A stretch of 46,702 bases of DNA from a virus. Of the stretch, positions 1 through 46,702 are shown piece after piece. The stretch lies in the IMG/VR virus record IMGVR_UViG_3300021378_001736, positions 1 through 46,702 of that record; one strand, 5' to 3'. The notes under the pieces were generated by a model. That model did no database searches, was not told the origin of the DNA, and saw only the letters and a list, made by a program, of their open reading frames with translations. Position numbers and translations under genes: made by a program. How positions within the stretch are numbered: the first letter of the stretch is position 1; each line of letters opens with the position of its first letter.

Positions 1-57
1 CCCTTGGCATTCTTCAGACGTTTGGCAGAAGAACCATATGACTGCTGTAGCAGATAA
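1..57 (+). CDS. possible 3' end of an upstream gene (partial)
   Basis: The first bases read as an open tail in two frames. Frame 1 gives 18 residues ending in a TAA at 55-57 and looks like an amphipathic helix (FFRRLAEEPYD). Frame 3 ends in the TGA at 39-41, which would overlap the next ATG as ATGA, a junction style used elsewhere here. Either could be the C-terminus of a + strand gene that starts before the window. The fragment is too short to name, and I cannot choose between the frames. Confidence 0.3.
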   Translation, partial: PLAFFRRLAEEPYDCCSR

Positions 58-595
58 AAATTATGTTGAATTAGATGACTTAGATAAAATTAAAAACACA
101 ATGTCAGATAAAAATGCAATGAGATTATTGCCTATATTACAAGAAATTTTACCTTTTATAAAGTTTTGTGTCGAAGAAGTTATGCAAGACAAAAACAGAT
201 ACTATTTAAAAAATTGGTTAAACATAAGTCCAAAAAGCCAACGTTTACCACCACATAGTCATCAAGGTACATATCACGGATATTGGGTAATTAACGACAC
301 AGGAACACAAACCATATACAATATAGACGATGAAGATTTTCCTGTAGATAACTTTAACGGTAACTTTATGTTTGGTCCTGCAGATGTACGGCACACACTA
401 ACACCAAATCCAGCAGATGCATTGCGAATAAGTTTAGGCTTTACAATTTTTAATGAACAAGAATTCCGAGAACAAGAGAAATATCCAGAGGCTATTTTTG
501 ACGAGTTAGGAGCAACTGTGAATCGATGGGAAATGATTCATCTTAGGGAGGATCTAAAAGAGTTAGTGAGGGCAAGAAATGACAAAAAGAGTTAA
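38..595 (+). CDS. cupin / 2OG-Fe(II) oxygenase-like double-stranded beta-helix protein
   Basis: This 185-residue protein carries an HSH motif followed about 45 residues later by a PADVRH segment and an Arg in a LRISLGF strand. That order of H-x-H, distal His and Arg is typical of cupins and of small 2OG-Fe(II) oxygenases that hydroxylate proteins or small molecules. An H-x-H in place of the usual H-x-D leaves the choice between the two open. The gene is first in a + strand run and overlaps the radical SAM gene by 17 bases, so the two are probably co-translated and may act on the same substrate. The substrate is unknown. Confidence 0.55.
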   Translation: MTAVADKNYVELDDLDKIKNTMSDKNAMRLLPILQEILPFIKFCVEEVMQDKNRYYLKNWLNISPKSQRLPPHSHQGTYHGYWVINDTGTQTIYNIDDEDFPVDNFNGNFMFGPADVRHTLTPNPADALRISLGFTIFNEQEFREQEKYPEAIFDELGATVNRWEMIHLREDLKELVRARNDKKS

Positions 596-1997
596 ACCAA
601 TATGGGAAGGTGGTAAAGTACACCCTGATTCTCCTAACAAAGTTTTTTGTACAGCACCTTGGACTCATACATACATAAGTCCTCAATCAGAAAGACGTAT
701 GTGTTGTGCTAGTAGGGAAGAACATAAGTTTCAGAAGCAATATATAGATGCCAGTAACGATGAAAAATATGGAGAAGTAAAAGACTCTGGAAACATAGAA
801 GATTATAAAGCAAATATTGTTACATTAAAAGAACATTGGAATTCACCTTATATGATGGACATTAGAAAGAAACTAATGGCAGGTGAACAAATTCCACAAT
901 GTGATGTGTGCAATGACAGTATATTGAGCCAAAGTACATACAGACAATGGTTTACAGGATTTCTATTTCAAGACAAAATAGACAAATGCTTTGAGGAGAC
1001 AGATGACGATGGAAGAACTACAATGGAGCCTATCTCTTTTGATTATAGGGTTAGTAATTTATGCAATTTTAAATGCCGTATGTGTGGCGAACAACTCAGT
1101 AGCAGTTGGGAAACGGAGAAGAGGAAACACGGTCATTGGTCACCTGAGAACCAACCGTTTATGGTTCCTGAGAACAAGAAGATTATCGAGAAGTTTCAAA
1201 AAGAAGTAGTTGAAGAAGAATTTTGGGATAGTATTTGTAGAGGTATAGTAGAAGAAATATATTGGGTTGGCGGCGAACCATTAATGTATGATATACATTG
1301 GAAGGCTATGGATAGATTAGCAGAAGATGATAACTTACGCAAAGTACATTTACGTTACAACAGTAACCTAAGCAGAGTGAGATATGGTAAGCATTACCTA
1401 TATGACTGGTTGCCACAAGCAAAAGATTGGACTATGTGTGCCAGTATAGATGGTATAGGTTTAATAGGCGAGTTTGTTAGAACAGGATTAGATTGGGATC
1501 AATGGGATAAAAACTTTAGGGAAGGTGTTGCATTACCAGGAGGTAATGACAAAATGCTAATGGACTTAACTATAACAGGCCCAGGTATGTTTGGTTTAAA
1601 AGACTTTTTAGATTACGCCTTAGAATTAGATGTTAAAATAGAAACAAAACGTATGTTTGCATTCCATCCTGACATAGTTTTTAGTCCTATGGCTTGGCCC
1701 AGACATATACTAGATGAAGTTATAAACGACGTCTTAGACTATGCTAGACCCCGTGTAACAGACAAACAACAAACACTTATACGTGAACTAGAGAATATGC
1801 TAGTAACACCTAACTTTGAAGAACAATTTCCAGATACATTTAAGGAATCATTCTTTAGAGGTAGAAGATGGCAGAACACAATAGCAAAAATGCGTACTGA
1901 TGGATCATCTAATAGAAGCATTACTGTTGAACAAATATATGCAGACAATCAAAAGTTACTTGATTGGTGGGAGCAGGAAGAAGATGACCGAAGTTAA
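579..1997 (+). CDS. radical SAM protein with N-terminal auxiliary-cluster-like cysteines
   Basis: The 472-residue protein has the radical SAM signature CNFKCRMC (Cys 162, 166, 169), which binds the catalytic [4Fe-4S] cluster, and a GGEP-type SAM-binding segment (WVGGEPLM). Before this core lie further cysteines: C24 in a FCTAPW context, C42-C43 in MCC, and C108/C111 in CDVC. They look like ligands for a second cluster, as in twitch/SPASM proteins but placed N-terminally. A related enzyme lies at 14135-15421. Such enzymes modify peptides, sugars or other small substrates; the substrate here is not evident. The gene overlaps both neighbours, and the ATG at 579 lies inside the end of the previous gene. 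Confidence 0.8.
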   Translation: MTKRVKPIWEGGKVHPDSPNKVFCTAPWTHTYISPQSERRMCCASREEHKFQKQYIDASNDEKYGEVKDSGNIEDYKANIVTLKEHWNSPYMMDIRKKLMAGEQIPQCDVCNDSILSQSTYRQWFTGFLFQDKIDKCFEETDDDGRTTMEPISFDYRVSNLCNFKCRMCGEQLSSSWETEKRKHGHWSPENQPFMVPENKKIIEKFQKEVVEEEFWDSICRGIVEEIYWVGGEPLMYDIHWKAMDRLAEDDNLRKVHLRYNSNLSRVRYGKHYLYDWLPQAKDWTMCASIDGIGLIGEFVRTGLDWDQWDKNFREGVALPGGNDKMLMDLTITGPGMFGLKDFLDYALELDVKIETKRMFAFHPDIVFSPMAWPRHILDEVINDVLDYARPRVTDKQQTLIRELENMLVTPNFEEQFPDTFKESFFRGRRWQNTIAKMRTDGSSNRSITVEQIYADNQKLLDWWEQEEDDRS

Positions 1998-2577
1998 TCA
2001 CAGAGAATATGTAGGCGGAGATTGGGATAACATCGGAGATTGGCAAATGAAAACATTAAAGCAATTGCCAGAGTTTGATATAGATAAAAAGTTTTTAGAC
2101 ATTGCTTGTGGTAGTTTACGTTTAGGTGTAAAACTTATTCCTTATTTAAACCACGGCAAGTACTTTGGCATAGATAATAATTATGATGTGTTAATGGCAG
2201 GAGTAAATCAGGAACTAGGAGCAGGAAATAATAAATCTCCTAAGTTTTTGTGTAATGGAGAATTTGATTTTAGTTTCTGTGGGCAGTTTGATTTTGCTTG
2301 GAGCAACAGTTTATTTTCACATTTAAATTTAGGTGACATAACAAACTGTATGAAACAACTTAGAAAAGTTGCACACGATGATAGTGTATTTTACTATACA
2401 TTTTTTAATGGAAATTCATCTACTAATCCTTTACACAGTAACGCAAGAAAAGATTTTAGATATAATATAGACGAATTAAGACCTACAGCAGAGAATTGGA
2501 ATTTAGAATTTTTAGGATCCAAATTTCATCACCCAAGAGGGCAACATATAGTGAGATGCACTCCTAAAAGACTATGA
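1984..2577 (+). CDS. class I SAM-dependent methyltransferase
   Basis: The SAM-binding motif I reads FLDIACGSLRLG at about residues 38-49, followed by a KYFGID strand end whose Asp would bind the ribose. This is the Rossmann-like fold of class I methyltransferases. I take the ATG at 1984, inside the end of the radical SAM gene, because the homologous-looking sequence (MTEVNHREYVGG) begins there; an in-frame ATG at 1900 would create an 98-base overlap and a poor N-terminus. That leaves 197 residues. The substrate is unknown. The gene is followed through an ATGA overlap by two more methyltransferases. Confidence 0.7.
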   Translation: MTEVNHREYVGGDWDNIGDWQMKTLKQLPEFDIDKKFLDIACGSLRLGVKLIPYLNHGKYFGIDNNYDVLMAGVNQELGAGNNKSPKFLCNGEFDFSFCGQFDFAWSNSLFSHLNLGDITNCMKQLRKVAHDDSVFYYTFFNGNSSTNPLHSNARKDFRYNIDELRPTAENWNLEFLGSKFHHPRGQHIVRCTPKRL

Positions 2578-3158
2578 AAGATTATTACAATGATGTAGCA
2601 CGTGAAAAGGATTTAACCAAAGGATTCGATTCGTGGAATAATAGGTTAAAAATATGGCTAAGTCCAAAATACAGAGAAAGGTCTTTAGTTATTTTTAACA
2701 AAATAGATGAGTACCTACGCCCTACAGATGCAAAGTTTAACAACATAATGGACATTGGTTGTGGAATTGCACAAATACCTCAACATTTTCAAAACAAATA
2801 TGGTTCTAAATTATTTCTATTAGAAGGATCATATGAAGACAATTATAATTTTTATGGTACCTTAAAGGATATAGATTTTCGTTTAGACAAGCAAGGTCTC
2901 ACAAACTACGAACTAATCGATATATCAAATCTAAAACCAGTTAACCAAAAAATGAATTTAATTTTTTCCTTTCTTGCAGTAGGGCATCATTTTTATGTGA
3001 AGGACTGGATACAATGGATACAAGAACATAGCGACGATAATACTAAAATAATTTTAGACTTAAAAAAAGATAGGTCTTGGAGGTGGAAAAGTATAGAAAT
3101 TGTAGAGGTTATCGAAGAAAGCAAAATAATGTTTTTAGCAGAAGTAAAAATTAAATGA
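2574..3158 (+). CDS. SAM-dependent methyltransferase, first of a tandem pair
   Basis: This 194-residue protein contains a glycine-rich SAM motif (IMDIGCGIAQIP) near residue 60 and a following acidic strand end (LFLLEG). The C-terminal half has LIFSFLAVGHHF and a KIILDL strand, as in class I methyltransferases. It closely matches the next gene in the same positions, including HFQxxYGSxLxLLEG, so the two arose by tandem duplication. It starts within the stop of the preceding gene (ATGA), suggesting coupled translation. The substrate is unknown. Confidence 0.65.
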   Translation: MKDYYNDVAREKDLTKGFDSWNNRLKIWLSPKYRERSLVIFNKIDEYLRPTDAKFNNIMDIGCGIAQIPQHFQNKYGSKLFLLEGSYEDNYNFYGTLKDIDFRLDKQGLTNYELIDISNLKPVNQKMNLIFSFLAVGHHFYVKDWIQWIQEHSDDNTKIILDLKKDRSWRWKSIEIVEVIEESKIMFLAEVKIK

Positions 3159-3700
3159 GAGCAAACTGGAAAGAAAAACTAGCACATTGGAAATCTGTAC
3201 CTTACCAAGACTTTTGCGAGTCAAACTTTAATAAAATAGAAACATACTTGCAAGAAAACTATAAAATATCTTATAACAGTATATGCGACATAGGTTGTGG
3301 TATTGCATCAATGCCCATACATTTTCAAAAACGTTATGGTTCACACCTTTATCTTTTAGAAGGCCAAGGAGCAAACTTTTATATCCCTATGAAGATAATA
3401 GAAGAAGAATTAATAGCACAAAACATAGGTGCATACACTTTATTAGATATCAGTGAGCAAGATTGGAGGAAAGGGTTAAAAGGTGTAAAAGTTGATTTGA
3501 TATTTTCACAATTGGCAGTAGGTTATCATTATGCTATAGAAAATTGGTTAGAAGACATAAAAGAATTAAGCCACAATAATACAAAAATATTTTTAAATTA
3601 TGATTTAAATGCTAACAAAAATTTATTAAAGGGTGCAGAAATAGTACAAGAAGTTTTTAATAACGGAAAGTGTGCTTTAGTAGAAGTAAGAGTTACATAA
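3155..3700 (+). CDS. SAM-dependent methyltransferase, second of a tandem pair
   Basis: This 181-residue paralogue of the previous gene has the SAM motif ICDIGCGIASMP, then LYLLEG and LIFSQLAVGYHY at matching spacing. The N-terminus is shorter and the far C-terminus has diverged, so the pair may have different substrates. It begins by a 4-base ATGA overlap and is the last + strand gene. Its stop codon at 3698-3700 overlaps the end of the convergent gene by 8 bases, leaving no room for a conventional terminator between the two arrays. Confidence 0.65.
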   Translation: MRANWKEKLAHWKSVPYQDFCESNFNKIETYLQENYKISYNSICDIGCGIASMPIHFQKRYGSHLYLLEGQGANFYIPMKIIEEELIAQNIGAYTLLDISEQDWRKGLKGVKVDLIFSQLAVGYHYAIENWLEDIKELSHNNTKIFLNYDLNANKNLLKGAEIVQEVFNNGKCALVEVRVT

Positions 3701-3944
3701 ATAATTTCAAATAAGACATATCTGATTTGTCTTTTAAGAAAAGCATAATCTCATTACTGGCCCAATCAGCACTCAAACTCCAACGTATACCAGGCTGTCC
3801 TAATTTGCTTTTTATAGCATCATACAGTTCATCGTGATTTTCTTTGAATGTGCCAGTTGTTTTAAACAACACGTGGATAGTACATTCGTAATTAGGATGT
3901 ATGGTACTGTTTTTTGCTACAGTATGTTCAACACAATTAATCAT
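3693..3944 (-). CDS. conserved-looking hypothetical protein
   Basis: I do not recognise this 83-residue protein. It has a predicted beta-rich first half (CTIHVLFKTTGTF), a central helix (DELYDAIKSKLG) and a WSLSADWASNEIMLFL segment, compatible with a small alpha/beta domain such as a ferredoxin-like fold. It follows the NadR-like gene by a 4-base overlap and is the last gene of the minus-strand array, converging on the + strand methyltransferase. It is probably real because of the tight coupling and the absence of any better reading frame. Confidence 0.5.
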   Translation of the reverse strand: MINCVEHTVAKNSTIHPNYECTIHVLFKTTGTFKENHDELYDAIKSKLGQPGIRWSLSADWASNEIMLFLKDKSDMSYLKLFM

Positions 3945-4474
3945 ACGTGACGTCTTTCGAAATATTCAAATGCAACATCTACTGCATCATCGTGATGACC
4001 TTTTAAATGAAAGAACGGCAGTTGTTCGTTGTTAAACATTTCCAGTATTGCATTGTCAATCTTAATACAACCTTCTAAGTCTTGTGCCCTTCCTGTTTGA
4101 TTAAAGTTATCTGGTCTGTCTAACATAAAGTTTATATTATCGTATAGGTCATAACACTCTCTTGCCAGTTTGTCGATTAAGTCTGTATATAGTGGACCCT
4201 CATAAAGTTCTCTGTAAATGCCACTCAACAGTACAGGACTGTCTGTTACAACATAATCTACTTTGCCTTGCAGTCTAAGTATTTTTCTGTGTTGGTGTGC
4301 TAACATATATAACTGGTCTTTAAGCATTGGCACATTGTCTTCCCAAACACATTCTTTTGCAAACTCATTAACAAGTTCTACATTATACCCTGCTAAATTC
4401 ATTTTGTAATACATACCTGCGGCTTTAGTACTTTTGCCTGTGTTAGGGCCGCCATAAAAATTTATTACTTTCAT
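3941..4474 (-). CDS. NadR/AAA_28-like P-loop NTPase
   Basis: This 177-residue protein begins almost at once with a Walker A loop (GGPNTGKS, residues 8-15). A DSPVLLSG segment follows near residue 80, where the kinase Walker B or substrate-binding Asp is expected. Layout and length resemble the AAA_28 family, which includes the ribosylnicotinamide kinase domain of NadR and other small-molecule kinases. A role in NAD salvage during infection is possible but is inference; a nucleotide or sugar kinase would look the same. It overlaps the upstream methyltransferase by 4 bases and lies at the end of the transcript that carries the carbamoyltransferase and the large repeat protein. Confidence 0.6.
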   Translation of the reverse strand: MKVINFYGGPNTGKSTKAAGMYYKMNLAGYNVELVNEFAKECVWEDNVPMLKDQLYMLAHQHRKILRLQGKVDYVVTDSPVLLSGIYRELYEGPLYTDLIDKLARECYDLYDNINFMLDRPDNFNQTGRAQDLEGCIKIDNAILEMFNNEQLPFFHLKGHHDDAVDVAFEYFERRHV

Positions 4475-5163
4475 TTGTATCCTATCTGCATAAATCTTGT
4501 GTAAGCAGGTGTAATCATTTCACCTACATAGTGTGTAGTACTTAGTGGGTACTTTTCTTGCATTTCTTCTATATCGGCACATACGTTTATATGCCCTTCA
4601 AAGTCTGGACTATTATTTGTTTGCATAATAATTAGTTGGTCAGAATCTACTGTGTCAAACCAACCGGTGCTCATATGCTCACAACTAGTATTCATAATCC
4701 AATCGGGTTTTGTTTGTATAAGTTCTCCACCAGTTTCAAATTCCATATTAGCACAATCCATCAATTCAACATCTGTAACAACGCCTTTATATTTCCAACT
4801 ATCTTGTACCCAACGTTGATTAAGTTTTTCTGATTTTTCTATTGATTCGGCATCCATATCTAATCCGTAAATACGTTCAATATTGAAATTGATTAATAAC
4901 GGATCAACTAATGTGCCTATCCAACTTCCTAGTATAGCAACTACAGGGTCATCTGTCAACGGTAAAGTGTATAAATCTATAGTGTTTAACTCTCCCAATA
5001 GCCAACTCTTACTTGCTAACTGTCCACTGCTGTAGGCGTGTTTGGGATAATAGTTACCGTGTTGTACTATGTGTTCAAATGTTGACACACGAGGTTTATA
5101 GAATCCTGTGTCTATATAATCTCTAACGTGTTGCCAACTATCTAGTTTTATTGTATTGTTCAT
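4471..5163 (-). CDS. putative SAM-dependent methyltransferase
   Basis: In this 230-residue protein a VAILGSWIGTLVDP loop at about residue 73 is followed by a strand ending in YGLDMD. This is the pattern of motif I plus the acidic strand 2 end in class I methyltransferases. A later PDWIMNTSCEHM segment could be motif IV with the catalytic-site region. The start at 5163 lies 26 bases inside the upstream repeat-protein gene. The glycine-rich loop is less regular than in the three methyltransferases at the left edge, so the assignment is moderate. The substrate is unknown. Confidence 0.55.
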   Translation of the reverse strand: MNNTIKLDSWQHVRDYIDTGFYKPRVSTFEHIVQHGNYYPKHAYSSGQLASKSWLLGELNTIDLYTLPLTDDPVVAILGSWIGTLVDPLLINFNIERIYGLDMDAESIEKSEKLNQRWVQDSWKYKGVVTDVELMDCANMEFETGGELIQTKPDWIMNTSCEHMSTGWFDTVDSDQLIIMQTNNSPDFEGHINVCADIEEMQEKYPLSTTHYVGEMITPAYTRFMQIGYK

Positions 5164-8100
5164 TTAACCACTCATAATTGTTAATCATATTTAATTCTAC
5201 TATATTCATTTTATTCTTATTTGCGAAATCTCTACCTGCCTTTGCTCCTAATTTTGCTTGTTCGCTGAACTTTGCATCAGGTAATGGATTTAACCATTTA
5301 ACTAATCTATCTTTGCTTTCTTGGTCATCTTTGAGTGCAAGTTTAACACATTCTCTAAATGCACTTCTCCAAGTGTCATACTCACTAGTGTTGAATCTTG
5401 TTGTGCAACTTATTTGTGGCATTGCTTTAAAACGTTTGCTAAGTCCTGTTGTAAAGTCTAATCCCCAACTGGTTGCTTCGCGTACTTGCTCAGTGTTAAA
5501 CAATTTAACACCACCATAACCATATTCTTCTCCTGTTACAGGATTACTACTTGCCCAAACGTGAACAACATCTTCGTCATAAACATCTGGTATGTAGTCA
5601 AATGTAAAGTCATCTGATATGTCTGCATCAGCATCAACTACCCAAAACATTTTACTTGTTACTCTACTTGCCGCAACCTTGTGTGCCTCAAAAATACCTT
5701 CAACATCTCTTACCCAAATTAAATTAAAACCAGGATTAACTTGTCTTAATTTGTCTTGTAAATTATTAAAATGCTTATCTGCTAATGGCTCTTTGTAACT
5801 TATATACACAATATCGTTAGTTTTAGTAGTACTACCTACTTCTTTTACATAAGTTAAGTTTCTAAACTTGTTTAATCTTATATCTTCAGATGTAATTTTA
5901 TCGTAATTTATAAATGTGGGCCATAAACGTAATCCACCATAGGCGTGTACTTTGTTTGTTGTACTGTTGAGTTTTTGCCAACAATGTATATTACTTAATT
6001 CTGTTAATCTAGGCATAAAGCCTACATCTAAAATGTCTTTGTTTGTTTTTACATTAGGATCCACAGTCCAAACATATGGTGAATCATTGTTTAGAATAGA
6101 TAGTAAGGTCTGTTTATCAGTGGATTCCAATTCAAACACGGGCCATTTAGGACGCAGGCTTGCCACATTTCGAACCTCTTTGAGGTTGTCGAAACTGTTG
6201 TTGTCAATGTCTTTGTTAGTAAACTTGCTGTTTTTAAACAGTTCAGTTGGTACTAATCTAACATTTCTAAAGTTGTCATCTTCGTCTGCAAAGATGTGTA
6301 ATTTGTCTATATCCCATTGTGTAGGGTAGTAATCAAAGTTAAAGTCTGGATTCAAGTTGGTAAATGTGTCCACAATCCAGAACATATTGGTGTCTGTTTG
6401 GTTCGCTAGACGCTCGTATGTGCCCTGTAACGGCTCCTTATGGTCGTCCGGCTGTATGTGGTATACTGGATATTCGTGTTGCGTACACCCTGGTTTACGC
6501 AAGTATTTGGGCCTACCTGGCTTCTCATTCTTATGGCATAACTGTATGCCGCCATAATCGTATTGCTTGTTTGTTTTAGGGTTTAGTTTTTGCCAAACGT
6601 GACGTTTACCTTCGTCAAATGCATCAGGTTGGAAAGCAAAATCAAAATCTTCTAGTATTGTTACTTCTTCATCCACTACCCAAAACCAGTTATGTGTACT
6701 TTGCTCAACGCCTTGCTCATATGTGTTAAATGTTTCCCACACAATTTCAATTGGTATATTACTACTTGGGGTAAACTCGTGGTTTTTGATTTCACCATTC
6801 CATTCTCCTGGTATCCATCTTACCAATCCACTACCAAATATGTGTACAAATTCTTTTTCAAAAACAGGAGGATTCCAAGTGATAATATCTACATCTATTC
6901 CATTACTCACAAACCAACAATCTTCTGTGGCAGTTTCGTATTCGTCCATTATATCTTTAAATACAATAGGGTAGTTTCTTCCTCCAACAGGATTATCACT
7001 AAAGTACTTTCTTTCATCTGTATTATATTTTACTGGTACTAGTTTTATGCCGCCACATCTATTATCACTTACGTTTTTTATATTACTAGGATACTTGTGA
7101 TCCAAATCCCCTGGCATTTTAAATATGTGTATAAACTTTTTGTCATATGACTGCGGTACATATCTAAACACTTCGTTAATTTGATGTTCTTCGTCTACCA
7201 TCCAAAACATTTTTGTTCTGCTTTTTCTAGCAAATGTTTCATAATCATTTAAGTCGTTTGTATAAAAGATATCATAACGTACAGGAACAACATCTTTTTG
7301 AAACTTATGTTTTGTAATATCAAAATCTTTGTGTACTAGTCTTACACCTCCACATCTATTATCCCAAGCATCGTCTACTTGTAATGGATAACGTTCTTCT
7401 AAATGTCCTGGTATCTTAAACACGTGAATGTATTCTTGTTCGTGACTGCCAGGGACAAATAATAATTTGCCTGTAAATGTGTGCTGTCTATCTACTATCC
7501 AAAACCAATCTGTCTGACTTCTAAGGGCATACTCACTGTAAGTGTCTGCATCAAATTCATCATCGTCAACATAAAATACATCATAGTTTTCATCTTCAAT
7601 TGGACAAGCAGGGTGTATTTTTGTTTCTGCATCTTTCCAATCTTTGGGTACTAAACGTATGCCTCCCATTGCCATTGGATACTTTTCTTCCAGTTGATAA
7701 GGCATTCTAAATGTGTGTAACATTCCATTCTCAAATGGATTAGGAACCCAATCAACTGTTTTAACATTTATTTTATGTTCTTTGTCTATTAACCAAACAT
7801 ATTCATCGGGCAGTATATCACGTTGTACATAATCATTTACATCTTCAACATATAATATAGGGTATGTAATATTTGCATCTAAGAATGTGTGATATTTTGT
7901 ATCTGCTTTTTCCCAATCACGTGGATATAATTTTACTCCACCTTCTATTTCAGGATACTTATGTTCTAGTTGTCCACGCAAATGAAAACTGTGTATAAAG
8001 TTAGGTTCGAAATCACCTGGTGCCCAATTTATATCTTGGTCTAAAACATACTCTGGATCTACACACCAAACGTGAGTAGCAATGTTATTTGCAAAGTAAT

Positions 8101-8425
8101 CTTGCGGAGTTTCTGTGTGTAAAATATCAAAGGACTTTTTGCATTTGATAAAATTATGCCAAACTGTTTCGTTGTTTTCAATTCTAGGGTGTAGCCATAC
8201 ACCTCCATAGGAGTGCTGACTCCATTTCCAAACGTGATTATATTTTTTAGTGTAAGTGTCTGGTTCAAAATCAAAAACTGTGTAGTCAGTAATTTCTATG
8301 TTAGGCTCAACAAACCAAAACATTCTAGTTTTAGATTTTATTTCGTCTTTGGATTTTACTTGTTTTGCAAAAGGAAAATTTTCTAATAGACTTTCGTTGT
8401 TTCCTTGATAAAATATATCAAACAT
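5138..8425 (-). CDS. giant modular protein with ten glycosyltransferase-like repeats
   Basis: This 1095-residue protein is built from about ten copies of one roughly 100-residue module. Each copy has a T-x-MFWxVD-type strand, an acidic turn, an F-x-P segment, a HxF or HxW strand and a closing GGxxLxP strand. The tenth copy reads MFWVVDADADI, which resembles the DxD nucleotide-sugar site of GT-A glycosyltransferases. About 118 residues follow, with a WRSAFRECVKLAL helix. Copies 1, 6, 8 and 9 have lost part of the acidic or GG signature, so most modules may bind rather than catalyse. The gene sits between the carbamoyltransferase (1-base overlap) and a methyltransferase. Glycosyltransfer or glycan binding is inference. 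Confidence 0.7.
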   Translation of the reverse strand: MFDIFYQGNNESLLENFPFAKQVKSKDEIKSKTRMFWFVEPNIEITDYTVFDFEPDTYTKKYNHVWKWSQHSYGGVWLHPRIENNETVWHNFIKCKKSFDILHTETPQDYFANNIATHVWCVDPEYVLDQDINWAPGDFEPNFIHSFHLRGQLEHKYPEIEGGVKLYPRDWEKADTKYHTFLDANITYPILYVEDVNDYVQRDILPDEYVWLIDKEHKINVKTVDWVPNPFENGMLHTFRMPYQLEEKYPMAMGGIRLVPKDWKDAETKIHPACPIEDENYDVFYVDDDEFDADTYSEYALRSQTDWFWIVDRQHTFTGKLLFVPGSHEQEYIHVFKIPGHLEERYPLQVDDAWDNRCGGVRLVHKDFDITKHKFQKDVVPVRYDIFYTNDLNDYETFARKSRTKMFWMVDEEHQINEVFRYVPQSYDKKFIHIFKMPGDLDHKYPSNIKNVSDNRCGGIKLVPVKYNTDERKYFSDNPVGGRNYPIVFKDIMDEYETATEDCWFVSNGIDVDIITWNPPVFEKEFVHIFGSGLVRWIPGEWNGEIKNHEFTPSSNIPIEIVWETFNTYEQGVEQSTHNWFWVVDEEVTILEDFDFAFQPDAFDEGKRHVWQKLNPKTNKQYDYGGIQLCHKNEKPGRPKYLRKPGCTQHEYPVYHIQPDDHKEPLQGTYERLANQTDTNMFWIVDTFTNLNPDFNFDYYPTQWDIDKLHIFADEDDNFRNVRLVPTELFKNSKFTNKDIDNNSFDNLKEVRNVASLRPKWPVFELESTDKQTLLSILNNDSPYVWTVDPNVKTNKDILDVGFMPRLTELSNIHCWQKLNSTTNKVHAYGGLRLWPTFINYDKITSEDIRLNKFRNLTYVKEVGSTTKTNDIVYISYKEPLADKHFNNLQDKLRQVNPGFNLIWVRDVEGIFEAHKVAASRVTSKMFWVVDADADISDDFTFDYIPDVYDEDVVHVWASSNPVTGEEYGYGGVKLFNTEQVREATSWGLDFTTGLSKRFKAMPQISCTTRFNTSEYDTWRSAFRECVKLALKDDQESKDRLVKWLNPLPDAKFSEQAKLGAKAGRDFANKNKMNIVELNMINNYEWLNEQYNKTR
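5495..8425 (-). repeat. ten-copy protein-level tandem repeat array
   Basis: The repeat is seen in the translated protein rather than in the DNA. The core FW/VWxVD element recurs ten times: MFWFVE, HVWCVD, YVWLID, WFWIVD, MFWMVD, CWFVSN, WFWVVD, MFWIVD, YVWTVD and MFWVVD. Each is followed 20-30 residues later by an HxF/HxW strand and then by a GGV/IxL element. Neighbouring copies have diverged strongly, so the array is old rather than a recent expansion. Confidence 0.75.
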
Positions 8426-9954
8426 CAGTCTCTCGTATGTACTGGAACTCCATACTTTTTAGAAAATTCTTTGGCATCTTTAAGGTCATTCACAATAGGC
8501 ATACCTTTGATATTTAAACTGGTGTTGAGTATCATAGGGCAACCTGTTTCCTTATGAAATGCTTTCATCATCTTGTATAAGTCTGGGTGTTGCTGTTTGT
8601 TTACAGTTTGTACTCTGCTTGTACCATCGGCGTGTACAATAGCAGGGAACTCGTCAGGTTTTAAACACTTTGCTGTGTATTGCATATAAGGAGCATTAGT
8701 AATGCCACCTGGCATTTCAAAATACTCGTGTACATATTCTTCTAATATAATAGGAGCAAAAGGTCTAAATTCTTGTCTGCGTTTAATTTTGTTTACAGCA
8801 TCTTTGATTGCTGAGCCTCTAGGATCAGCACATAGGCTTCTGTTGCCTAATGCTCTTGGCCCAAATTCTGCTTTGCCATTTGCTATTCCGAATATTTCAC
8901 CAGCAAGTAAACTTTTCAATCCTTTTTTAACCGGATACTTACCTTCAATGTTATAACCTAAGTACGGAGTAAAGTCTATTTTGTTACCTGTGTGTAAATA
9001 ATTGTGCCAAGCCGCGGCACCCAAACTACTTCCAGCATCACCTGGGTTAGGCATAATGTGTATGTTTTTAAAGTGTTCATATAAGTTGGAGTTTGCAACA
9101 CAATTTAATGCACACCCTCCCATAAACACCAGGTTATCACTGCCTGTTAGTTCTTTTGCATACTCTACATACTTTGATATTCTTTCTTCTGCAACTGCTT
9201 GGACACTTGCCGCGATATCATAATCACGTGCTGTTTGTCCCCATTCATCTTTTTCTAGATGGTCACGTTGTAAGTAGGTGTTAGGTACGCCTTTTACTAA
9301 ATTTACTTTTGTATTAAGGCACGTTGCACCATTAGTACAGTCCTCATCTTTGAAAATATCTATGTCTAAGATAGTTTTGTATATAGGCTCGCCATAAGCC
9401 GCCATTCCCATTAACACATATTCATCTTCTAAAGGCTTTAAGCCAATGTGATGAGTAAATGCTGTATAAAATAAACCTAAACTGTTAGGATAATTAACAT
9501 TGTGTTTAATTTTTAACTTGTTTTTATCCCAATGCCATATTGTTGCAGTATTGTATTCGCCTATACTGTCAATGCACACTACAGCACACTCATCAAAGTC
9601 TGATGTTAATGTTCCTGCCGCGGCGTGTGTTAAATGATGTGGATAACTTTTTATAGGAATGCCTTTTAGTTCAGGCATTATTTGATGCAGGTACCAGTGT
9701 GGTCCTTTTGCCATAGCATCATTATAGTTTTTTGAAAAAAACTGCCTGATTCTCTTTAGCCAATTAAGTTCGTAGTATGCAATTACGTCTGGCTTCTTGC
9801 CGTCTAATGCTTCTTTTAAAAGTTCTCTGCTTAAAAAAGCATCGTTCTTGTGTTTTGAATAACGTTCCGAATGTGTAGCAAATGTAACTACACCATCGTC
9901 TATTACACAGACAGATGCATCGTGACTATAATGACTTAATCCTAATATTCTCAT
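8425..9954 (-). CDS. NodU/CmcH-family carbamoyltransferase
   Basis: The 509-residue protein has the two-part architecture of O-carbamoyltransferases such as NodU, CmcH and TobZ. The N-terminal Kae1-like ATPase/carbamoyl-adenylate domain begins MRILGLSHYSHDAS. It contains HHLTHAA (metal-binding histidines near residue 105), CIDSIGE and MGGCALNC. The C-terminal domain carries EFGPRALGNRS and RPFAPIIL. The reaction uses carbamoyl phosphate and ATP to carbamoylate a hydroxyl, usually on a sugar. Relatives have also been predicted in phage DNA base-modification systems. Context here (a late-type promoter upstream, the repeat protein downstream) favours a glycan target, but this is inference. It overlaps a 48-residue gene upstream by 4 bases. 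Confidence 0.9.
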   Translation of the reverse strand: MRILGLSHYSHDASVCVIDDGVVTFATHSERYSKHKNDAFLSRELLKEALDGKKPDVIAYYELNWLKRIRQFFSKNYNDAMAKGPHWYLHQIMPELKGIPIKSYPHHLTHAAAGTLTSDFDECAVVCIDSIGEYNTATIWHWDKNKLKIKHNVNYPNSLGLFYTAFTHHIGLKPLEDEYVLMGMAAYGEPIYKTILDIDIFKDEDCTNGATCLNTKVNLVKGVPNTYLQRDHLEKDEWGQTARDYDIAASVQAVAEERISKYVEYAKELTGSDNLVFMGGCALNCVANSNLYEHFKNIHIMPNPGDAGSSLGAAAWHNYLHTGNKIDFTPYLGYNIEGKYPVKKGLKSLLAGEIFGIANGKAEFGPRALGNRSLCADPRGSAIKDAVNKIKRRQEFRPFAPIILEEYVHEYFEMPGGITNAPYMQYTAKCLKPDEFPAIVHADGTSRVQTVNKQQHPDLYKMMKAFHKETGCPMILNTSLNIKGMPIVNDLKDAKEFSKKYGVPVHTRD

Positions 9955-10097
9955 CGATAAACAAAAGGATCTCTTTCTCTAATTTTTTTAATTTTCTCTT
10001 GCAATGCTTTTTCTTCTTCTTCGCTTAGGGCAAGGTCATCTTCTAAAAATTCGTTTTCCTTTTGTTCTTCGTTTTTGATATCTTTTTCTTCACTCAT
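9951..10097 (-). CDS. small acidic helical protein, 48 aa
   Basis: The ATG at 10097 follows a clear AAGGAAT Shine-Dalgarno sequence and lies about 25 bases downstream of a late-promoter-like motif. The frame ends in a TGA that overlaps the carbamoyltransferase ATG (ATGA). The product is highly charged (Glu and Lys rich), with a likely helix (ALSEEEEKALQEKIKKIRERD). I do not recognise it. It is the first gene of the carbamoyltransferase transcript and may be a small partner protein or mainly serve translational coupling. Confidence 0.65.
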   Translation of the reverse strand: MSEEKDIKNEEQKENEFLEDDLALSEEEEKALQEKIKKIRERDPFVYR

Positions 10098-10119
10098 AAA
10101 ATATTCCTTACTATATCAA

Positions 10120-10127
10120 TATTTATC
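10120..10127 (-). promoter_or_regulatory. late-type phage promoter (GATAAATA)
   Basis: On the minus strand GATAAATA matches the T4 late -10 element TATAAATA at 7 of 8 positions. It overlaps the stop codon of the paralogue at 10123-11541 and lies about 25 bases upstream of the 48-residue gene. It would drive that gene, the carbamoyltransferase, the repeat protein and the genes down to 3693. Two further copies of the same octamer are found at intergenic sites (18574 and 26382). Confidence 0.6.
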
Positions 10128-11541
10128 GGCTAATTATTTCTTCTATTGCTGAAAGTGATTTATCCCATATCTTAATAATTTCATCTTTATTGTAGTACAC
10201 ACTCATATTGTGTCTAAGTTTATCTATAAAAATAGGGTCCTTAAATACTTTGGAATCAAAGTTTTCAAAACTTTGCAGTACTGCTTTCATACGCATTTCA
10301 TCATCTTCTATTTTGTCGTAACTGTTATCTATAAAATCATCTAGTGTATCAAATCCCATACTGCGGAGTGCTTTTAAATGATGAGGAGCACTTGCAATTA
10401 TCTGTGGACGTCCATACATAAGCGGTTTATAACTTTTTTCTGTTACAAATGTTTTGTAATGTTTGTTTTGTGTGTCTACTCCAGGAAATACTCTGTGAAT
10501 ACCTACATCATTTTTACTAAACATTGTTTCACTGGTGAGATGTAATGGCACTTTTTGAATCCATTCAAAAGGCATATATCTATCGTCTATAACTTCTCCT
10601 TTATTTTCATCACAATCGTCTCTAACTTTTATTGGCAGTTTTCTAGCAAATTCATCAAAATCCATAGGCAAGTCACCTAATCGTTCTAATCTCATTTTGA
10701 TACCTTCGATATCATTTGGATTAATTTGCACTTCGTTGTTCTTTCTGTTGTTAATAGTAAATCTTCCTGTGACCATATTCTTAGCAACAAGTCCGTTTGC
10801 TACAGCATACATCAACATATAAATTCTATGTACTTTGGGAGAACGATTTAAAAATATAAAATCGTGTTTCCATTTGTAATCTGTAAACAGAGGATTGTCT
10901 GCTTTAGGTGTAGTAAGTGTATTACTGTCATCACAACAACCTATCTTTCTCATAAAGTTACAACTTCTGGGCCAGTCGTGATATCTAAACCAATTAACGA
11001 ACACAAAGTTTAATTTAAATCTTTCTTTTAAAAACTTGTAAACACTATCATCCGGATATTGTGTAATACTGCCACTTTCCATTACTATAAAGTTTTCTAG
11101 TGTGCCTATTTTGTTAAACAACCAACAAAAGAATTTTTGTGCAATAGGCAAATAAGTTTCGTATACATAATCAAACAACACATAACAGTTGTTGTCTTTA
11201 ATATATTTGTAAAAGTCCAACGGCATTTTTGCGGCTTCCCACAATGGTATCATTACTACTTGCCCGGGTTTTAAATCATAAGCATTATCTAATTTTTCAA
11301 AGTGTACAATATCCTCTGGTAACACCTTATAACGTTTTAATAAATCTACATCAGGCACCACGTGGGGTATTGGTTGCATTGTGATATCAGGATTACCAAA
11401 TGCTCCTGCACCACTTGGACTCATAGGCCAAACTTTGTCGTTGAATTGGAACATCTCTTCAATATTATTTCTAATCTGTTCTATCTTGTCTTTGTTTTTA
11501 TGCCTCATATCAGAGGAATCATAATAGTAAATTTTATCCAT
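10123..11541 (-). CDS. paralogue with GT10-like C-terminal motif (third of a triplet)
   Basis: The C-terminal region of this 472-residue protein reads VTEKSYKPLMYGRPQI, then a LRSMGFDTLDDFID stretch. It recurs in almost the same form in the next two genes. The TEKxxKPxxxxxP pattern resembles the acceptor/donor-site motif of fucosyltransferase-like GT10 enzymes, so a glycosyltransferase is the best guess, with no proof of activity. A FIFLNRSPKVHRIYMLMYA segment is shared with the upstream paralogues (FVCLNNYFKPHRMGIL, TFLNLNRYCKPARYALV). The N-terminal halves differ most and may set specificity. It overlaps the upstream gene by 8 bases. Confidence 0.6.
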   Translation of the reverse strand: MDKIYYYDSSDMRHKNKDKIEQIRNNIEEMFQFNDKVWPMSPSGAGAFGNPDITMQPIPHVVPDVDLLKRYKVLPEDIVHFEKLDNAYDLKPGQVVMIPLWEAAKMPLDFYKYIKDNNCYVLFDYVYETYLPIAQKFFCWLFNKIGTLENFIVMESGSITQYPDDSVYKFLKERFKLNFVFVNWFRYHDWPRSCNFMRKIGCCDDSNTLTTPKADNPLFTDYKWKHDFIFLNRSPKVHRIYMLMYAVANGLVAKNMVTGRFTINNRKNNEVQINPNDIEGIKMRLERLGDLPMDFDEFARKLPIKVRDDCDENKGEVIDDRYMPFEWIQKVPLHLTSETMFSKNDVGIHRVFPGVDTQNKHYKTFVTEKSYKPLMYGRPQIIASAPHHLKALRSMGFDTLDDFIDNSYDKIEDDEMRMKAVLQSFENFDSKVFKDPIFIDKLRHNMSVYYNKDEIIKIWDKSLSAIEEIISR

Positions 11542-12778
11542 TTATTTTATCCATCACCCCTATTAGTATTTTGTGTACAAAATCTTCTTTAAAGAAATGT
11601 TCCCTGTTATGTACTAATTGTTGTTGAGTAACATTGTCATATGTGTCACCTTCAAATGTATTTAAGTGATATATTACAGAATTAACTCTATCGTGTATAT
11701 TTTCGCTTACATCATATCTACTAAACAAGTTATTAAAAGTTGTAAATCCTAAACTGTTTAAGTATTTTGTTATGCCTGGATTACCAATTACCATAAAAGG
11801 TTGGCATAGTGCAATAGGCTTAATTGTTTTTTCTGTAATAAATCCTATTTCTTGATGTGTTTTATCATAACCGAAGTACTCCAATATGTTGCAGTTGTTT
11901 ATAAAGTCGTCATTATAAAAACTTTCTGTTACAACATTTATCATACTGTCTAAAATCCAGTCCTTATTCATCCATCTATCTTGAAAGTTCTCATACAATG
12001 CTTGGTCTTTATTACTTTCTAGGTCGTCTAAAAGCATCGGAAACTTGTTTTTTAGTTCGTCATCTACAAAATTTACACCGTATCTATTCATCTCATCATC
12101 AAAACTAGCCAATGTGATAAGGTTCTTATGCAGTGGATTATCAGGTTCAAACCCCCATCTAGCACTCACGTAGCCTTCGTCTAACAGGTTATTTTTGTAT
12201 AGTTCTATCAATATACCCATTCTATGAGGTTTAAAGTAGTTGTTTAAGCATACAAACTTCTTATTACGTTTATTATCTATCTTTATATCTTGTAATTCGT
12301 CATTAGCAGGTCTGCCACCTTTTTTCATAGTGTGTTGTTCGTTCACAAACCAAAAGGGCCAATGTATAATTGTAGCACCAAAGAATTCTTTTACAAATTT
12401 TACACTATCGTTATTAGGACGTAGTTGAAATCCACTAACAAGTATGAACAAGTTAGACAAGTTTGCTTCTTTGTCTTTTAGTACTGCGATAGTTCTATGG
12501 AATGTAGTAGTCTCTGCTTCTAAACTGTTATCAATAACAACTTTGCCTTTGTCTAATTGTTCTTTAAAATAATCTAAATCAAATTGTATTGCTTCTTGCG
12601 GAGTTACAAATGTAATATCATCTATGTCACTTTCTAAATAGTGTTTATACCATTTTAAAAAGTATAGTTCTGTGTTGTAATGTTCACCGTTTATGTGTGT
12701 TCTTTCTATTTGGTCTACACTAGGATACGCATCAGGCAAGTATTCCCTTTCTTCTTGCATACTTTTTCTTACAACCAT
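11534..12778 (-). CDS. paralogue with GT10-like C-terminal motif (second of a triplet)
   Basis: This is the shortest member of the triplet at 414 residues. It contains CLNNYFKPHRMG and, later, ITEKTIKPIALCQPFMVIG followed by LNSLGFTTFNNLF. A well-placed SD (AGAGG) precedes the ATG at 12778, which overlaps the end of the upstream paralogue by 10 bases. A glycosyltransferase-like role is inferred from the shared C-terminal motif. No signal peptide or transmembrane segment is visible, so it should act in the cytoplasm. Confidence 0.6.
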   Translation of the reverse strand: MVVRKSMQEEREYLPDAYPSVDQIERTHINGEHYNTELYFLKWYKHYLESDIDDITFVTPQEAIQFDLDYFKEQLDKGKVVIDNSLEAETTTFHRTIAVLKDKEANLSNLFILVSGFQLRPNNDSVKFVKEFFGATIIHWPFWFVNEQHTMKKGGRPANDELQDIKIDNKRNKKFVCLNNYFKPHRMGILIELYKNNLLDEGYVSARWGFEPDNPLHKNLITLASFDDEMNRYGVNFVDDELKNKFPMLLDDLESNKDQALYENFQDRWMNKDWILDSMINVVTESFYNDDFINNCNILEYFGYDKTHQEIGFITEKTIKPIALCQPFMVIGNPGITKYLNSLGFTTFNNLFSRYDVSENIHDRVNSVIYHLNTFEGDTYDNVTQQQLVHNREHFFKEDFVHKILIGVMDKING

Positions 12779-14148
12779 TGTAACCTCTTTAATAAGTTTG
12801 TTGTTATTCTTTTTACTATTGTGGCATCTAACATATGATTTCTATTATGTATAATCTTCTCTTTTGTTATATGGTCATAATGCAGTGGCATTTCAAAATT
12901 GTCTATTTGCTCACATACTGCTTTAAATCTCAAATGTCTATCCTGTATTGTGTCATAAGTTTCATCAAATAAATTATCAAATGTTTCAAACCCTAAACTT
13001 TTTAAATGTGCAAGTGTACCTGCTTGTCCACATATCAAGAAAGGATGTCCACAGTAGATAGGCTTGTATGTTTTCTCAGTAACAAATAATAAATCATAAG
13101 GATCTATTTTAAAATCACTTGCACCTGTATGACAAACAATATAATCGTCAAAGTAACTTTCTGATACTAGACTATAAAAACTCTGTTCATACCAATCTTT
13201 ATTGTTATGCCTATCTGTTTGGTAAATACTCTCTAACTCTTCTTCTACTTTTATAGGATAATGTTTATCCAAAGTAGACACAATATTAAAAGTGTTTATG
13301 CCTAAATCCCCTGCTAGTTCGTGAAACCAACTTGCACCACTATCTAAGTCACTAATAAATTGTGCTATGTTATCATTAAACTCTATATCGTCTTTAGTAG
13401 ATGTACTCCACCTCGCACTTATTATAGCATCATTTGTGTAACCTTTCAACCTACAATATTCAACCAGTGCGTATCTGGCAGGCTTACAGTATCTATTTAA
13501 ATTTAAGAAGGTGTGACTTTTGGGTATATCTAAATCAGCAGGGTCGAACCTTATAGGCAACTTCATAGGAAAATGTCTGTCATCATAAAACTGTCCGCTT
13601 TGAAACCAGGCTTCATACATTCTAAAAAAGTCTGTATCTATAATATCGCACCCAAACTCTTTTTGTAGTCCAAACATAAGTTTATCATTTTTTGCAACAC
13701 TACCTATTAAAAGTTTTAAGTTTTTATTTGGTAATATTCCTTGCTGTTTTAGATACTTAAACAATCTACCAAAGTACCAAAATGCATCACATTCATAACT
13801 GTGGTCTATTAATACTTGCACACCTTTTGCTAATAGTTCACCATACCATTCTGCAGGTAAGTGTAAAACAAATCTATTAGGTACAGATATTGTATCGCCT
13901 TCTCGCAGTCTAGTTAAGGCTTCTTCTGGTTTTACAGAACGGGTATCAAGCATAAGTCCACAAGCATATTCTGTATGCTCTAACTTTTTCATCCAATGTA
14001 AAAATACACTAGGTGCTTGATGAAATGATGTTCCGTGTATAACTTCTTTTGTTGGATTTAAGTCTTCAGTACCGTTGAAATAGTACGAACAAGGTTCGTT
14101 TGTGATACTGTTATCGCGAATTATGTAAACTTTTTTAAACTGTTTCAT
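12769..14148 (-). CDS. paralogue with GT10-like C-terminal motif (first of a triplet)
   Basis: I start this gene at the ATG at 14148 (MKQFKKVYII), which overlaps the end of the radical SAM gene by 14 bases; an in-frame ATG at 14199 would lengthen the overlap to 65. The product is 459 residues. It has LNLNRYCKPARY in the middle and VTEKTYKPIYCGHPFLICG near the C-terminus, followed by LKSLGFETFDNLFDETYD. Of the three copies it keeps the motif best. The three genes sit head to tail just downstream of a radical SAM enzyme, which suggests related substrates. Glycosyltransferase activity is inference. Confidence 0.6.
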   Translation of the reverse strand: MKQFKKVYIIRDNSITNEPCSYYFNGTEDLNPTKEVIHGTSFHQAPSVFLHWMKKLEHTEYACGLMLDTRSVKPEEALTRLREGDTISVPNRFVLHLPAEWYGELLAKGVQVLIDHSYECDAFWYFGRLFKYLKQQGILPNKNLKLLIGSVAKNDKLMFGLQKEFGCDIIDTDFFRMYEAWFQSGQFYDDRHFPMKLPIRFDPADLDIPKSHTFLNLNRYCKPARYALVEYCRLKGYTNDAIISARWSTSTKDDIEFNDNIAQFISDLDSGASWFHELAGDLGINTFNIVSTLDKHYPIKVEEELESIYQTDRHNNKDWYEQSFYSLVSESYFDDYIVCHTGASDFKIDPYDLLFVTEKTYKPIYCGHPFLICGQAGTLAHLKSLGFETFDNLFDETYDTIQDRHLRFKAVCEQIDNFEMPLHYDHITKEKIIHNRNHMLDATIVKRITTNLLKRLQWL

Positions 14149-15421
14149 TCGGTACGTCTGTGTAAACATTGTGTCTTTCACAGGCGTCAACAAACTCACT
14201 AAAAGTTTCTCTCCAAGATTGTTTTCTGGTTTTATCTAGTAGGTCGTTAAACCTTATAAATTGTTTCCAACCTAACTCGTCCCAGGTGTCTGTGTTGTAC
14301 ATTTGCTTTATGTCATTATAAGAATGGTCACCATTAAAAGCAGGCTCTATTCTTTGTATAATCTCTTTCCTAATCTCAGGGTGTATAACATTAGGACTTA
14401 AATATGTTGGATCATATACTGGGTTTATATGATTGTGTAAATTTCTTTCGTTTGTGAATGTTTTAAATTCGTCTAAATAGAAAAAGTTGTAGGCACTAAC
14501 TGTTTGGCAAACACTTGTTTCTATCCATTTCTCTTCTTGTAGCATATTTAAATGTTTAATAACATCTGACCACTCTGTGGGATATCTAATAAATTTGTTT
14601 CTATGGTCAATACAGTCTATACTACTGCTAACCATTACTTTACCAAAGTTGGGCCATAGGTCAAATGCTTCATTTGGTAACTGTGTCATATTAATATTAT
14701 ACCACAATGTAATGTTTTTTGCTCTATCTCCTTCTATTAAATCTCTGAGGTATTTCCAATGTGCTTTAATTAGTGTAGGTTCTCCGCCGTTAATATAAAT
14801 TACTTCTACATTAGGTGCTGACTTGTACAAGTCCTTATAAAAGTTTTCATCTTCGGGCCATTCAAAATCTTTCTTTTGGTCTAGCCACGTATAGCCTTCA
14901 TTAACGAATTCCAACTCTTCATACACTTTCTTATAATCAGCAACCCACCTTGAAGAACTTGCAGGATTGCAAGTACGACAACGGACATTACATACATTAC
15001 CAAGACGCAGTTCAATAAAACGAAGATCCAAATCCACCACACCGTCTTCGTTAGTAAGTTGGATCGCTCGTATCTTGTCGAACTCGGGATAATTCTTGGT
15101 CTCTTCAATTCGCTTACTTGTAATTCCTTTGTCTTCTTCATCATAGCACCTCGTACACGCCTTTGGCATTTCATTGTTCAACATCTTAAGTCTTACATCT
15201 TTATAGTAATCACTATTCATATGTTGGTCAATTGAATGTTGATTTAAATTATAAAACTGATGGCCCTTTACACTTTCTGGGTCTTTGTTTGTTTCTGAAA
15301 AATCTCTTGCTCTGTTGCCTCCATCTGTCATATCACTTACACAACATAATGTAACACCACCGTGAGGGTGTGTGCCCAAGTGCATCCAAGGTAAAGGACA
15401 ATATGTATCTTTATTCTTCAC
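14135..15421 (-). CDS. radical SAM protein with N-terminal auxiliary-cluster-like cysteines
   Basis: This 428-residue protein has the radical SAM motif CNVRCRTC (Cys 144, 148, 151) and a YINGGEPTL SAM-binding segment. The N-terminus carries C8 in a CPLPW context, C26-C27 in LCC, and C89/C92 in CTRC. These match the positions in the enzyme at 579-1997, so the two belong to one family despite lying on opposite strands. The chemistry is probably a radical modification of a peptide or sugar; the substrate is unknown. The gene overlaps both neighbours by 11-14 bases. Confidence 0.8.
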   Translation of the reverse strand: MKNKDTYCPLPWMHLGTHPHGGVTLCCVSDMTDGGNRARDFSETNKDPESVKGHQFYNLNQHSIDQHMNSDYYKDVRLKMLNNEMPKACTRCYDEEDKGITSKRIEETKNYPEFDKIRAIQLTNEDGVVDLDLRFIELRLGNVCNVRCRTCNPASSSRWVADYKKVYEELEFVNEGYTWLDQKKDFEWPEDENFYKDLYKSAPNVEVIYINGGEPTLIKAHWKYLRDLIEGDRAKNITLWYNINMTQLPNEAFDLWPNFGKVMVSSSIDCIDHRNKFIRYPTEWSDVIKHLNMLQEEKWIETSVCQTVSAYNFFYLDEFKTFTNERNLHNHINPVYDPTYLSPNVIHPEIRKEIIQRIEPAFNGDHSYNDIKQMYNTDTWDELGWKQFIRFNDLLDKTRKQSWRETFSEFVDACERHNVYTDVPNETV

Positions 15422-16418
15422 TTAATCTTATATCCTCAAAAGTTGGATATTCTGATAAAATACGTTGTACATCTGGCACATCATATTTGTCTCTGTCTAC
15501 CCATTCTCCTAAAATAACTCTTCCTAAATTATACTGTGGCTCTTTATAGTTGTAACCATAGTCTGCCACTTTGTTATCTTCGCACCATTTATAATAATGG
15601 TCTGGCTTCCATTCGCCTACTGGTTCTTTTGGCATTAAAAACTTCTGTGATAAAAATGGTCTAATCCATTCTTGCTGTTTTATTTCTTGACGTTTTACCA
15701 GTTCAACATCCTGAGTATCAAAGCAAGTACCTAAATCTTTGCCTATAGTACCAAAGTCTAACTCTATATATCCAAAGTTAAATATTTCCATTCTGTTGTA
15801 ATCGTCATCTGCCATATGCAACCATTCTAAATCATCGTGTTCAATCATTCTAAACACATTAAAAACTGTTGGGTTTTCATTACCGTCCCACTTTTCGCAG
15901 ACGTGTACTAAGTTGTTCATACTTTCTAATGCTCTAAACAACTGCGGTTCTATATTCTCACCTGTTCTTTCGTTTTCTTCAATTAGGTTATTCTCAAATA
16001 TAAAATGTAATTCATTTAATTTACTTAATTGTGTATCTTCTTTGTCATCTACAACTAGTTTTAATTCTTCTGAAACTTCAAACCAACCGTTTTGATTTAC
16101 TTCGTCTATAACATTGTTCATTGTTGTACGAGCAGTTTTAATTGTTTCCCAACTAGGAGAAACATAATTGTTATAATTGAATATTTTTATATTTTCTTCA
16201 TCTTGCCACAAACCCCAATTGAGTTGTACTTGTTGTAACCATCTAGTTACTGTATCATTATCTCGTAATTTATATTTAAAATTAAAAACGTCTTCGTTTT
16301 CAACATCATATTGCTTGTCGTACCATACTAATCTTTCATTTGTAGTATTTTCTACATTGTCTAAACTAGTAGTTAAGTACTCCTTAGGTCTTTTACTGAA
16401 GTATAAATTAACGTACAT
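15411..16418 (-). CDS. hypothetical protein in the modification cluster
   Basis: I do not recognise this 335-residue acidic protein. It has a hydrophilic, helix-rich middle, an aromatic VNLYFSKRPKEYL start and a conserved-looking C-terminus (KYDVPDVQRILSEYP). There is no signal peptide, membrane segment or nucleotide-binding loop. Its start overlaps the stop of the 2OG oxygenase (TAATG), and its end overlaps the radical SAM gene by 11 bases, so the three are probably made together. It might be a partner or substrate protein of those enzymes, which is a guess from position. Confidence 0.5.
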   Translation of the reverse strand: MYVNLYFSKRPKEYLTTSLDNVENTTNERLVWYDKQYDVENEDVFNFKYKLRDNDTVTRWLQQVQLNWGLWQDEENIKIFNYNNYVSPSWETIKTARTTMNNVIDEVNQNGWFEVSEELKLVVDDKEDTQLSKLNELHFIFENNLIEENERTGENIEPQLFRALESMNNLVHVCEKWDGNENPTVFNVFRMIEHDDLEWLHMADDDYNRMEIFNFGYIELDFGTIGKDLGTCFDTQDVELVKRQEIKQQEWIRPFLSQKFLMPKEPVGEWKPDHYYKWCEDNKVADYGYNYKEPQYNLGRVILGEWVDRDKYDVPDVQRILSEYPTFEDIRLSEE

Positions 16419-17236
16419 TAGTCGTCCTTAAGTTGTTTGTGTCCATATTCTGTATCAATGTGGTAAGGTTGGTTTTTATCTTTGTCATACCAATATAAAC
16501 TTTTATGTGGAGGATCTCTCCAATCGTGTTTACTATCACTGATATAGTAAAAGAATCTAAATCCTACTCTAAATCTATCATCTGGGCAATCGATTGGATT
16601 AGGATGTCCGTGAAAACCTCTTTTGTGATATTTCCACAGAACCATATTACCCATCTTTGGAGGATAACTTACAACTTTACGTTTCTTTTCAAAATCCCAA
16701 AACTGTAAATCACCGTGCCATTCAGGCTTCCAATCAGGTGTAAAGTATAGTATTAAACTTAATGCTCTGTGTGTTTGACATTCTTCGTTCCAGTTAAAAT
16801 CTGTGTGTACTTTTAAACTATCACCTTTGTAACTTTTCATATAACCAGCACCAACCAAATACGGGTCTGGTAATAAATGTTGTACGTCTGCAATTTTAGA
16901 TAACCACATCAAAAACTCTCTGCTGTGAAATGCACTTACCAACTGTCTGGCAACTGGTGCCTCGGTTAAGTCTTTACACTCTTCCATATAACTATCCGCT
17001 CTAGTAAATGCTGTCCAATAATCTTTAGGTATTGTTTTACTTTCTTCGTATAGTAGTTTGCTAAGTTGAGGTGGTATAAACTCGTCAAGACTCAGGGTAG
17101 GATAAGGAGGGGTATAGCGATATTGTTCATTTAAATCACGTTCCTTATCCTTATATTTTGTGAATATATATTCTAAAATTTCTGAGTCTCTCAAAGTTCT
17201 CTCCCTATCTAGGTGCTGATGCCCTAGTGTTTCCAT
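16418..17236 (-). CDS. 2OG-Fe(II) oxygenase (prolyl-4-hydroxylase type)
   Basis: The Fe(II) site is visible as HTD (about residues 144-146 from the 17236 start), a distal His in GFHGHPNP and an Arg in RVGFRFF that would hold 2-oxoglutarate. This is the order in prolyl-4-hydroxylase-type oxygenases. Such enzymes hydroxylate proteins, sugars or other substrates using O2 and 2-oxoglutarate. The start is uncertain: ATG 17236 overlaps the dehydrogenase gene by 32 bases, ATG 17287 by 83, and a TTG at 17194 is preceded by a strong AGGGAG. The gene lies between the UDP-sugar dehydrogenase and a hypothetical gene. Confidence 0.75.
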   Translation of the reverse strand: METLGHQHLDRERTLRDSEILEYIFTKYKDKERDLNEQYRYTPPYPTLSLDEFIPPQLSKLLYEESKTIPKDYWTAFTRADSYMEECKDLTEAPVARQLVSAFHSREFLMWLSKIADVQHLLPDPYLVGAGYMKSYKGDSLKVHTDFNWNEECQTHRALSLILYFTPDWKPEWHGDLQFWDFEKKRKVVSYPPKMGNMVLWKYHKRGFHGHPNPIDCPDDRFRVGFRFFYYISDSKHDWRDPPHKSLYWYDKDKNQPYHIDTEYGHKQLKDD

Positions 17237-18533
17237 AATGTACAACCTGTATTCCCATTGTGCTAGGAAGTTTTCTCCAAGGATCAACTACCACACTACC
17301 TGGTGCAAACTGTATTGATGAACCGTTTGCTGTTTCTACAGTTAAGGCTTCATCTGCCTGCGATACATTTTTGTTATCGTACCACCCTGGTACGTTATCT
17401 AATTGGTCTCCGTAGGTTATTTGCGGATTATGAGCCAACAAATAAACTGCTGGATTTTCTAATATTTCTTGGGGAGGTATCTCACCACAAACTTCATCAT
17501 AATAATAAAGTTGTGTTCCCAATTTTTCTACATAGTGTCCAACTAACATACTGCTCGAACCTGCTTCATAAGGCACTAACGGTTTGTATGCTTTTCCAAC
17601 TATAATAATTGGCAATGCAGGTACTTCCCCATAAACAGGGTGTACGTCACTTGCCAGTTCTACTAGTTTCTTTGCCATATTTTCTGCTTGTACTTCTCTA
17701 GAAAGCATCACAGCATCAAACAAATCATAACCTAAATCTAGTTCTTCTGCCATCCAACGTAGGGCAATGTTATCACGTGGGTGACAAGCACCTCCGTCTC
17801 CCATACCTGGCTTCATATAACCGGGTCCCATAATACGTCTATCACTAGTTGCAAGTGCATCACACACTAGTTCACTATTAATATTACCTTGCTTTTCAGC
17901 AACGTCTTGAATCATATTAACTAAACTTACTTTTGCAGATATAAATGTATTATAAAATACTTTGATACATTCACATTCGTCCCAAGTTCCAATTACATAC
18001 TTGGGGTCGTTCTGCATAATTGTTTTATAAAAGTCTACAAGTTCTTTTGCATCACCTGTTTCACTTCCATTTTCAGTTCCAATCATTACCATTTCTGGAT
18101 TAACCATATCCCACTTGACTGTGCCCATAGCAATTAAGTATGGATTATACACAAATCTAGCATTTGGTATTAGGTCAACCAGTTGCCCTCGAACTGTTCC
18201 GGGCAAGACTGTTGATATTAGGACTACTAACTGTTCTTTTGTCGCCACAGCATTTACCTGGCTAAGAACTTTTTTCACCGTCGAGTAGTCAAAGTCTTTA
18301 TTAGGTAAATGGCTGGTAGGTGCCTTGCCATCATATTGTGGGTCGTGGGGTGTTTCCACCGCAACAAATATAATATCTCTTCCTGTAACTGCTTCTTCTA
18401 GTGTTCCCACCATTGAAAAGTTATCAGGTTCTCTAGGATTGATATCATATCCTACAACGTGATGAACCTCGGCGACCATCTCGGCGCAGGCTTGTCCTAA
18501 CTTGCCAACACCAATAAATCCGATTGAGGCCAT
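17205..18533 (-). CDS. UDP-glucose/GDP-mannose dehydrogenase family protein
   Basis: The 442-residue protein starts with an NAD-binding GVGKLG loop (residues 8-13). It has the catalytic-Cys region GDGGACHPRDN (Cys 250) and a C-terminal UDP-binding-type domain ending in VVDPWR. The family oxidises the C6 of a nucleotide sugar to a uronate in two NAD-dependent steps. The CHPRD context differs slightly from the usual CxPKD. I start at ATG 18533, with AAGGAG before it, rather than at 18560. It is the first gene of a transcript led by a late-type promoter and a 16-base palindrome. It could supply a sugar acid to the glycosyltransferase-like proteins. Confidence 0.85.
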   Translation of the reverse strand: MASIGFIGVGKLGQACAEMVAEVHHVVGYDINPREPDNFSMVGTLEEAVTGRDIIFVAVETPHDPQYDGKAPTSHLPNKDFDYSTVKKVLSQVNAVATKEQLVVLISTVLPGTVRGQLVDLIPNARFVYNPYLIAMGTVKWDMVNPEMVMIGTENGSETGDAKELVDFYKTIMQNDPKYVIGTWDECECIKVFYNTFISAKVSLVNMIQDVAEKQGNINSELVCDALATSDRRIMGPGYMKPGMGDGGACHPRDNIALRWMAEELDLGYDLFDAVMLSREVQAENMAKKLVELASDVHPVYGEVPALPIIIVGKAYKPLVPYEAGSSSMLVGHYVEKLGTQLYYYDEVCGEIPPQEILENPAVYLLAHNPQITYGDQLDNVPGWYDNKNVSQADEALTVETANGSSIQFAPGSVVVDPWRKLPSTMGIQVVHYGNTRASAPR

Positions 18534-18553
18534 TCTCTTCTCCTTAAATTTAT

Positions 18554-18569
18554 ACAGCAATATTGCTGT
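18554..18569. repeat. perfect 16-bp palindrome in a leader
   Basis: ACAGCAATATTGCTGT is a perfect inverted repeat between the late-type promoter and the SD of the dehydrogenase gene. In RNA it would form a 6-bp stem with an ATAT loop near the 5' end of the transcript. It could stabilise the mRNA, tune translation or bind a dimeric protein. Confidence 0.6.
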
Positions 18570-18573
18570 CTAG

Positions 18574-18581
18574 TATTTATC
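18574..18581 (-). promoter_or_regulatory. late-type phage promoter (GATAAATA)
   Basis: GATAAATA on the minus strand matches the T4 late element at 7 of 8 positions. It lies in the short gap between the sulfotransferase and the dehydrogenase, about 40 bases upstream of the ATG at 18533. It would drive the dehydrogenase, oxygenase, radical SAM and GT10-like triplet genes. Confidence 0.6.
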
Positions 18582-18588
18582 AGGATAC

Positions 18589-19545
18589 TTAGACTTCTGT
18601 CAAATCGTCTGGATCTGTGGGGACAAATTGTGGCAGTCCTGTTTCTGGATCTGCTAATACGTTTCGATTGAAACCTGAGGGTTGAAATGGATACGATAAT
18701 TGATTGTGTAACATCAATTTGTGTCCTGTATTTATAACGTGTTGATATGTGTAAGGCAATTTGCTTACTGCTTCTTTATCTTCTTTTAACGGTATATCAT
18801 TAAATCCTCTACGCCAAATTAAATCTCTGTTAGTCCATTGTGTTGATCCTTTGTCAAATTCATAACCGAATGTTTTTGTGTCCCATTCGTAATTGGATCC
18901 TATAATATCTATTAGAGTACTATCCTCATTGTAAACATACTTGTAATCTATATCTCCCAAATTAGATTTATTATGATTTAAAGGTCTTTTGGATCTAAGT
19001 GTCTTAGCATCCACACCAAATTTTGTTTCCCATATCCACTGCCATTTTTGCCAAGCCGCCATCCAGCCACTTGGTTGTTTTAAATCTGCTAAGTGTTCAG
19101 GTCTAGTATTATAATCACCTATATAGTCTACTATAAACCTTCCTAATTCATCTACTAGATAAAATACTTGCGGTGTTTTGTGCATAGTCCAAGCAATATT
19201 GACAATCTGAGGATCTACCCAATCTATTTTTGAAGCAGGCTCACTGGGCCAGGAAGTGTATCTCCATTTTACCCAATAGTCGAAGTCCATATCTACTCCG
19301 TCTAATAACCCTGTTGTAATCCAACGCCACAAACTAACCTCTCTATCCCAAGGGTTTCTAATCATTGACATAACATAATGATTATCGTAACGTTCTTTTA
19401 AATAGTATTTGCCCATTACTGCTGGACTGAAGTCGTCGAATACAGGAGCAAAACTTTGGTCAGAATCCAGCATAGAGTATATGTGACTGGATGACCCTGT
19501 TCTGGGTAAGTGTAAGAATATAAATTTATCTAGTAACAAATACAT
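18589..19545 (-). CDS. sulfotransferase family protein
   Basis: The 318-residue protein opens with FLHLPRTGSSS (residues 10-20), matching the PAPS 5'-phosphosulfate loop. At residues 62-68 it has IRNPWDR, matching the 3'-phosphate-binding motif of sulfotransferases. Such enzymes move sulfate from PAPS to a hydroxyl or amine on a sugar, peptide or small molecule. It lies just upstream of the late promoter that drives the sugar dehydrogenase, so sulfation of the same glycan is plausible but unproven. The host must supply PAPS; no PAPS synthesis gene is seen here. Confidence 0.75.
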   Translation of the reverse strand: MYLLLDKFIFLHLPRTGSSSHIYSMLDSDQSFAPVFDDFSPAVMGKYYLKERYDNHYVMSMIRNPWDREVSLWRWITTGLLDGVDMDFDYWVKWRYTSWPSEPASKIDWVDPQIVNIAWTMHKTPQVFYLVDELGRFIVDYIGDYNTRPEHLADLKQPSGWMAAWQKWQWIWETKFGVDAKTLRSKRPLNHNKSNLGDIDYKYVYNEDSTLIDIIGSNYEWDTKTFGYEFDKGSTQWTNRDLIWRRGFNDIPLKEDKEAVSKLPYTYQHVINTGHKLMLHNQLSYPFQPSGFNRNVLADPETGLPQFVPTDPDDLTEV

Positions 19546-19553
19546 ACAAGTAT

Positions 19554-19874
19554 TTAACTAAGATTCTTTAAAGAGTCTGTTACTTTACCTTCAATAAATG
19601 ATTTTACTTTAGACACATTTACATATATGTCTATTTGTGATACCTTATCGTACAATTTAGGATCTTCAGCAAATGATATATCTACTGGAAAATCCATAGG
19701 CAATTCTTCATCTTTTAATTGATGAGGGGTAGTATTTCCATCTTCTCCTATTAAATGTACATCAACTTTTTCAAGGAATTGTTTAGGTATAGAAGACGGA
19801 AATACTGAATCGATAATGTCGATAAAGTCTTGATCCTTTTCCTTCGACATTAGTATAACTTTTGTTTTAGTCAC
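19554..19874 (-). CDS. hypothetical protein with uncertain start
   Basis: I do not recognise this product of up to 106 residues. It begins with a beta strand (KTKVILMSKEK), then a helix (DFIDIIDSVFPSSIP), an EKVDVHLIG strand and a C-terminal YVNVSKVKSFIEG region, suggesting a small alpha/beta domain. The frame begins at a GTG at 19874 with no good SD; an inner ATG at 19850 also lacks one. An ATG at 19897 in another frame starts MAFTKQL and stops after seven codons; a single missing base would join it smoothly to this frame. The gene may thus be slightly longer than drawn. Confidence 0.5.
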   Translation of the reverse strand: MTKTKVILMSKEKDQDFIDIIDSVFPSSIPKQFLEKVDVHLIGEDGNTTPHQLKDEELPMDFPVDISFAEDPKLYDKVSQIDIYVNVSKVKSFIEGKVTDSLKNLS

Positions 19875-19888
19875 AGTTGTTTTGTAAA

Positions 19889-19902
19889 AGCCATTTGTGG
19901 CT
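19889..19902 (-). terminator. weak hairpin, possible terminator
   Basis: On the minus strand AGCCA-CAAA-TGGCT forms a 5-bp stem with a 4-base loop followed by TTTT. It lies in the 56-base gap downstream of the gene ending at 19931. The stem is short and the T-run ends after 4 bases, so read-through is likely. The + strand also has a T-run (CTTTT). Confidence 0.3.
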
Positions 19903-19930
19903 CTTTTGCCCCTTTTATAATTTTAGGAAA

Positions 19931-20596
19931 TTAGCCTTCGAATATCGAAGAATCTTTTGAAGGTCTTCCTTTACCTTTTTTTGGCTTTAACTCAGGTGCA
20001 ATATCATATGCTTGTTGAACTTTTGCTTTAGCATCATTAATCATATTTTGCTTCATCTTTTCAGCATCTGCTTGTATGAGTTCTGCTTGTTGCAATAAGT
20101 TTCTTGCTATTGCTAATTGCTCTTCTTTGTTGTCCACATCTTGCTGTGGAGCATTTGCCATTTGTGCATCTACACTAGGCATAGTGTCCACACTAACACC
20201 ATCTTCATTAGCATTTGCTAATTGAGGTTTTTTTGCTTTTTCTTTTGCCGCGATATTTCCTAACTCTTTATTAAGTTCTGCTAGGTTAATTTCGTCTTTT
20301 GCGTTAGGTTGTAAAGTTACGTCTTTCGCTGGAACCTTTACTAGGAACTTGTTCAAGTGTAATGAAGATAAAACATTTTCACCATCACTTAGTGTACGTC
20401 TATCTAATACTTCTCCTAGATTTTCTGCTGTTTGACCTTCTATGCTGTTTAACACAGCAATAACTTCGTCTTGCACATATCCAGGTAAGTTATCAGGTTG
20501 CACAATTAATGCAAAGTCTTCATCGCCTGGGATTGAGTTGAAAATTACAATGGTTTTAGCACCGTTGTACTTTCCTAAATGTTTAATAACTGACAT
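19931..20596 (-). CDS. hypothetical coiled-coil phage protein
   Basis: This 221-residue protein has an ordered N-terminal half with a GAKTIVIFNSIPGDEDFALIV strand pair. An Ala/Gln/Lys-rich region of predicted coiled coil follows (IARNLLQQAELIQADAEKMKQ). The tail is basic (KPKKGKGRPSK), resembling an AT-hook-like GRP segment. I cannot name it. The 1-base spacing after the preceding gene, under the TATAAATA late promoter, suggests a structural or assembly-related protein. The tail could bind DNA or RNA. Confidence 0.5.
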   Translation of the reverse strand: MSVIKHLGKYNGAKTIVIFNSIPGDEDFALIVQPDNLPGYVQDEVIAVLNSIEGQTAENLGEVLDRRTLSDGENVLSSLHLNKFLVKVPAKDVTLQPNAKDEINLAELNKELGNIAAKEKAKKPQLANANEDGVSVDTMPSVDAQMANAPQQDVDNKEEQLAIARNLLQQAELIQADAEKMKQNMINDAKAKVQQAYDIAPELKPKKGKGRPSKDSSIFEG

Positions 20597-20597
20597 A

Positions 20598-20903
20598 TTA
20601 TTCTCCGTCTGTTTCTACAGCACCTTCTCCATCTTCGCCTTCAGGCTGATTGGCATCTGATACTGCTTTCAAGAACGTAAACAATTTGTCATAAACTGCT
20701 CCGACTTGTGTTAATTCTGCACCTCTAAATGCACCTCTACTACTTGCTAAGTCGACTACTGTCAAAAGACCATTTAAGTCTTGTAAACTTAGATTAATAG
20801 GAGCACCTTCTTCAGTACTACCTTCTGCATCCATAACTGGTGCTTCAGTTTCGACAGTTTCTACAATTTCTGTATCTGCCTTTTTCTTTGTTGATTTTGC
20901 CAT
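20598..20903 (-). CDS. small conserved phage protein
   Basis: The protein has 101 residues: a charged, low-complexity N-terminus, a central ordered part (NLSLQDLNGLLTVVDLASSRGAF) and an acidic tail. I associate this central segment with hypothetical proteins of marine T4-like phages, from memory only. It has an SD (AAGGAG) and is preceded by the only perfect TATAAATA in the window's gaps, so it is probably a late protein. The function is unknown. Confidence 0.6.
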   Translation of the reverse strand: MAKSTKKKADTEIVETVETEAPVMDAEGSTEEGAPINLSLQDLNGLLTVVDLASSRGAFRGAELTQVGAVYDKLFTFLKAVSDANQPEGEDGEGAVETDGE

Positions 20904-20935
20904 TTTAAAAAAACTCCTTAAGTTTGTTATATGAA

Positions 20936-20943
20936 TATTTATA
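20936..20943 (-). promoter_or_regulatory. late-type phage promoter (TATAAATA)
   Basis: The minus strand reads TATAAATA, identical to the T4 late promoter core, about 33 bases upstream of the ATG at 20903. It lies in the 48-base gap after the metallophosphoesterase gene and would drive the genes at 20598 and 19931, perhaps reading on to the sulfotransferase. Confidence 0.7.
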
Positions 20944-20951
20944 TACGTTGT

Positions 20952-21716
20952 TTATGATTCGAACGATAAAAAGGCATCAATTTCTAAGTCTTTGCCTTTT
21001 AATATTAAACCGCTAAGATGTCCGCCTTTGCCAGAACCCGTATCCATAAAGATAGTTGTACCACCTTGGTCATTGTTATAAACCAGTGGCTCTTTTAAAT
21101 TATCTTCAAAATCAGGTAATTCTTTGAAGGGACTTCTGTCGTGTCCAACTATTACAGTTTTGTCTTTTGGCACTTCGTCACACCAAGAATACAATCTTGC
21201 GTGATATTGTATACCTCTATACTCTGCTGTTCTACTAAAATCTACTTGTCCATACAGACAAAAATCTTTTTGAGATTTGGATAGTTTGTCAATTGGCTTG
21301 TCCCATATATCAGGCTTTATGCCTCCGTGGGCAAAATGACATTTACCTATATTAATGTAGTACTCAGAGTTATTATTATAAAACTCTAATAAGTCTTTGT
21401 ACACTTGTTGATTGTAATCTACTCTTTCAAGTGTCTTTTTCAACACTTTGCCTATTTTTATCTTGTTACCTTTACTCCATCTAATATTTTTATCATCGTG
21501 ATTGCCTATTAAAAAGCAACCTTCTTTGTTTTCTATAATAGTTTTAGCAAGTAAATAACATTCAATAGGCTTGTCACCATAGTCGACAATATCGCCTAAA
21601 CTTATAAGATATAATTTGTTTTGTTTTGCGTACTCGTAAGCATTTAGGAAGACATTATACATACCGTGTATATCTCCTAAAACTAATGCTCCTTTATATT
21701 TTCTAAAATCAATCAT
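20952..21716 (-). CDS. PPP-type metallophosphoesterase
   Basis: The 254-residue protein has all the metal-binding motifs of PPP-family phosphatases: GDIHG (residues 14-18), GDIVDYG (41-47) and GNHD (71-74). Later come the histidines in FAHGG and VIVGHD. The family includes phage lambda phosphatase and diadenosine tetraphosphatase ApaH. It may dephosphorylate proteins or hydrolyse nucleotides. It overlaps the amidinotransferase gene by 8 bases; a phosphatase acting on the amidinated product would be one reading of this pairing, but that is speculation. Confidence 0.85.
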   Translation of the reverse strand: MIDFRKYKGALVLGDIHGMYNVFLNAYEYAKQNKLYLISLGDIVDYGDKPIECYLLAKTIIENKEGCFLIGNHDDKNIRWSKGNKIKIGKVLKKTLERVDYNQQVYKDLLEFYNNNSEYYINIGKCHFAHGGIKPDIWDKPIDKLSKSQKDFCLYGQVDFSRTAEYRGIQYHARLYSWCDEVPKDKTVIVGHDRSPFKELPDFEDNLKEPLVYNNDQGGTTIFMDTGSGKGGHLSGLILKGKDLEIDAFLSFES

Positions 21717-22785
21717 ACCTTTCTAAAGTACCTTCTCTAACTAGGTCAGTACTCACACAATGTGGGCCACCGGCTAGTGTTCTCATATGACGCATTTGCA
21801 CTGGTATCGGTGTTACACCGTGTTTTTCCATTGCTTTCATTAATGGAACTTCTTCACTTGGTACTAAAACGTGTTGTGGATCTACACTTAACACATTCAT
21901 ACCAATCCAGGCACTCGCTGGTGCATAGTCTTCATAACAAGATTGTCCTACACACATATCACTAGTATACCATATTTTATCCCATTTGTCAAAGATTTTA
22001 GGTACTTTATCTTCGTCGACCCTATCAGCATTTAGTACTACTAGACCAGGTCTTAAAGGCATTATTGTACTGTCTACGTGGGCCCAACTGTATAAGTCGT
22101 ACATTTCGTGAACAGTAAACTCGGGTCCTAATGTGTTTCGTAACCATTGGGCACCCTTGGCATTACCTGTATTAGATATTAAATATAAAATATCATATCC
22201 ACATCTAATCAAATTCGCAGGGTCAAGTATAGGTTCATTGTTGTTTACACTTGGATCTCTGCCAGGTTGAATTCTGAATAAATCATCTTGAAGCATAGGT
22301 TTAGGCATAGGAAGCCAACTAGCACCTTGCATCATTTTGTCTTGAAACAATTTGTTAAACAAGAACGTTTCGTGGTATCTTGCTCTCAAACTCATAGCAC
22401 CTTCTATAATTTTGTCCCCTATAACTGTGACACTATCTCTAGGGCAATATGCTTCGTATTGGTCAGTAGTCCATAATCCATTAGAAACGTTACTAGTGAA
22501 GTCTACGTGGGTTAAATCGGGTCTATGAACCTTGACTCCAAAGTCTTCAAGTATATCAACTACACCATTTAAATCTTCTTCGGCTTCTTCATAAACTATT
22601 TCTGGATATCTGCCTTTTGGTATATTTGCATATTCCTCAGGACTAAGGTTTGCATAGTTTGTTGCGTGATGACTTAGGTCACCTTTTGGAATGTTAGCAC
22701 CTGCACTGGTGCCAATTATTATTTCTTTTAGGGGGTCCCACTCGTTACAGGACCAAAGATAATTGTTTTTATTGTTGTTTGACAT
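21709..22785 (-). CDS. amidinotransferase (glycine/inosamine type)
   Basis: The 358-residue protein begins with SCNEWDPLKEIIIG, a typical start in glycine and inosamine-phosphate amidinotransferases. It has the catalytic elements in order: an acidic YDILYL region, a His in WAHVDSTIMPLRPG and the nucleophilic Cys 343 in GGPHCVS. The family moves an amidino group from arginine to an amine. Its presence in a phage is uncommon. The acceptor is unknown and could be glycine, an aminocyclitol or an aminosugar. It is transcribed with the VWA gene and the phosphatase from the sigma70-type promoter at 24408. Confidence 0.85.
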   Translation of the reverse strand: MSNNNKNNYLWSCNEWDPLKEIIIGTSAGANIPKGDLSHHATNYANLSPEEYANIPKGRYPEIVYEEAEEDLNGVVDILEDFGVKVHRPDLTHVDFTSNVSNGLWTTDQYEAYCPRDSVTVIGDKIIEGAMSLRARYHETFLFNKLFQDKMMQGASWLPMPKPMLQDDLFRIQPGRDPSVNNNEPILDPANLIRCGYDILYLISNTGNAKGAQWLRNTLGPEFTVHEMYDLYSWAHVDSTIMPLRPGLVVLNADRVDEDKVPKIFDKWDKIWYTSDMCVGQSCYEDYAPASAWIGMNVLSVDPQHVLVPSEEVPLMKAMEKHGVTPIPVQMRHMRTLAGGPHCVSTDLVREGTLERYD

Positions 22786-23089
22786 TATCTATATTTACCG
22801 ATAATGCCTCCGCCATAGGATTTAGTTGTGGCGTTATACCTTGTTGTAAATTAATAAATTGAACCATATCATTGATGTTTGAAAAACTAACAATTAAATA
22901 TTCTTCGTTAATACTTTCAACGTTGTATAAACCATAAGAAACAGTTTGTTCTAAAGCATCATAAATTGTACCTATATCATCTGATTCAATTTTAATTCTG
23001 TTTAATAACATATTTGCATAAGTGTCTGTGCCTTTTAGACCTTCCATTCCTTTTGCATCAACTTTTAAAATTTTTGTAACTTTTAACAT
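22769..23089 (-). CDS. hypothetical protein
   Basis: I do not recognise this 106-residue protein. It has a MLKVTKILKVDAKG strand, a TIYDALEQTVSYGLYNV region and an EEYLIVSFSNINDMVQFINL strand-helix unit, consistent with a small alpha/beta fold. It starts 3 bases after the VWA gene ends, with a short SD-like AGT/GAG region, and overlaps the amidinotransferase start by 17 bases. It is probably translated with both. Confidence 0.5.
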   Translation of the reverse strand: MLKVTKILKVDAKGMEGLKGTDTYANMLLNRIKIESDDIGTIYDALEQTVSYGLYNVESINEEYLIVSFSNINDMVQFINLQQGITPQLNPMAEALSVNIDNVKQQ

Positions 23090-23092
23090 ATT

Positions 23093-24385
23093 TTACTCCG
23101 TAAACTCATATTTAATGTTCATTCCCCAAGGTGCTTCAGGATGTTGGCCCCCGTATCCACCACCGTGTATTACCCAAATAGTATCACAGTAAGTTTCGTC
23201 TCCCCAACTGCCCCAAGGATAACCATCTGTAAACACAACCAACTTGTTAGGCGTGTGGTCATCTTCTTTCATTTTATCAAAGAAGCAATCGAACTCAGTA
23301 CCACCGCCACCTTCTAATTCAAACTCATCAATCTCATCAATATTGAAAGGTGTAAACGTTTTCATTTCATAACATTCAGTATCAAAACAAGCAACGTTAA
23401 GTTTGAAGTTGCTAAAGGCTAACATAATACCTTTTACTTCACTTAGAAAATCTCTTAACATACCGTCCATAATTGAACCTGATGTATCAATCATACACGT
23501 TACATCTATTTCTTCTTGTGTATCTAACCCTGGAAGATAAACACCCTCATCTATACCTTTTCTGTTTGGTCGAGAGAATGTAAAATCATTTTTTATATAA
23601 CTTTTAATTTGACCGTCTAGTAATTCATTCCAAGCCATTTTAGGATTAGTTAAATCATTAATAATCTTTTTAACACCGTTTGGAACATTACCAGCACCAT
23701 TGGCTTTTGCTGAACTTAATACTGCTTCTTTTATTTCACTTTTAAGGTCTTTTCTTTCATCTTCTGACATAGTAACAGGACCTTTAGTAGGATCTTCATT
23801 TTTATTTCCTTTAGCACCTGCACCATTATCATCGCCTGGATCTAAATGTACATCAAGCAATTCTACACCCATTTGGTCTAATTCATCTTTTGCTTTTTCA
23901 TACAACTCGTCATAAATTTCTTCTGAAATTTTTCCTCTATACTGCCAATCGTGACATATAGGAAACTCATCAATCATTGCACCAACATTGCCTTCTACAA
24001 GGTCACCGTTTACACAAAAATCATTAGCAATATTCCATAGTCTAGGATGTCTGTCTCCTCGTCTACCCATATGGTCATATACATTGTGTAAGACTTCGTG
24101 TGCAATAAGGAAAACTAATTTGCTTATGCTGAGCATATTAACAAATTTTGCATTATAATATAAGTATCTGCCATCGGTTGCGGCAGTTGGACACCATTCA
24201 CTTGCATCTGCAATTTTTAATCTAGTTGCTAAGTTACCGAAAAAGCCGTGACTCATAAGCATTTTAACTCTTGCTTTGATTATTTTATCAAATGCTTCGT
24301 CTTTTTCTGCTTGACTAACCTCACCAATGAGGTTATCGAACTTATGTGCGTCTTGTTCTTGTTTTGGGTCTATTGCTGTGGTCAT
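23093..24385 (-). CDS. DUF2201-like putative metallopeptidase with VWA domain
   Basis: The 430-residue protein joins an N-terminal zinc-peptidase-like region with a C-terminal von Willebrand A domain. The first has HEVLHNVYDH (residues 96-105, HExxH plus a third His); the second has a DTSGS MIDAS motif at residues 300-304. This is the DUF2201 layout. VWA proteins of this kind commonly work with MoxR ATPases, and one lies immediately upstream. Together they may remodel or mature a target complex, perhaps inserting a metal or cleaving a protein. The GNKNEDP/AGAKG linker is likely flexible. It has its own sigma70-type promoter and a strong GTAGGAG SD. Confidence 0.8.
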   Translation of the reverse strand: MTTAIDPKQEQDAHKFDNLIGEVSQAEKDEAFDKIIKARVKMLMSHGFFGNLATRLKIADASEWCPTAATDGRYLYYNAKFVNMLSISKLVFLIAHEVLHNVYDHMGRRGDRHPRLWNIANDFCVNGDLVEGNVGAMIDEFPICHDWQYRGKISEEIYDELYEKAKDELDQMGVELLDVHLDPGDDNGAGAKGNKNEDPTKGPVTMSEDERKDLKSEIKEAVLSSAKANGAGNVPNGVKKIINDLTNPKMAWNELLDGQIKSYIKNDFTFSRPNRKGIDEGVYLPGLDTQEEIDVTCMIDTSGSIMDGMLRDFLSEVKGIMLAFSNFKLNVACFDTECYEMKTFTPFNIDEIDEFELEGGGGTEFDCFFDKMKEDDHTPNKLVVFTDGYPWGSWGDETYCDTIWVIHGGGYGGQHPEAPWGMNIKYEFTE

Positions 24386-24407
24386 AATTTGTTTCTCCTA
24401 CATTATA

Positions 24408-24435
24408 ATTATACGTCTTTTAGCATAAATGTCAA
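24408..24435 (-). promoter_or_regulatory. sigma70-type promoter for the VWA transcript
   Basis: On the minus strand TTGACA (24430-24435) is followed after 16 bases by TATAAT (24408-24413). The VWA ATG at 24385 is about 22 bases beyond the -10, giving a short leader with the SD. Both hexamers are perfect, and the 16-base spacing is one short of optimal. Confidence 0.75.
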
Positions 24436-24466
24436 CCATTAAATGTGGTCCATTTTAGATAAGGAT

Positions 24467-24537
24467 GGGGGGAAGTTGCCTTCCCCCCTATTTGCTCGAT
24501 TGTAGTATGTAGGTGTAGGAGTAACATACCGAGCAAA
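24467..24537 (-). ncRNA. structured intergenic RNA element (two hairpins)
   Basis: In minus-strand order, an outer stem TTTGCTCG/CGAGCAAA (8 bp) encloses an inner GTATGT/ACATAC stem with a 13-base loop. A 9-bp hairpin of GGGGGGAAG/CTTCCCCCC with a GCAA tetraloop follows. The first loop holds TACTCCTA. That is complementary over 8 bases to the MoxR gene's SD region and over 7 (CTCCTAC) to that of the VWA gene. The element fills most of the gap between these genes. It could be a terminator (no long T-run follows), a 3'-UTR stabiliser or an antisense regulator. The folding was done by eye. Confidence 0.55.
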
Positions 24538-24548
24538 ACTAGTTAAGC

Positions 24549-25637
24549 CTACTCGTCTTCTACCCAGTATTGGATATACTTATCACTGAAGTCGTCCCAA
24601 CTCTTAACATTGTAGTGGTCAAACTCTAAGTCATAGTCTCTGAAGAGAGTAATTGCGGCTAATACATTCATTTCAGTTTCAAAATTCTTCATTGTGAACT
24701 GTAAGAAGTTATTAACATATTCGATAAGTTTTTTCTCATCTCCTGCTTTTTCTACTTCTTTAAGTTCATAACATAATGAAACTGTAAGAGCAAAGTTGGC
24801 TGATATCTCTTTTACTTTGAGTTCAGTAACTTTACCTTCTAGAACGTCTAACGGCTTAGGTAAGTCTGCGGCGAACTTTTTATGTGTCATAAACTTCACT
24901 GCCATACCTTCGCCTACTGCAGAAGCAACCATTTCTAGTAAATCATTACCTTCAAGGTCACCATCTGAAATAAGTTCACTTACAAAAGTCCAACTTCTTG
25001 GAGTTGCAAAACTTCTGCTTGAACTTTTTGGATCGAAGTCAAATAAGTCTGCCTTGTTGGCTGAAAGGTAACCAATAACATCTGCATTAATGCCGTTATT
25101 GATTGCCCAACCTTGCCAATCATCAAAACTTACTTCAAGTTCGAAATGTAAAAATCTGTTTTCTAACGGACTAGGCATTTTATATGTAACACCTTTGTCT
25201 GTTTCTCTGTTACCAGCCGCAACAACCACAACGTTATCAGGCAAATGATATTGTCCTACACGTCTGTTTAGCACTAACTGATATGCACTGGCTTGAACTG
25301 CCGGAGGTGCCGCATTTAATTCATCTAAGAAAAGCACCACTTTGTCATACTTACTGCATAGTTCTTCCGTAGGAAGTTCTGCAGGGGAGGCCCACTCCAT
25401 AGTATTTGTTTCTGGGTTTCTGTACGGATATCCTTTGATATCTGTTGGATCTAAAAGAGGCAATCTTAAATCAATTAGAAAACCATTGTCTTCTTCTGTG
25501 ATTTGTTGCATCAATTCTGATTTGCCAATACCGGGAGGACCCCATAAAAATACTGGTCTTTTCTTGTCAAAAGCCTTCTTGACATAAGATTTAGCCTTTG
25601 ATAGCCTAATCTTTCTTACTATTGTATCTTGTGACAT
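24549..25637 (-). CDS. MoxR-type AAA+ ATPase
   Basis: The 362-residue protein has Walker A GPPGIGKS (33-40), Walker B VVLFLDEL (about 100-107) with its LNAA continuation, a sensor-1-like VVAAGNRE segment and an ENRFLHFEL stretch with the Arg finger region. This is a MoxR/CbbQ-type AAA+ protein, which forms hexamers and remodels client complexes with a VWA partner. That partner is the next gene downstream. The phage client is unknown. A perfect sigma70-type promoter and TAGGAGTA SD precede it. Confidence 0.85.
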   Translation of the reverse strand: MSQDTIVRKIRLSKAKSYVKKAFDKKRPVFLWGPPGIGKSELMQQITEEDNGFLIDLRLPLLDPTDIKGYPYRNPETNTMEWASPAELPTEELCSKYDKVVLFLDELNAAPPAVQASAYQLVLNRRVGQYHLPDNVVVVAAGNRETDKGVTYKMPSPLENRFLHFELEVSFDDWQGWAINNGINADVIGYLSANKADLFDFDPKSSSRSFATPRSWTFVSELISDGDLEGNDLLEMVASAVGEGMAVKFMTHKKFAADLPKPLDVLEGKVTELKVKEISANFALTVSLCYELKEVEKAGDEKKLIEYVNNFLQFTMKNFETEMNVLAAITLFRDYDLEFDHYNVKSWDDFSDKYIQYWVEDE

Positions 25638-25672
25638 TTTTACTCCTATGTTTAATGTTACCTACATATATT

Positions 25673-25701
25673 ATTATACGTCGATATCGAGGTAATGTCA
25701 A
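25673..25701 (-). promoter_or_regulatory. sigma70-type promoter for the MoxR gene
   Basis: TTGACA (25696-25701), a 17-base spacer and TATAAT (25673-25678) on the minus strand make a perfect consensus promoter. The spacer contains the palindrome TCGATATCGA (25681-25690), a possible operator between the hexamers. Confidence 0.8.
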
Positions 25702-25704
25702 GAG

Positions 25705-26076
25705 TTATTTTAAACTTTTTAACCATTTATTAAAGTCATTTCCTCTTAACTTTAACATAAATGCGTCTTTACCGCTGAATAACACCATTTGTTTGCCGTC
25801 TACATAATAAGGAAACTTCATTACTTTATCCATTTTAATTACAATGTTACTAGTGATTTTAATGTCTTGTATTTTATATTGATAATAGTCATACACTTTC
25901 TTCATAATTTTAAGACCATATGGACTTAATCTTAAACCAGTTACATTGTTTGGACTCAGTCTAAAGTTTTTAAATATTTGGTACAAAAGGTCTTCGGTTT
26001 CGTATTCTTCGATACCAAGTTCTTCTCTTAATTGATTGGTTATTTTATATTGTATGCTATTTCTTAACGATGTCAC
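25705..26076 (-). CDS. hypothetical protein
   Basis: I do not recognise this 123-residue basic protein. It has two N-terminal helices (SIQYKITNQLREELG; DLLYQIFKNFRLS), a GLRLSPYGLKIMKKVYDYY segment resembling a helix-turn-helix-like unit, then beta strands ending in KDAFMLKLRGNDFNKWLKSL. The basic character and the LSPYGLKIM turn could fit nucleic-acid binding. It overlaps the preceding gene by 20 bases and is under the late-type promoter at 26382. Confidence 0.55.
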   Translation of the reverse strand: MTSLRNSIQYKITNQLREELGIEEYETEDLLYQIFKNFRLSPNNVTGLRLSPYGLKIMKKVYDYYQYKIQDIKITSNIVIKMDKVMKFPYYVDGKQMVLFSGKDAFMLKLRGNDFNKWLKSLK

Positions 26077-26362
26077 TTTCTTGAACCTCAGTCCCTTGGT
26101 CTAATCTAACAACAGAAAACTTGTCTGTTGTGAATTTTTTGTTAAGGCGTTCTGCAAGGTTAAAGGCGTGTCCAGGATTTGAAAAAGAAACTTTCTTATA
26201 CTTAGGACCTGGGTAGTCCATAAAGATATGACTGACTCGTAAGTTGATAGGTTCGCCATCAAAAAATACACTATAGATTGATTCTGCTTTAAGTATCTGC
26301 TCACTCTTATGTGTTTCTGTGTCTGTATGTTCTAATATAATTGTAGGCTTTGGTCTACTCAT
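26057..26362 (-). CDS. hypothetical protein
   Basis: I do not recognise this 101-residue protein. It is a strand-rich domain (TIILEHTD; YSVFFDGEPINLRVSHIF) followed by a helix (GHAFNLAERLNKKFTT) and a final strand (FSVVRLD). No membrane segment or catalytic motif is evident. The ATG at 26362 has a strong SD (AGGAGAC) and lies about 20 bases from a late-type promoter, so this is the first gene of a short two-gene late transcript. Confidence 0.55.
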   Translation of the reverse strand: MSRPKPTIILEHTDTETHKSEQILKAESIYSVFFDGEPINLRVSHIFMDYPGPKYKKVSFSNPGHAFNLAERLNKKFTTDKFSVVRLDQGTEVQESDIVKK

Positions 26363-26381
26363 TGTCTGTCTCCTGTATACT

Positions 26382-26389
26382 TATTTATC
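26382..26389 (-). promoter_or_regulatory. late-type phage promoter (GATAAATA)
   Basis: GATAAATA on the minus strand, 7 of 8 with the T4 late element, lies about 20 bases upstream of the ATG at 26362 and directly after the T-run of a possible terminator. It would serve the genes at 26057 and 25705. Confidence 0.6.
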
Positions 26390-26408
26390 AAAAAAATAGT
26401 TAAAACTA
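26390..26408 (-). terminator. possible AT-rich terminator
   Basis: On the minus strand TAGT-TTTA-ACTA followed by seven T residues resembles an intrinsic terminator. It would end transcription from the gene finishing at 26420, just before the late promoter. The stem is only 4-5 A/T-rich pairs, so efficiency is doubtful. Confidence 0.35.
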
Positions 26409-26419
26409 CTGTTAATGAT

Positions 26420-26692
26420 TTAATAATTACTTCTTAAAAGTCCAAACAATCCTGCGTCTCTACGCCTCTCAAATGTTATATATGCTATTTTAGTTTTGTC
26501 AACTACGTTAAAGTGCCAACCAAATTTACCTTTGCATTTTTCGTTTATACGTTCTAATACTCCTGCAGGTATGCCTATACTTTCCCAAGGTTCATCAGGA
26601 CCTCTGGCCCACTCGACTCTATACTGGAAAATTTTGTTATACCCACAATCTTTACGCCAATCGAAACTCTTAGAAGTGTCCGCCATCTGCAT
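26420..26692 (-). CDS. hypothetical protein
   Basis: I do not recognise this protein of up to 90 residues. Features are a YRVEWARGPDEPWESIGIPAGV segment, a FGWHFNVVDKTKIAYITFERR strand region and a GLFGLL tail. The start is either 26692 or the second Met at 26686; neither has a clear SD, and both overlap the upstream gene. Strand order suggests a small beta-rich domain. It is the last gene before a possible terminator. Confidence 0.5.
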   Translation of the reverse strand: MQMADTSKSFDWRKDCGYNKIFQYRVEWARGPDEPWESIGIPAGVLERINEKCKGKFGWHFNVVDKTKIAYITFERRRDAGLFGLLRSNY

Positions 26693-26855
26693 CTACATCA
26701 AATATTGTTTTATCTGGTTTATGGAACATATCGATTTCATCTTCGATTGCGATTAGTTGGTCTAGTAACCATTGTGAGTCTAGTATCGCAGTAGGCGAAG
26801 TGTTTGCTTTTTGTTCTACAAGTATTTTAAGACTGGTCAATGCTTCGCTTTTCAC
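26670..26855 (-). CDS. small hypothetical protein
   Basis: This 61-residue, helix-rich protein (ALTSLKILVEQKA; SQWLLDQLIAIEDEIDMF) ends in an acidic KTIFDVDADGGHF tail. It overlaps both neighbours by 20-30 bases in the same minus-strand chain, which supports it as real. No family is recognised. Confidence 0.5.
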   Translation of the reverse strand: MKSEALTSLKILVEQKANTSPTAILDSQWLLDQLIAIEDEIDMFHKPDKTIFDVDADGGHF

Positions 26856-27345
26856 GATTAAGTTCCCTTAGTCTTCTTCTGCACTCTATTTTGTTTGCAA
26901 ATGGTCCTTCATAACCATACTCTAATAGAGTAGAAAGTTTAGGACAATTACCGTGTTTCCACGCCTTGTCGAAGTTTATACAATACCAACCTGCGGCATA
27001 GTATACATCACTGTTTGATGTTTTTGCAAAAGTTGGTATCCTTGGATTGTAGTTAGGATGTGTTTCATCAATTGGAAAAGGATTTTTATACTTAATAGGA
27101 TGTCCTTGTATAAAGAAAGTTCCTGGCTCATTTACATTATCTAATTGTGTACTAAACACATCTTTAGTAGTGCCTAAAAATCTTAAACAGTCTTTTTTAG
27201 TTTCGAATGTTTCTCTCTCACCACTTTTATCAAGTAAGTCAAACTTACCTTGTATTGTTTGGCTTAATATACCAACATTACCTTTCTTACCTGCATCTAA
27301 AACTAACCAACTGTTATCAGTTATGGCTTTCAATTTTGCTTTCAT
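26827..27345 (-). CDS. hypothetical phage protein
   Basis: This 172-residue protein has an N-terminal strand-rich region (WLVLDAGKKGNVGILSQT) and a loop with many Pro/Asn residues. The C-terminal YYAAGWYCINFDKAW segment leads to basic helices (KIECRRRLRELNREKRS). I do not recognise it beyond a general resemblance to hypothetical proteins of marine T4-like phages. It starts with an AGGAGCG SD within the end of the 5' nuclease gene (29-base overlap), so it is co-translated with that gene and may act in replication. Confidence 0.5.
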   Translation of the reverse strand: MKAKLKAITDNSWLVLDAGKKGNVGILSQTIQGKFDLLDKSGERETFETKKDCLRFLGTTKDVFSTQLDNVNEPGTFFIQGHPIKYKNPFPIDETHPNYNPRIPTFAKTSNSDVYYAAGWYCINFDKAWKHGNCPKLSTLLEYGYEGPFANKIECRRRLRELNREKRSIDQS

Positions 27346-28336
27346 CTTTCATCGCTCCTTTATTTAACATAGTAGCAAACTCTGTGGCATCATCTGCCAA
27401 CCGTTGCATATCCCATTTAGCACAAAACTTCATAAAAGCAAATCCTACGTTAGTAGCACGTGGCTTTTGTAATGCTTCGTCAATACTTTCTAGACAACTT
27501 TGCCTTATCTCGTCTGGCTGTTCAGTTAAATCTATAAGTATTTTGTTTCTCAAAAAGTCATCTCTAACTCTGTGTTCTTCTTCATTATGGTCTGTCCATC
27601 TTTGTAACATAAAGTTGTTATAATTGAACCCGCCTGTGTTTCTATCTTCAAAGGCTTCCATAATACCTGTTTTGTTTTTGCTACCTTTCTTTCTAGCACC
27701 AGGGTATGCACTGAAAATGTTATCACTAGAGTCGCCTCTAACACACTTTTCAAACAATGCAAACTCTGGATCTATCGGTGTCTTAACATCTTTAGTCTTT
27801 TTATCAATTACCCACTCGCCTGTTTTAACACTTTTAAAGCCTTCTAAACTAACTAGTTCATCTGTAGTGCCGTTATATTGCGTTACATTGGGTGCTATGA
27901 GTTGATAAAAGTCACTATCAGTACTAACAATAATATGCTCATCGTCCGGACGTTGTTGTATCCATATAGCAATCATATCATCTGCTTCTGCTTGTTTGTT
28001 CTGCAAGATAGTTGCATTTGTCTTTTCTTGTAAGAATTCAATAAAGTCATTGTATGCTTCAAAGTACAACTCATCATCTTCTTGTTCTTTTACACTTCTT
28101 TGGTCAGCAATAACTCTACGGTTTGCTTTGTAAGGTGTATAAAAGTCTTTTCTCCAACTTCTTCCTTCCAAACAAAATACAACGTGGTCGCCGCCAAAGT
28201 CCCTGTAGGCTTTCCTAATACTGTTTAATGTAATGTGCATTGCCATACCGATTTTCATATCAATACTTTGCCCTCTACCGCCAACGTGTTTGGCTCGCAT
28301 AAACATATTAAGACTGTCTACAAGGATATACTTCAC
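27317..28336 (-). CDS. rnh: RNase H-like 5'-3' exonuclease (FEN/PIN fold)
   Basis: The 339-residue protein matches T4 RNase H and flap endonucleases. It opens with ILVDSLNMF (first metal Asp) and continues with an AEADDMIA motif, STDSDFYQL and RGDSSDNI, the acidic clusters that bind two metal ions in this family. T4 RNase H removes RNA primers and adjacent DNA from Okazaki fragments. Length is slightly above T4 RNase H (305 residues), with a C-terminal extension. It overlaps the upstream gene by 4 bases. Confidence 0.85.
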   Translation of the reverse strand: MKYILVDSLNMFMRAKHVGGRGQSIDMKIGMAMHITLNSIRKAYRDFGGDHVVFCLEGRSWRKDFYTPYKANRRVIADQRSVKEQEDDELYFEAYNDFIEFLQEKTNATILQNKQAEADDMIAIWIQQRPDDEHIIVSTDSDFYQLIAPNVTQYNGTTDELVSLEGFKSVKTGEWVIDKKTKDVKTPIDPEFALFEKCVRGDSSDNIFSAYPGARKKGSKNKTGIMEAFEDRNTGGFNYNNFMLQRWTDHNEEEHRVRDDFLRNKILIDLTEQPDEIRQSCLESIDEALQKPRATNVGFAFMKFCAKWDMQRLADDATEFATMLNKGAMKDESKIESHN

Positions 28337-28842
28337 TCTTTATCTTCCCCTTCTTCTTGTTCTGTTTCTTTTACAAAGTCTATATCTGGATTCTGCTGTA
28401 AGCCAAAGTCCATATCTGCTCTTTCTTGTAATAATACAGTTCTACATAAATCATTGAACCAAGTATTAACTACAACTTCATCGCTTTCGCCTTTGTAGCC
28501 GTTTTCGTGTAACATTTCTACAAACTTGTCATTCCAATCTAGTTCCATAAAACCTGCTTTAGGATTTTCAGGATCTACATCCATCTTAAGAACATTTACA
28601 TAAGGTTCGTCATTTACTTCTGCTTTTTTCTTGTGGAATTCTTGTTCAGTAATTACACCTTCTCTAAGGTCAATTTCTAACTTAATAACTTCTGCGTTGT
28701 CAGGGTCATTTATTTCTGCTAGACGTTTATCTAAATCTGCGCCTTCGTAAAAGTATTCTGCTTCTGCAACAAGTCTGCTTTTGCCTTTCAGACCCCAACT
28801 TGCAGGCATCATACTAAACGGTAATTTTGTTTTCTTCTTCAT
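28333..28842 (-). CDS. hypothetical acidic phage protein
   Basis: I do not recognise this 169-residue protein. It has a basic N-terminus (MKKKTKLPF), a middle rich in Glu/Asp and helices (YFYEGADLDKRLAEIND; FHKKKAEVND) and a very acidic C-terminal tail. The tail may mimic DNA or contact polymerase or clamp partners, which is speculation. It precedes the 5' nuclease with a 4-base overlap, which favours a replication-linked role. Confidence 0.5.
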   Translation of the reverse strand: MKKKTKLPFSMMPASWGLKGKSRLVAEAEYFYEGADLDKRLAEINDPDNAEVIKLEIDLREGVITEQEFHKKKAEVNDEPYVNVLKMDVDPENPKAGFMELDWNDKFVEMLHENGYKGESDEVVVNTWFNDLCRTVLLQERADMDFGLQQNPDIDFVKETEQEEGEDKE

Positions 28843-28873
28843 ATAATCTCTCTATTTAAATAGTATAACATCT

Positions 28874-29335
28874 TTATCCAACATCTGCAACCAAAGTAAT
28901 TGATTTAATAATACAAGTCTGTCTACTTGGTCTGCCAAAACTAATTGGTATAACTTTGTCGCCTCTGCCTATAGTAGTAAATCCGCCCCAAGGCACAAAT
29001 ACAATTTTTCCTGCAAATTGAAGTCCAGAACAAAAATATAATTCTATATCATATTCTTGTTTTCTAGCAGTTCTAACTCTAATTACATTGTTATTTTGTA
29101 TAGAATAACCTCTAATGCTTCTTACACTAATATTTCTAACTTGTAGGTCTTCTTTAGTTACAGCAATACCGTGTTCGGTATAACCAACAATACCTATTGG
29201 TTCTTCTGTTGTGCTATAAAGTATTTCTGATTTTTCTGCTTTTGTTTCAAATGCCACCATCATAAAGAACATTACTAGTGCTACTATTAAAAACGGACTC
29301 ATATTAATTAAAAAGTTTTTATCGTGTTCGTTCAT
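28874..29335 (-). CDS. membrane-anchored protein, DUF6491-like
   Basis: The 153-residue protein has one hydrophobic segment (about residues 13-29, FLIVALVMFFMMVAF) after a short charged N-terminus, so it is probably anchored in the inner membrane with its domain outside. The C-terminal half reads YFCSGLQFAGKI, RGDKVIP and CIIKSI. This spacing of paired cysteines and GD resembles DUF6491. The cysteines could form a disulphide in the periplasm. It sits one base from the QueE gene, which appears functionally unrelated. Confidence 0.5.
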   Translation of the reverse strand: MNEHDKNFLINMSPFLIVALVMFFMMVAFETKAEKSEILYSTTEEPIGIVGYTEHGIAVTKEDLQVRNISVRSIRGYSIQNNNVIRVRTARKQEYDIELYFCSGLQFAGKIVFVPWGGFTTIGRGDKVIPISFGRPSRQTCIIKSITLVADVG

Positions 29336-29336
29336 A

Positions 29337-30227
29337 TTATTTTCCTATTGCGTTACCGTATATGTGTACGTGAACTCTGCTTGTATAATTGTAGCCACGT
29401 TGTATGGCTTCGTCGGCTATACTTGCCTCTGTTTGTACTAAGCCTTCAAAGGTGCCGCCAACTCCCATAATCCATACAGGAAAGTCGCAACCGGCATCTC
29501 TAAATGCTTTAGTGTGTTCTTCAACTTCTCTCCAACTTTCATCTGTGCCATTTACTACATACTTCAATTGACCTACTGGACTTACTTCAGCATATCTGCC
29601 TATTACCTCAGGTTTAATTGCTTTCTTGTTCTTCTCACCAGCAGTACTCCACAGTTTAGGACTTAGACTCCAGTACCATTCAGAACCATTGGCCCAGGCT
29701 GGATATTCACGTTGTATGTATTCAGCAAACTCGTCTGTGATAGGCTTTGTGCCATTTGTTTCTACAGTAACATTCATAGGTTGATTGTTTCTGCGTTTAA
29801 ATTCTTCTATAACTTGCATCATACCAGGCTGTGTGTTTTTAAGCATTGGCTCGCCGCCTGTAAACACCATATGTACACTTTGCCCTGTAGCAGGATGTAC
29901 AAATTGAGAGTGCGGTAGAAGTGCCGTAAGTTCGTCTACAGCCTCCTCTACCGTCTTATCTGTTATTAAGTGTTTGTATTTCTTACTCCAAGTATAACTG
30001 CTATCACAACCTTTTTCAAACACAGGCAAATCAAATACATTTGTTATGTCTGTGATATCTAACTTTTCATAAGGTAAATCATATGTGCTTGGATCGGTTG
30101 GATCACTTTGTCCAAACCCATTACATTGTAAATTACATAGGAAAAATCTCATCCACAGACTAGGGATACCAACGTATTGTCCTTCGCCTTGTGCAGAGTA
30201 AAATGTTTCGCTATACTTTAATGTCAT
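29337..30227 (-). CDS. queE: 7-carboxy-7-deazaguanine synthase (QueE-like radical SAM)
   Basis: The 296-residue protein has the QueE start (YSETFYSAQGEG) and a FTGGEPML segment. QueE turns 6-carboxytetrahydropterin into 7-carboxy-7-deazaguanine. The cluster ligands are unusual: C31 and C35 (CNLQC) are followed by an insertion before C74 (GCDSSYTW), giving CX3CX38C instead of CX3CX2C. The CDSSYTW context corresponds to the usual CDTxYTW. The start overlaps the stop of the folE gene as TAATG, so the two pathway enzymes are translationally coupled. Confidence 0.85.
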   Translation of the reverse strand: MTLKYSETFYSAQGEGQYVGIPSLWMRFFLCNLQCNGFGQSDPTDPSTYDLPYEKLDITDITNVFDLPVFEKGCDSSYTWSKKYKHLITDKTVEEAVDELTALLPHSQFVHPATGQSVHMVFTGGEPMLKNTQPGMMQVIEEFKRRNNQPMNVTVETNGTKPITDEFAEYIQREYPAWANGSEWYWSLSPKLWSTAGEKNKKAIKPEVIGRYAEVSPVGQLKYVVNGTDESWREVEEHTKAFRDAGCDFPVWIMGVGGTFEGLVQTEASIADEAIQRGYNYTSRVHVHIYGNAIGK

Positions 30228-30916
30228 TACTTTCCGCAGGCGTATTGTGTTTGTAGTTTAATGTTATCCATAAATTCTTTTTGCACTTTTGCTTCTTCTT
30301 TAAAAGCACCTTCTAATACAGTTGTTTGTGTTAAACTGCTATGTGCTAACACACCTCTATTCTCTACGCAACCGTGTGTGGCTTGTATGTAAACACCTAA
30401 ATTCTTACTGCCAGTCGCCTTCATTATTTCTCTGGAAATATCATTAGCAAGTTCTTCTTGTAGTGTACCTCTTCTAGCACACCATTGTGCTATTCTAGTA
30501 TACTTAGAAAGACCTATAAGAGTCTCTCCTGCAATAATACCAATGTATGCTACACCTTTAACAGGCTGGTGATGATGCGAACACATACTTTGTATTTCAC
30601 TTCTCACAACCAACATACCTTTATAACCTTCTTCAATGTCATTAGGAAATGCTGTGGCATTAGGCATATCGTTATACCTACCCCACATAAGTTCATTGAT
30701 ATACATTTTAGCAAGACGTTTAGCAGTACCTTGACTGTTAGGGTCATTAAATCTATCAATTAGTAGTGTGTCTAATACACCTTCAAAATGAGGAACTAGT
30801 TCTTCTATCAGTTTTAGGTCGTCTCCTTCGTCCATAAACTGAGAAACGTTATCACTTGCCCAATACTTTGCTCCAGCATCTTTAATTCTTTGTGTTATTT
30901 TCTCACTAGTCTTCAT
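30227..30916 (-). CDS. folE: GTP cyclohydrolase I
   Basis: The 229-residue protein carries the GTP cyclohydrolase I zinc site: CSHHHQP (C112, H114, H115) and HGC (C183), plus a GLSKYTRIAQWCARR segment. The enzyme converts GTP to dihydroneopterin triphosphate, the first step towards folate, biopterin and 7-deazaguanines. In a phage next to queE, supply of the deazaguanine precursor is the likely role. The usual RxQxQE near the C-terminal half is replaced by RGTLQEEL, a moderate change. Confidence 0.9.
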   Translation of the reverse strand: MKTSEKITQRIKDAGAKYWASDNVSQFMDEGDDLKLIEELVPHFEGVLDTLLIDRFNDPNSQGTAKRLAKMYINELMWGRYNDMPNATAFPNDIEEGYKGMLVVRSEIQSMCSHHHQPVKGVAYIGIIAGETLIGLSKYTRIAQWCARRGTLQEELANDISREIMKATGSKNLGVYIQATHGCVENRGVLAHSSLTQTTVLEGAFKEEAKVQKEFMDNIKLQTQYACGK

Positions 30917-31106
30917 TTCCCATTTCCTTAATTTTATTTTTTAGTTCTTCTATTTCCCTTTTGAGTTCGAGTTTTTCAATCTTTTCATTTGCTAATATTG
31001 TATCATCCATATGATGCTCGTAATCATCAGCAATCTTTTTGTCCAAATCCCTGTGTCTTTCTTCTAAAACCTTAAGATGATTGGACAGACTTTTTAATGT
31101 ACTCAT
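30906..31106 (-). CDS. small coiled-coil protein, DUF465/YdcH-like
   Basis: This 66-residue protein is nearly all charged helix, with LKVLEERHRDLDKKI and LELKREIEELKNKIKEM heptads. Length and pattern resemble the DUF465 (YdcH) family, though low-complexity coiled coils give weak homology. It overlaps the folE start by 11 bases. Function is unknown. Confidence 0.5.
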   Translation of the reverse strand: MSTLKSLSNHLKVLEERHRDLDKKIADDYEHHMDDTILANEKIEKLELKREIEELKNKIKEMGNED

Positions 31107-31275
31107 TGTCTTCCCTCAATATACCGTTTTCCCAATTCTCACATACATCATTTGCATAATGTATACTTTTATCACGAACATCAACAGTACCAAACGGTTC
31201 GTAATCTTTAAACAAGTGTACTACAAAACCATCTGAATTGTCAACCACTTCTGCCTTTTTTATTGTGTTTTTCAT
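31072..31275 (-). CDS. small hypothetical protein
   Basis: I start at the ATG at 31275 (MKNTIKKAEV), which overlaps the stop of the phosphoribosyltransferase as ATGA; a start at 31284 is possible. The 67-residue product has a FVVHLFKDYEPFGTVDV strand pair and a hydrophilic tail. It is not recognised, and is supported by tight packing on both sides. Confidence 0.5.
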   Translation of the reverse strand: MKNTIKKAEVVDNSDGFVVHLFKDYEPFGTVDVRDKSIHYANDVCENWENGILREDNEYIKKSVQSS

Positions 31276-31745
31276 ACCCACCAATCCTCATATGGAAATA
31301 CTATCCAATTTTCTTCATCTGGTAAAACATTAACTGCTCTAAAATCTACAAATTCAAAATTACTGGATTCTTTAGCAAATATTGTAGCATACTTTACTTC
31401 TCCGTGCAACATTATTTGAGGTATATTTTCAACTTCATCGTGTATACCTTGAAGTGTTGCTCCTGAATCATTAATGTCATCAAATATTAAAATATTTTTG
31501 CCAATATAATGAGTTAGAATATGTTTTAATGTTTCTGCATCTTTGATGTCTCCATCTCTAGTTTGCCATCTGAAACCTTCAAACGGAACTTCATAATAAT
31601 GACTTAGCATAACTCCACCTGTATATCCGCCTCTACCAGGCCCTAATATTACATCGGGTCTATAACCAGTCTTAGCCATCTCTCTTGTGATAGTAGACAT
31701 ATAACAGTTCCACTTATCCCAAGATACATAAGTTTTATCTACCAT
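31272..31745 (-). CDS. phosphoribosyltransferase domain protein
   Basis: The 157-residue protein has the PRPP-binding motif ILIFDDINDSGATL (about 85-98) and an upstream PDVILGPGRGGYTGGVML strand-loop, typical of type I purine phosphoribosyltransferases such as Gpt and Hpt. These salvage nucleobases to nucleotides using PRPP. An unusual GPGRGG takes the place of the common GxxRGG. The base used is unknown: xanthine/guanine salvage or use of a modified base are both possible. It overlaps the next genes by a few bases on each side. Confidence 0.75.
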   Translation of the reverse strand: MVDKTYVSWDKWNCYMSTITREMAKTGYRPDVILGPGRGGYTGGVMLSHYYEVPFEGFRWQTRDGDIKDAETLKHILTHYIGKNILIFDDINDSGATLQGIHDEVENIPQIMLHGEVKYATIFAKESSNFEFVDFRAVNVLPDEENWIVFPYEDWWV

Positions 31746-32320
31746 TACTCAATCTCCTTAAGATTTACAACTAAACTTTCATAACTTTCTGTATTTGAAT
31801 ACTCCTTACAAATTGCTGAAATATCTATATCATTAAACTCGCACCATTTAGATATACGTTGTGCAATGTTTACGTCTACTGAGGTATTAAAATTACCTTC
31901 TTGCAAATTGTTTTCAATTGGTGTATTATGCTTGTATGCTCTAATCATTTGTATTACAACGTGTTTGAGACCGTTTGTGAATGCGTTACTGATACTTCTA
32001 ATCTTAGGATTTAATAGTTTACCTCTATTAACACATCTCAAATAAATCTCACCTGAAATTTCAAGTAGTTCTAATTCAACTGTATTTGTTTCAGGAAAAA
32101 AGATTACTTTGGCTACATTGAACACTTCTTTTCTAGAATCAAATTGTGTGTTCAAACAAAAGTAATTTATACTTTCCCAAATCTCTTTATCGTTTACAGG
32201 AAACAGTTCCTTTAAATCTATAATCTCGTTACCAACACCGATTGCTTTTACAACGTCCATAACTGGAACAGCACTTCTTTCGATTACTACGCCTGTTTTT
32301 CTCTGTTTAATTACACTCAT
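31745..32320 (-). CDS. hypothetical protein
   Basis: I do not recognise this 191-residue protein. It begins MSVIKQRKTGVVIERSAVPVM, has a beta strand pair in the middle (TVELELLEISGEIYLRCVNRG) and a helical C-terminal half with AQRISKWCEFNDIDISAICKE, which could be a small helical bundle. There is no catalytic motif or membrane segment. The start overlaps the stop of the epimerase gene by 4 bases and its end overlaps the phosphoribosyltransferase start by 1. Confidence 0.5.
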   Translation of the reverse strand: MSVIKQRKTGVVIERSAVPVMDVVKAIGVGNEIIDLKELFPVNDKEIWESINYFCLNTQFDSRKEVFNVAKVIFFPETNTVELELLEISGEIYLRCVNRGKLLNPKIRSISNAFTNGLKHVVIQMIRAYKHNTPIENNLQEGNFNTSVDVNIAQRISKWCEFNDIDISAICKEYSNTESYESLVVNLKEIE

Positions 32321-33294
32321 TTCTTAACCCAATTATAATGTGTTCTCACCATTTCTTCTAAATCTAGTGTAGGAGTCCAATTTAATTTTTTACTGATTGC
32401 TGATATGTCTGCACTGGTGTAGTCTGGGTCTCCCACTCTTCTATCACCATTAACAACATCAATTTGTTTTCCTGTAATTGATTCAACAACTTTAATAACT
32501 TCAATAATACTTTTAGGATTACCTCCGCCACAGTTGAATACATTTATATTACCTGTATCTTCCATACCTACCATATTGTCAACACTCTTTCTAATTGCTC
32601 TAGCAACATCTACTACGTGAGTGTAATCTCTAACTGGTGTGCCGTCATTTGTGCTATAGTTTGTTCCATTTAGTGTAAACTGTTTATCGTTAATTGCACA
32701 ATCAACTAGTATAGGAATAAGATGCATTTTAGGATCTAGAGTATAACCATTTCTATTATTTAAATCTGCACCTGCTACATTAAATGGTCTGATATGAGTG
32801 ATGTTCAAACCAAATTCTGCAAAGTCATTAAGTATCTGTTCGCCATACATTTTAGTTTTGCCATACGGACTAACTGGAGTTAATGCAGTTGTTTCGTGTA
32901 TAGTTCCATCTACATTAACTTCGTCAATGTCGCCGTACACACTACTTGAACTTATAAACACAAAGTTTTTTACTTCGTGTTCTATACAAGCACCTAATAA
33001 TGTAATCAAATGAGATATATTATTTTCATAATATGTATGCGGTGTTTCAAAACTTTTACCAACCATAGTAGAAGCCGCACAATGTACTACTGCTACAGGC
33101 TTAAACATTTTCATAATTGCATTAACACCTTTGTTATTGATATCCTCAGGAAAATTAGTTATACCACTTGAAGTGGTAAATTTCCTAGGATTTCTATCTA
33201 TACTGATAGGTGTATATCCTTTCTCTTCTAATTCCAAACACACTTGATGTCCAATGTATCCACTGCCACCTGTTACTATTACTGTTCCACTCAT
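32317..33294 (-). CDS. galE: NAD-dependent sugar epimerase, GalE-like
   Basis: The 325-residue protein has the NAD loop GGSGYIG (9-15), a SSSSVYGD segment and a YGKTK active-site YxxxK. A RPFNVAGA region and a C-terminal GDPDYTSAD segment follow, as in UDP-glucose 4-epimerases. It interconverts UDP-glucose and UDP-galactose or a related pair. The adjacent glycosyltransferase (4-base gap) suggests it supplies that enzyme's donor. GalE proper is my best call, but another extended short-chain dehydrogenase cannot be excluded. Confidence 0.8.
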   Translation of the reverse strand: MSGTVIVTGGSGYIGHQVCLELEEKGYTPISIDRNPRKFTTSSGITNFPEDINNKGVNAIMKMFKPVAVVHCAASTMVGKSFETPHTYYENNISHLITLLGACIEHEVKNFVFISSSSVYGDIDEVNVDGTIHETTALTPVSPYGKTKMYGEQILNDFAEFGLNITHIRPFNVAGADLNNRNGYTLDPKMHLIPILVDCAINDKQFTLNGTNYSTNDGTPVRDYTHVVDVARAIRKSVDNMVGMEDTGNINVFNCGGGNPKSIIEVIKVVESITGKQIDVVNGDRRVGDPDYTSADISAISKKLNWTPTLDLEEMVRTHYNWVKK

Positions 33295-33298
33295 TTTG

Positions 33299-34348
33299 TT
33301 ATCCTTTTAATATGTCATACATCTTAGAACCATCAAAGAAGTTATCTTTAAGAATCTTCCTTTGGTTTTCTACCTTATCTACCAATTCATCATTAGAGTC
33401 TAAGATATTTCTAATGAATGCAATAAGTTTATCCTTATTATTTAGGTAATTTTCCCAATTTTCTGTCCAAATACTTGGATAAAGAAAGTCTTGTATAGCC
33501 ATTTCGCTATAACTTAATCTATCAGGAACAATAGGTGCTGAACCAATAATAGTTCCTTCGTACCAACTTATTCCTAATGTCTCTTGCAAGTTCGCACTGA
33601 ACACTATTTTACTTCTGCTTAAAGCAAGATGATATTCATCCTTTGTAAAATTGTGTTCTTGTGCTATTACAAACTCCACATCATCCATCGACTCTGCAAG
33701 GTCTTTGAATATTTCGACTTGTTTTTCTGGTGCTAGTCTATGTGGGAACATCACCATATCCATCTTGTTTGTTGGTATGTTGTAATCAGATAATTCTTTA
33801 TCCAAATACTCCATCGGCCAACCTACTTGATGAATCTTGCTACTATCCAATTCCGGAAATGCGTTAAGGAACATATCTATATGAAATTGTGTAGCAAAGA
33901 AGTTATCATCGAAGGTATTATACATTGCCTTTTCTGTATCTCTTACCCATTCCTCTTTATGACTAATAAGTCTTCCCAAGAAATCAGCAGGGTCATACGC
34001 ACCGGCGTGCCACATACCTCCGAATTTAACATCTTTTTCTAGTAATCTAGCCATATACTTTGCTTGTAGAACTGTTGGGTTCCAAGCATCTGTATACAAG
34101 AAATAGTCGCCATCTTGTATTGTACCATCAGCAAACATTTGACTAATAGTCTTTAACTGTTCGCTTTTCCAATAATTCGTGCCACTAAAGTTGAGAAATG
34201 CTCCTGGAGTAGTATCTTTTGGAGCATCACTAGGACCTGTAATAACTTCGACTTCTAACCCTGCGTTTTGCATTTGCGTAGGCAAATACTTTTTCCACTG
34301 AGCAGTATATCTAGTTTCTACTGGTTCTATCTCAACTATATAAATCAT
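33299..34348 (-). CDS. GT4-like glycosyltransferase
   Basis: The 349-residue protein has a GT-B type layout. A C-terminal region reads MVMFPHRLAPEKQVEIFKDL (sugar-donor domain strand-loop), then FSANLQETLGISWYEG, the E-rich donor-binding motif of GT4 enzymes. The N-terminal half has the expected Rossmann-like strands but no obvious acceptor signature. It could glucosylate phage DNA or a surface glycan; nothing here separates these. Its ATG overlaps the stop of a 57-residue gene, and galE follows 4 bases later. Confidence 0.65.
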   Translation of the reverse strand: MIYIVEIEPVETRYTAQWKKYLPTQMQNAGLEVEVITGPSDAPKDTTPGAFLNFSGTNYWKSEQLKTISQMFADGTIQDGDYFLYTDAWNPTVLQAKYMARLLEKDVKFGGMWHAGAYDPADFLGRLISHKEEWVRDTEKAMYNTFDDNFFATQFHIDMFLNAFPELDSSKIHQVGWPMEYLDKELSDYNIPTNKMDMVMFPHRLAPEKQVEIFKDLAESMDDVEFVIAQEHNFTKDEYHLALSRSKIVFSANLQETLGISWYEGTIIGSAPIVPDRLSYSEMAIQDFLYPSIWTENWENYLNNKDKLIAFIRNILDSNDELVDKVENQRKILKDNFFDGSKMYDILKG

Positions 34349-34518
34349 TTATTATCTTCCTTGCTGTCGCCAAGATTACCATAATCAATTACACCAGTTA
34401 CAGGTTCATTTAACGAGCCTGAATCTTGTGGCTCTTTATAATCCTTATCTGGTGTAATCTTAACGGTTTCCTTATCGGAGTCCATCTTAGTAAAACCTTG
34501 TTTTTTAATATTAGGCAT
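34345..34518 (-). CDS. small acidic protein, 57 aa
   Basis: The ATG at 34518 lies within the end of the histone-like gene, and the TGA overlaps the glycosyltransferase ATG (ATGA). The product (start MPNIKKQGF) is hydrophilic and likely unstructured, with an acidic Asp/Glu/Lys-rich tail. It fills what would otherwise be a 160-base gap, and the coupled start and stop support it as real. Confidence 0.6.
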   Translation of the reverse strand: MPNIKKQGFTKMDSDKETVKITPDKDYKEPQDSGSLNEPVTGVIDYGNLGDSKEDNK

Positions 34519-34696
34519 TGTTCTTAGATTCTTGAATCTCGCCTCTTCTTGTTTTACAAAGTTTTGATATCTCCATTAATGCTTTTCTGGCTCTTGTGCC
34601 TGCGGCTTTGTTACCACTAGCAACGAACTTTTCGTTCTCTTCGCTATACTCTGCAAATAGAGTTTTTAGTTTTAAATGTACTTCTAAGTTGTCCAT
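34511..34696 (-). CDS. histone H1-like small basic protein
   Basis: I start at ATG 34696 (MDNLEVHLKL), which has an AAAGGAG SD; the longer open frame to 34804 has none and overlaps another gene. The 61-residue product contains GNKAAGTRARKALMEISKL. This resembles the histone H1-like Hc1 proteins reported in phages and chlamydiae, which bind DNA through Lys/Ala-rich helices. It may help compact phage DNA or act on host DNA. Confidence 0.6.
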   Translation of the reverse strand: MDNLEVHLKLKTLFAEYSEENEKFVASGNKAAGTRARKALMEISKLCKTRRGEIQESKNNA

Positions 34697-34712
34697 TATT
34701 TTTCTCCTTTGG

Positions 34713-34964
34713 TTATCGATTACCTTTCGGTTTTCTCCTACGCCTTCTAGGTTTCGGAGTGTATTGCTCTTCCTCATACTCTTGCTCCATTTGTTGCTGA
34801 GCATTCGTCATCACAAGTTTTGCCAGTACTTCTGGCGATTTTTCTTCTAATATAAAATCTTTAATTGCATTAGAAAAAATCTGTTCGGCTTCTTCTTCAC
34901 TGAATTCTATAGTAATCTCTAATGTAGAGTCTACTGTTTCACCCATACTTGTTATTCTTGCCAT
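34713..34964 (-). CDS. small protein with basic tail
   Basis: This 83-residue protein has an acidic, helix-rich first part (EITIEFSEEEAEQIFSNAIKDFI) and a strongly basic Arg/Lys-rich end (PKPRRRRRKPKGNR). This is typical of a protein with a globular domain and a nucleic-acid-binding tail. It begins directly after the QueD-like gene ends and precedes the H1-like gene by 16 bases. Not recognised as a named family. Confidence 0.55.
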   Translation of the reverse strand: MARITSMGETVDSTLEITIEFSEEEAEQIFSNAIKDFILEEKSPEVLAKLVMTNAQQQMEQEYEEEQYTPKPRRRRRKPKGNR

Positions 34965-35513
34965 TTAATCATCTACCTCTGGGTCGTAAGTTGATTGGCT
35001 ATCTTCTTTATGAGGATTACCACCTTCATACCAACTACCCTCTTTATCATCATTGCTTTCAACGACATCATTGTCGTCCTGTAAAGAATCGAATACATCC
35101 AATATTGCGTCTGTATCCTCAAAATCTGGACCATCCTCATCATATGATACTGGATACTCCATTTCGCAACCGTTTTCATTATCTTCGGCTACTGAAATCT
35201 TTATGTAACGTCCTGGATACCTATCTTGTATCTCCTCCGCTAATATGTCTGCTATCATTTCGCAGGACTTGTTATTAAGTTGTATAACTTCTTCGTTATA
35301 TAAACTTTCAAGCCATCTTTTAAATTGTATAAATTCGATGTCTCTGTCATCGTGAAACACTTCTATCCACACTTTAAAGTGGAATATGTGTCTGTGTTTG
35401 TATCCTAAAAAGGATACATCATACTCATCTCCTGTCGCTGTAGCAGGGTTTGTGTCTGCTCCCGGATAGAAGTGTATGCCTTCTTTACTAAATGTTACCC
35501 AAATACTTCTCAT
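34965..35513 (-). CDS. queD: QueD / 6-pyruvoyl-tetrahydropterin synthase-like protein
   Basis: The 182-residue protein has HRH (H40, H42) with an upstream His (H14) as a possible zinc triad. A DDRDIEFIQFKRWLESL segment matches the conserved DF-xxLK region of the family. SCEMIADILAEEI (83-95) is the PTAEN-like element, and E110 stands in an ISVAE strand. The usual catalytic Cys just before the HxH is missing. QueD makes 6-carboxytetrahydropterin, the QueE substrate, but the missing Cys leaves activity uncertain. The C-terminal 60 residues are acidic and probably disordered. Confidence 0.65.
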   Translation of the reverse strand: MRSIWVTFSKEGIHFYPGADTNPATATGDEYDVSFLGYKHRHIFHFKVWIEVFHDDRDIEFIQFKRWLESLYNEEVIQLNNKSCEMIADILAEEIQDRYPGRYIKISVAEDNENGCEMEYPVSYDEDGPDFEDTDAILDVFDSLQDDNDVVESNDDKEGSWYEGGNPHKEDSQSTYDPEVDD

Positions 35514-35923
35514 TATGCCTCCTTACTTGGGTCCCACATAACCAAGTTTTTCTTCTTTAGTCTATTAGTAATAATAGTATATCTATTTTGTTCTTCTTTC
35601 CATTCTTTTAACCATTTATGTCCATCACGTTCTGCATCAACAAAGATTGCATTGGTAAATGCCAACGGAAGTAATATAGCAACGTGTATAATAATACTTG
35701 CTACTGTGCTATATCCAAACCACCCTAAGTAGTTTGCCGCCAAGAATCCAAAAAACACACTCCATACTGTAAACAGTACTAACATAAAGTATGTCTGTAA
35801 ACTTGGGTCTTTAATTACACTTAATGGATTGTATCGCACATCCATTACACGTCTCCAGCCACTCACAAGACTCATTACAGTCCTTCTAAATAGACTAGGC
35901 TTGTTTATACTTGGTTCTATCAT
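35513..35923 (-). CDS. inner-membrane protein
   Basis: This 136-residue protein has two hydrophobic segments (about 45-66, TYFMLVLFTVWSVFFGFLAA; about 74-95, STVASIIIHVAILLPLAF). A long basic N-terminus with RRTVMSLVSGWRRVM precedes them, and a charged C-terminal helix follows. It is a likely two-helix membrane protein with both ends inside. It could be holin-like, an anti-superinfection factor or other; the sequence does not say. Confidence 0.55.
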   Translation of the reverse strand: MIEPSINKPSLFRRTVMSLVSGWRRVMDVRYNPLSVIKDPSLQTYFMLVLFTVWSVFFGFLAANYLGWFGYSTVASIIIHVAILLPLAFTNAIFVDAERDGHKWLKEWKEEQNRYTIITNRLKKKNLVMWDPSKEA

Positions 35924-36031
35924 TTATTCTCCTTGTAGTCTTACTCTGATGTATTCTTTAATAACGTGCAAACCATATCCTAACCAAGTTAGTACAAGTA
36001 TGCTAAAGAATAATAACTTTATTTCTACCAT
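35924..36031 (-). CDS. 35-aa single-pass membrane peptide
   Basis: An ATG at 36031 overlaps the TAG stop of the barrel gene, and a TAA at 35924-35926 is followed at once by the ATG of the next gene at 35923. The product is a single hydrophobic helix (KLLFFSILVLTWLGYGL) with a basic tail (EYIRVRLQGE). Its size, topology and tight packing between two membrane-associated genes make it a probable small membrane protein. Confidence 0.6.
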   Translation of the reverse strand: MVEIKLLFFSILVLTWLGYGLHVIKEYIRVRLQGE

Positions 36032-36693
36032 TTAATACCTATTGTAACACCTAAAATATTATTGTCAATCGGATCTTCTGTATAGGTATTTGTTATTCCT
36101 AAAACTAAACCATTATCAAAATTGTAATTCAACGACGTTTCATTTCTTACATAGTCTTCTGCTTCGTCACCAAACTCAACTAGATACTTATTGGTAAAGT
36201 TTACCTTATCAGACAGTTTATAGAAAAACCATAAACTGTTTCTGTAAATTATTTCATCTACTAAGTCACTAGTTAAGTAACCTATTGAAAATTCATTACT
36301 TGCTTTGAACTTTTCAGTTCTCAATAACTTGTAACCGTAACCAAGTGCCATACTAATTCTTTGTTCATCGGTTCTAAACTTGTCTACATCATACGAAGAT
36401 GTATTAACAATATAATGCTTTGGAGCAAAGGAATAAATTAATTTATGATTAAAATATAACTCGTTAGTGCTTTCAACATCACTTTGAGTTTGGTACATAT
36501 AGTCTAATTCTAATGCCCTTTGCCAATTACCATTTTCTGTTGAACTATCAAATGCAACTTTAAATGTTGCGTCATCACTGTTTACAAAAGTACCACCTAC
36601 TTTGGCACTACCTTTGGCAAGAACATTCAAAGAAAATATTGTTAATAAAAATACTCCAAATAAAAATAGAACTGCTTTTTTAATTCTGCTCAT
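36025..36693 (-). CDS. phage-encoded outer-membrane beta-barrel, DUF481-like
   Basis: The 222-residue protein begins with a clear signal peptide (RIKK, then a long hydrophobic stretch, LNVLA cleavage at about residue 26). Alternating strands follow, including YGYKLLRTEKFKASNEFSIGY, FFYKLSDKVNFTNKY and SLNYNFDNGLVLGI. It ends in an aromatic residue (GVTIGIKW), the signature for outer-membrane insertion. The pattern resembles DUF481 (YdiY-like) barrels. Phage proteins sent to the host outer membrane are rare and often block superinfection or help release; the role here is unproven. The gene overlaps the YubB-like gene by 14 bases. Confidence 0.7.
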   Translation of the reverse strand: MSRIKKAVLFLFGVFLLTIFSLNVLAKGSAKVGGTFVNSDDATFKVAFDSSTENGNWQRALELDYMYQTQSDVESTNELYFNHKLIYSFAPKHYIVNTSSYDVDKFRTDEQRISMALGYGYKLLRTEKFKASNEFSIGYLTSDLVDEIIYRNSLWFFYKLSDKVNFTNKYLVEFGDEAEDYVRNETSLNYNFDNGLVLGITNTYTEDPIDNNILGVTIGIKW

Positions 36694-37219
36694 AGTGTTC
36701 CTTTTCTATTGGTTCTAAATCTTCTGCTTTTTCTAGTACAAATTGTTCTTCTTCTGCCGCCCATTCTAACCTACTTTCCAAAATACCAAATGCTTCATTT
36801 AATTCTATTCCATCTGGGTCCATTATCCAATAATCGTCACTTTTATCTGATATGGTTACACTTTCATCTAGTGTGCCTGCAAAATCCATTGCTGGCTCAT
36901 AAAACATTAAGGTTGCAGTAAAGTCTGGATTGTTATCCAAAAAAGTTCTTACTGCTTCTGCTGGTGGACTCCACGCACTCTGGAAAGGGCCACTCAGATG
37001 TGCCCAATCATCTCCATCTTGATAGAACTCAAAGTGTTGTACTTCGTCTTCACTAATTTCCCACTTAGTACCCCAAGTGTTTACAGCAGTCATATACTCC
37101 CACTCTCCTATAGGACTAAGTGTTTCTAGCATACCTTTACTACTAAAATCTTCTTGTAACTTTTTAACTTCCTCAGAAGGTCCTTCTAAGTGTATGTAAT
37201 TATCGCACCAGTTTGGCAT
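36680..37219 (-). CDS. YubB/DUF1281-like ferredoxin-fold protein
   Basis: The 179-residue protein begins MPNWCDNYIHLEG, the typical start of YubB/DUF1281-type ferredoxin-like domains found in plasmids and phages. It continues with WGTKWEISEDEV, a SAWSPPAEAVRTF segment and a FYEPAMDFAG strand. The acidic C-terminal helix (EWAAEEEQFVLEKAEDLEP) is likely solvent exposed. The function of this family is unknown. It lies between the zinc-ribbon-like gene and the barrel gene. Confidence 0.65.
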   Translation of the reverse strand: MPNWCDNYIHLEGPSEEVKKLQEDFSSKGMLETLSPIGEWEYMTAVNTWGTKWEISEDEVQHFEFYQDGDDWAHLSGPFQSAWSPPAEAVRTFLDNNPDFTATLMFYEPAMDFAGTLDESVTISDKSDDYWIMDPDGIELNEAFGILESRLEWAAEEEQFVLEKAEDLEPIEKEHYEQN

Positions 37220-37430
37220 ATTTTTCTCCTATCATATTTTCTAAGTTTCCTGCTTCACTTTCTGCTTGGTCAATATCTTGAAAGTTCCACTCAGCAAGTC
37301 CACAGTCGTTACAATCATACCCTACTTCAGTTTCAGTTGGCCCACTACTTTTACAGTCGTGCCACCAAAATTGTAACTTATCATTTATTATACCAGAATT
37401 CTTGGCAGAAGTCAAGTCCTTATTTAACAA
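37200..37430 (-). CDS. zinc-ribbon-like small protein with uncertain start
   Basis: The 76-residue frame contains FWWHDCKSSGP and YDCNDCG, with His/Cys and CxxC pairs typical of a small zinc ribbon, then an acidic helix (IDQAESEAGNLENMIGEKYAKL). No ATG precedes the zinc motif: the frame opens with a TTG at 37430 after an AGGAG, 11 bases inside the previous gene. A perfect sigma70-type promoter lies within its first 15 codons, so transcripts from it would lack that start codon. Translation must use read-through transcripts or a non-standard start. Confidence 0.5.
   Translation of the reverse strand: MLNKDLTSAKNSGIINDKLQFWWHDCKSSGPTETEVGYDCNDCGLAEWNFQDIDQAESEAGNLENMIGEKYAKLVR
37387..37415 (-). 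promoter_or_regulatory. sigma70-type promoter inside a coding start
   Basis: TTGACT (37410-37415), a 17-base spacer and TATAAT (37387-37392) on the minus strand. It lies inside the N-terminal codons of the zinc-ribbon-like gene and just after the end of the gene at 37420. It should drive the YubB-like, barrel, QueD-like and further genes toward 28 kb. Confidence 0.7.
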
Positions 37431-37941
37431 CTTTGTCTCCTACATATTCAGAAAAGTCTGTGTATGTTTCTCTACTTCTTAAATCGTGTAAACTATGACA
37501 CCATACACCACTGTTAGAACCTTTAAAATGTTTATCATCTAGTTTAATTGTGGCGTTGTAGTTATGTTGGTTTATATATGGTAGAGGTACACTAATCATA
37601 CTAACAAACTTGTTGTATTCTGTCCAACTATTTTGTAAAACGTCTTCGGCATATTTTACATTGTAATCCAATGTTACCCAATAACCATATGCTATTAAAT
37701 CTAAAATAGTTCTATTCCATTCTAACCAATCATCTCTAGATTCAGGAGCAAAACAATAACCACACCCTAAATAAATGTGATTCACTTTGTGTTTTTTAGC
37801 ACGTTTATCGATATCCTTAGCACTTTGGCATCCAACTACAAATAAAGTTTTAACACCCTTTAGCGGAGTGTTCTCAACTTCTACGCCTGTGAAGTAAGTT
37901 GGATTTTCGCCAAAGTTTTCTCTACCATCTATTGTTGCCAT
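37420..37941 (-). CDS. conserved hypothetical protein downstream of the MDR dehydrogenase
   Basis: I cannot name this 173-residue protein. It has a TLFVVGCQSA strand-loop, a HIYLGCGYCFAPES segment with two close cysteines, a hydrophobic ILDLIAYGYWVTLDYNV strand and a SGVWCHSLHDL end. Alternating strands and helices suggest an alpha/beta domain of about 150 residues. It is the last gene of the clamp-dpdA operon, so a part in DNA base modification or its supply is possible by context only. Confidence 0.55.
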   Translation of the reverse strand: MATIDGRENFGENPTYFTGVEVENTPLKGVKTLFVVGCQSAKDIDKRAKKHKVNHIYLGCGYCFAPESRDDWLEWNRTILDLIAYGYWVTLDYNVKYAEDVLQNSWTEYNKFVSMISVPLPYINQHNYNATIKLDDKHFKGSNSGVWCHSLHDLRSRETYTDFSEYVGDKVVK

Positions 37942-38873
37942 TTTATATAACCTCGTGAATATGTTTTCTTTCTGTCATTTGCATCTGTAAATGCTAATTC
38001 TAATTCTGTATCTCTGTCGTATTCTTTTGTCCAAAGTGTGTTAGTGTTAATTATTCCATCTCTAACAAGTTCAACACCTAACACCATTGCGTCTATAAAG
38101 TTTGCATCTCTAGGACTAGGAAATAATATTTTTTGATTTTCCCATAACATTTTGCTAGTATCAACACTTAATTTATCTGTTTTTTCTGCACATATTAAAT
38201 GTATACCATTTGGTTTTAACATTGTATATTCGTTAATGTATTTAGGTTCTGAACTAATATCAAATACTGCATCAAATATAAAATTACCATTATCTAAATC
38301 TGACTGTTTAAGAAATGTACACTTTGTTTTATTCCAAAACTTTTTATTACTGCTACCTATTACGTAGACGTGTGGCTTACTAGGGAGTGCATACTCTAAT
38401 GTTTTGTAAACTACCTGTGCTAAAAAGCCAGTACCTATAATTAAATATTTCTTTCTTTTGAAAAATGTTTTAGGTTGTCCCATAAACATTCTCAAATAAT
38501 TATCTACTATATTAATACCACAAGCAACTGGCTCTATGATATATTTAGGATCTGCTTCAGGTACTTTAACATAAGTACCATATTTTGCAATATACTCATC
38601 TGCAAAACCAGGCTCTCCTCTGGTAGCAACATAATCACCTACTTTAAAAGGTAGTTCAGGATTCGCAACTTCTGTAATAACACCTAAGCATTCGTGTCCT
38701 TGTATTTCTTTTGGTAGTGTAGTAAATGTACCATTATACATAGCAACATCACTTCTACAAACTCCTGTGTAAATACTTTTAACTTTAACATCGTCGCCTG
38801 TTAATTCTGGTAAATCGTATGTAGTGTGATTAATATCTTGGTTACCAGTAGTATAAAATAATCTATTAGTCAT
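37929..38873 (-). CDS. MDR zinc-type dehydrogenase
   Basis: The 314-residue protein has the catalytic zinc ligands of the medium-chain dehydrogenase family: CRSD (C39) and GHE (H60, E61). A Rossmann loop IIGTGFLAQV lies near residue 150. The four-cysteine structural zinc lobe is absent, which is common in sorbitol/threonine-type relatives. It is probably an NAD(P)-dependent oxidoreductase on a sugar or sugar alcohol. It overlaps the Gfo/Idh oxidoreductase by 8 bases, and both lie in the clamp-dpdA operon. The substrate is unknown. Confidence 0.75.
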   Translation of the reverse strand: MTNRLFYTTGNQDINHTTYDLPELTGDDVKVKSIYTGVCRSDVAMYNGTFTTLPKEIQGHECLGVITEVANPELPFKVGDYVATRGEPGFADEYIAKYGTYVKVPEADPKYIIEPVACGINIVDNYLRMFMGQPKTFFKRKKYLIIGTGFLAQVVYKTLEYALPSKPHVYVIGSSNKKFWNKTKCTFLKQSDLDNGNFIFDAVFDISSEPKYINEYTMLKPNGIHLICAEKTDKLSVDTSKMLWENQKILFPSPRDANFIDAMVLGVELVRDGIINTNTLWTKEYDRDTELELAFTDANDRKKTYSRGYIKWQQ

Positions 38874-39768
38874 TCTCTTTATATTCCTCTAACTGTTTGT
38901 GTATCCATAAATCAATTTGTTGATGCCACTCATATGGATCGTTTGGTGCTTCTTGTAGCATTGTGCCATATGCTTCATTTGGACATAATCCAAAGGGCCA
39001 TCTAAGACTAGAACCATCTGCAAAATTAAGATTAATAGATTGGTCATCTATGCCTTCTTTCCAACTTGCTTGTATAGTAATAGGTATGTTGTTTAAACTA
39101 TAAATGTCTACAGCCTTGTCGCAGACGTCGTATACGCCATCTTCTTTGTATACGCCATATGCAGTACCACTTATATTTTCTAAGTTCCATTTTTGTACCT
39201 TCCAACTTGAAAAACGTTCAAACTGATTAGGCTCTTCATCAAATAAATGTAACATAAAACAGTAAAGATGTGGAAATAAATCGTGTGCAACTCCTCCCCA
39301 AGCAAACTTACTGTTTGTACTCCAGTTACCTGGATTAGGTATTCTGTCTTTGTTTAACCAATTTATAGTAACATCTGTGACATCAAACTGCCCTGAAAAC
39401 TCATCTAGTATTCCATAAGTGTCTCTATACAAATTATTCTTTACTAACATTATTTTGCTGTTAGGAAATCTATCTATAGCATCTTGCCAGTCTTGGGCAC
39501 TAGGCAAACCAGGCTTCTCTACAAAAATATTTGTAACACCTGCTTCGCCTAATTGATTTAATAATTCTAAATGGGTGTAATTAGGAGTGCAAATTACTGC
39601 CAATTCAAAATCATTATTTGAAATTGCATCATCTAAGTCCTCATAATCAGGATTAGTAAGAGCATTGTGCTTGTCAACAGTTACAACATCATACCCAACC
39701 TTTTTCAGTTGTGGTAAGTATACGTTATAACCTATGCCGCCAAGTCCTACTAATACTGCTTTAGGCAT
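38866..39768 (-). CDS. Gfo/Idh/MocA-family oxidoreductase
   Basis: The 300-residue protein starts with an NAD-binding GLGGIG loop (8-13), then VICTPNYTH and FVEKPG, the EKP motif of the Gfo/Idh/MocA family. The C-terminal half has WGGVAHDLFPH, matching the conserved GxxxDxxxH active-site region. The family acts on sugars, inositols and biliverdin-like substrates. Together with the MDR dehydrogenase it could make or alter a sugar, or reduce a base precursor. The gene overlaps dpdA by 8 bases. Confidence 0.75.
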   Translation of the reverse strand: MPKAVLVGLGGIGYNVYLPQLKKVGYDVVTVDKHNALTNPDYEDLDDAISNNDFELAVICTPNYTHLELLNQLGEAGVTNIFVEKPGLPSAQDWQDAIDRFPNSKIMLVKNNLYRDTYGILDEFSGQFDVTDVTINWLNKDRIPNPGNWSTNSKFAWGGVAHDLFPHLYCFMLHLFDEEPNQFERFSSWKVQKWNLENISGTAYGVYKEDGVYDVCDKAVDIYSLNNIPITIQASWKEGIDDQSINLNFADGSSLRWPFGLCPNEAYGTMLQEAPNDPYEWHQQIDLWIHKQLEEYKEND

Positions 39769-41278
39769 TTTTAAACTCTGCCTCCAGGTTTGCTAACACT
39801 TCATCATTTTCATCAAATGAATTATCATCTGCTTCTGTAACTTCTTCCTCAAATAAACTTTGGAATAATTTGTTATTGCCATCTTTATGAGGATTATTGT
39901 TTAGTGCTTCTAAGAATAATGTTGCTTCGTCAAGTAGTCCGTGTGGATCTTCACTAGCAAAAAGTTCTTGTACAAAAGTATTAAAGTATAGAATGTTTCT
40001 AGGAACCCATTGACTAAACTCTTTACTTTTATCACTTCTTTTAACTCTTTCCCAATTTCTCCAATCTGGTTGATACTCTTGTATTTCTATTAATGCTAAT
40101 TGATTTGCTCGTTGTACTGCTCTAATGTGCATATAAACATTGTGTATCATTAAAATACCATATGTAAAACTATCCCAACTTGTTTTACCTTCTTTACCAA
40201 TTTTGTTTAACATACCTGGCTTATACCAGTTTACATCTTTTACTTTTGTTCTAAGACCAACTGGACTTTCAAACGGAAACGGTAAGTCTCCAATGTTTTC
40301 ATTGTTAAGTTTGTTGTCAAAACACTTGTCCATTAAGTAACTTTGCCTATCTGCACTTAAAATAGTTTGCGAGTAAACTAAACCGTTTGCACTACTGATA
40401 AATGGACTTGCACTATCAAAACTAATTGTAATATTAGGATTAATTTTTCTAAGTTCTCTTTGAATTATAGTAAACATTACTGCCCAATCTAACTTACTTG
40501 TACCAAGATAATGTATCCAATCTTTACCTTCAATATTGCCATCATCTCTCATTACAATAAGACGTTTAAGACACATCTTCATATCTCTCATATGATTACC
40601 ACCCATTGCCCATCCTTCAAATGGATAGTCTTTTACTGCGTCATACCATATACTAGCATCTTCCCAATGTGTGCCTTGCAATACATTTAAGAATTTTGTT
40701 TTGCCTTGTCTGTGTTGTACAAAGAAATCGTTGTTATGTAATGTACATTTTAAACATTCATCAAAGTCTTTGAGTCCTGTACGTTCCCTTAGTTCAGGCT
40801 TACTTGCCCAACTAGGTACATCAAGTGTCATACTCCAGTCTGCTGTATGCTCTAACCAGTTTAAAATTTTATGTCTTGTTTTGTCAGCATCTCCTTTGTA
40901 TCCAGGATCGCCTGGCTTCTCAAAAAAGTTTTCCCAGTCAAATTTAATAACACCTTTACCAATTTGGAAACCTCCAGAGTCTCCTAGTATCATAGTGTTT
41001 TCTCTATCACGGTCCTGAATAATATATTCTAACTTCTTGCTTTTCTCCATATCGAGATAGGCGTGTCCTGCCGAATATAAACCCATATTGTATTTGAAAT
41101 AACCTTTGTCTGCATCTAAAAAGTTTAGACCTTCAAAGCCGTGTTCGAAGCCTTCTGGAATCCTGCCATCAGGGATATAGCCTTCTATGTGTTTACATCT
41201 GCCAAGTAGTTCTGTATAGAAACCACTAATAGCAGGCAAATAGACTGCAAAATCACCTCTGTGTTTGGATAAATCCAT
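39761..41278 (-). CDS. dpdA: DpdA-like DNA guanine transglycosylase (TGT family)
   Basis: This 505-residue protein shows the TGT fold's key residues: DSGGFQ (100-105), LDVPSW (D153), a VLQGT base-recognition segment (QG at 201-202), an AMGG loop (about 224-227) and FDSASP (D288), the expected nucleophilic Asp. DpdA enzymes exchange guanine in DNA for a 7-deazaguanine, unlike the tRNA enzymes. The tRNA-type zinc site is not evident, and an extra C-terminal region of about 150 residues ends in acidic repeats. folE, queE and queD-like genes in this window support DNA modification. A tRNA-modifying TGT is the main alternative. Confidence 0.75.
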   Translation of the reverse strand: MDLSKHRGDFAVYLPAISGFYTELLGRCKHIEGYIPDGRIPEGFEHGFEGLNFLDADKGYFKYNMGLYSAGHAYLDMEKSKKLEYIIQDRDRENTMILGDSGGFQIGKGVIKFDWENFFEKPGDPGYKGDADKTRHKILNWLEHTADWSMTLDVPSWASKPELRERTGLKDFDECLKCTLHNNDFFVQHRQGKTKFLNVLQGTHWEDASIWYDAVKDYPFEGWAMGGNHMRDMKMCLKRLIVMRDDGNIEGKDWIHYLGTSKLDWAVMFTIIQRELRKINPNITISFDSASPFISSANGLVYSQTILSADRQSYLMDKCFDNKLNNENIGDLPFPFESPVGLRTKVKDVNWYKPGMLNKIGKEGKTSWDSFTYGILMIHNVYMHIRAVQRANQLALIEIQEYQPDWRNWERVKRSDKSKEFSQWVPRNILYFNTFVQELFASEDPHGLLDEATLFLEALNNNPHKDGNNKLFQSLFEEEVTEADDNSFDENDEVLANLEAEFKNA

Positions 41279-41279
41279 T

Positions 41280-42023
41280 TTAACTCCTTGCTGGTAAGAT
41301 GTATGTATATGCTCCTATACCACTATCGATATCGATTTGCATTGCTCCTGCTTCACTGAAACTTACTACACAATTACTGCTATCACTTAATCTAAGTATA
41401 GTAATAACTTTAGATAGTTCCCAACTCCAAGTGCCTTTAAGGTCACCTTCGACATTGTCGTTTACTGGGATCTTAGAACTGTCACCGTTTGGTTGTCCTA
41501 TAATAAAGTGTAGTAAACCATCTTCTACTTTAGGTGTAAAACTGTTTTCATACACACCTAAAATGTTGTTAAAGAAGCCTAAGTCTTTTAAGTTCTTTTG
41601 ACTAGGTACAAAACTGACGTCCCAATCAACATCTCTCATTTTAACGTCTTTTAACTGCTGGTTAACTACATCTGCTAACATAAAGCGGTACTTTGCATTA
41701 TGCCCTTCTGCACTTTTAAACTCGACTTCAACTGGAATATCTTCTCCATTTCTTTCTTGTTTATTAATACTAACAGTTGCATCGTCACTATCAAAGCCTG
41801 GAAACTTTAGTAGTCCATCAATAACTGTCATTCTACTTAATCCTATTGTTGCGTCAATAAAGTCGCTAATTGGATTATGTAATTTACCCTGTATGATGAC
41901 GGTTTTATCTTGGTCCATAGCAGAAATTGTTGTTTCTGTGTCTGTTCCAGATACCTTCACCATTTCAACAAATCCTAATGCGTGGGTATGCTTTAGGATG
42001 TCTTTAAAAATATCTTTTATCAT
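41280..42023 (-). CDS. gp45: DNA polymerase sliding clamp (gp45-like)
   Basis: This 247-residue protein fits the T4 gp45 clamp in length and in its two-domain pattern of strands. It has an N-terminal VKVSGTDTETTISAMDQDKTVIIQG segment and the C-terminal IDIDSGIGAYTYILPARS. There is no enzymatic motif. As a trimeric ring around DNA it tethers polymerase and, in T4, also activates late transcription. It lies directly downstream of the polymerase gene, with its own sigma70-type promoter and strong AGGAG SD, and heads an operon with dpdA. Confidence 0.8.
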   Translation of the reverse strand: MIKDIFKDILKHTHALGFVEMVKVSGTDTETTISAMDQDKTVIIQGKLHNPISDFIDATIGLSRMTVIDGLLKFPGFDSDDATVSINKQERNGEDIPVEVEFKSAEGHNAKYRFMLADVVNQQLKDVKMRDVDWDVSFVPSQKNLKDLGFFNNILGVYENSFTPKVEDGLLHFIIGQPNGDSSKIPVNDNVEGDLKGTWSWELSKVITILRLSDSSNCVVSFSEAGAMQIDIDSGIGAYTYILPARS

Positions 42024-42046
42024 TAGTTCACTCCTGTAATTTAGAT

Positions 42047-42075
42047 ATTATACATTTATTATTTAGAAAAGTCAA
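42047..42075 (-). promoter_or_regulatory. sigma70-type promoter for the clamp-dpdA operon
   Basis: TTGACT (42070-42075), a 17-base spacer and TATAAT (42047-42052) on the minus strand, 24 bases before the clamp ATG at 42023. It would drive the clamp, dpdA, Gfo/Idh, MDR and 37420 genes. Confidence 0.8.
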
Positions 42076-42094
42076 TGTCTTTTCCACCATAATT

Positions 42095-44797
42095 TTAGTC
42101 TGAGAATGAGAATAAATCGTGAAACGTATTACTAGTCTGCATTTGACTAAAGTCCCACTTCAACACATTCAATAAATTGTGTACCTTTTTGTCGACTACT
42201 TTCTTTTCCATTTCATCTTCGTCGAAAGGTAACTTCTTAAACCAATCAGGTAATTGCAATTCATCTGTTGGATATGCAATACTGCTGAATCCCATATTGT
42301 TTGATTTTAACTGACATACAACAACTTTCATACCGTCAGTAATTTTCATACTGTAGTTGTCTGAATTAGCCAGTAGCATATTATTCCAGTTGATACTTGC
42401 TCTAACGTGTCCTGGAATAGTTGCTTTCTTTTTCTTTTTACCATCTTCTTTTAGTGCTTCTAACCTAAACAAAGACTGGCTATTTCCTGGCGTTTGTACT
42501 GTTTTATTGTATACTTCTGTATATGTAGTTAAGTTATTGACACGTTTAGGCATACCCTTACTCCAAGGATCCATACCTTTAAATCCTTCTTTGAATATTC
42601 TAATGTGTCCCATTATGGTTTTCTCATCTCCACCATCTAGAGTTTTAGCAAGTATATCTTCTAAGAAGTCTTGTACAAACTCTGGAGTATCTGACCTTTT
42701 AATATCGAGACCCATAATCTTAAGTTTTCCACCTTCTGGTTTCCATCCTTCTAAGTCTAATACATTAATAGCATATCTCTTTTTAGTAATAAACAATCCT
42801 GCTCTACCAACTACTTCTCTACCTGCTTTAATAACTTCGCCTTGATGTAAAGGCACGTTAAAGTCATTCTTCATAAAGTTAGGAAAACTTTTACTAACTG
42901 TATCTGATACAGAATCATACAACTCTGTTGCCATTTCTAAATCCATTTGTGTGCCTTCGGGCAATGCTGGTGCGGCTGAGAAATACACAGAGTCAGTATC
43001 ACCATATATAATTGTTTTGCCTTGATGATTATACTCGCCTGTAAGCAGTCTATTTGTTTCTGCACCCATATGACGTGTAATACGTCTACCTGTAAGTGTA
43101 GTACTCTGACCTATTCTCATATCAAAGAATCTACAACCTGCATTAAGAATCGCTCCATATAAACTGTTCAAGTTAATCTTTTTGACCAACTGACGTTTAT
43201 CATAGAATGCAATTTGTTCTGGATCTGTTTGTTCTTTTTTCTTAGCCTGTAAATCTTGTCTTTCTGAATACCAACGTTCAAGTAGTCCTGGAACTATGCC
43301 TTGAACATCAGTTCTAAACAAAGTGCCATTAGCACTCAAACACCAAGGTTGATTGCTGTTAAATACTAAATTGTAAACGTCAGCACCAGTTACTTCACTG
43401 CTTGAACCATCTTCCATATCTATTATAATAGGTCTTGTAACATCTTTTTGCATAACAAGTTCATACTCATTACTACCAAACTTACCTAACCAAGCATCAG
43501 CAAAACTTTTGCCTTCAATCATTATTTTGTCGTTTATTTCTTTTTCAGTGTGGACTGGTCTTAATTGACCTACTACTGTTTCAGGAGCCATATTCAGTGC
43601 CCTAAACACACTAGGATACAGACTGTTTAAGTCCATACTGCCTACCCAATCGTGTAAACCTTTTTGTGGGAAAGCAACAAAGGCACCTGCCGCCTGTGTG
43701 TTCTCTTGCCTTTCTCTTATTCTATCTGGAACAACCATACCACGCCTATGTGCTTCATTGATAATTGCTTGTTCAGTTGTTGCCACAGCACCCATTGTGG
43801 TTGGAAGTAATACAGTATTGTCGTGTGCAATAGTGTTTGCTAAATCAATAAACTGTAATTTGTCATCAATCTTTTTCAACAACATTGTATCCTGAATGTT
43901 ATATTCTAAAAACAGTTCAAAGTCGTGATTATAAAGTCTATCTAAACTTCCTTCATACGGAACTTTCTTTTCATCGACTTCCATTTCACCAATAAAGTCT
44001 AACCTATAACTGTGTCGCTCTTCATAGTTATATTTTCTATAAAGTTCCAAATAGTCCAAATGTACTCTACCAATCAAATCATATGTTTCAGTTTCTCTTC
44101 CGTGATTTATATACTTTCTTTCTTTAGGCAACATATCCCACAAACACATTTTTCTTGTTTCGCTTTTGCCTAAAACTTTGATTATGCGATTTATTGTGTA
44201 AGGAATATCATAACCTTCTGAATTCCAACCACTTAATATATCTGCATCTTCTATTAGTACTAAGAACTTCTGTAACAATTCTTTTTCATCTTTACATATA
44301 ATTGTGTTACCCACTTTGTCTGCAATTTTATTTGCTTGTTCGCTGTCTAACGTCTTTGGAGCAACTGCTAAACAAACTATAGCATCACACCAGTTTAATA
44401 CAACTGCTACCGCTGTGATGGGCATAAATGCGTCTTGTGGAGAACTATACCCTCTTTCAGGGTCAAAGTCTACCTCAATATCAAAGAATGCAGTATGTAG
44501 TTTTGGTGCTTCAACACCTTGGTAGTGGTCAGAAATGACCCTATTGATTGGACGTAAATCACTTTCAAAAAGTTTTTTACCTCTATTGAATGCTATGTTC
44601 TTTTGAAAGTCTTTGTGAGTTGAACAGGTAATTTTACTTACAGAATCACCGTATATGCTTTTGTATTTTCCTTTTGGATCTTCTGCATAAAAATAATATC
44701 TAGCCGGATGTTCTACATATTTACGTTTACCATCTATTCGCTCTACGACATTTACTTTGTTCTTTTGTTTGTCGTAATACGCATCAACGTAACTCAT
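42095..44797 (-). CDS. gp43: T4-type family B DNA polymerase
   Basis: The 900-residue protein has the proofreading exonuclease motifs FFDIEVD (D106, E108), SEGYDIPY and YNIQDTMLL. The polymerase motifs are MDLNSLYPSVFRALN (motif A, about residue 386), KINLNSLYGAILNAG (motif B) and YGDTDSVYF (motif C, about residue 600). The length is close to T4 gp43 (898). The C-terminus should contact the clamp. The leader carries a sigma70-type promoter and a hairpin next to the SD that may allow self-regulation. This is the strongest marker of a T4-like phage in the window. Confidence 0.95.
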   Translation of the reverse strand: MSYVDAYYDKQKNKVNVVERIDGKRKYVEHPARYYFYAEDPKGKYKSIYGDSVSKITCSTHKDFQKNIAFNRGKKLFESDLRPINRVISDHYQGVEAPKLHTAFFDIEVDFDPERGYSSPQDAFMPITAVAVVLNWCDAIVCLAVAPKTLDSEQANKIADKVGNTIICKDEKELLQKFLVLIEDADILSGWNSEGYDIPYTINRIIKVLGKSETRKMCLWDMLPKERKYINHGRETETYDLIGRVHLDYLELYRKYNYEERHSYRLDFIGEMEVDEKKVPYEGSLDRLYNHDFELFLEYNIQDTMLLKKIDDKLQFIDLANTIAHDNTVLLPTTMGAVATTEQAIINEAHRRGMVVPDRIRERQENTQAAGAFVAFPQKGLHDWVGSMDLNSLYPSVFRALNMAPETVVGQLRPVHTEKEINDKIMIEGKSFADAWLGKFGSNEYELVMQKDVTRPIIIDMEDGSSSEVTGADVYNLVFNSNQPWCLSANGTLFRTDVQGIVPGLLERWYSERQDLQAKKKEQTDPEQIAFYDKRQLVKKINLNSLYGAILNAGCRFFDMRIGQSTTLTGRRITRHMGAETNRLLTGEYNHQGKTIIYGDTDSVYFSAAPALPEGTQMDLEMATELYDSVSDTVSKSFPNFMKNDFNVPLHQGEVIKAGREVVGRAGLFITKKRYAINVLDLEGWKPEGGKLKIMGLDIKRSDTPEFVQDFLEDILAKTLDGGDEKTIMGHIRIFKEGFKGMDPWSKGMPKRVNNLTTYTEVYNKTVQTPGNSQSLFRLEALKEDGKKKKKATIPGHVRASINWNNMLLANSDNYSMKITDGMKVVVCQLKSNNMGFSSIAYPTDELQLPDWFKKLPFDEDEMEKKVVDKKVHNLLNVLKWDFSQMQTSNTFHDLFSFSD

Positions 44798-44810
44798 ATA
44801 TCAACTCCGA

Positions 44811-44830
44811 GCACCACTTCAGGCTGGCAC
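44811..44830 (-). promoter_or_regulatory. leader hairpin, possible gp43 translational operator
   Basis: The polymerase leader contains GTGCCA and TGGTGC, which pair as a 6-bp stem with two G-U wobbles, around the 8-base loop GCCTGAAG. It ends two bases before the GGAG SD (44805-44808). T4 and RB69 polymerases repress their own mRNA by binding a hairpin of similar shape (short stem, 8-base loop) next to the SD. Confidence 0.45.
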
Positions 44831-44851
44831 AATACCAAATATTAAAAATTA

Positions 44852-44880
44852 ATTATAGCAAAAACTTTGACTGATGTCAA
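44852..44880 (-). promoter_or_regulatory. sigma70-type promoter for the polymerase gene
   Basis: TTGACA (44875-44880), a 17-base spacer and TATAAT (44852-44857) on the minus strand, matching consensus fully. It starts one base after the end of the upstream gene and yields a leader of about 50 bases holding the hairpin. Confidence 0.8.
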
Positions 44881-45144
44881 TTATAATGTTTTGCCTACTA
44901 CTTCTAAGATAGTTTCAAGTTCATCGAACTTATCTCTTTCTGTTCCTAAGGAAGCCTTGTGAGCAACTCTAATCGCTTTGTTTAGTGTACCTGCATTTAG
45001 GTCCATTTCTTCTGCGATTGCTTTGACTGTATCACGAAGTCCTTCTTTGAGGGCGTCCATTTCGAAATGAACTTGCATACCTTCATTGACTAATTTCTTT
45101 AGCCTTGCGACTTCTTCTTGATTAAATGTTTTGTTAAATGCCAT
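44881..45144 (-). CDS. DsbA-like small regulatory protein (tentative)
   Basis: This 87-residue helical protein has FNQEEVARLKKLVNEGM, a long central helix and a helix-turn-helix-like stretch (ETLDLNAGTLNKAIRVAHK region). It ends in ERDKFDELETILEVVGKTL. The C-terminal half resembles T4 DsbA, a double-stranded DNA-binding protein that enhances late transcription, in the order of a HK motif, a DxFE/FDE element and a final helix. The match is by memory and modest. It lies between two sigma70-type promoters and has an AGGGAG SD. Confidence 0.45.
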   Translation of the reverse strand: MAFNKTFNQEEVARLKKLVNEGMQVHFEMDALKEGLRDTVKAIAEEMDLNAGTLNKAIRVAHKASLGTERDKFDELETILEVVGKTL

Positions 45145-45181
45145 TTATTTCTCCCTGTGTATGTAATTATCTGTTTAAACT

Positions 45182-45210
45182 ATTATATAGTCTAAGAATT
45201 GGTAAGTCAA
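45182..45210 (-). promoter_or_regulatory. sigma70-type promoter for the DsbA-like gene
   Basis: TTGACT (45205-45210), a 17-base spacer and TATAAT (45182-45187) on the minus strand, about 38 bases upstream of the ATG at 45144. It lies in the 77-base gap after the gene ending at 45222. Confidence 0.8.
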
Positions 45211-45221
45211 TGGATTTTTTT

Positions 45222-45524
45222 TTAAACTGTGGTACTTGCTTCAAATTCGAAGTCAAGTTCTGGAAATTCTTCTAGTAACTCATCAGAAATATCAGTGCCT
45301 TCTGCTGATGATATATCGTCTTGTAATAATATTTCGTATGCAAACATATCTTCTTCTTGATAAACTAATACATCAAATTTATCTTCCTCGCCACTAGACA
45401 CTTGCATCATCTTCTTAGTGTCTGCTAAACTGTTTACAATATTGAAATATTTAGTAATGTCAGGCCCAGCCAATTTCTCTTTGGTTATGAGCCTGCAAAA
45501 GTTTTTTATAAACTTGTCTTCCAT
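45222..45524 (-). CDS. hypothetical acidic protein
   Basis: This 100-residue protein has a helical first half (FIKNFCRLITKEKL; DITKYFNIVNSLADTKKMM), a short FDVLVYQEEDMFAYEILL strand region and an acidic C-terminus. It is not recognised. It follows the EF-hand membrane gene with a 5-base gap. It is the last gene of the structural-side transcript before the polymerase region. Confidence 0.5.
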   Translation of the reverse strand: MEDKFIKNFCRLITKEKLAGPDITKYFNIVNSLADTKKMMQVSSGEEDKFDVLVYQEEDMFAYEILLQDDISSAEGTDISDELLEEFPELDFEFEASTTV

Positions 45525-45529
45525 TACAA

Positions 45530-45856
45530 TTACTTACCTTTACTAAATGCTTGGGCACCAAAAAATGCGGCAACAATACCAGCAACTGCTACAAAGTATG
45601 TAGCCGCCATATCGCCTAGTATTTTACTAGCACTTTCTAATCCAAATAATACTGCTAATACTACAGCAAATGGATATAAAAGCATACCACTTAGTGCGAA
45701 CCAAGCCATACTTCTTTGTGCGTCACGCATTGCATCTAAGTCTTCAAGTTCTTTTCTTTTGAACTCTAGGTACATTTGCTCTTCTGCTTTTGAAACCTTT
45801 CCATCTCCATTTGTATCAGCCGGATGGTGTACTGCTGTTTTTGTTTCTTCTGCCAT
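45530..45856 (-). CDS. EF-hand membrane protein
   Basis: The 108-residue protein has a perfect EF-hand loop, DTNGDGKVSKAE (residues 14-25; D14, N16, D18, S22, E25 as calcium ligands). A charged helix and two membrane segments (about 50-72 and 80-102) follow. An EF-hand fused to a two-helix membrane hairpin is unusual for a phage. Its position beside a tail-fibre-like gene and its size could suit a holin or a membrane-sensing factor, but this is inference. It has a strong AGGAG SD. Confidence 0.65.
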   Translation of the reverse strand: MAEETKTAVHHPADTNGDGKVSKAEEQMYLEFKRKELEDLDAMRDAQRSMAWFALSGMLLYPFAVVLAVLFGLESASKILGDMAATYFVAVAGIVAAFFGAQAFSKGK

Positions 45857-45868
45857 TGTGTTCTCCTA

Positions 45869-46702
45869 CTAACTACTTATGACTGTTCTGTCTGTCACTC
45901 GACGCCAGTTTGTGCCATCGCTAAATGCCATTACTGCGCCTCCTGACTCGTTAGGCACAAATATCATATGCCCTGTATATGCAGATGCATCAGGTACTGA
46001 TGCAACTTCATACTGTGGAAACTCAACTGGTCCTCCACTTGATTCTACTACACCGTAATCACTATTTACTAATGCTACAACGGTATCAGTTAATGAACCG
46101 TATTCGATTGTGTTTGTTGTTGAACTAGTAATCAATCCGTAATCGCTTACTGTTTCAAATATAGGCGATGATACAATACTTGCATCAACTTCACCGAATG
46201 TTAAATTGCCAGTAAGTTTCGCATCTATGGCACTATTTGCTCTGGCATCAGTATAGTAAAGGCTAGTTGAACCTTCTTTGATATCATCTGAATCTTTTGT
46301 TGCTAATAAAGTATTTACTCTAGCATCAGTGTAGTAAAGATTAGTTGAACCTTCTGATAAATCATCTGAATCGTTATCATCTAAATCAACTTTTACTGCA
46401 CTTTCTGATTTTGTGTCTTTGGCTAATGCTTTTTGCTCAAACTTACCGTCTGAACCTTTTCTCAAAACAACTTTGTCGTTACCTGTTCCTAATTCAATCT
46501 CATCTACAACAAGTTTTCTTTTTATGCTAGTGTTAGCACTATCTGAAAAATCTATTTCATTATCTGATGTTACACTGATTGCTGTTGTGCCTATATTGAT
46601 AGTACTACCACTTAGGTATAAATCATTAAATCTGTTTGAACTTGTTCCTAAATCGTAAACTTCGTTTGCTGTGGGAACAATATTACCTGTTATGCTTACA
46701 TC
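45869..46702 (-). CDS. tail-fibre-like structural protein (5' end beyond window)
   Basis: The open frame runs to the right edge, giving at least 277 residues. The N-terminal part in the window has ANEVYDLGTSSNRFNDLYLSG and STINIG, phrases typical of phage fibre and collar-type proteins. Further on, EGSTNLYYTDARVN and EGSTSLYYTDARAN are two copies of one repeat. The C-terminus has PDASAYTGHMIFVPNE followed by a FSDGTNWRRV segment, typical of a fibre tip. No start codon is visible, so the gene continues upstream. It is most likely a late structural or adhesin protein. Confidence 0.75.
   Translation of the reverse strand, partial: DVSITGNIVPTANEVYDLGTSSNRFNDLYLSGSTINIGTTAISVTSDNEIDFSDSANTSIKRKLVVDEIELGTGNDKVVLRKGSDGKFEQKALAKDTKSESAVKVDLDDNDSDDLSEGSTNLYYTDARVNTLLATKDSDDIKEGSTSLYYTDARANSAIDAKLTGNLTFGEVDASIVSSPIFETVSDYGLITSSTTNTIEYGSLTDTVVALVNSDYGVVESSGGPVEFPQYEVASVPDASAYTGHMIFVPNESGGAVMAFSDGTNWRRVTDRTVISS

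Follow-up and report, generated by a model that had tools for sequence, protein, structure and literature searches.

The DNA analysed (hereafter the window), a virus record of 46.7 kb, encodes a putative repeat glycosyltransferase on the minus strand at positions 5138-8425. The gene contains no internal stop codons and specifies a protein of 1095 residues (130 kDa, pI 5.2) in which no transmembrane-like stretch was found (maximum 19-residue hydropathy 0.58). The DNA polymerase of the window is nearest to that of Sinorhizobium phage Phosso (48.6%), followed by that of Agrobacterium phage Atu_ph07 (45.6%), both large phages of 470-490 kb, and one locus of the window's own clade (L024) lies on a 250 kb contig.

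The repeat gene is part of an operon and is overlapped at both ends. The sequence TGATG is shared with the gene upstream, which encodes a NodU-type O-carbamoyltransferase (8425-9954, minus strand), and the gene for a methyltransferase-like protein (4471-5163, minus strand) runs over the 3' end; next in the operon, with an ATGA overlap, is the gene for an AAA_28 P-loop kinase-like protein (3941-4474, minus strand). Neighbourhoods were counted over 28 loci with seven or more modules, at which the carbamoyltransferase was present in 23, the methyltransferase-like gene in all 28 and the kinase-like gene in 10. The methyltransferase-like gene was also present in 44 of 77 loci outside this set; its product gave no Pfam or NCBIfam match and is 25% identical to Mosig_00090, annotated as a putative methyltransferase. 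Farther away on the minus strand are a twitch-domain radical SAM/SPASM protein (14135-15421), whose family is found beside the repeat gene in 22 of the 28 loci, and a UDP-glucose dehydrogenase-like protein for sugar nucleotide supply (17205-18560); epimerase genes are also carried by the window. Three consecutive methyltransferase-like genes on the plus strand (1900-3700) have no homologue near the repeat gene elsewhere.

Ten unequal modules

A profile built from ten hand-cut units of the protein recovered ten copies in it, whose domain E-values ranged from 1e-12 to 4e-27. When the units were left out in turn and compared with a profile of the remaining nine (a jackknife), they scored 16.9-76.6 bits, against maxima of 5.7-11.6 bits for shuffled-unit controls (200 per unit), by which chance resemblance between the modules was ruled out; the terminal module, when held out, scored 58 bits against the profile of the nine internal modules. 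The ten-unit profile also found 9-13 copies in independent homologues, indicating that the repeat is not a single-sequence artefact. BLASTP self-comparison gave no off-diagonal match: pairwise identity among the ten copies averages only 26% (13-39%), so that BLASTP alone is blind to the repeat and profiles are needed. The profile and jackknife results, together with a secondary structure that repeats, ruled out a single non-repetitive fold. The full-length model (mean pLDDT 84.4, pTM 0.47) shows the internal modules in the same strand-helix-strand-strand-strand order as the terminal domain; at this pTM the arrangement of the modules relative to one another is not predicted.

All modules lie on the minus strand. 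Module 1 (residues 1-92; 8150-8425) has an extra N-terminal strand-helix, and module 2 (residues 93-182; 7880-8149) shares 68-75% identity with its counterpart in the closer homologues. These are followed by module 3 (residues 183-276; 7598-7879), module 4 (residues 277-379; 7289-7597), module 5 (residues 380-481; 6983-7288), the short and poorly conserved module 6 (residues 482-561; 6743-6982), which is the site of copy-number variation among relatives, module 7 (residues 562-647; 6485-6742), module 8 (residues 648-757; 6155-6484) and module 9 (residues 758-867; 5825-6154). The terminal module together with its catalytic C-half (residues 868-1095; 5141-5824) makes up a complete domain of predicted GT-A-like fold.

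An earlier note, made from the sequence, had described ten diverged copies of one module, each carrying the full set of motifs, and had proposed self-alignment as a check. The ten copies were borne out by the profile and jackknife and by the homologues. However, the units are unequal, as only the last one is extended, by about 115 further residues that complete a full domain. W, P and H are invariant in all ten copies, but two of them (6 and 8) have lost the GG and copy 6, at 61 aa, is short, so that the note's "each" goes slightly too far. The internal modules are homologous to part of the 226-residue terminal domain, matching approximately its residues 31-112; they are half-domains without the C-terminal catalytic half and are therefore unable to form a complete active site alone.

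The terminal domain and its motifs

The terminal domain (226 residues modelled) was predicted by AlphaFold with a pLDDT of 90.4 and a pTM of 0.83. Its PDB fold matches at E<=1e-3 were nearly all GT-A glycosyltransferases or GT-A-like nucleotidyltransferases, led by WrtF, HddC, the PBCV-1 capsid glycosyltransferase, PcManGT, TarS, ArnC and SunS. These matches reached an E-value of 2.9e-5 with a probability of 1.00, yet are distant, with TM-scores normalised by query of about 0.33-0.48. The terminal domain is accordingly given here as a predicted GT-A fold. At the level of sequence, no significant Pfam, PHROG or NCBIfam family match was obtained for the repeat protein, including none above cut-off to Pfam glycosyl transferase family 2 (PF00535/PF13704), to which a paralogue at L023 gave sub-threshold matches only (E 0.02); a PDB sequence search with the terminal-domain profile returned nothing naming a glycosyltransferase.

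A DxD motif is found at D931-A-D933 (5627-5635, minus strand). Among the relatives examined, D[A/G]D is present in 48 of 48 terminal modules of repeat proteins and in 75 of 75 single-module proteins, a conservation from which the motif is likely to be the site for the metal and the sugar nucleotide. In contrast, of 276 internal modules only 59 have D.D, mostly in the form DPD or DRD, and D[A/G]D is found in none of modules 1-9 of the window protein, whereas the H and W are retained in more than 90% of internal modules. Some of the internal modules that bear D.D may bind sugar nucleotides.

The catalytic C-half, taken as the region C-terminal to GGVKL, is present in a single copy in 60 of the 61 multi-module ORFs and in two copies in the remaining one (L105); in all 61 the last module is followed by a copy. 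Its invariants are GYGGVKL and F-R-E, and the C-terminal His is not invariant. The common core of GT-A enzymes includes an xED catalytic base, a G-loop glycine and a C-terminal His (PMC7185993); GYGGVKL and F-R-E could be the equivalents of the G-loop and the xED. Sugar transfer would be carried out by the terminal domain.

The earlier note had placed a DxD-like site in the last copy, and reported a loss of acidic residues from several earlier ones, in agreement with the invariant D[A/G]D and the sparse internal D.D. It had also suggested structure prediction, by which the last copy belongs to a GT-A domain. Its picture of a chain of one likely active and many degenerate glycosyltransferase-like domains was upheld in that the terminal domain is a predicted GT-A fold and the others are homologous to it and degenerate, but needed correction in that these others are half-domains.

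Relatives, copy number and selection

No relatives were found in viral contigs with the whole protein or with a module alignment as the query, whereas the terminal domain retrieved the family: the C-terminal 246 residues gave 23 viral loci, and a scan of viral contigs with the terminal-domain alignment gave at least 599 matching stretches, of which 597 were confirmed and 80 loci were kept. The family is thus common in uncultured aquatic viruses, yet was not detected at tblastn sensitivity in 50,697 phage records, Pelagibacter phage Mosig included; a scan of GTDB genomes identified only five loci. Whole-length fold matches were obtained to two UniProt/BFVD proteins from uncultured Caudovirales phages, A0A6J5L5L5 (1076 aa, E 4e-45) and A0A6J5LK21 (804 aa, E 9.5e-38); both are uncharacterised and unnamed, show no apparent difference from the window protein and evidently belong to the same repeat-enzyme family.

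Among the relatives listed, the module count forms a ladder from 1 to 13. In the closest homologues, each of modules 1-5 and 7-10 has a counterpart at the same position, mostly at 40-84% identity, compared with about 25% among copies within one protein, and length differences are chiefly around module 6. A different pattern is displayed by L022 (4956-8711), which has eleven modules, most of the internal ones near-identical 100-residue copies (mean identity 68%, maximum 96%), representing a recent tandem expansion or possibly an effect of assembly. L040 and L068, with mean internal module identities of 47% and 40%, are probably separate expansions. In a Bdellovibrionales MAG (L105, 1362-8675), family members lie in one cassette with one virion-like and one radical SAM protein, adjoining genes read by eye as pheS/pheT and rimM/trmD; this is apparently an integrated phage cassette.

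The ratio dN/dS was estimated for each internal module over eight homologue pairs and was about 0.01-0.33 where dS was measurable, similar to that of the catalytic part; several more distant pairs were saturated at synonymous sites and gave no ratio. Every internal module is therefore under purifying selection and does something, from which it does not follow that the chain holds a polymeric acceptor along its length, as the earlier note had suggested it could. A pseudogene or junk repeat was ruled out by these values. Between L010 (5382-8714) and L011 (5736-9050), modules 3-7 are nearly identical in DNA whereas modules 1-2 have diverged to a dS of about 2, indicating recombination within the repeat gene.

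Proposed role of the module array

An active GT-A domain in tandem with a related inactive one is known from human LH3/PLOD3 and mimivirus R699 (PMC6082870; PMC11838735), and an inactive GT-A protein, COSMC, serves as a chaperone (PMC7185993). Both LH3 and R699 were among the top hits when the full-length model was searched by fold, and the window family shares with PLOD/LH3, in its sequence features, the trait of one active-type domain plus degenerate GT-A-related domains in one chain. However, LH3 and R699 have one whole accessory domain, at the C terminus, whereas the window family has up to twelve half-domains, at the N terminus, and no PLOD/LH3-type sequence match to the window protein was found in Pfam or, with the terminal-domain profile, in the PDB; the repeat protein may work like such an enzyme without being one. 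In the PDB fold comparison, the full chain matched best to the E. coli K4 chondroitin polymerase (K4CP, 2z86), with tandem GT-A domains. K4CP consists of two full GT-A domains; it is not a repeat array and has no sequence match to the window protein. Among single-domain proteins, those nearest in fold to the terminal domain were the PBCV-1 capsid glycosyltransferase (2p6w/2p72), which glycosylates a virus capsid, the fucosyltransferase WrtF and HddC; the PBCV-1 enzyme and WrtF have no internal repeat and are 12-14% identical (TM-score normalised by query about 0.37-0.44). The literature searched contained no report of tandem or pseudo-glycosyltransferase repeats in phages, nor did it or the databases consulted describe an architecture with an array of half-domains.

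The reading we prefer, at a probability of roughly 0.6, is that of a viral GT-A enzyme with a non-catalytic array of pseudo-GT-A half-modules, which most likely binds the acceptor or partners. The C-terminal 228 residues would form the single catalytic domain, with the DxD site holding a metal ion and a sugar nucleotide as donor. The nine preceding modules would be duplicates of part of this domain, namely the strand-helix-strand and the HxF/W and GGxxL strands, that no longer carry the catalytic half-domain and in most cases lack the acidic pair as well. By gripping the acceptor or partner enzymes, the array would allow one active site to work repeatedly on a long or multivalent substrate. 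A decorated glycan as product is implied by the carbamoyltransferase, methyltransferase-like, radical SAM and UDP-glucose dehydrogenase genes, and, because virion-like and tail-fibre genes are close neighbours of the gene in many relatives, the acceptor we favour is a protein of the virion surface. At 29 loci, mainly of 1-6 modules, a repeat-family gene has a virion-like gene, in one or two copies, within a few kb, and at L014 a tail-fibre gene (phrog_19602, E 7.8e-19) precedes the virion-like genes. In the window's clade, the virion-like gene and a single-domain paralogue of the enzyme are some 5 kb apart in five of six contigs searched, and the repeat gene is more than 8 kb from the virion-like genes (about 27 kb in G001). 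A more specific version, in which a long acceptor, either a virion fibre or a polysaccharide, would be delivered to the one active site by up to twelve half-domains and array length would be set by acceptor geometry, is advanced only tentatively. An array acting as a ruler for the virion-like protein was rejected, as no trend between the length of that protein and module count was seen by eye in the loci inspected.

The same enzyme might instead act on a host surface polysaccharide, remodelling the O-chain to exclude competing phages while the modules bind the chain. Related pelagimyophages carry a host recognition cluster of tail fibres, glycosyltransferases, radical SAM cassettes and UDP-glucose dehydrogenase, read by its authors as O-chain modification (PMC7029224), and the UDP-glucose dehydrogenase and epimerase genes of the window would suit this; Mosig has a similar neighbourhood of a carbamoyltransferase, a putative methyltransferase, VrlC and hypothetical proteins, some with GT-A-like motifs by eye. 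The repeat protein nevertheless lacks a membrane anchor and many relatives are near virion-like genes, and we regard a host acceptor as rather unlikely. Somewhat less probable still is a docking platform in which each module binds a neighbouring pathway enzyme (carbamoyltransferase, methyltransferase-like or radical SAM) and not the acceptor: the position-specific modules of the window's clade suggest different partners and the operon neighbours are constant, but the near-identical modules of L022 better suit repeated binding of one ligand, and single-module relatives keep the same neighbour types.

A multi-site enzyme, in which the internal modules would bind sugar nucleotides as active or semi-active domains, is improbable, despite the D.D kept in a minority of them and their H and W, given that nearly all are without the fold-completing C-terminal half and that modules 1-9 of the window protein have no D[A/G]D. 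Least credible is a non-functional expansion, with decaying copies tolerated in a large phage genome; a copy number ranging from 1 to 13 would fit it, but the low dN/dS of the internal modules and the intact reading frame of the window gene contradict it.

One dead and one live copy of a fold is a known arrangement; up to a dozen half-copies is undescribed in the literature searched. If the tentative version above is true, in which half-folds form an extendable recognition array, the protein would represent a new class of pseudoenzyme repeat proteins. The ladder of module counts constitutes a natural experiment in how catalytic folds become repeat binding proteins, and bears on how a phage might processively glycosylate long fibres or polysaccharides.

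Several other genes of the window were recorded. Three consecutive unmatched proteins (472, 414 and 476 aa; 10123-14199) share a VTEK..KP motif that is by eye reminiscent of GT10 fucosyltransferases. The gene at 18589-19545 matched the PHROG galactose-3-O-sulfotransferase (E 1.7e-5, with a sub-threshold Pfam match) and is a possible sulfotransferase, a hint of a sulfated glycan. A 221-aa protein with no assigned function (19931-20596; phrog_15894) is found near the cluster in 28 other loci.
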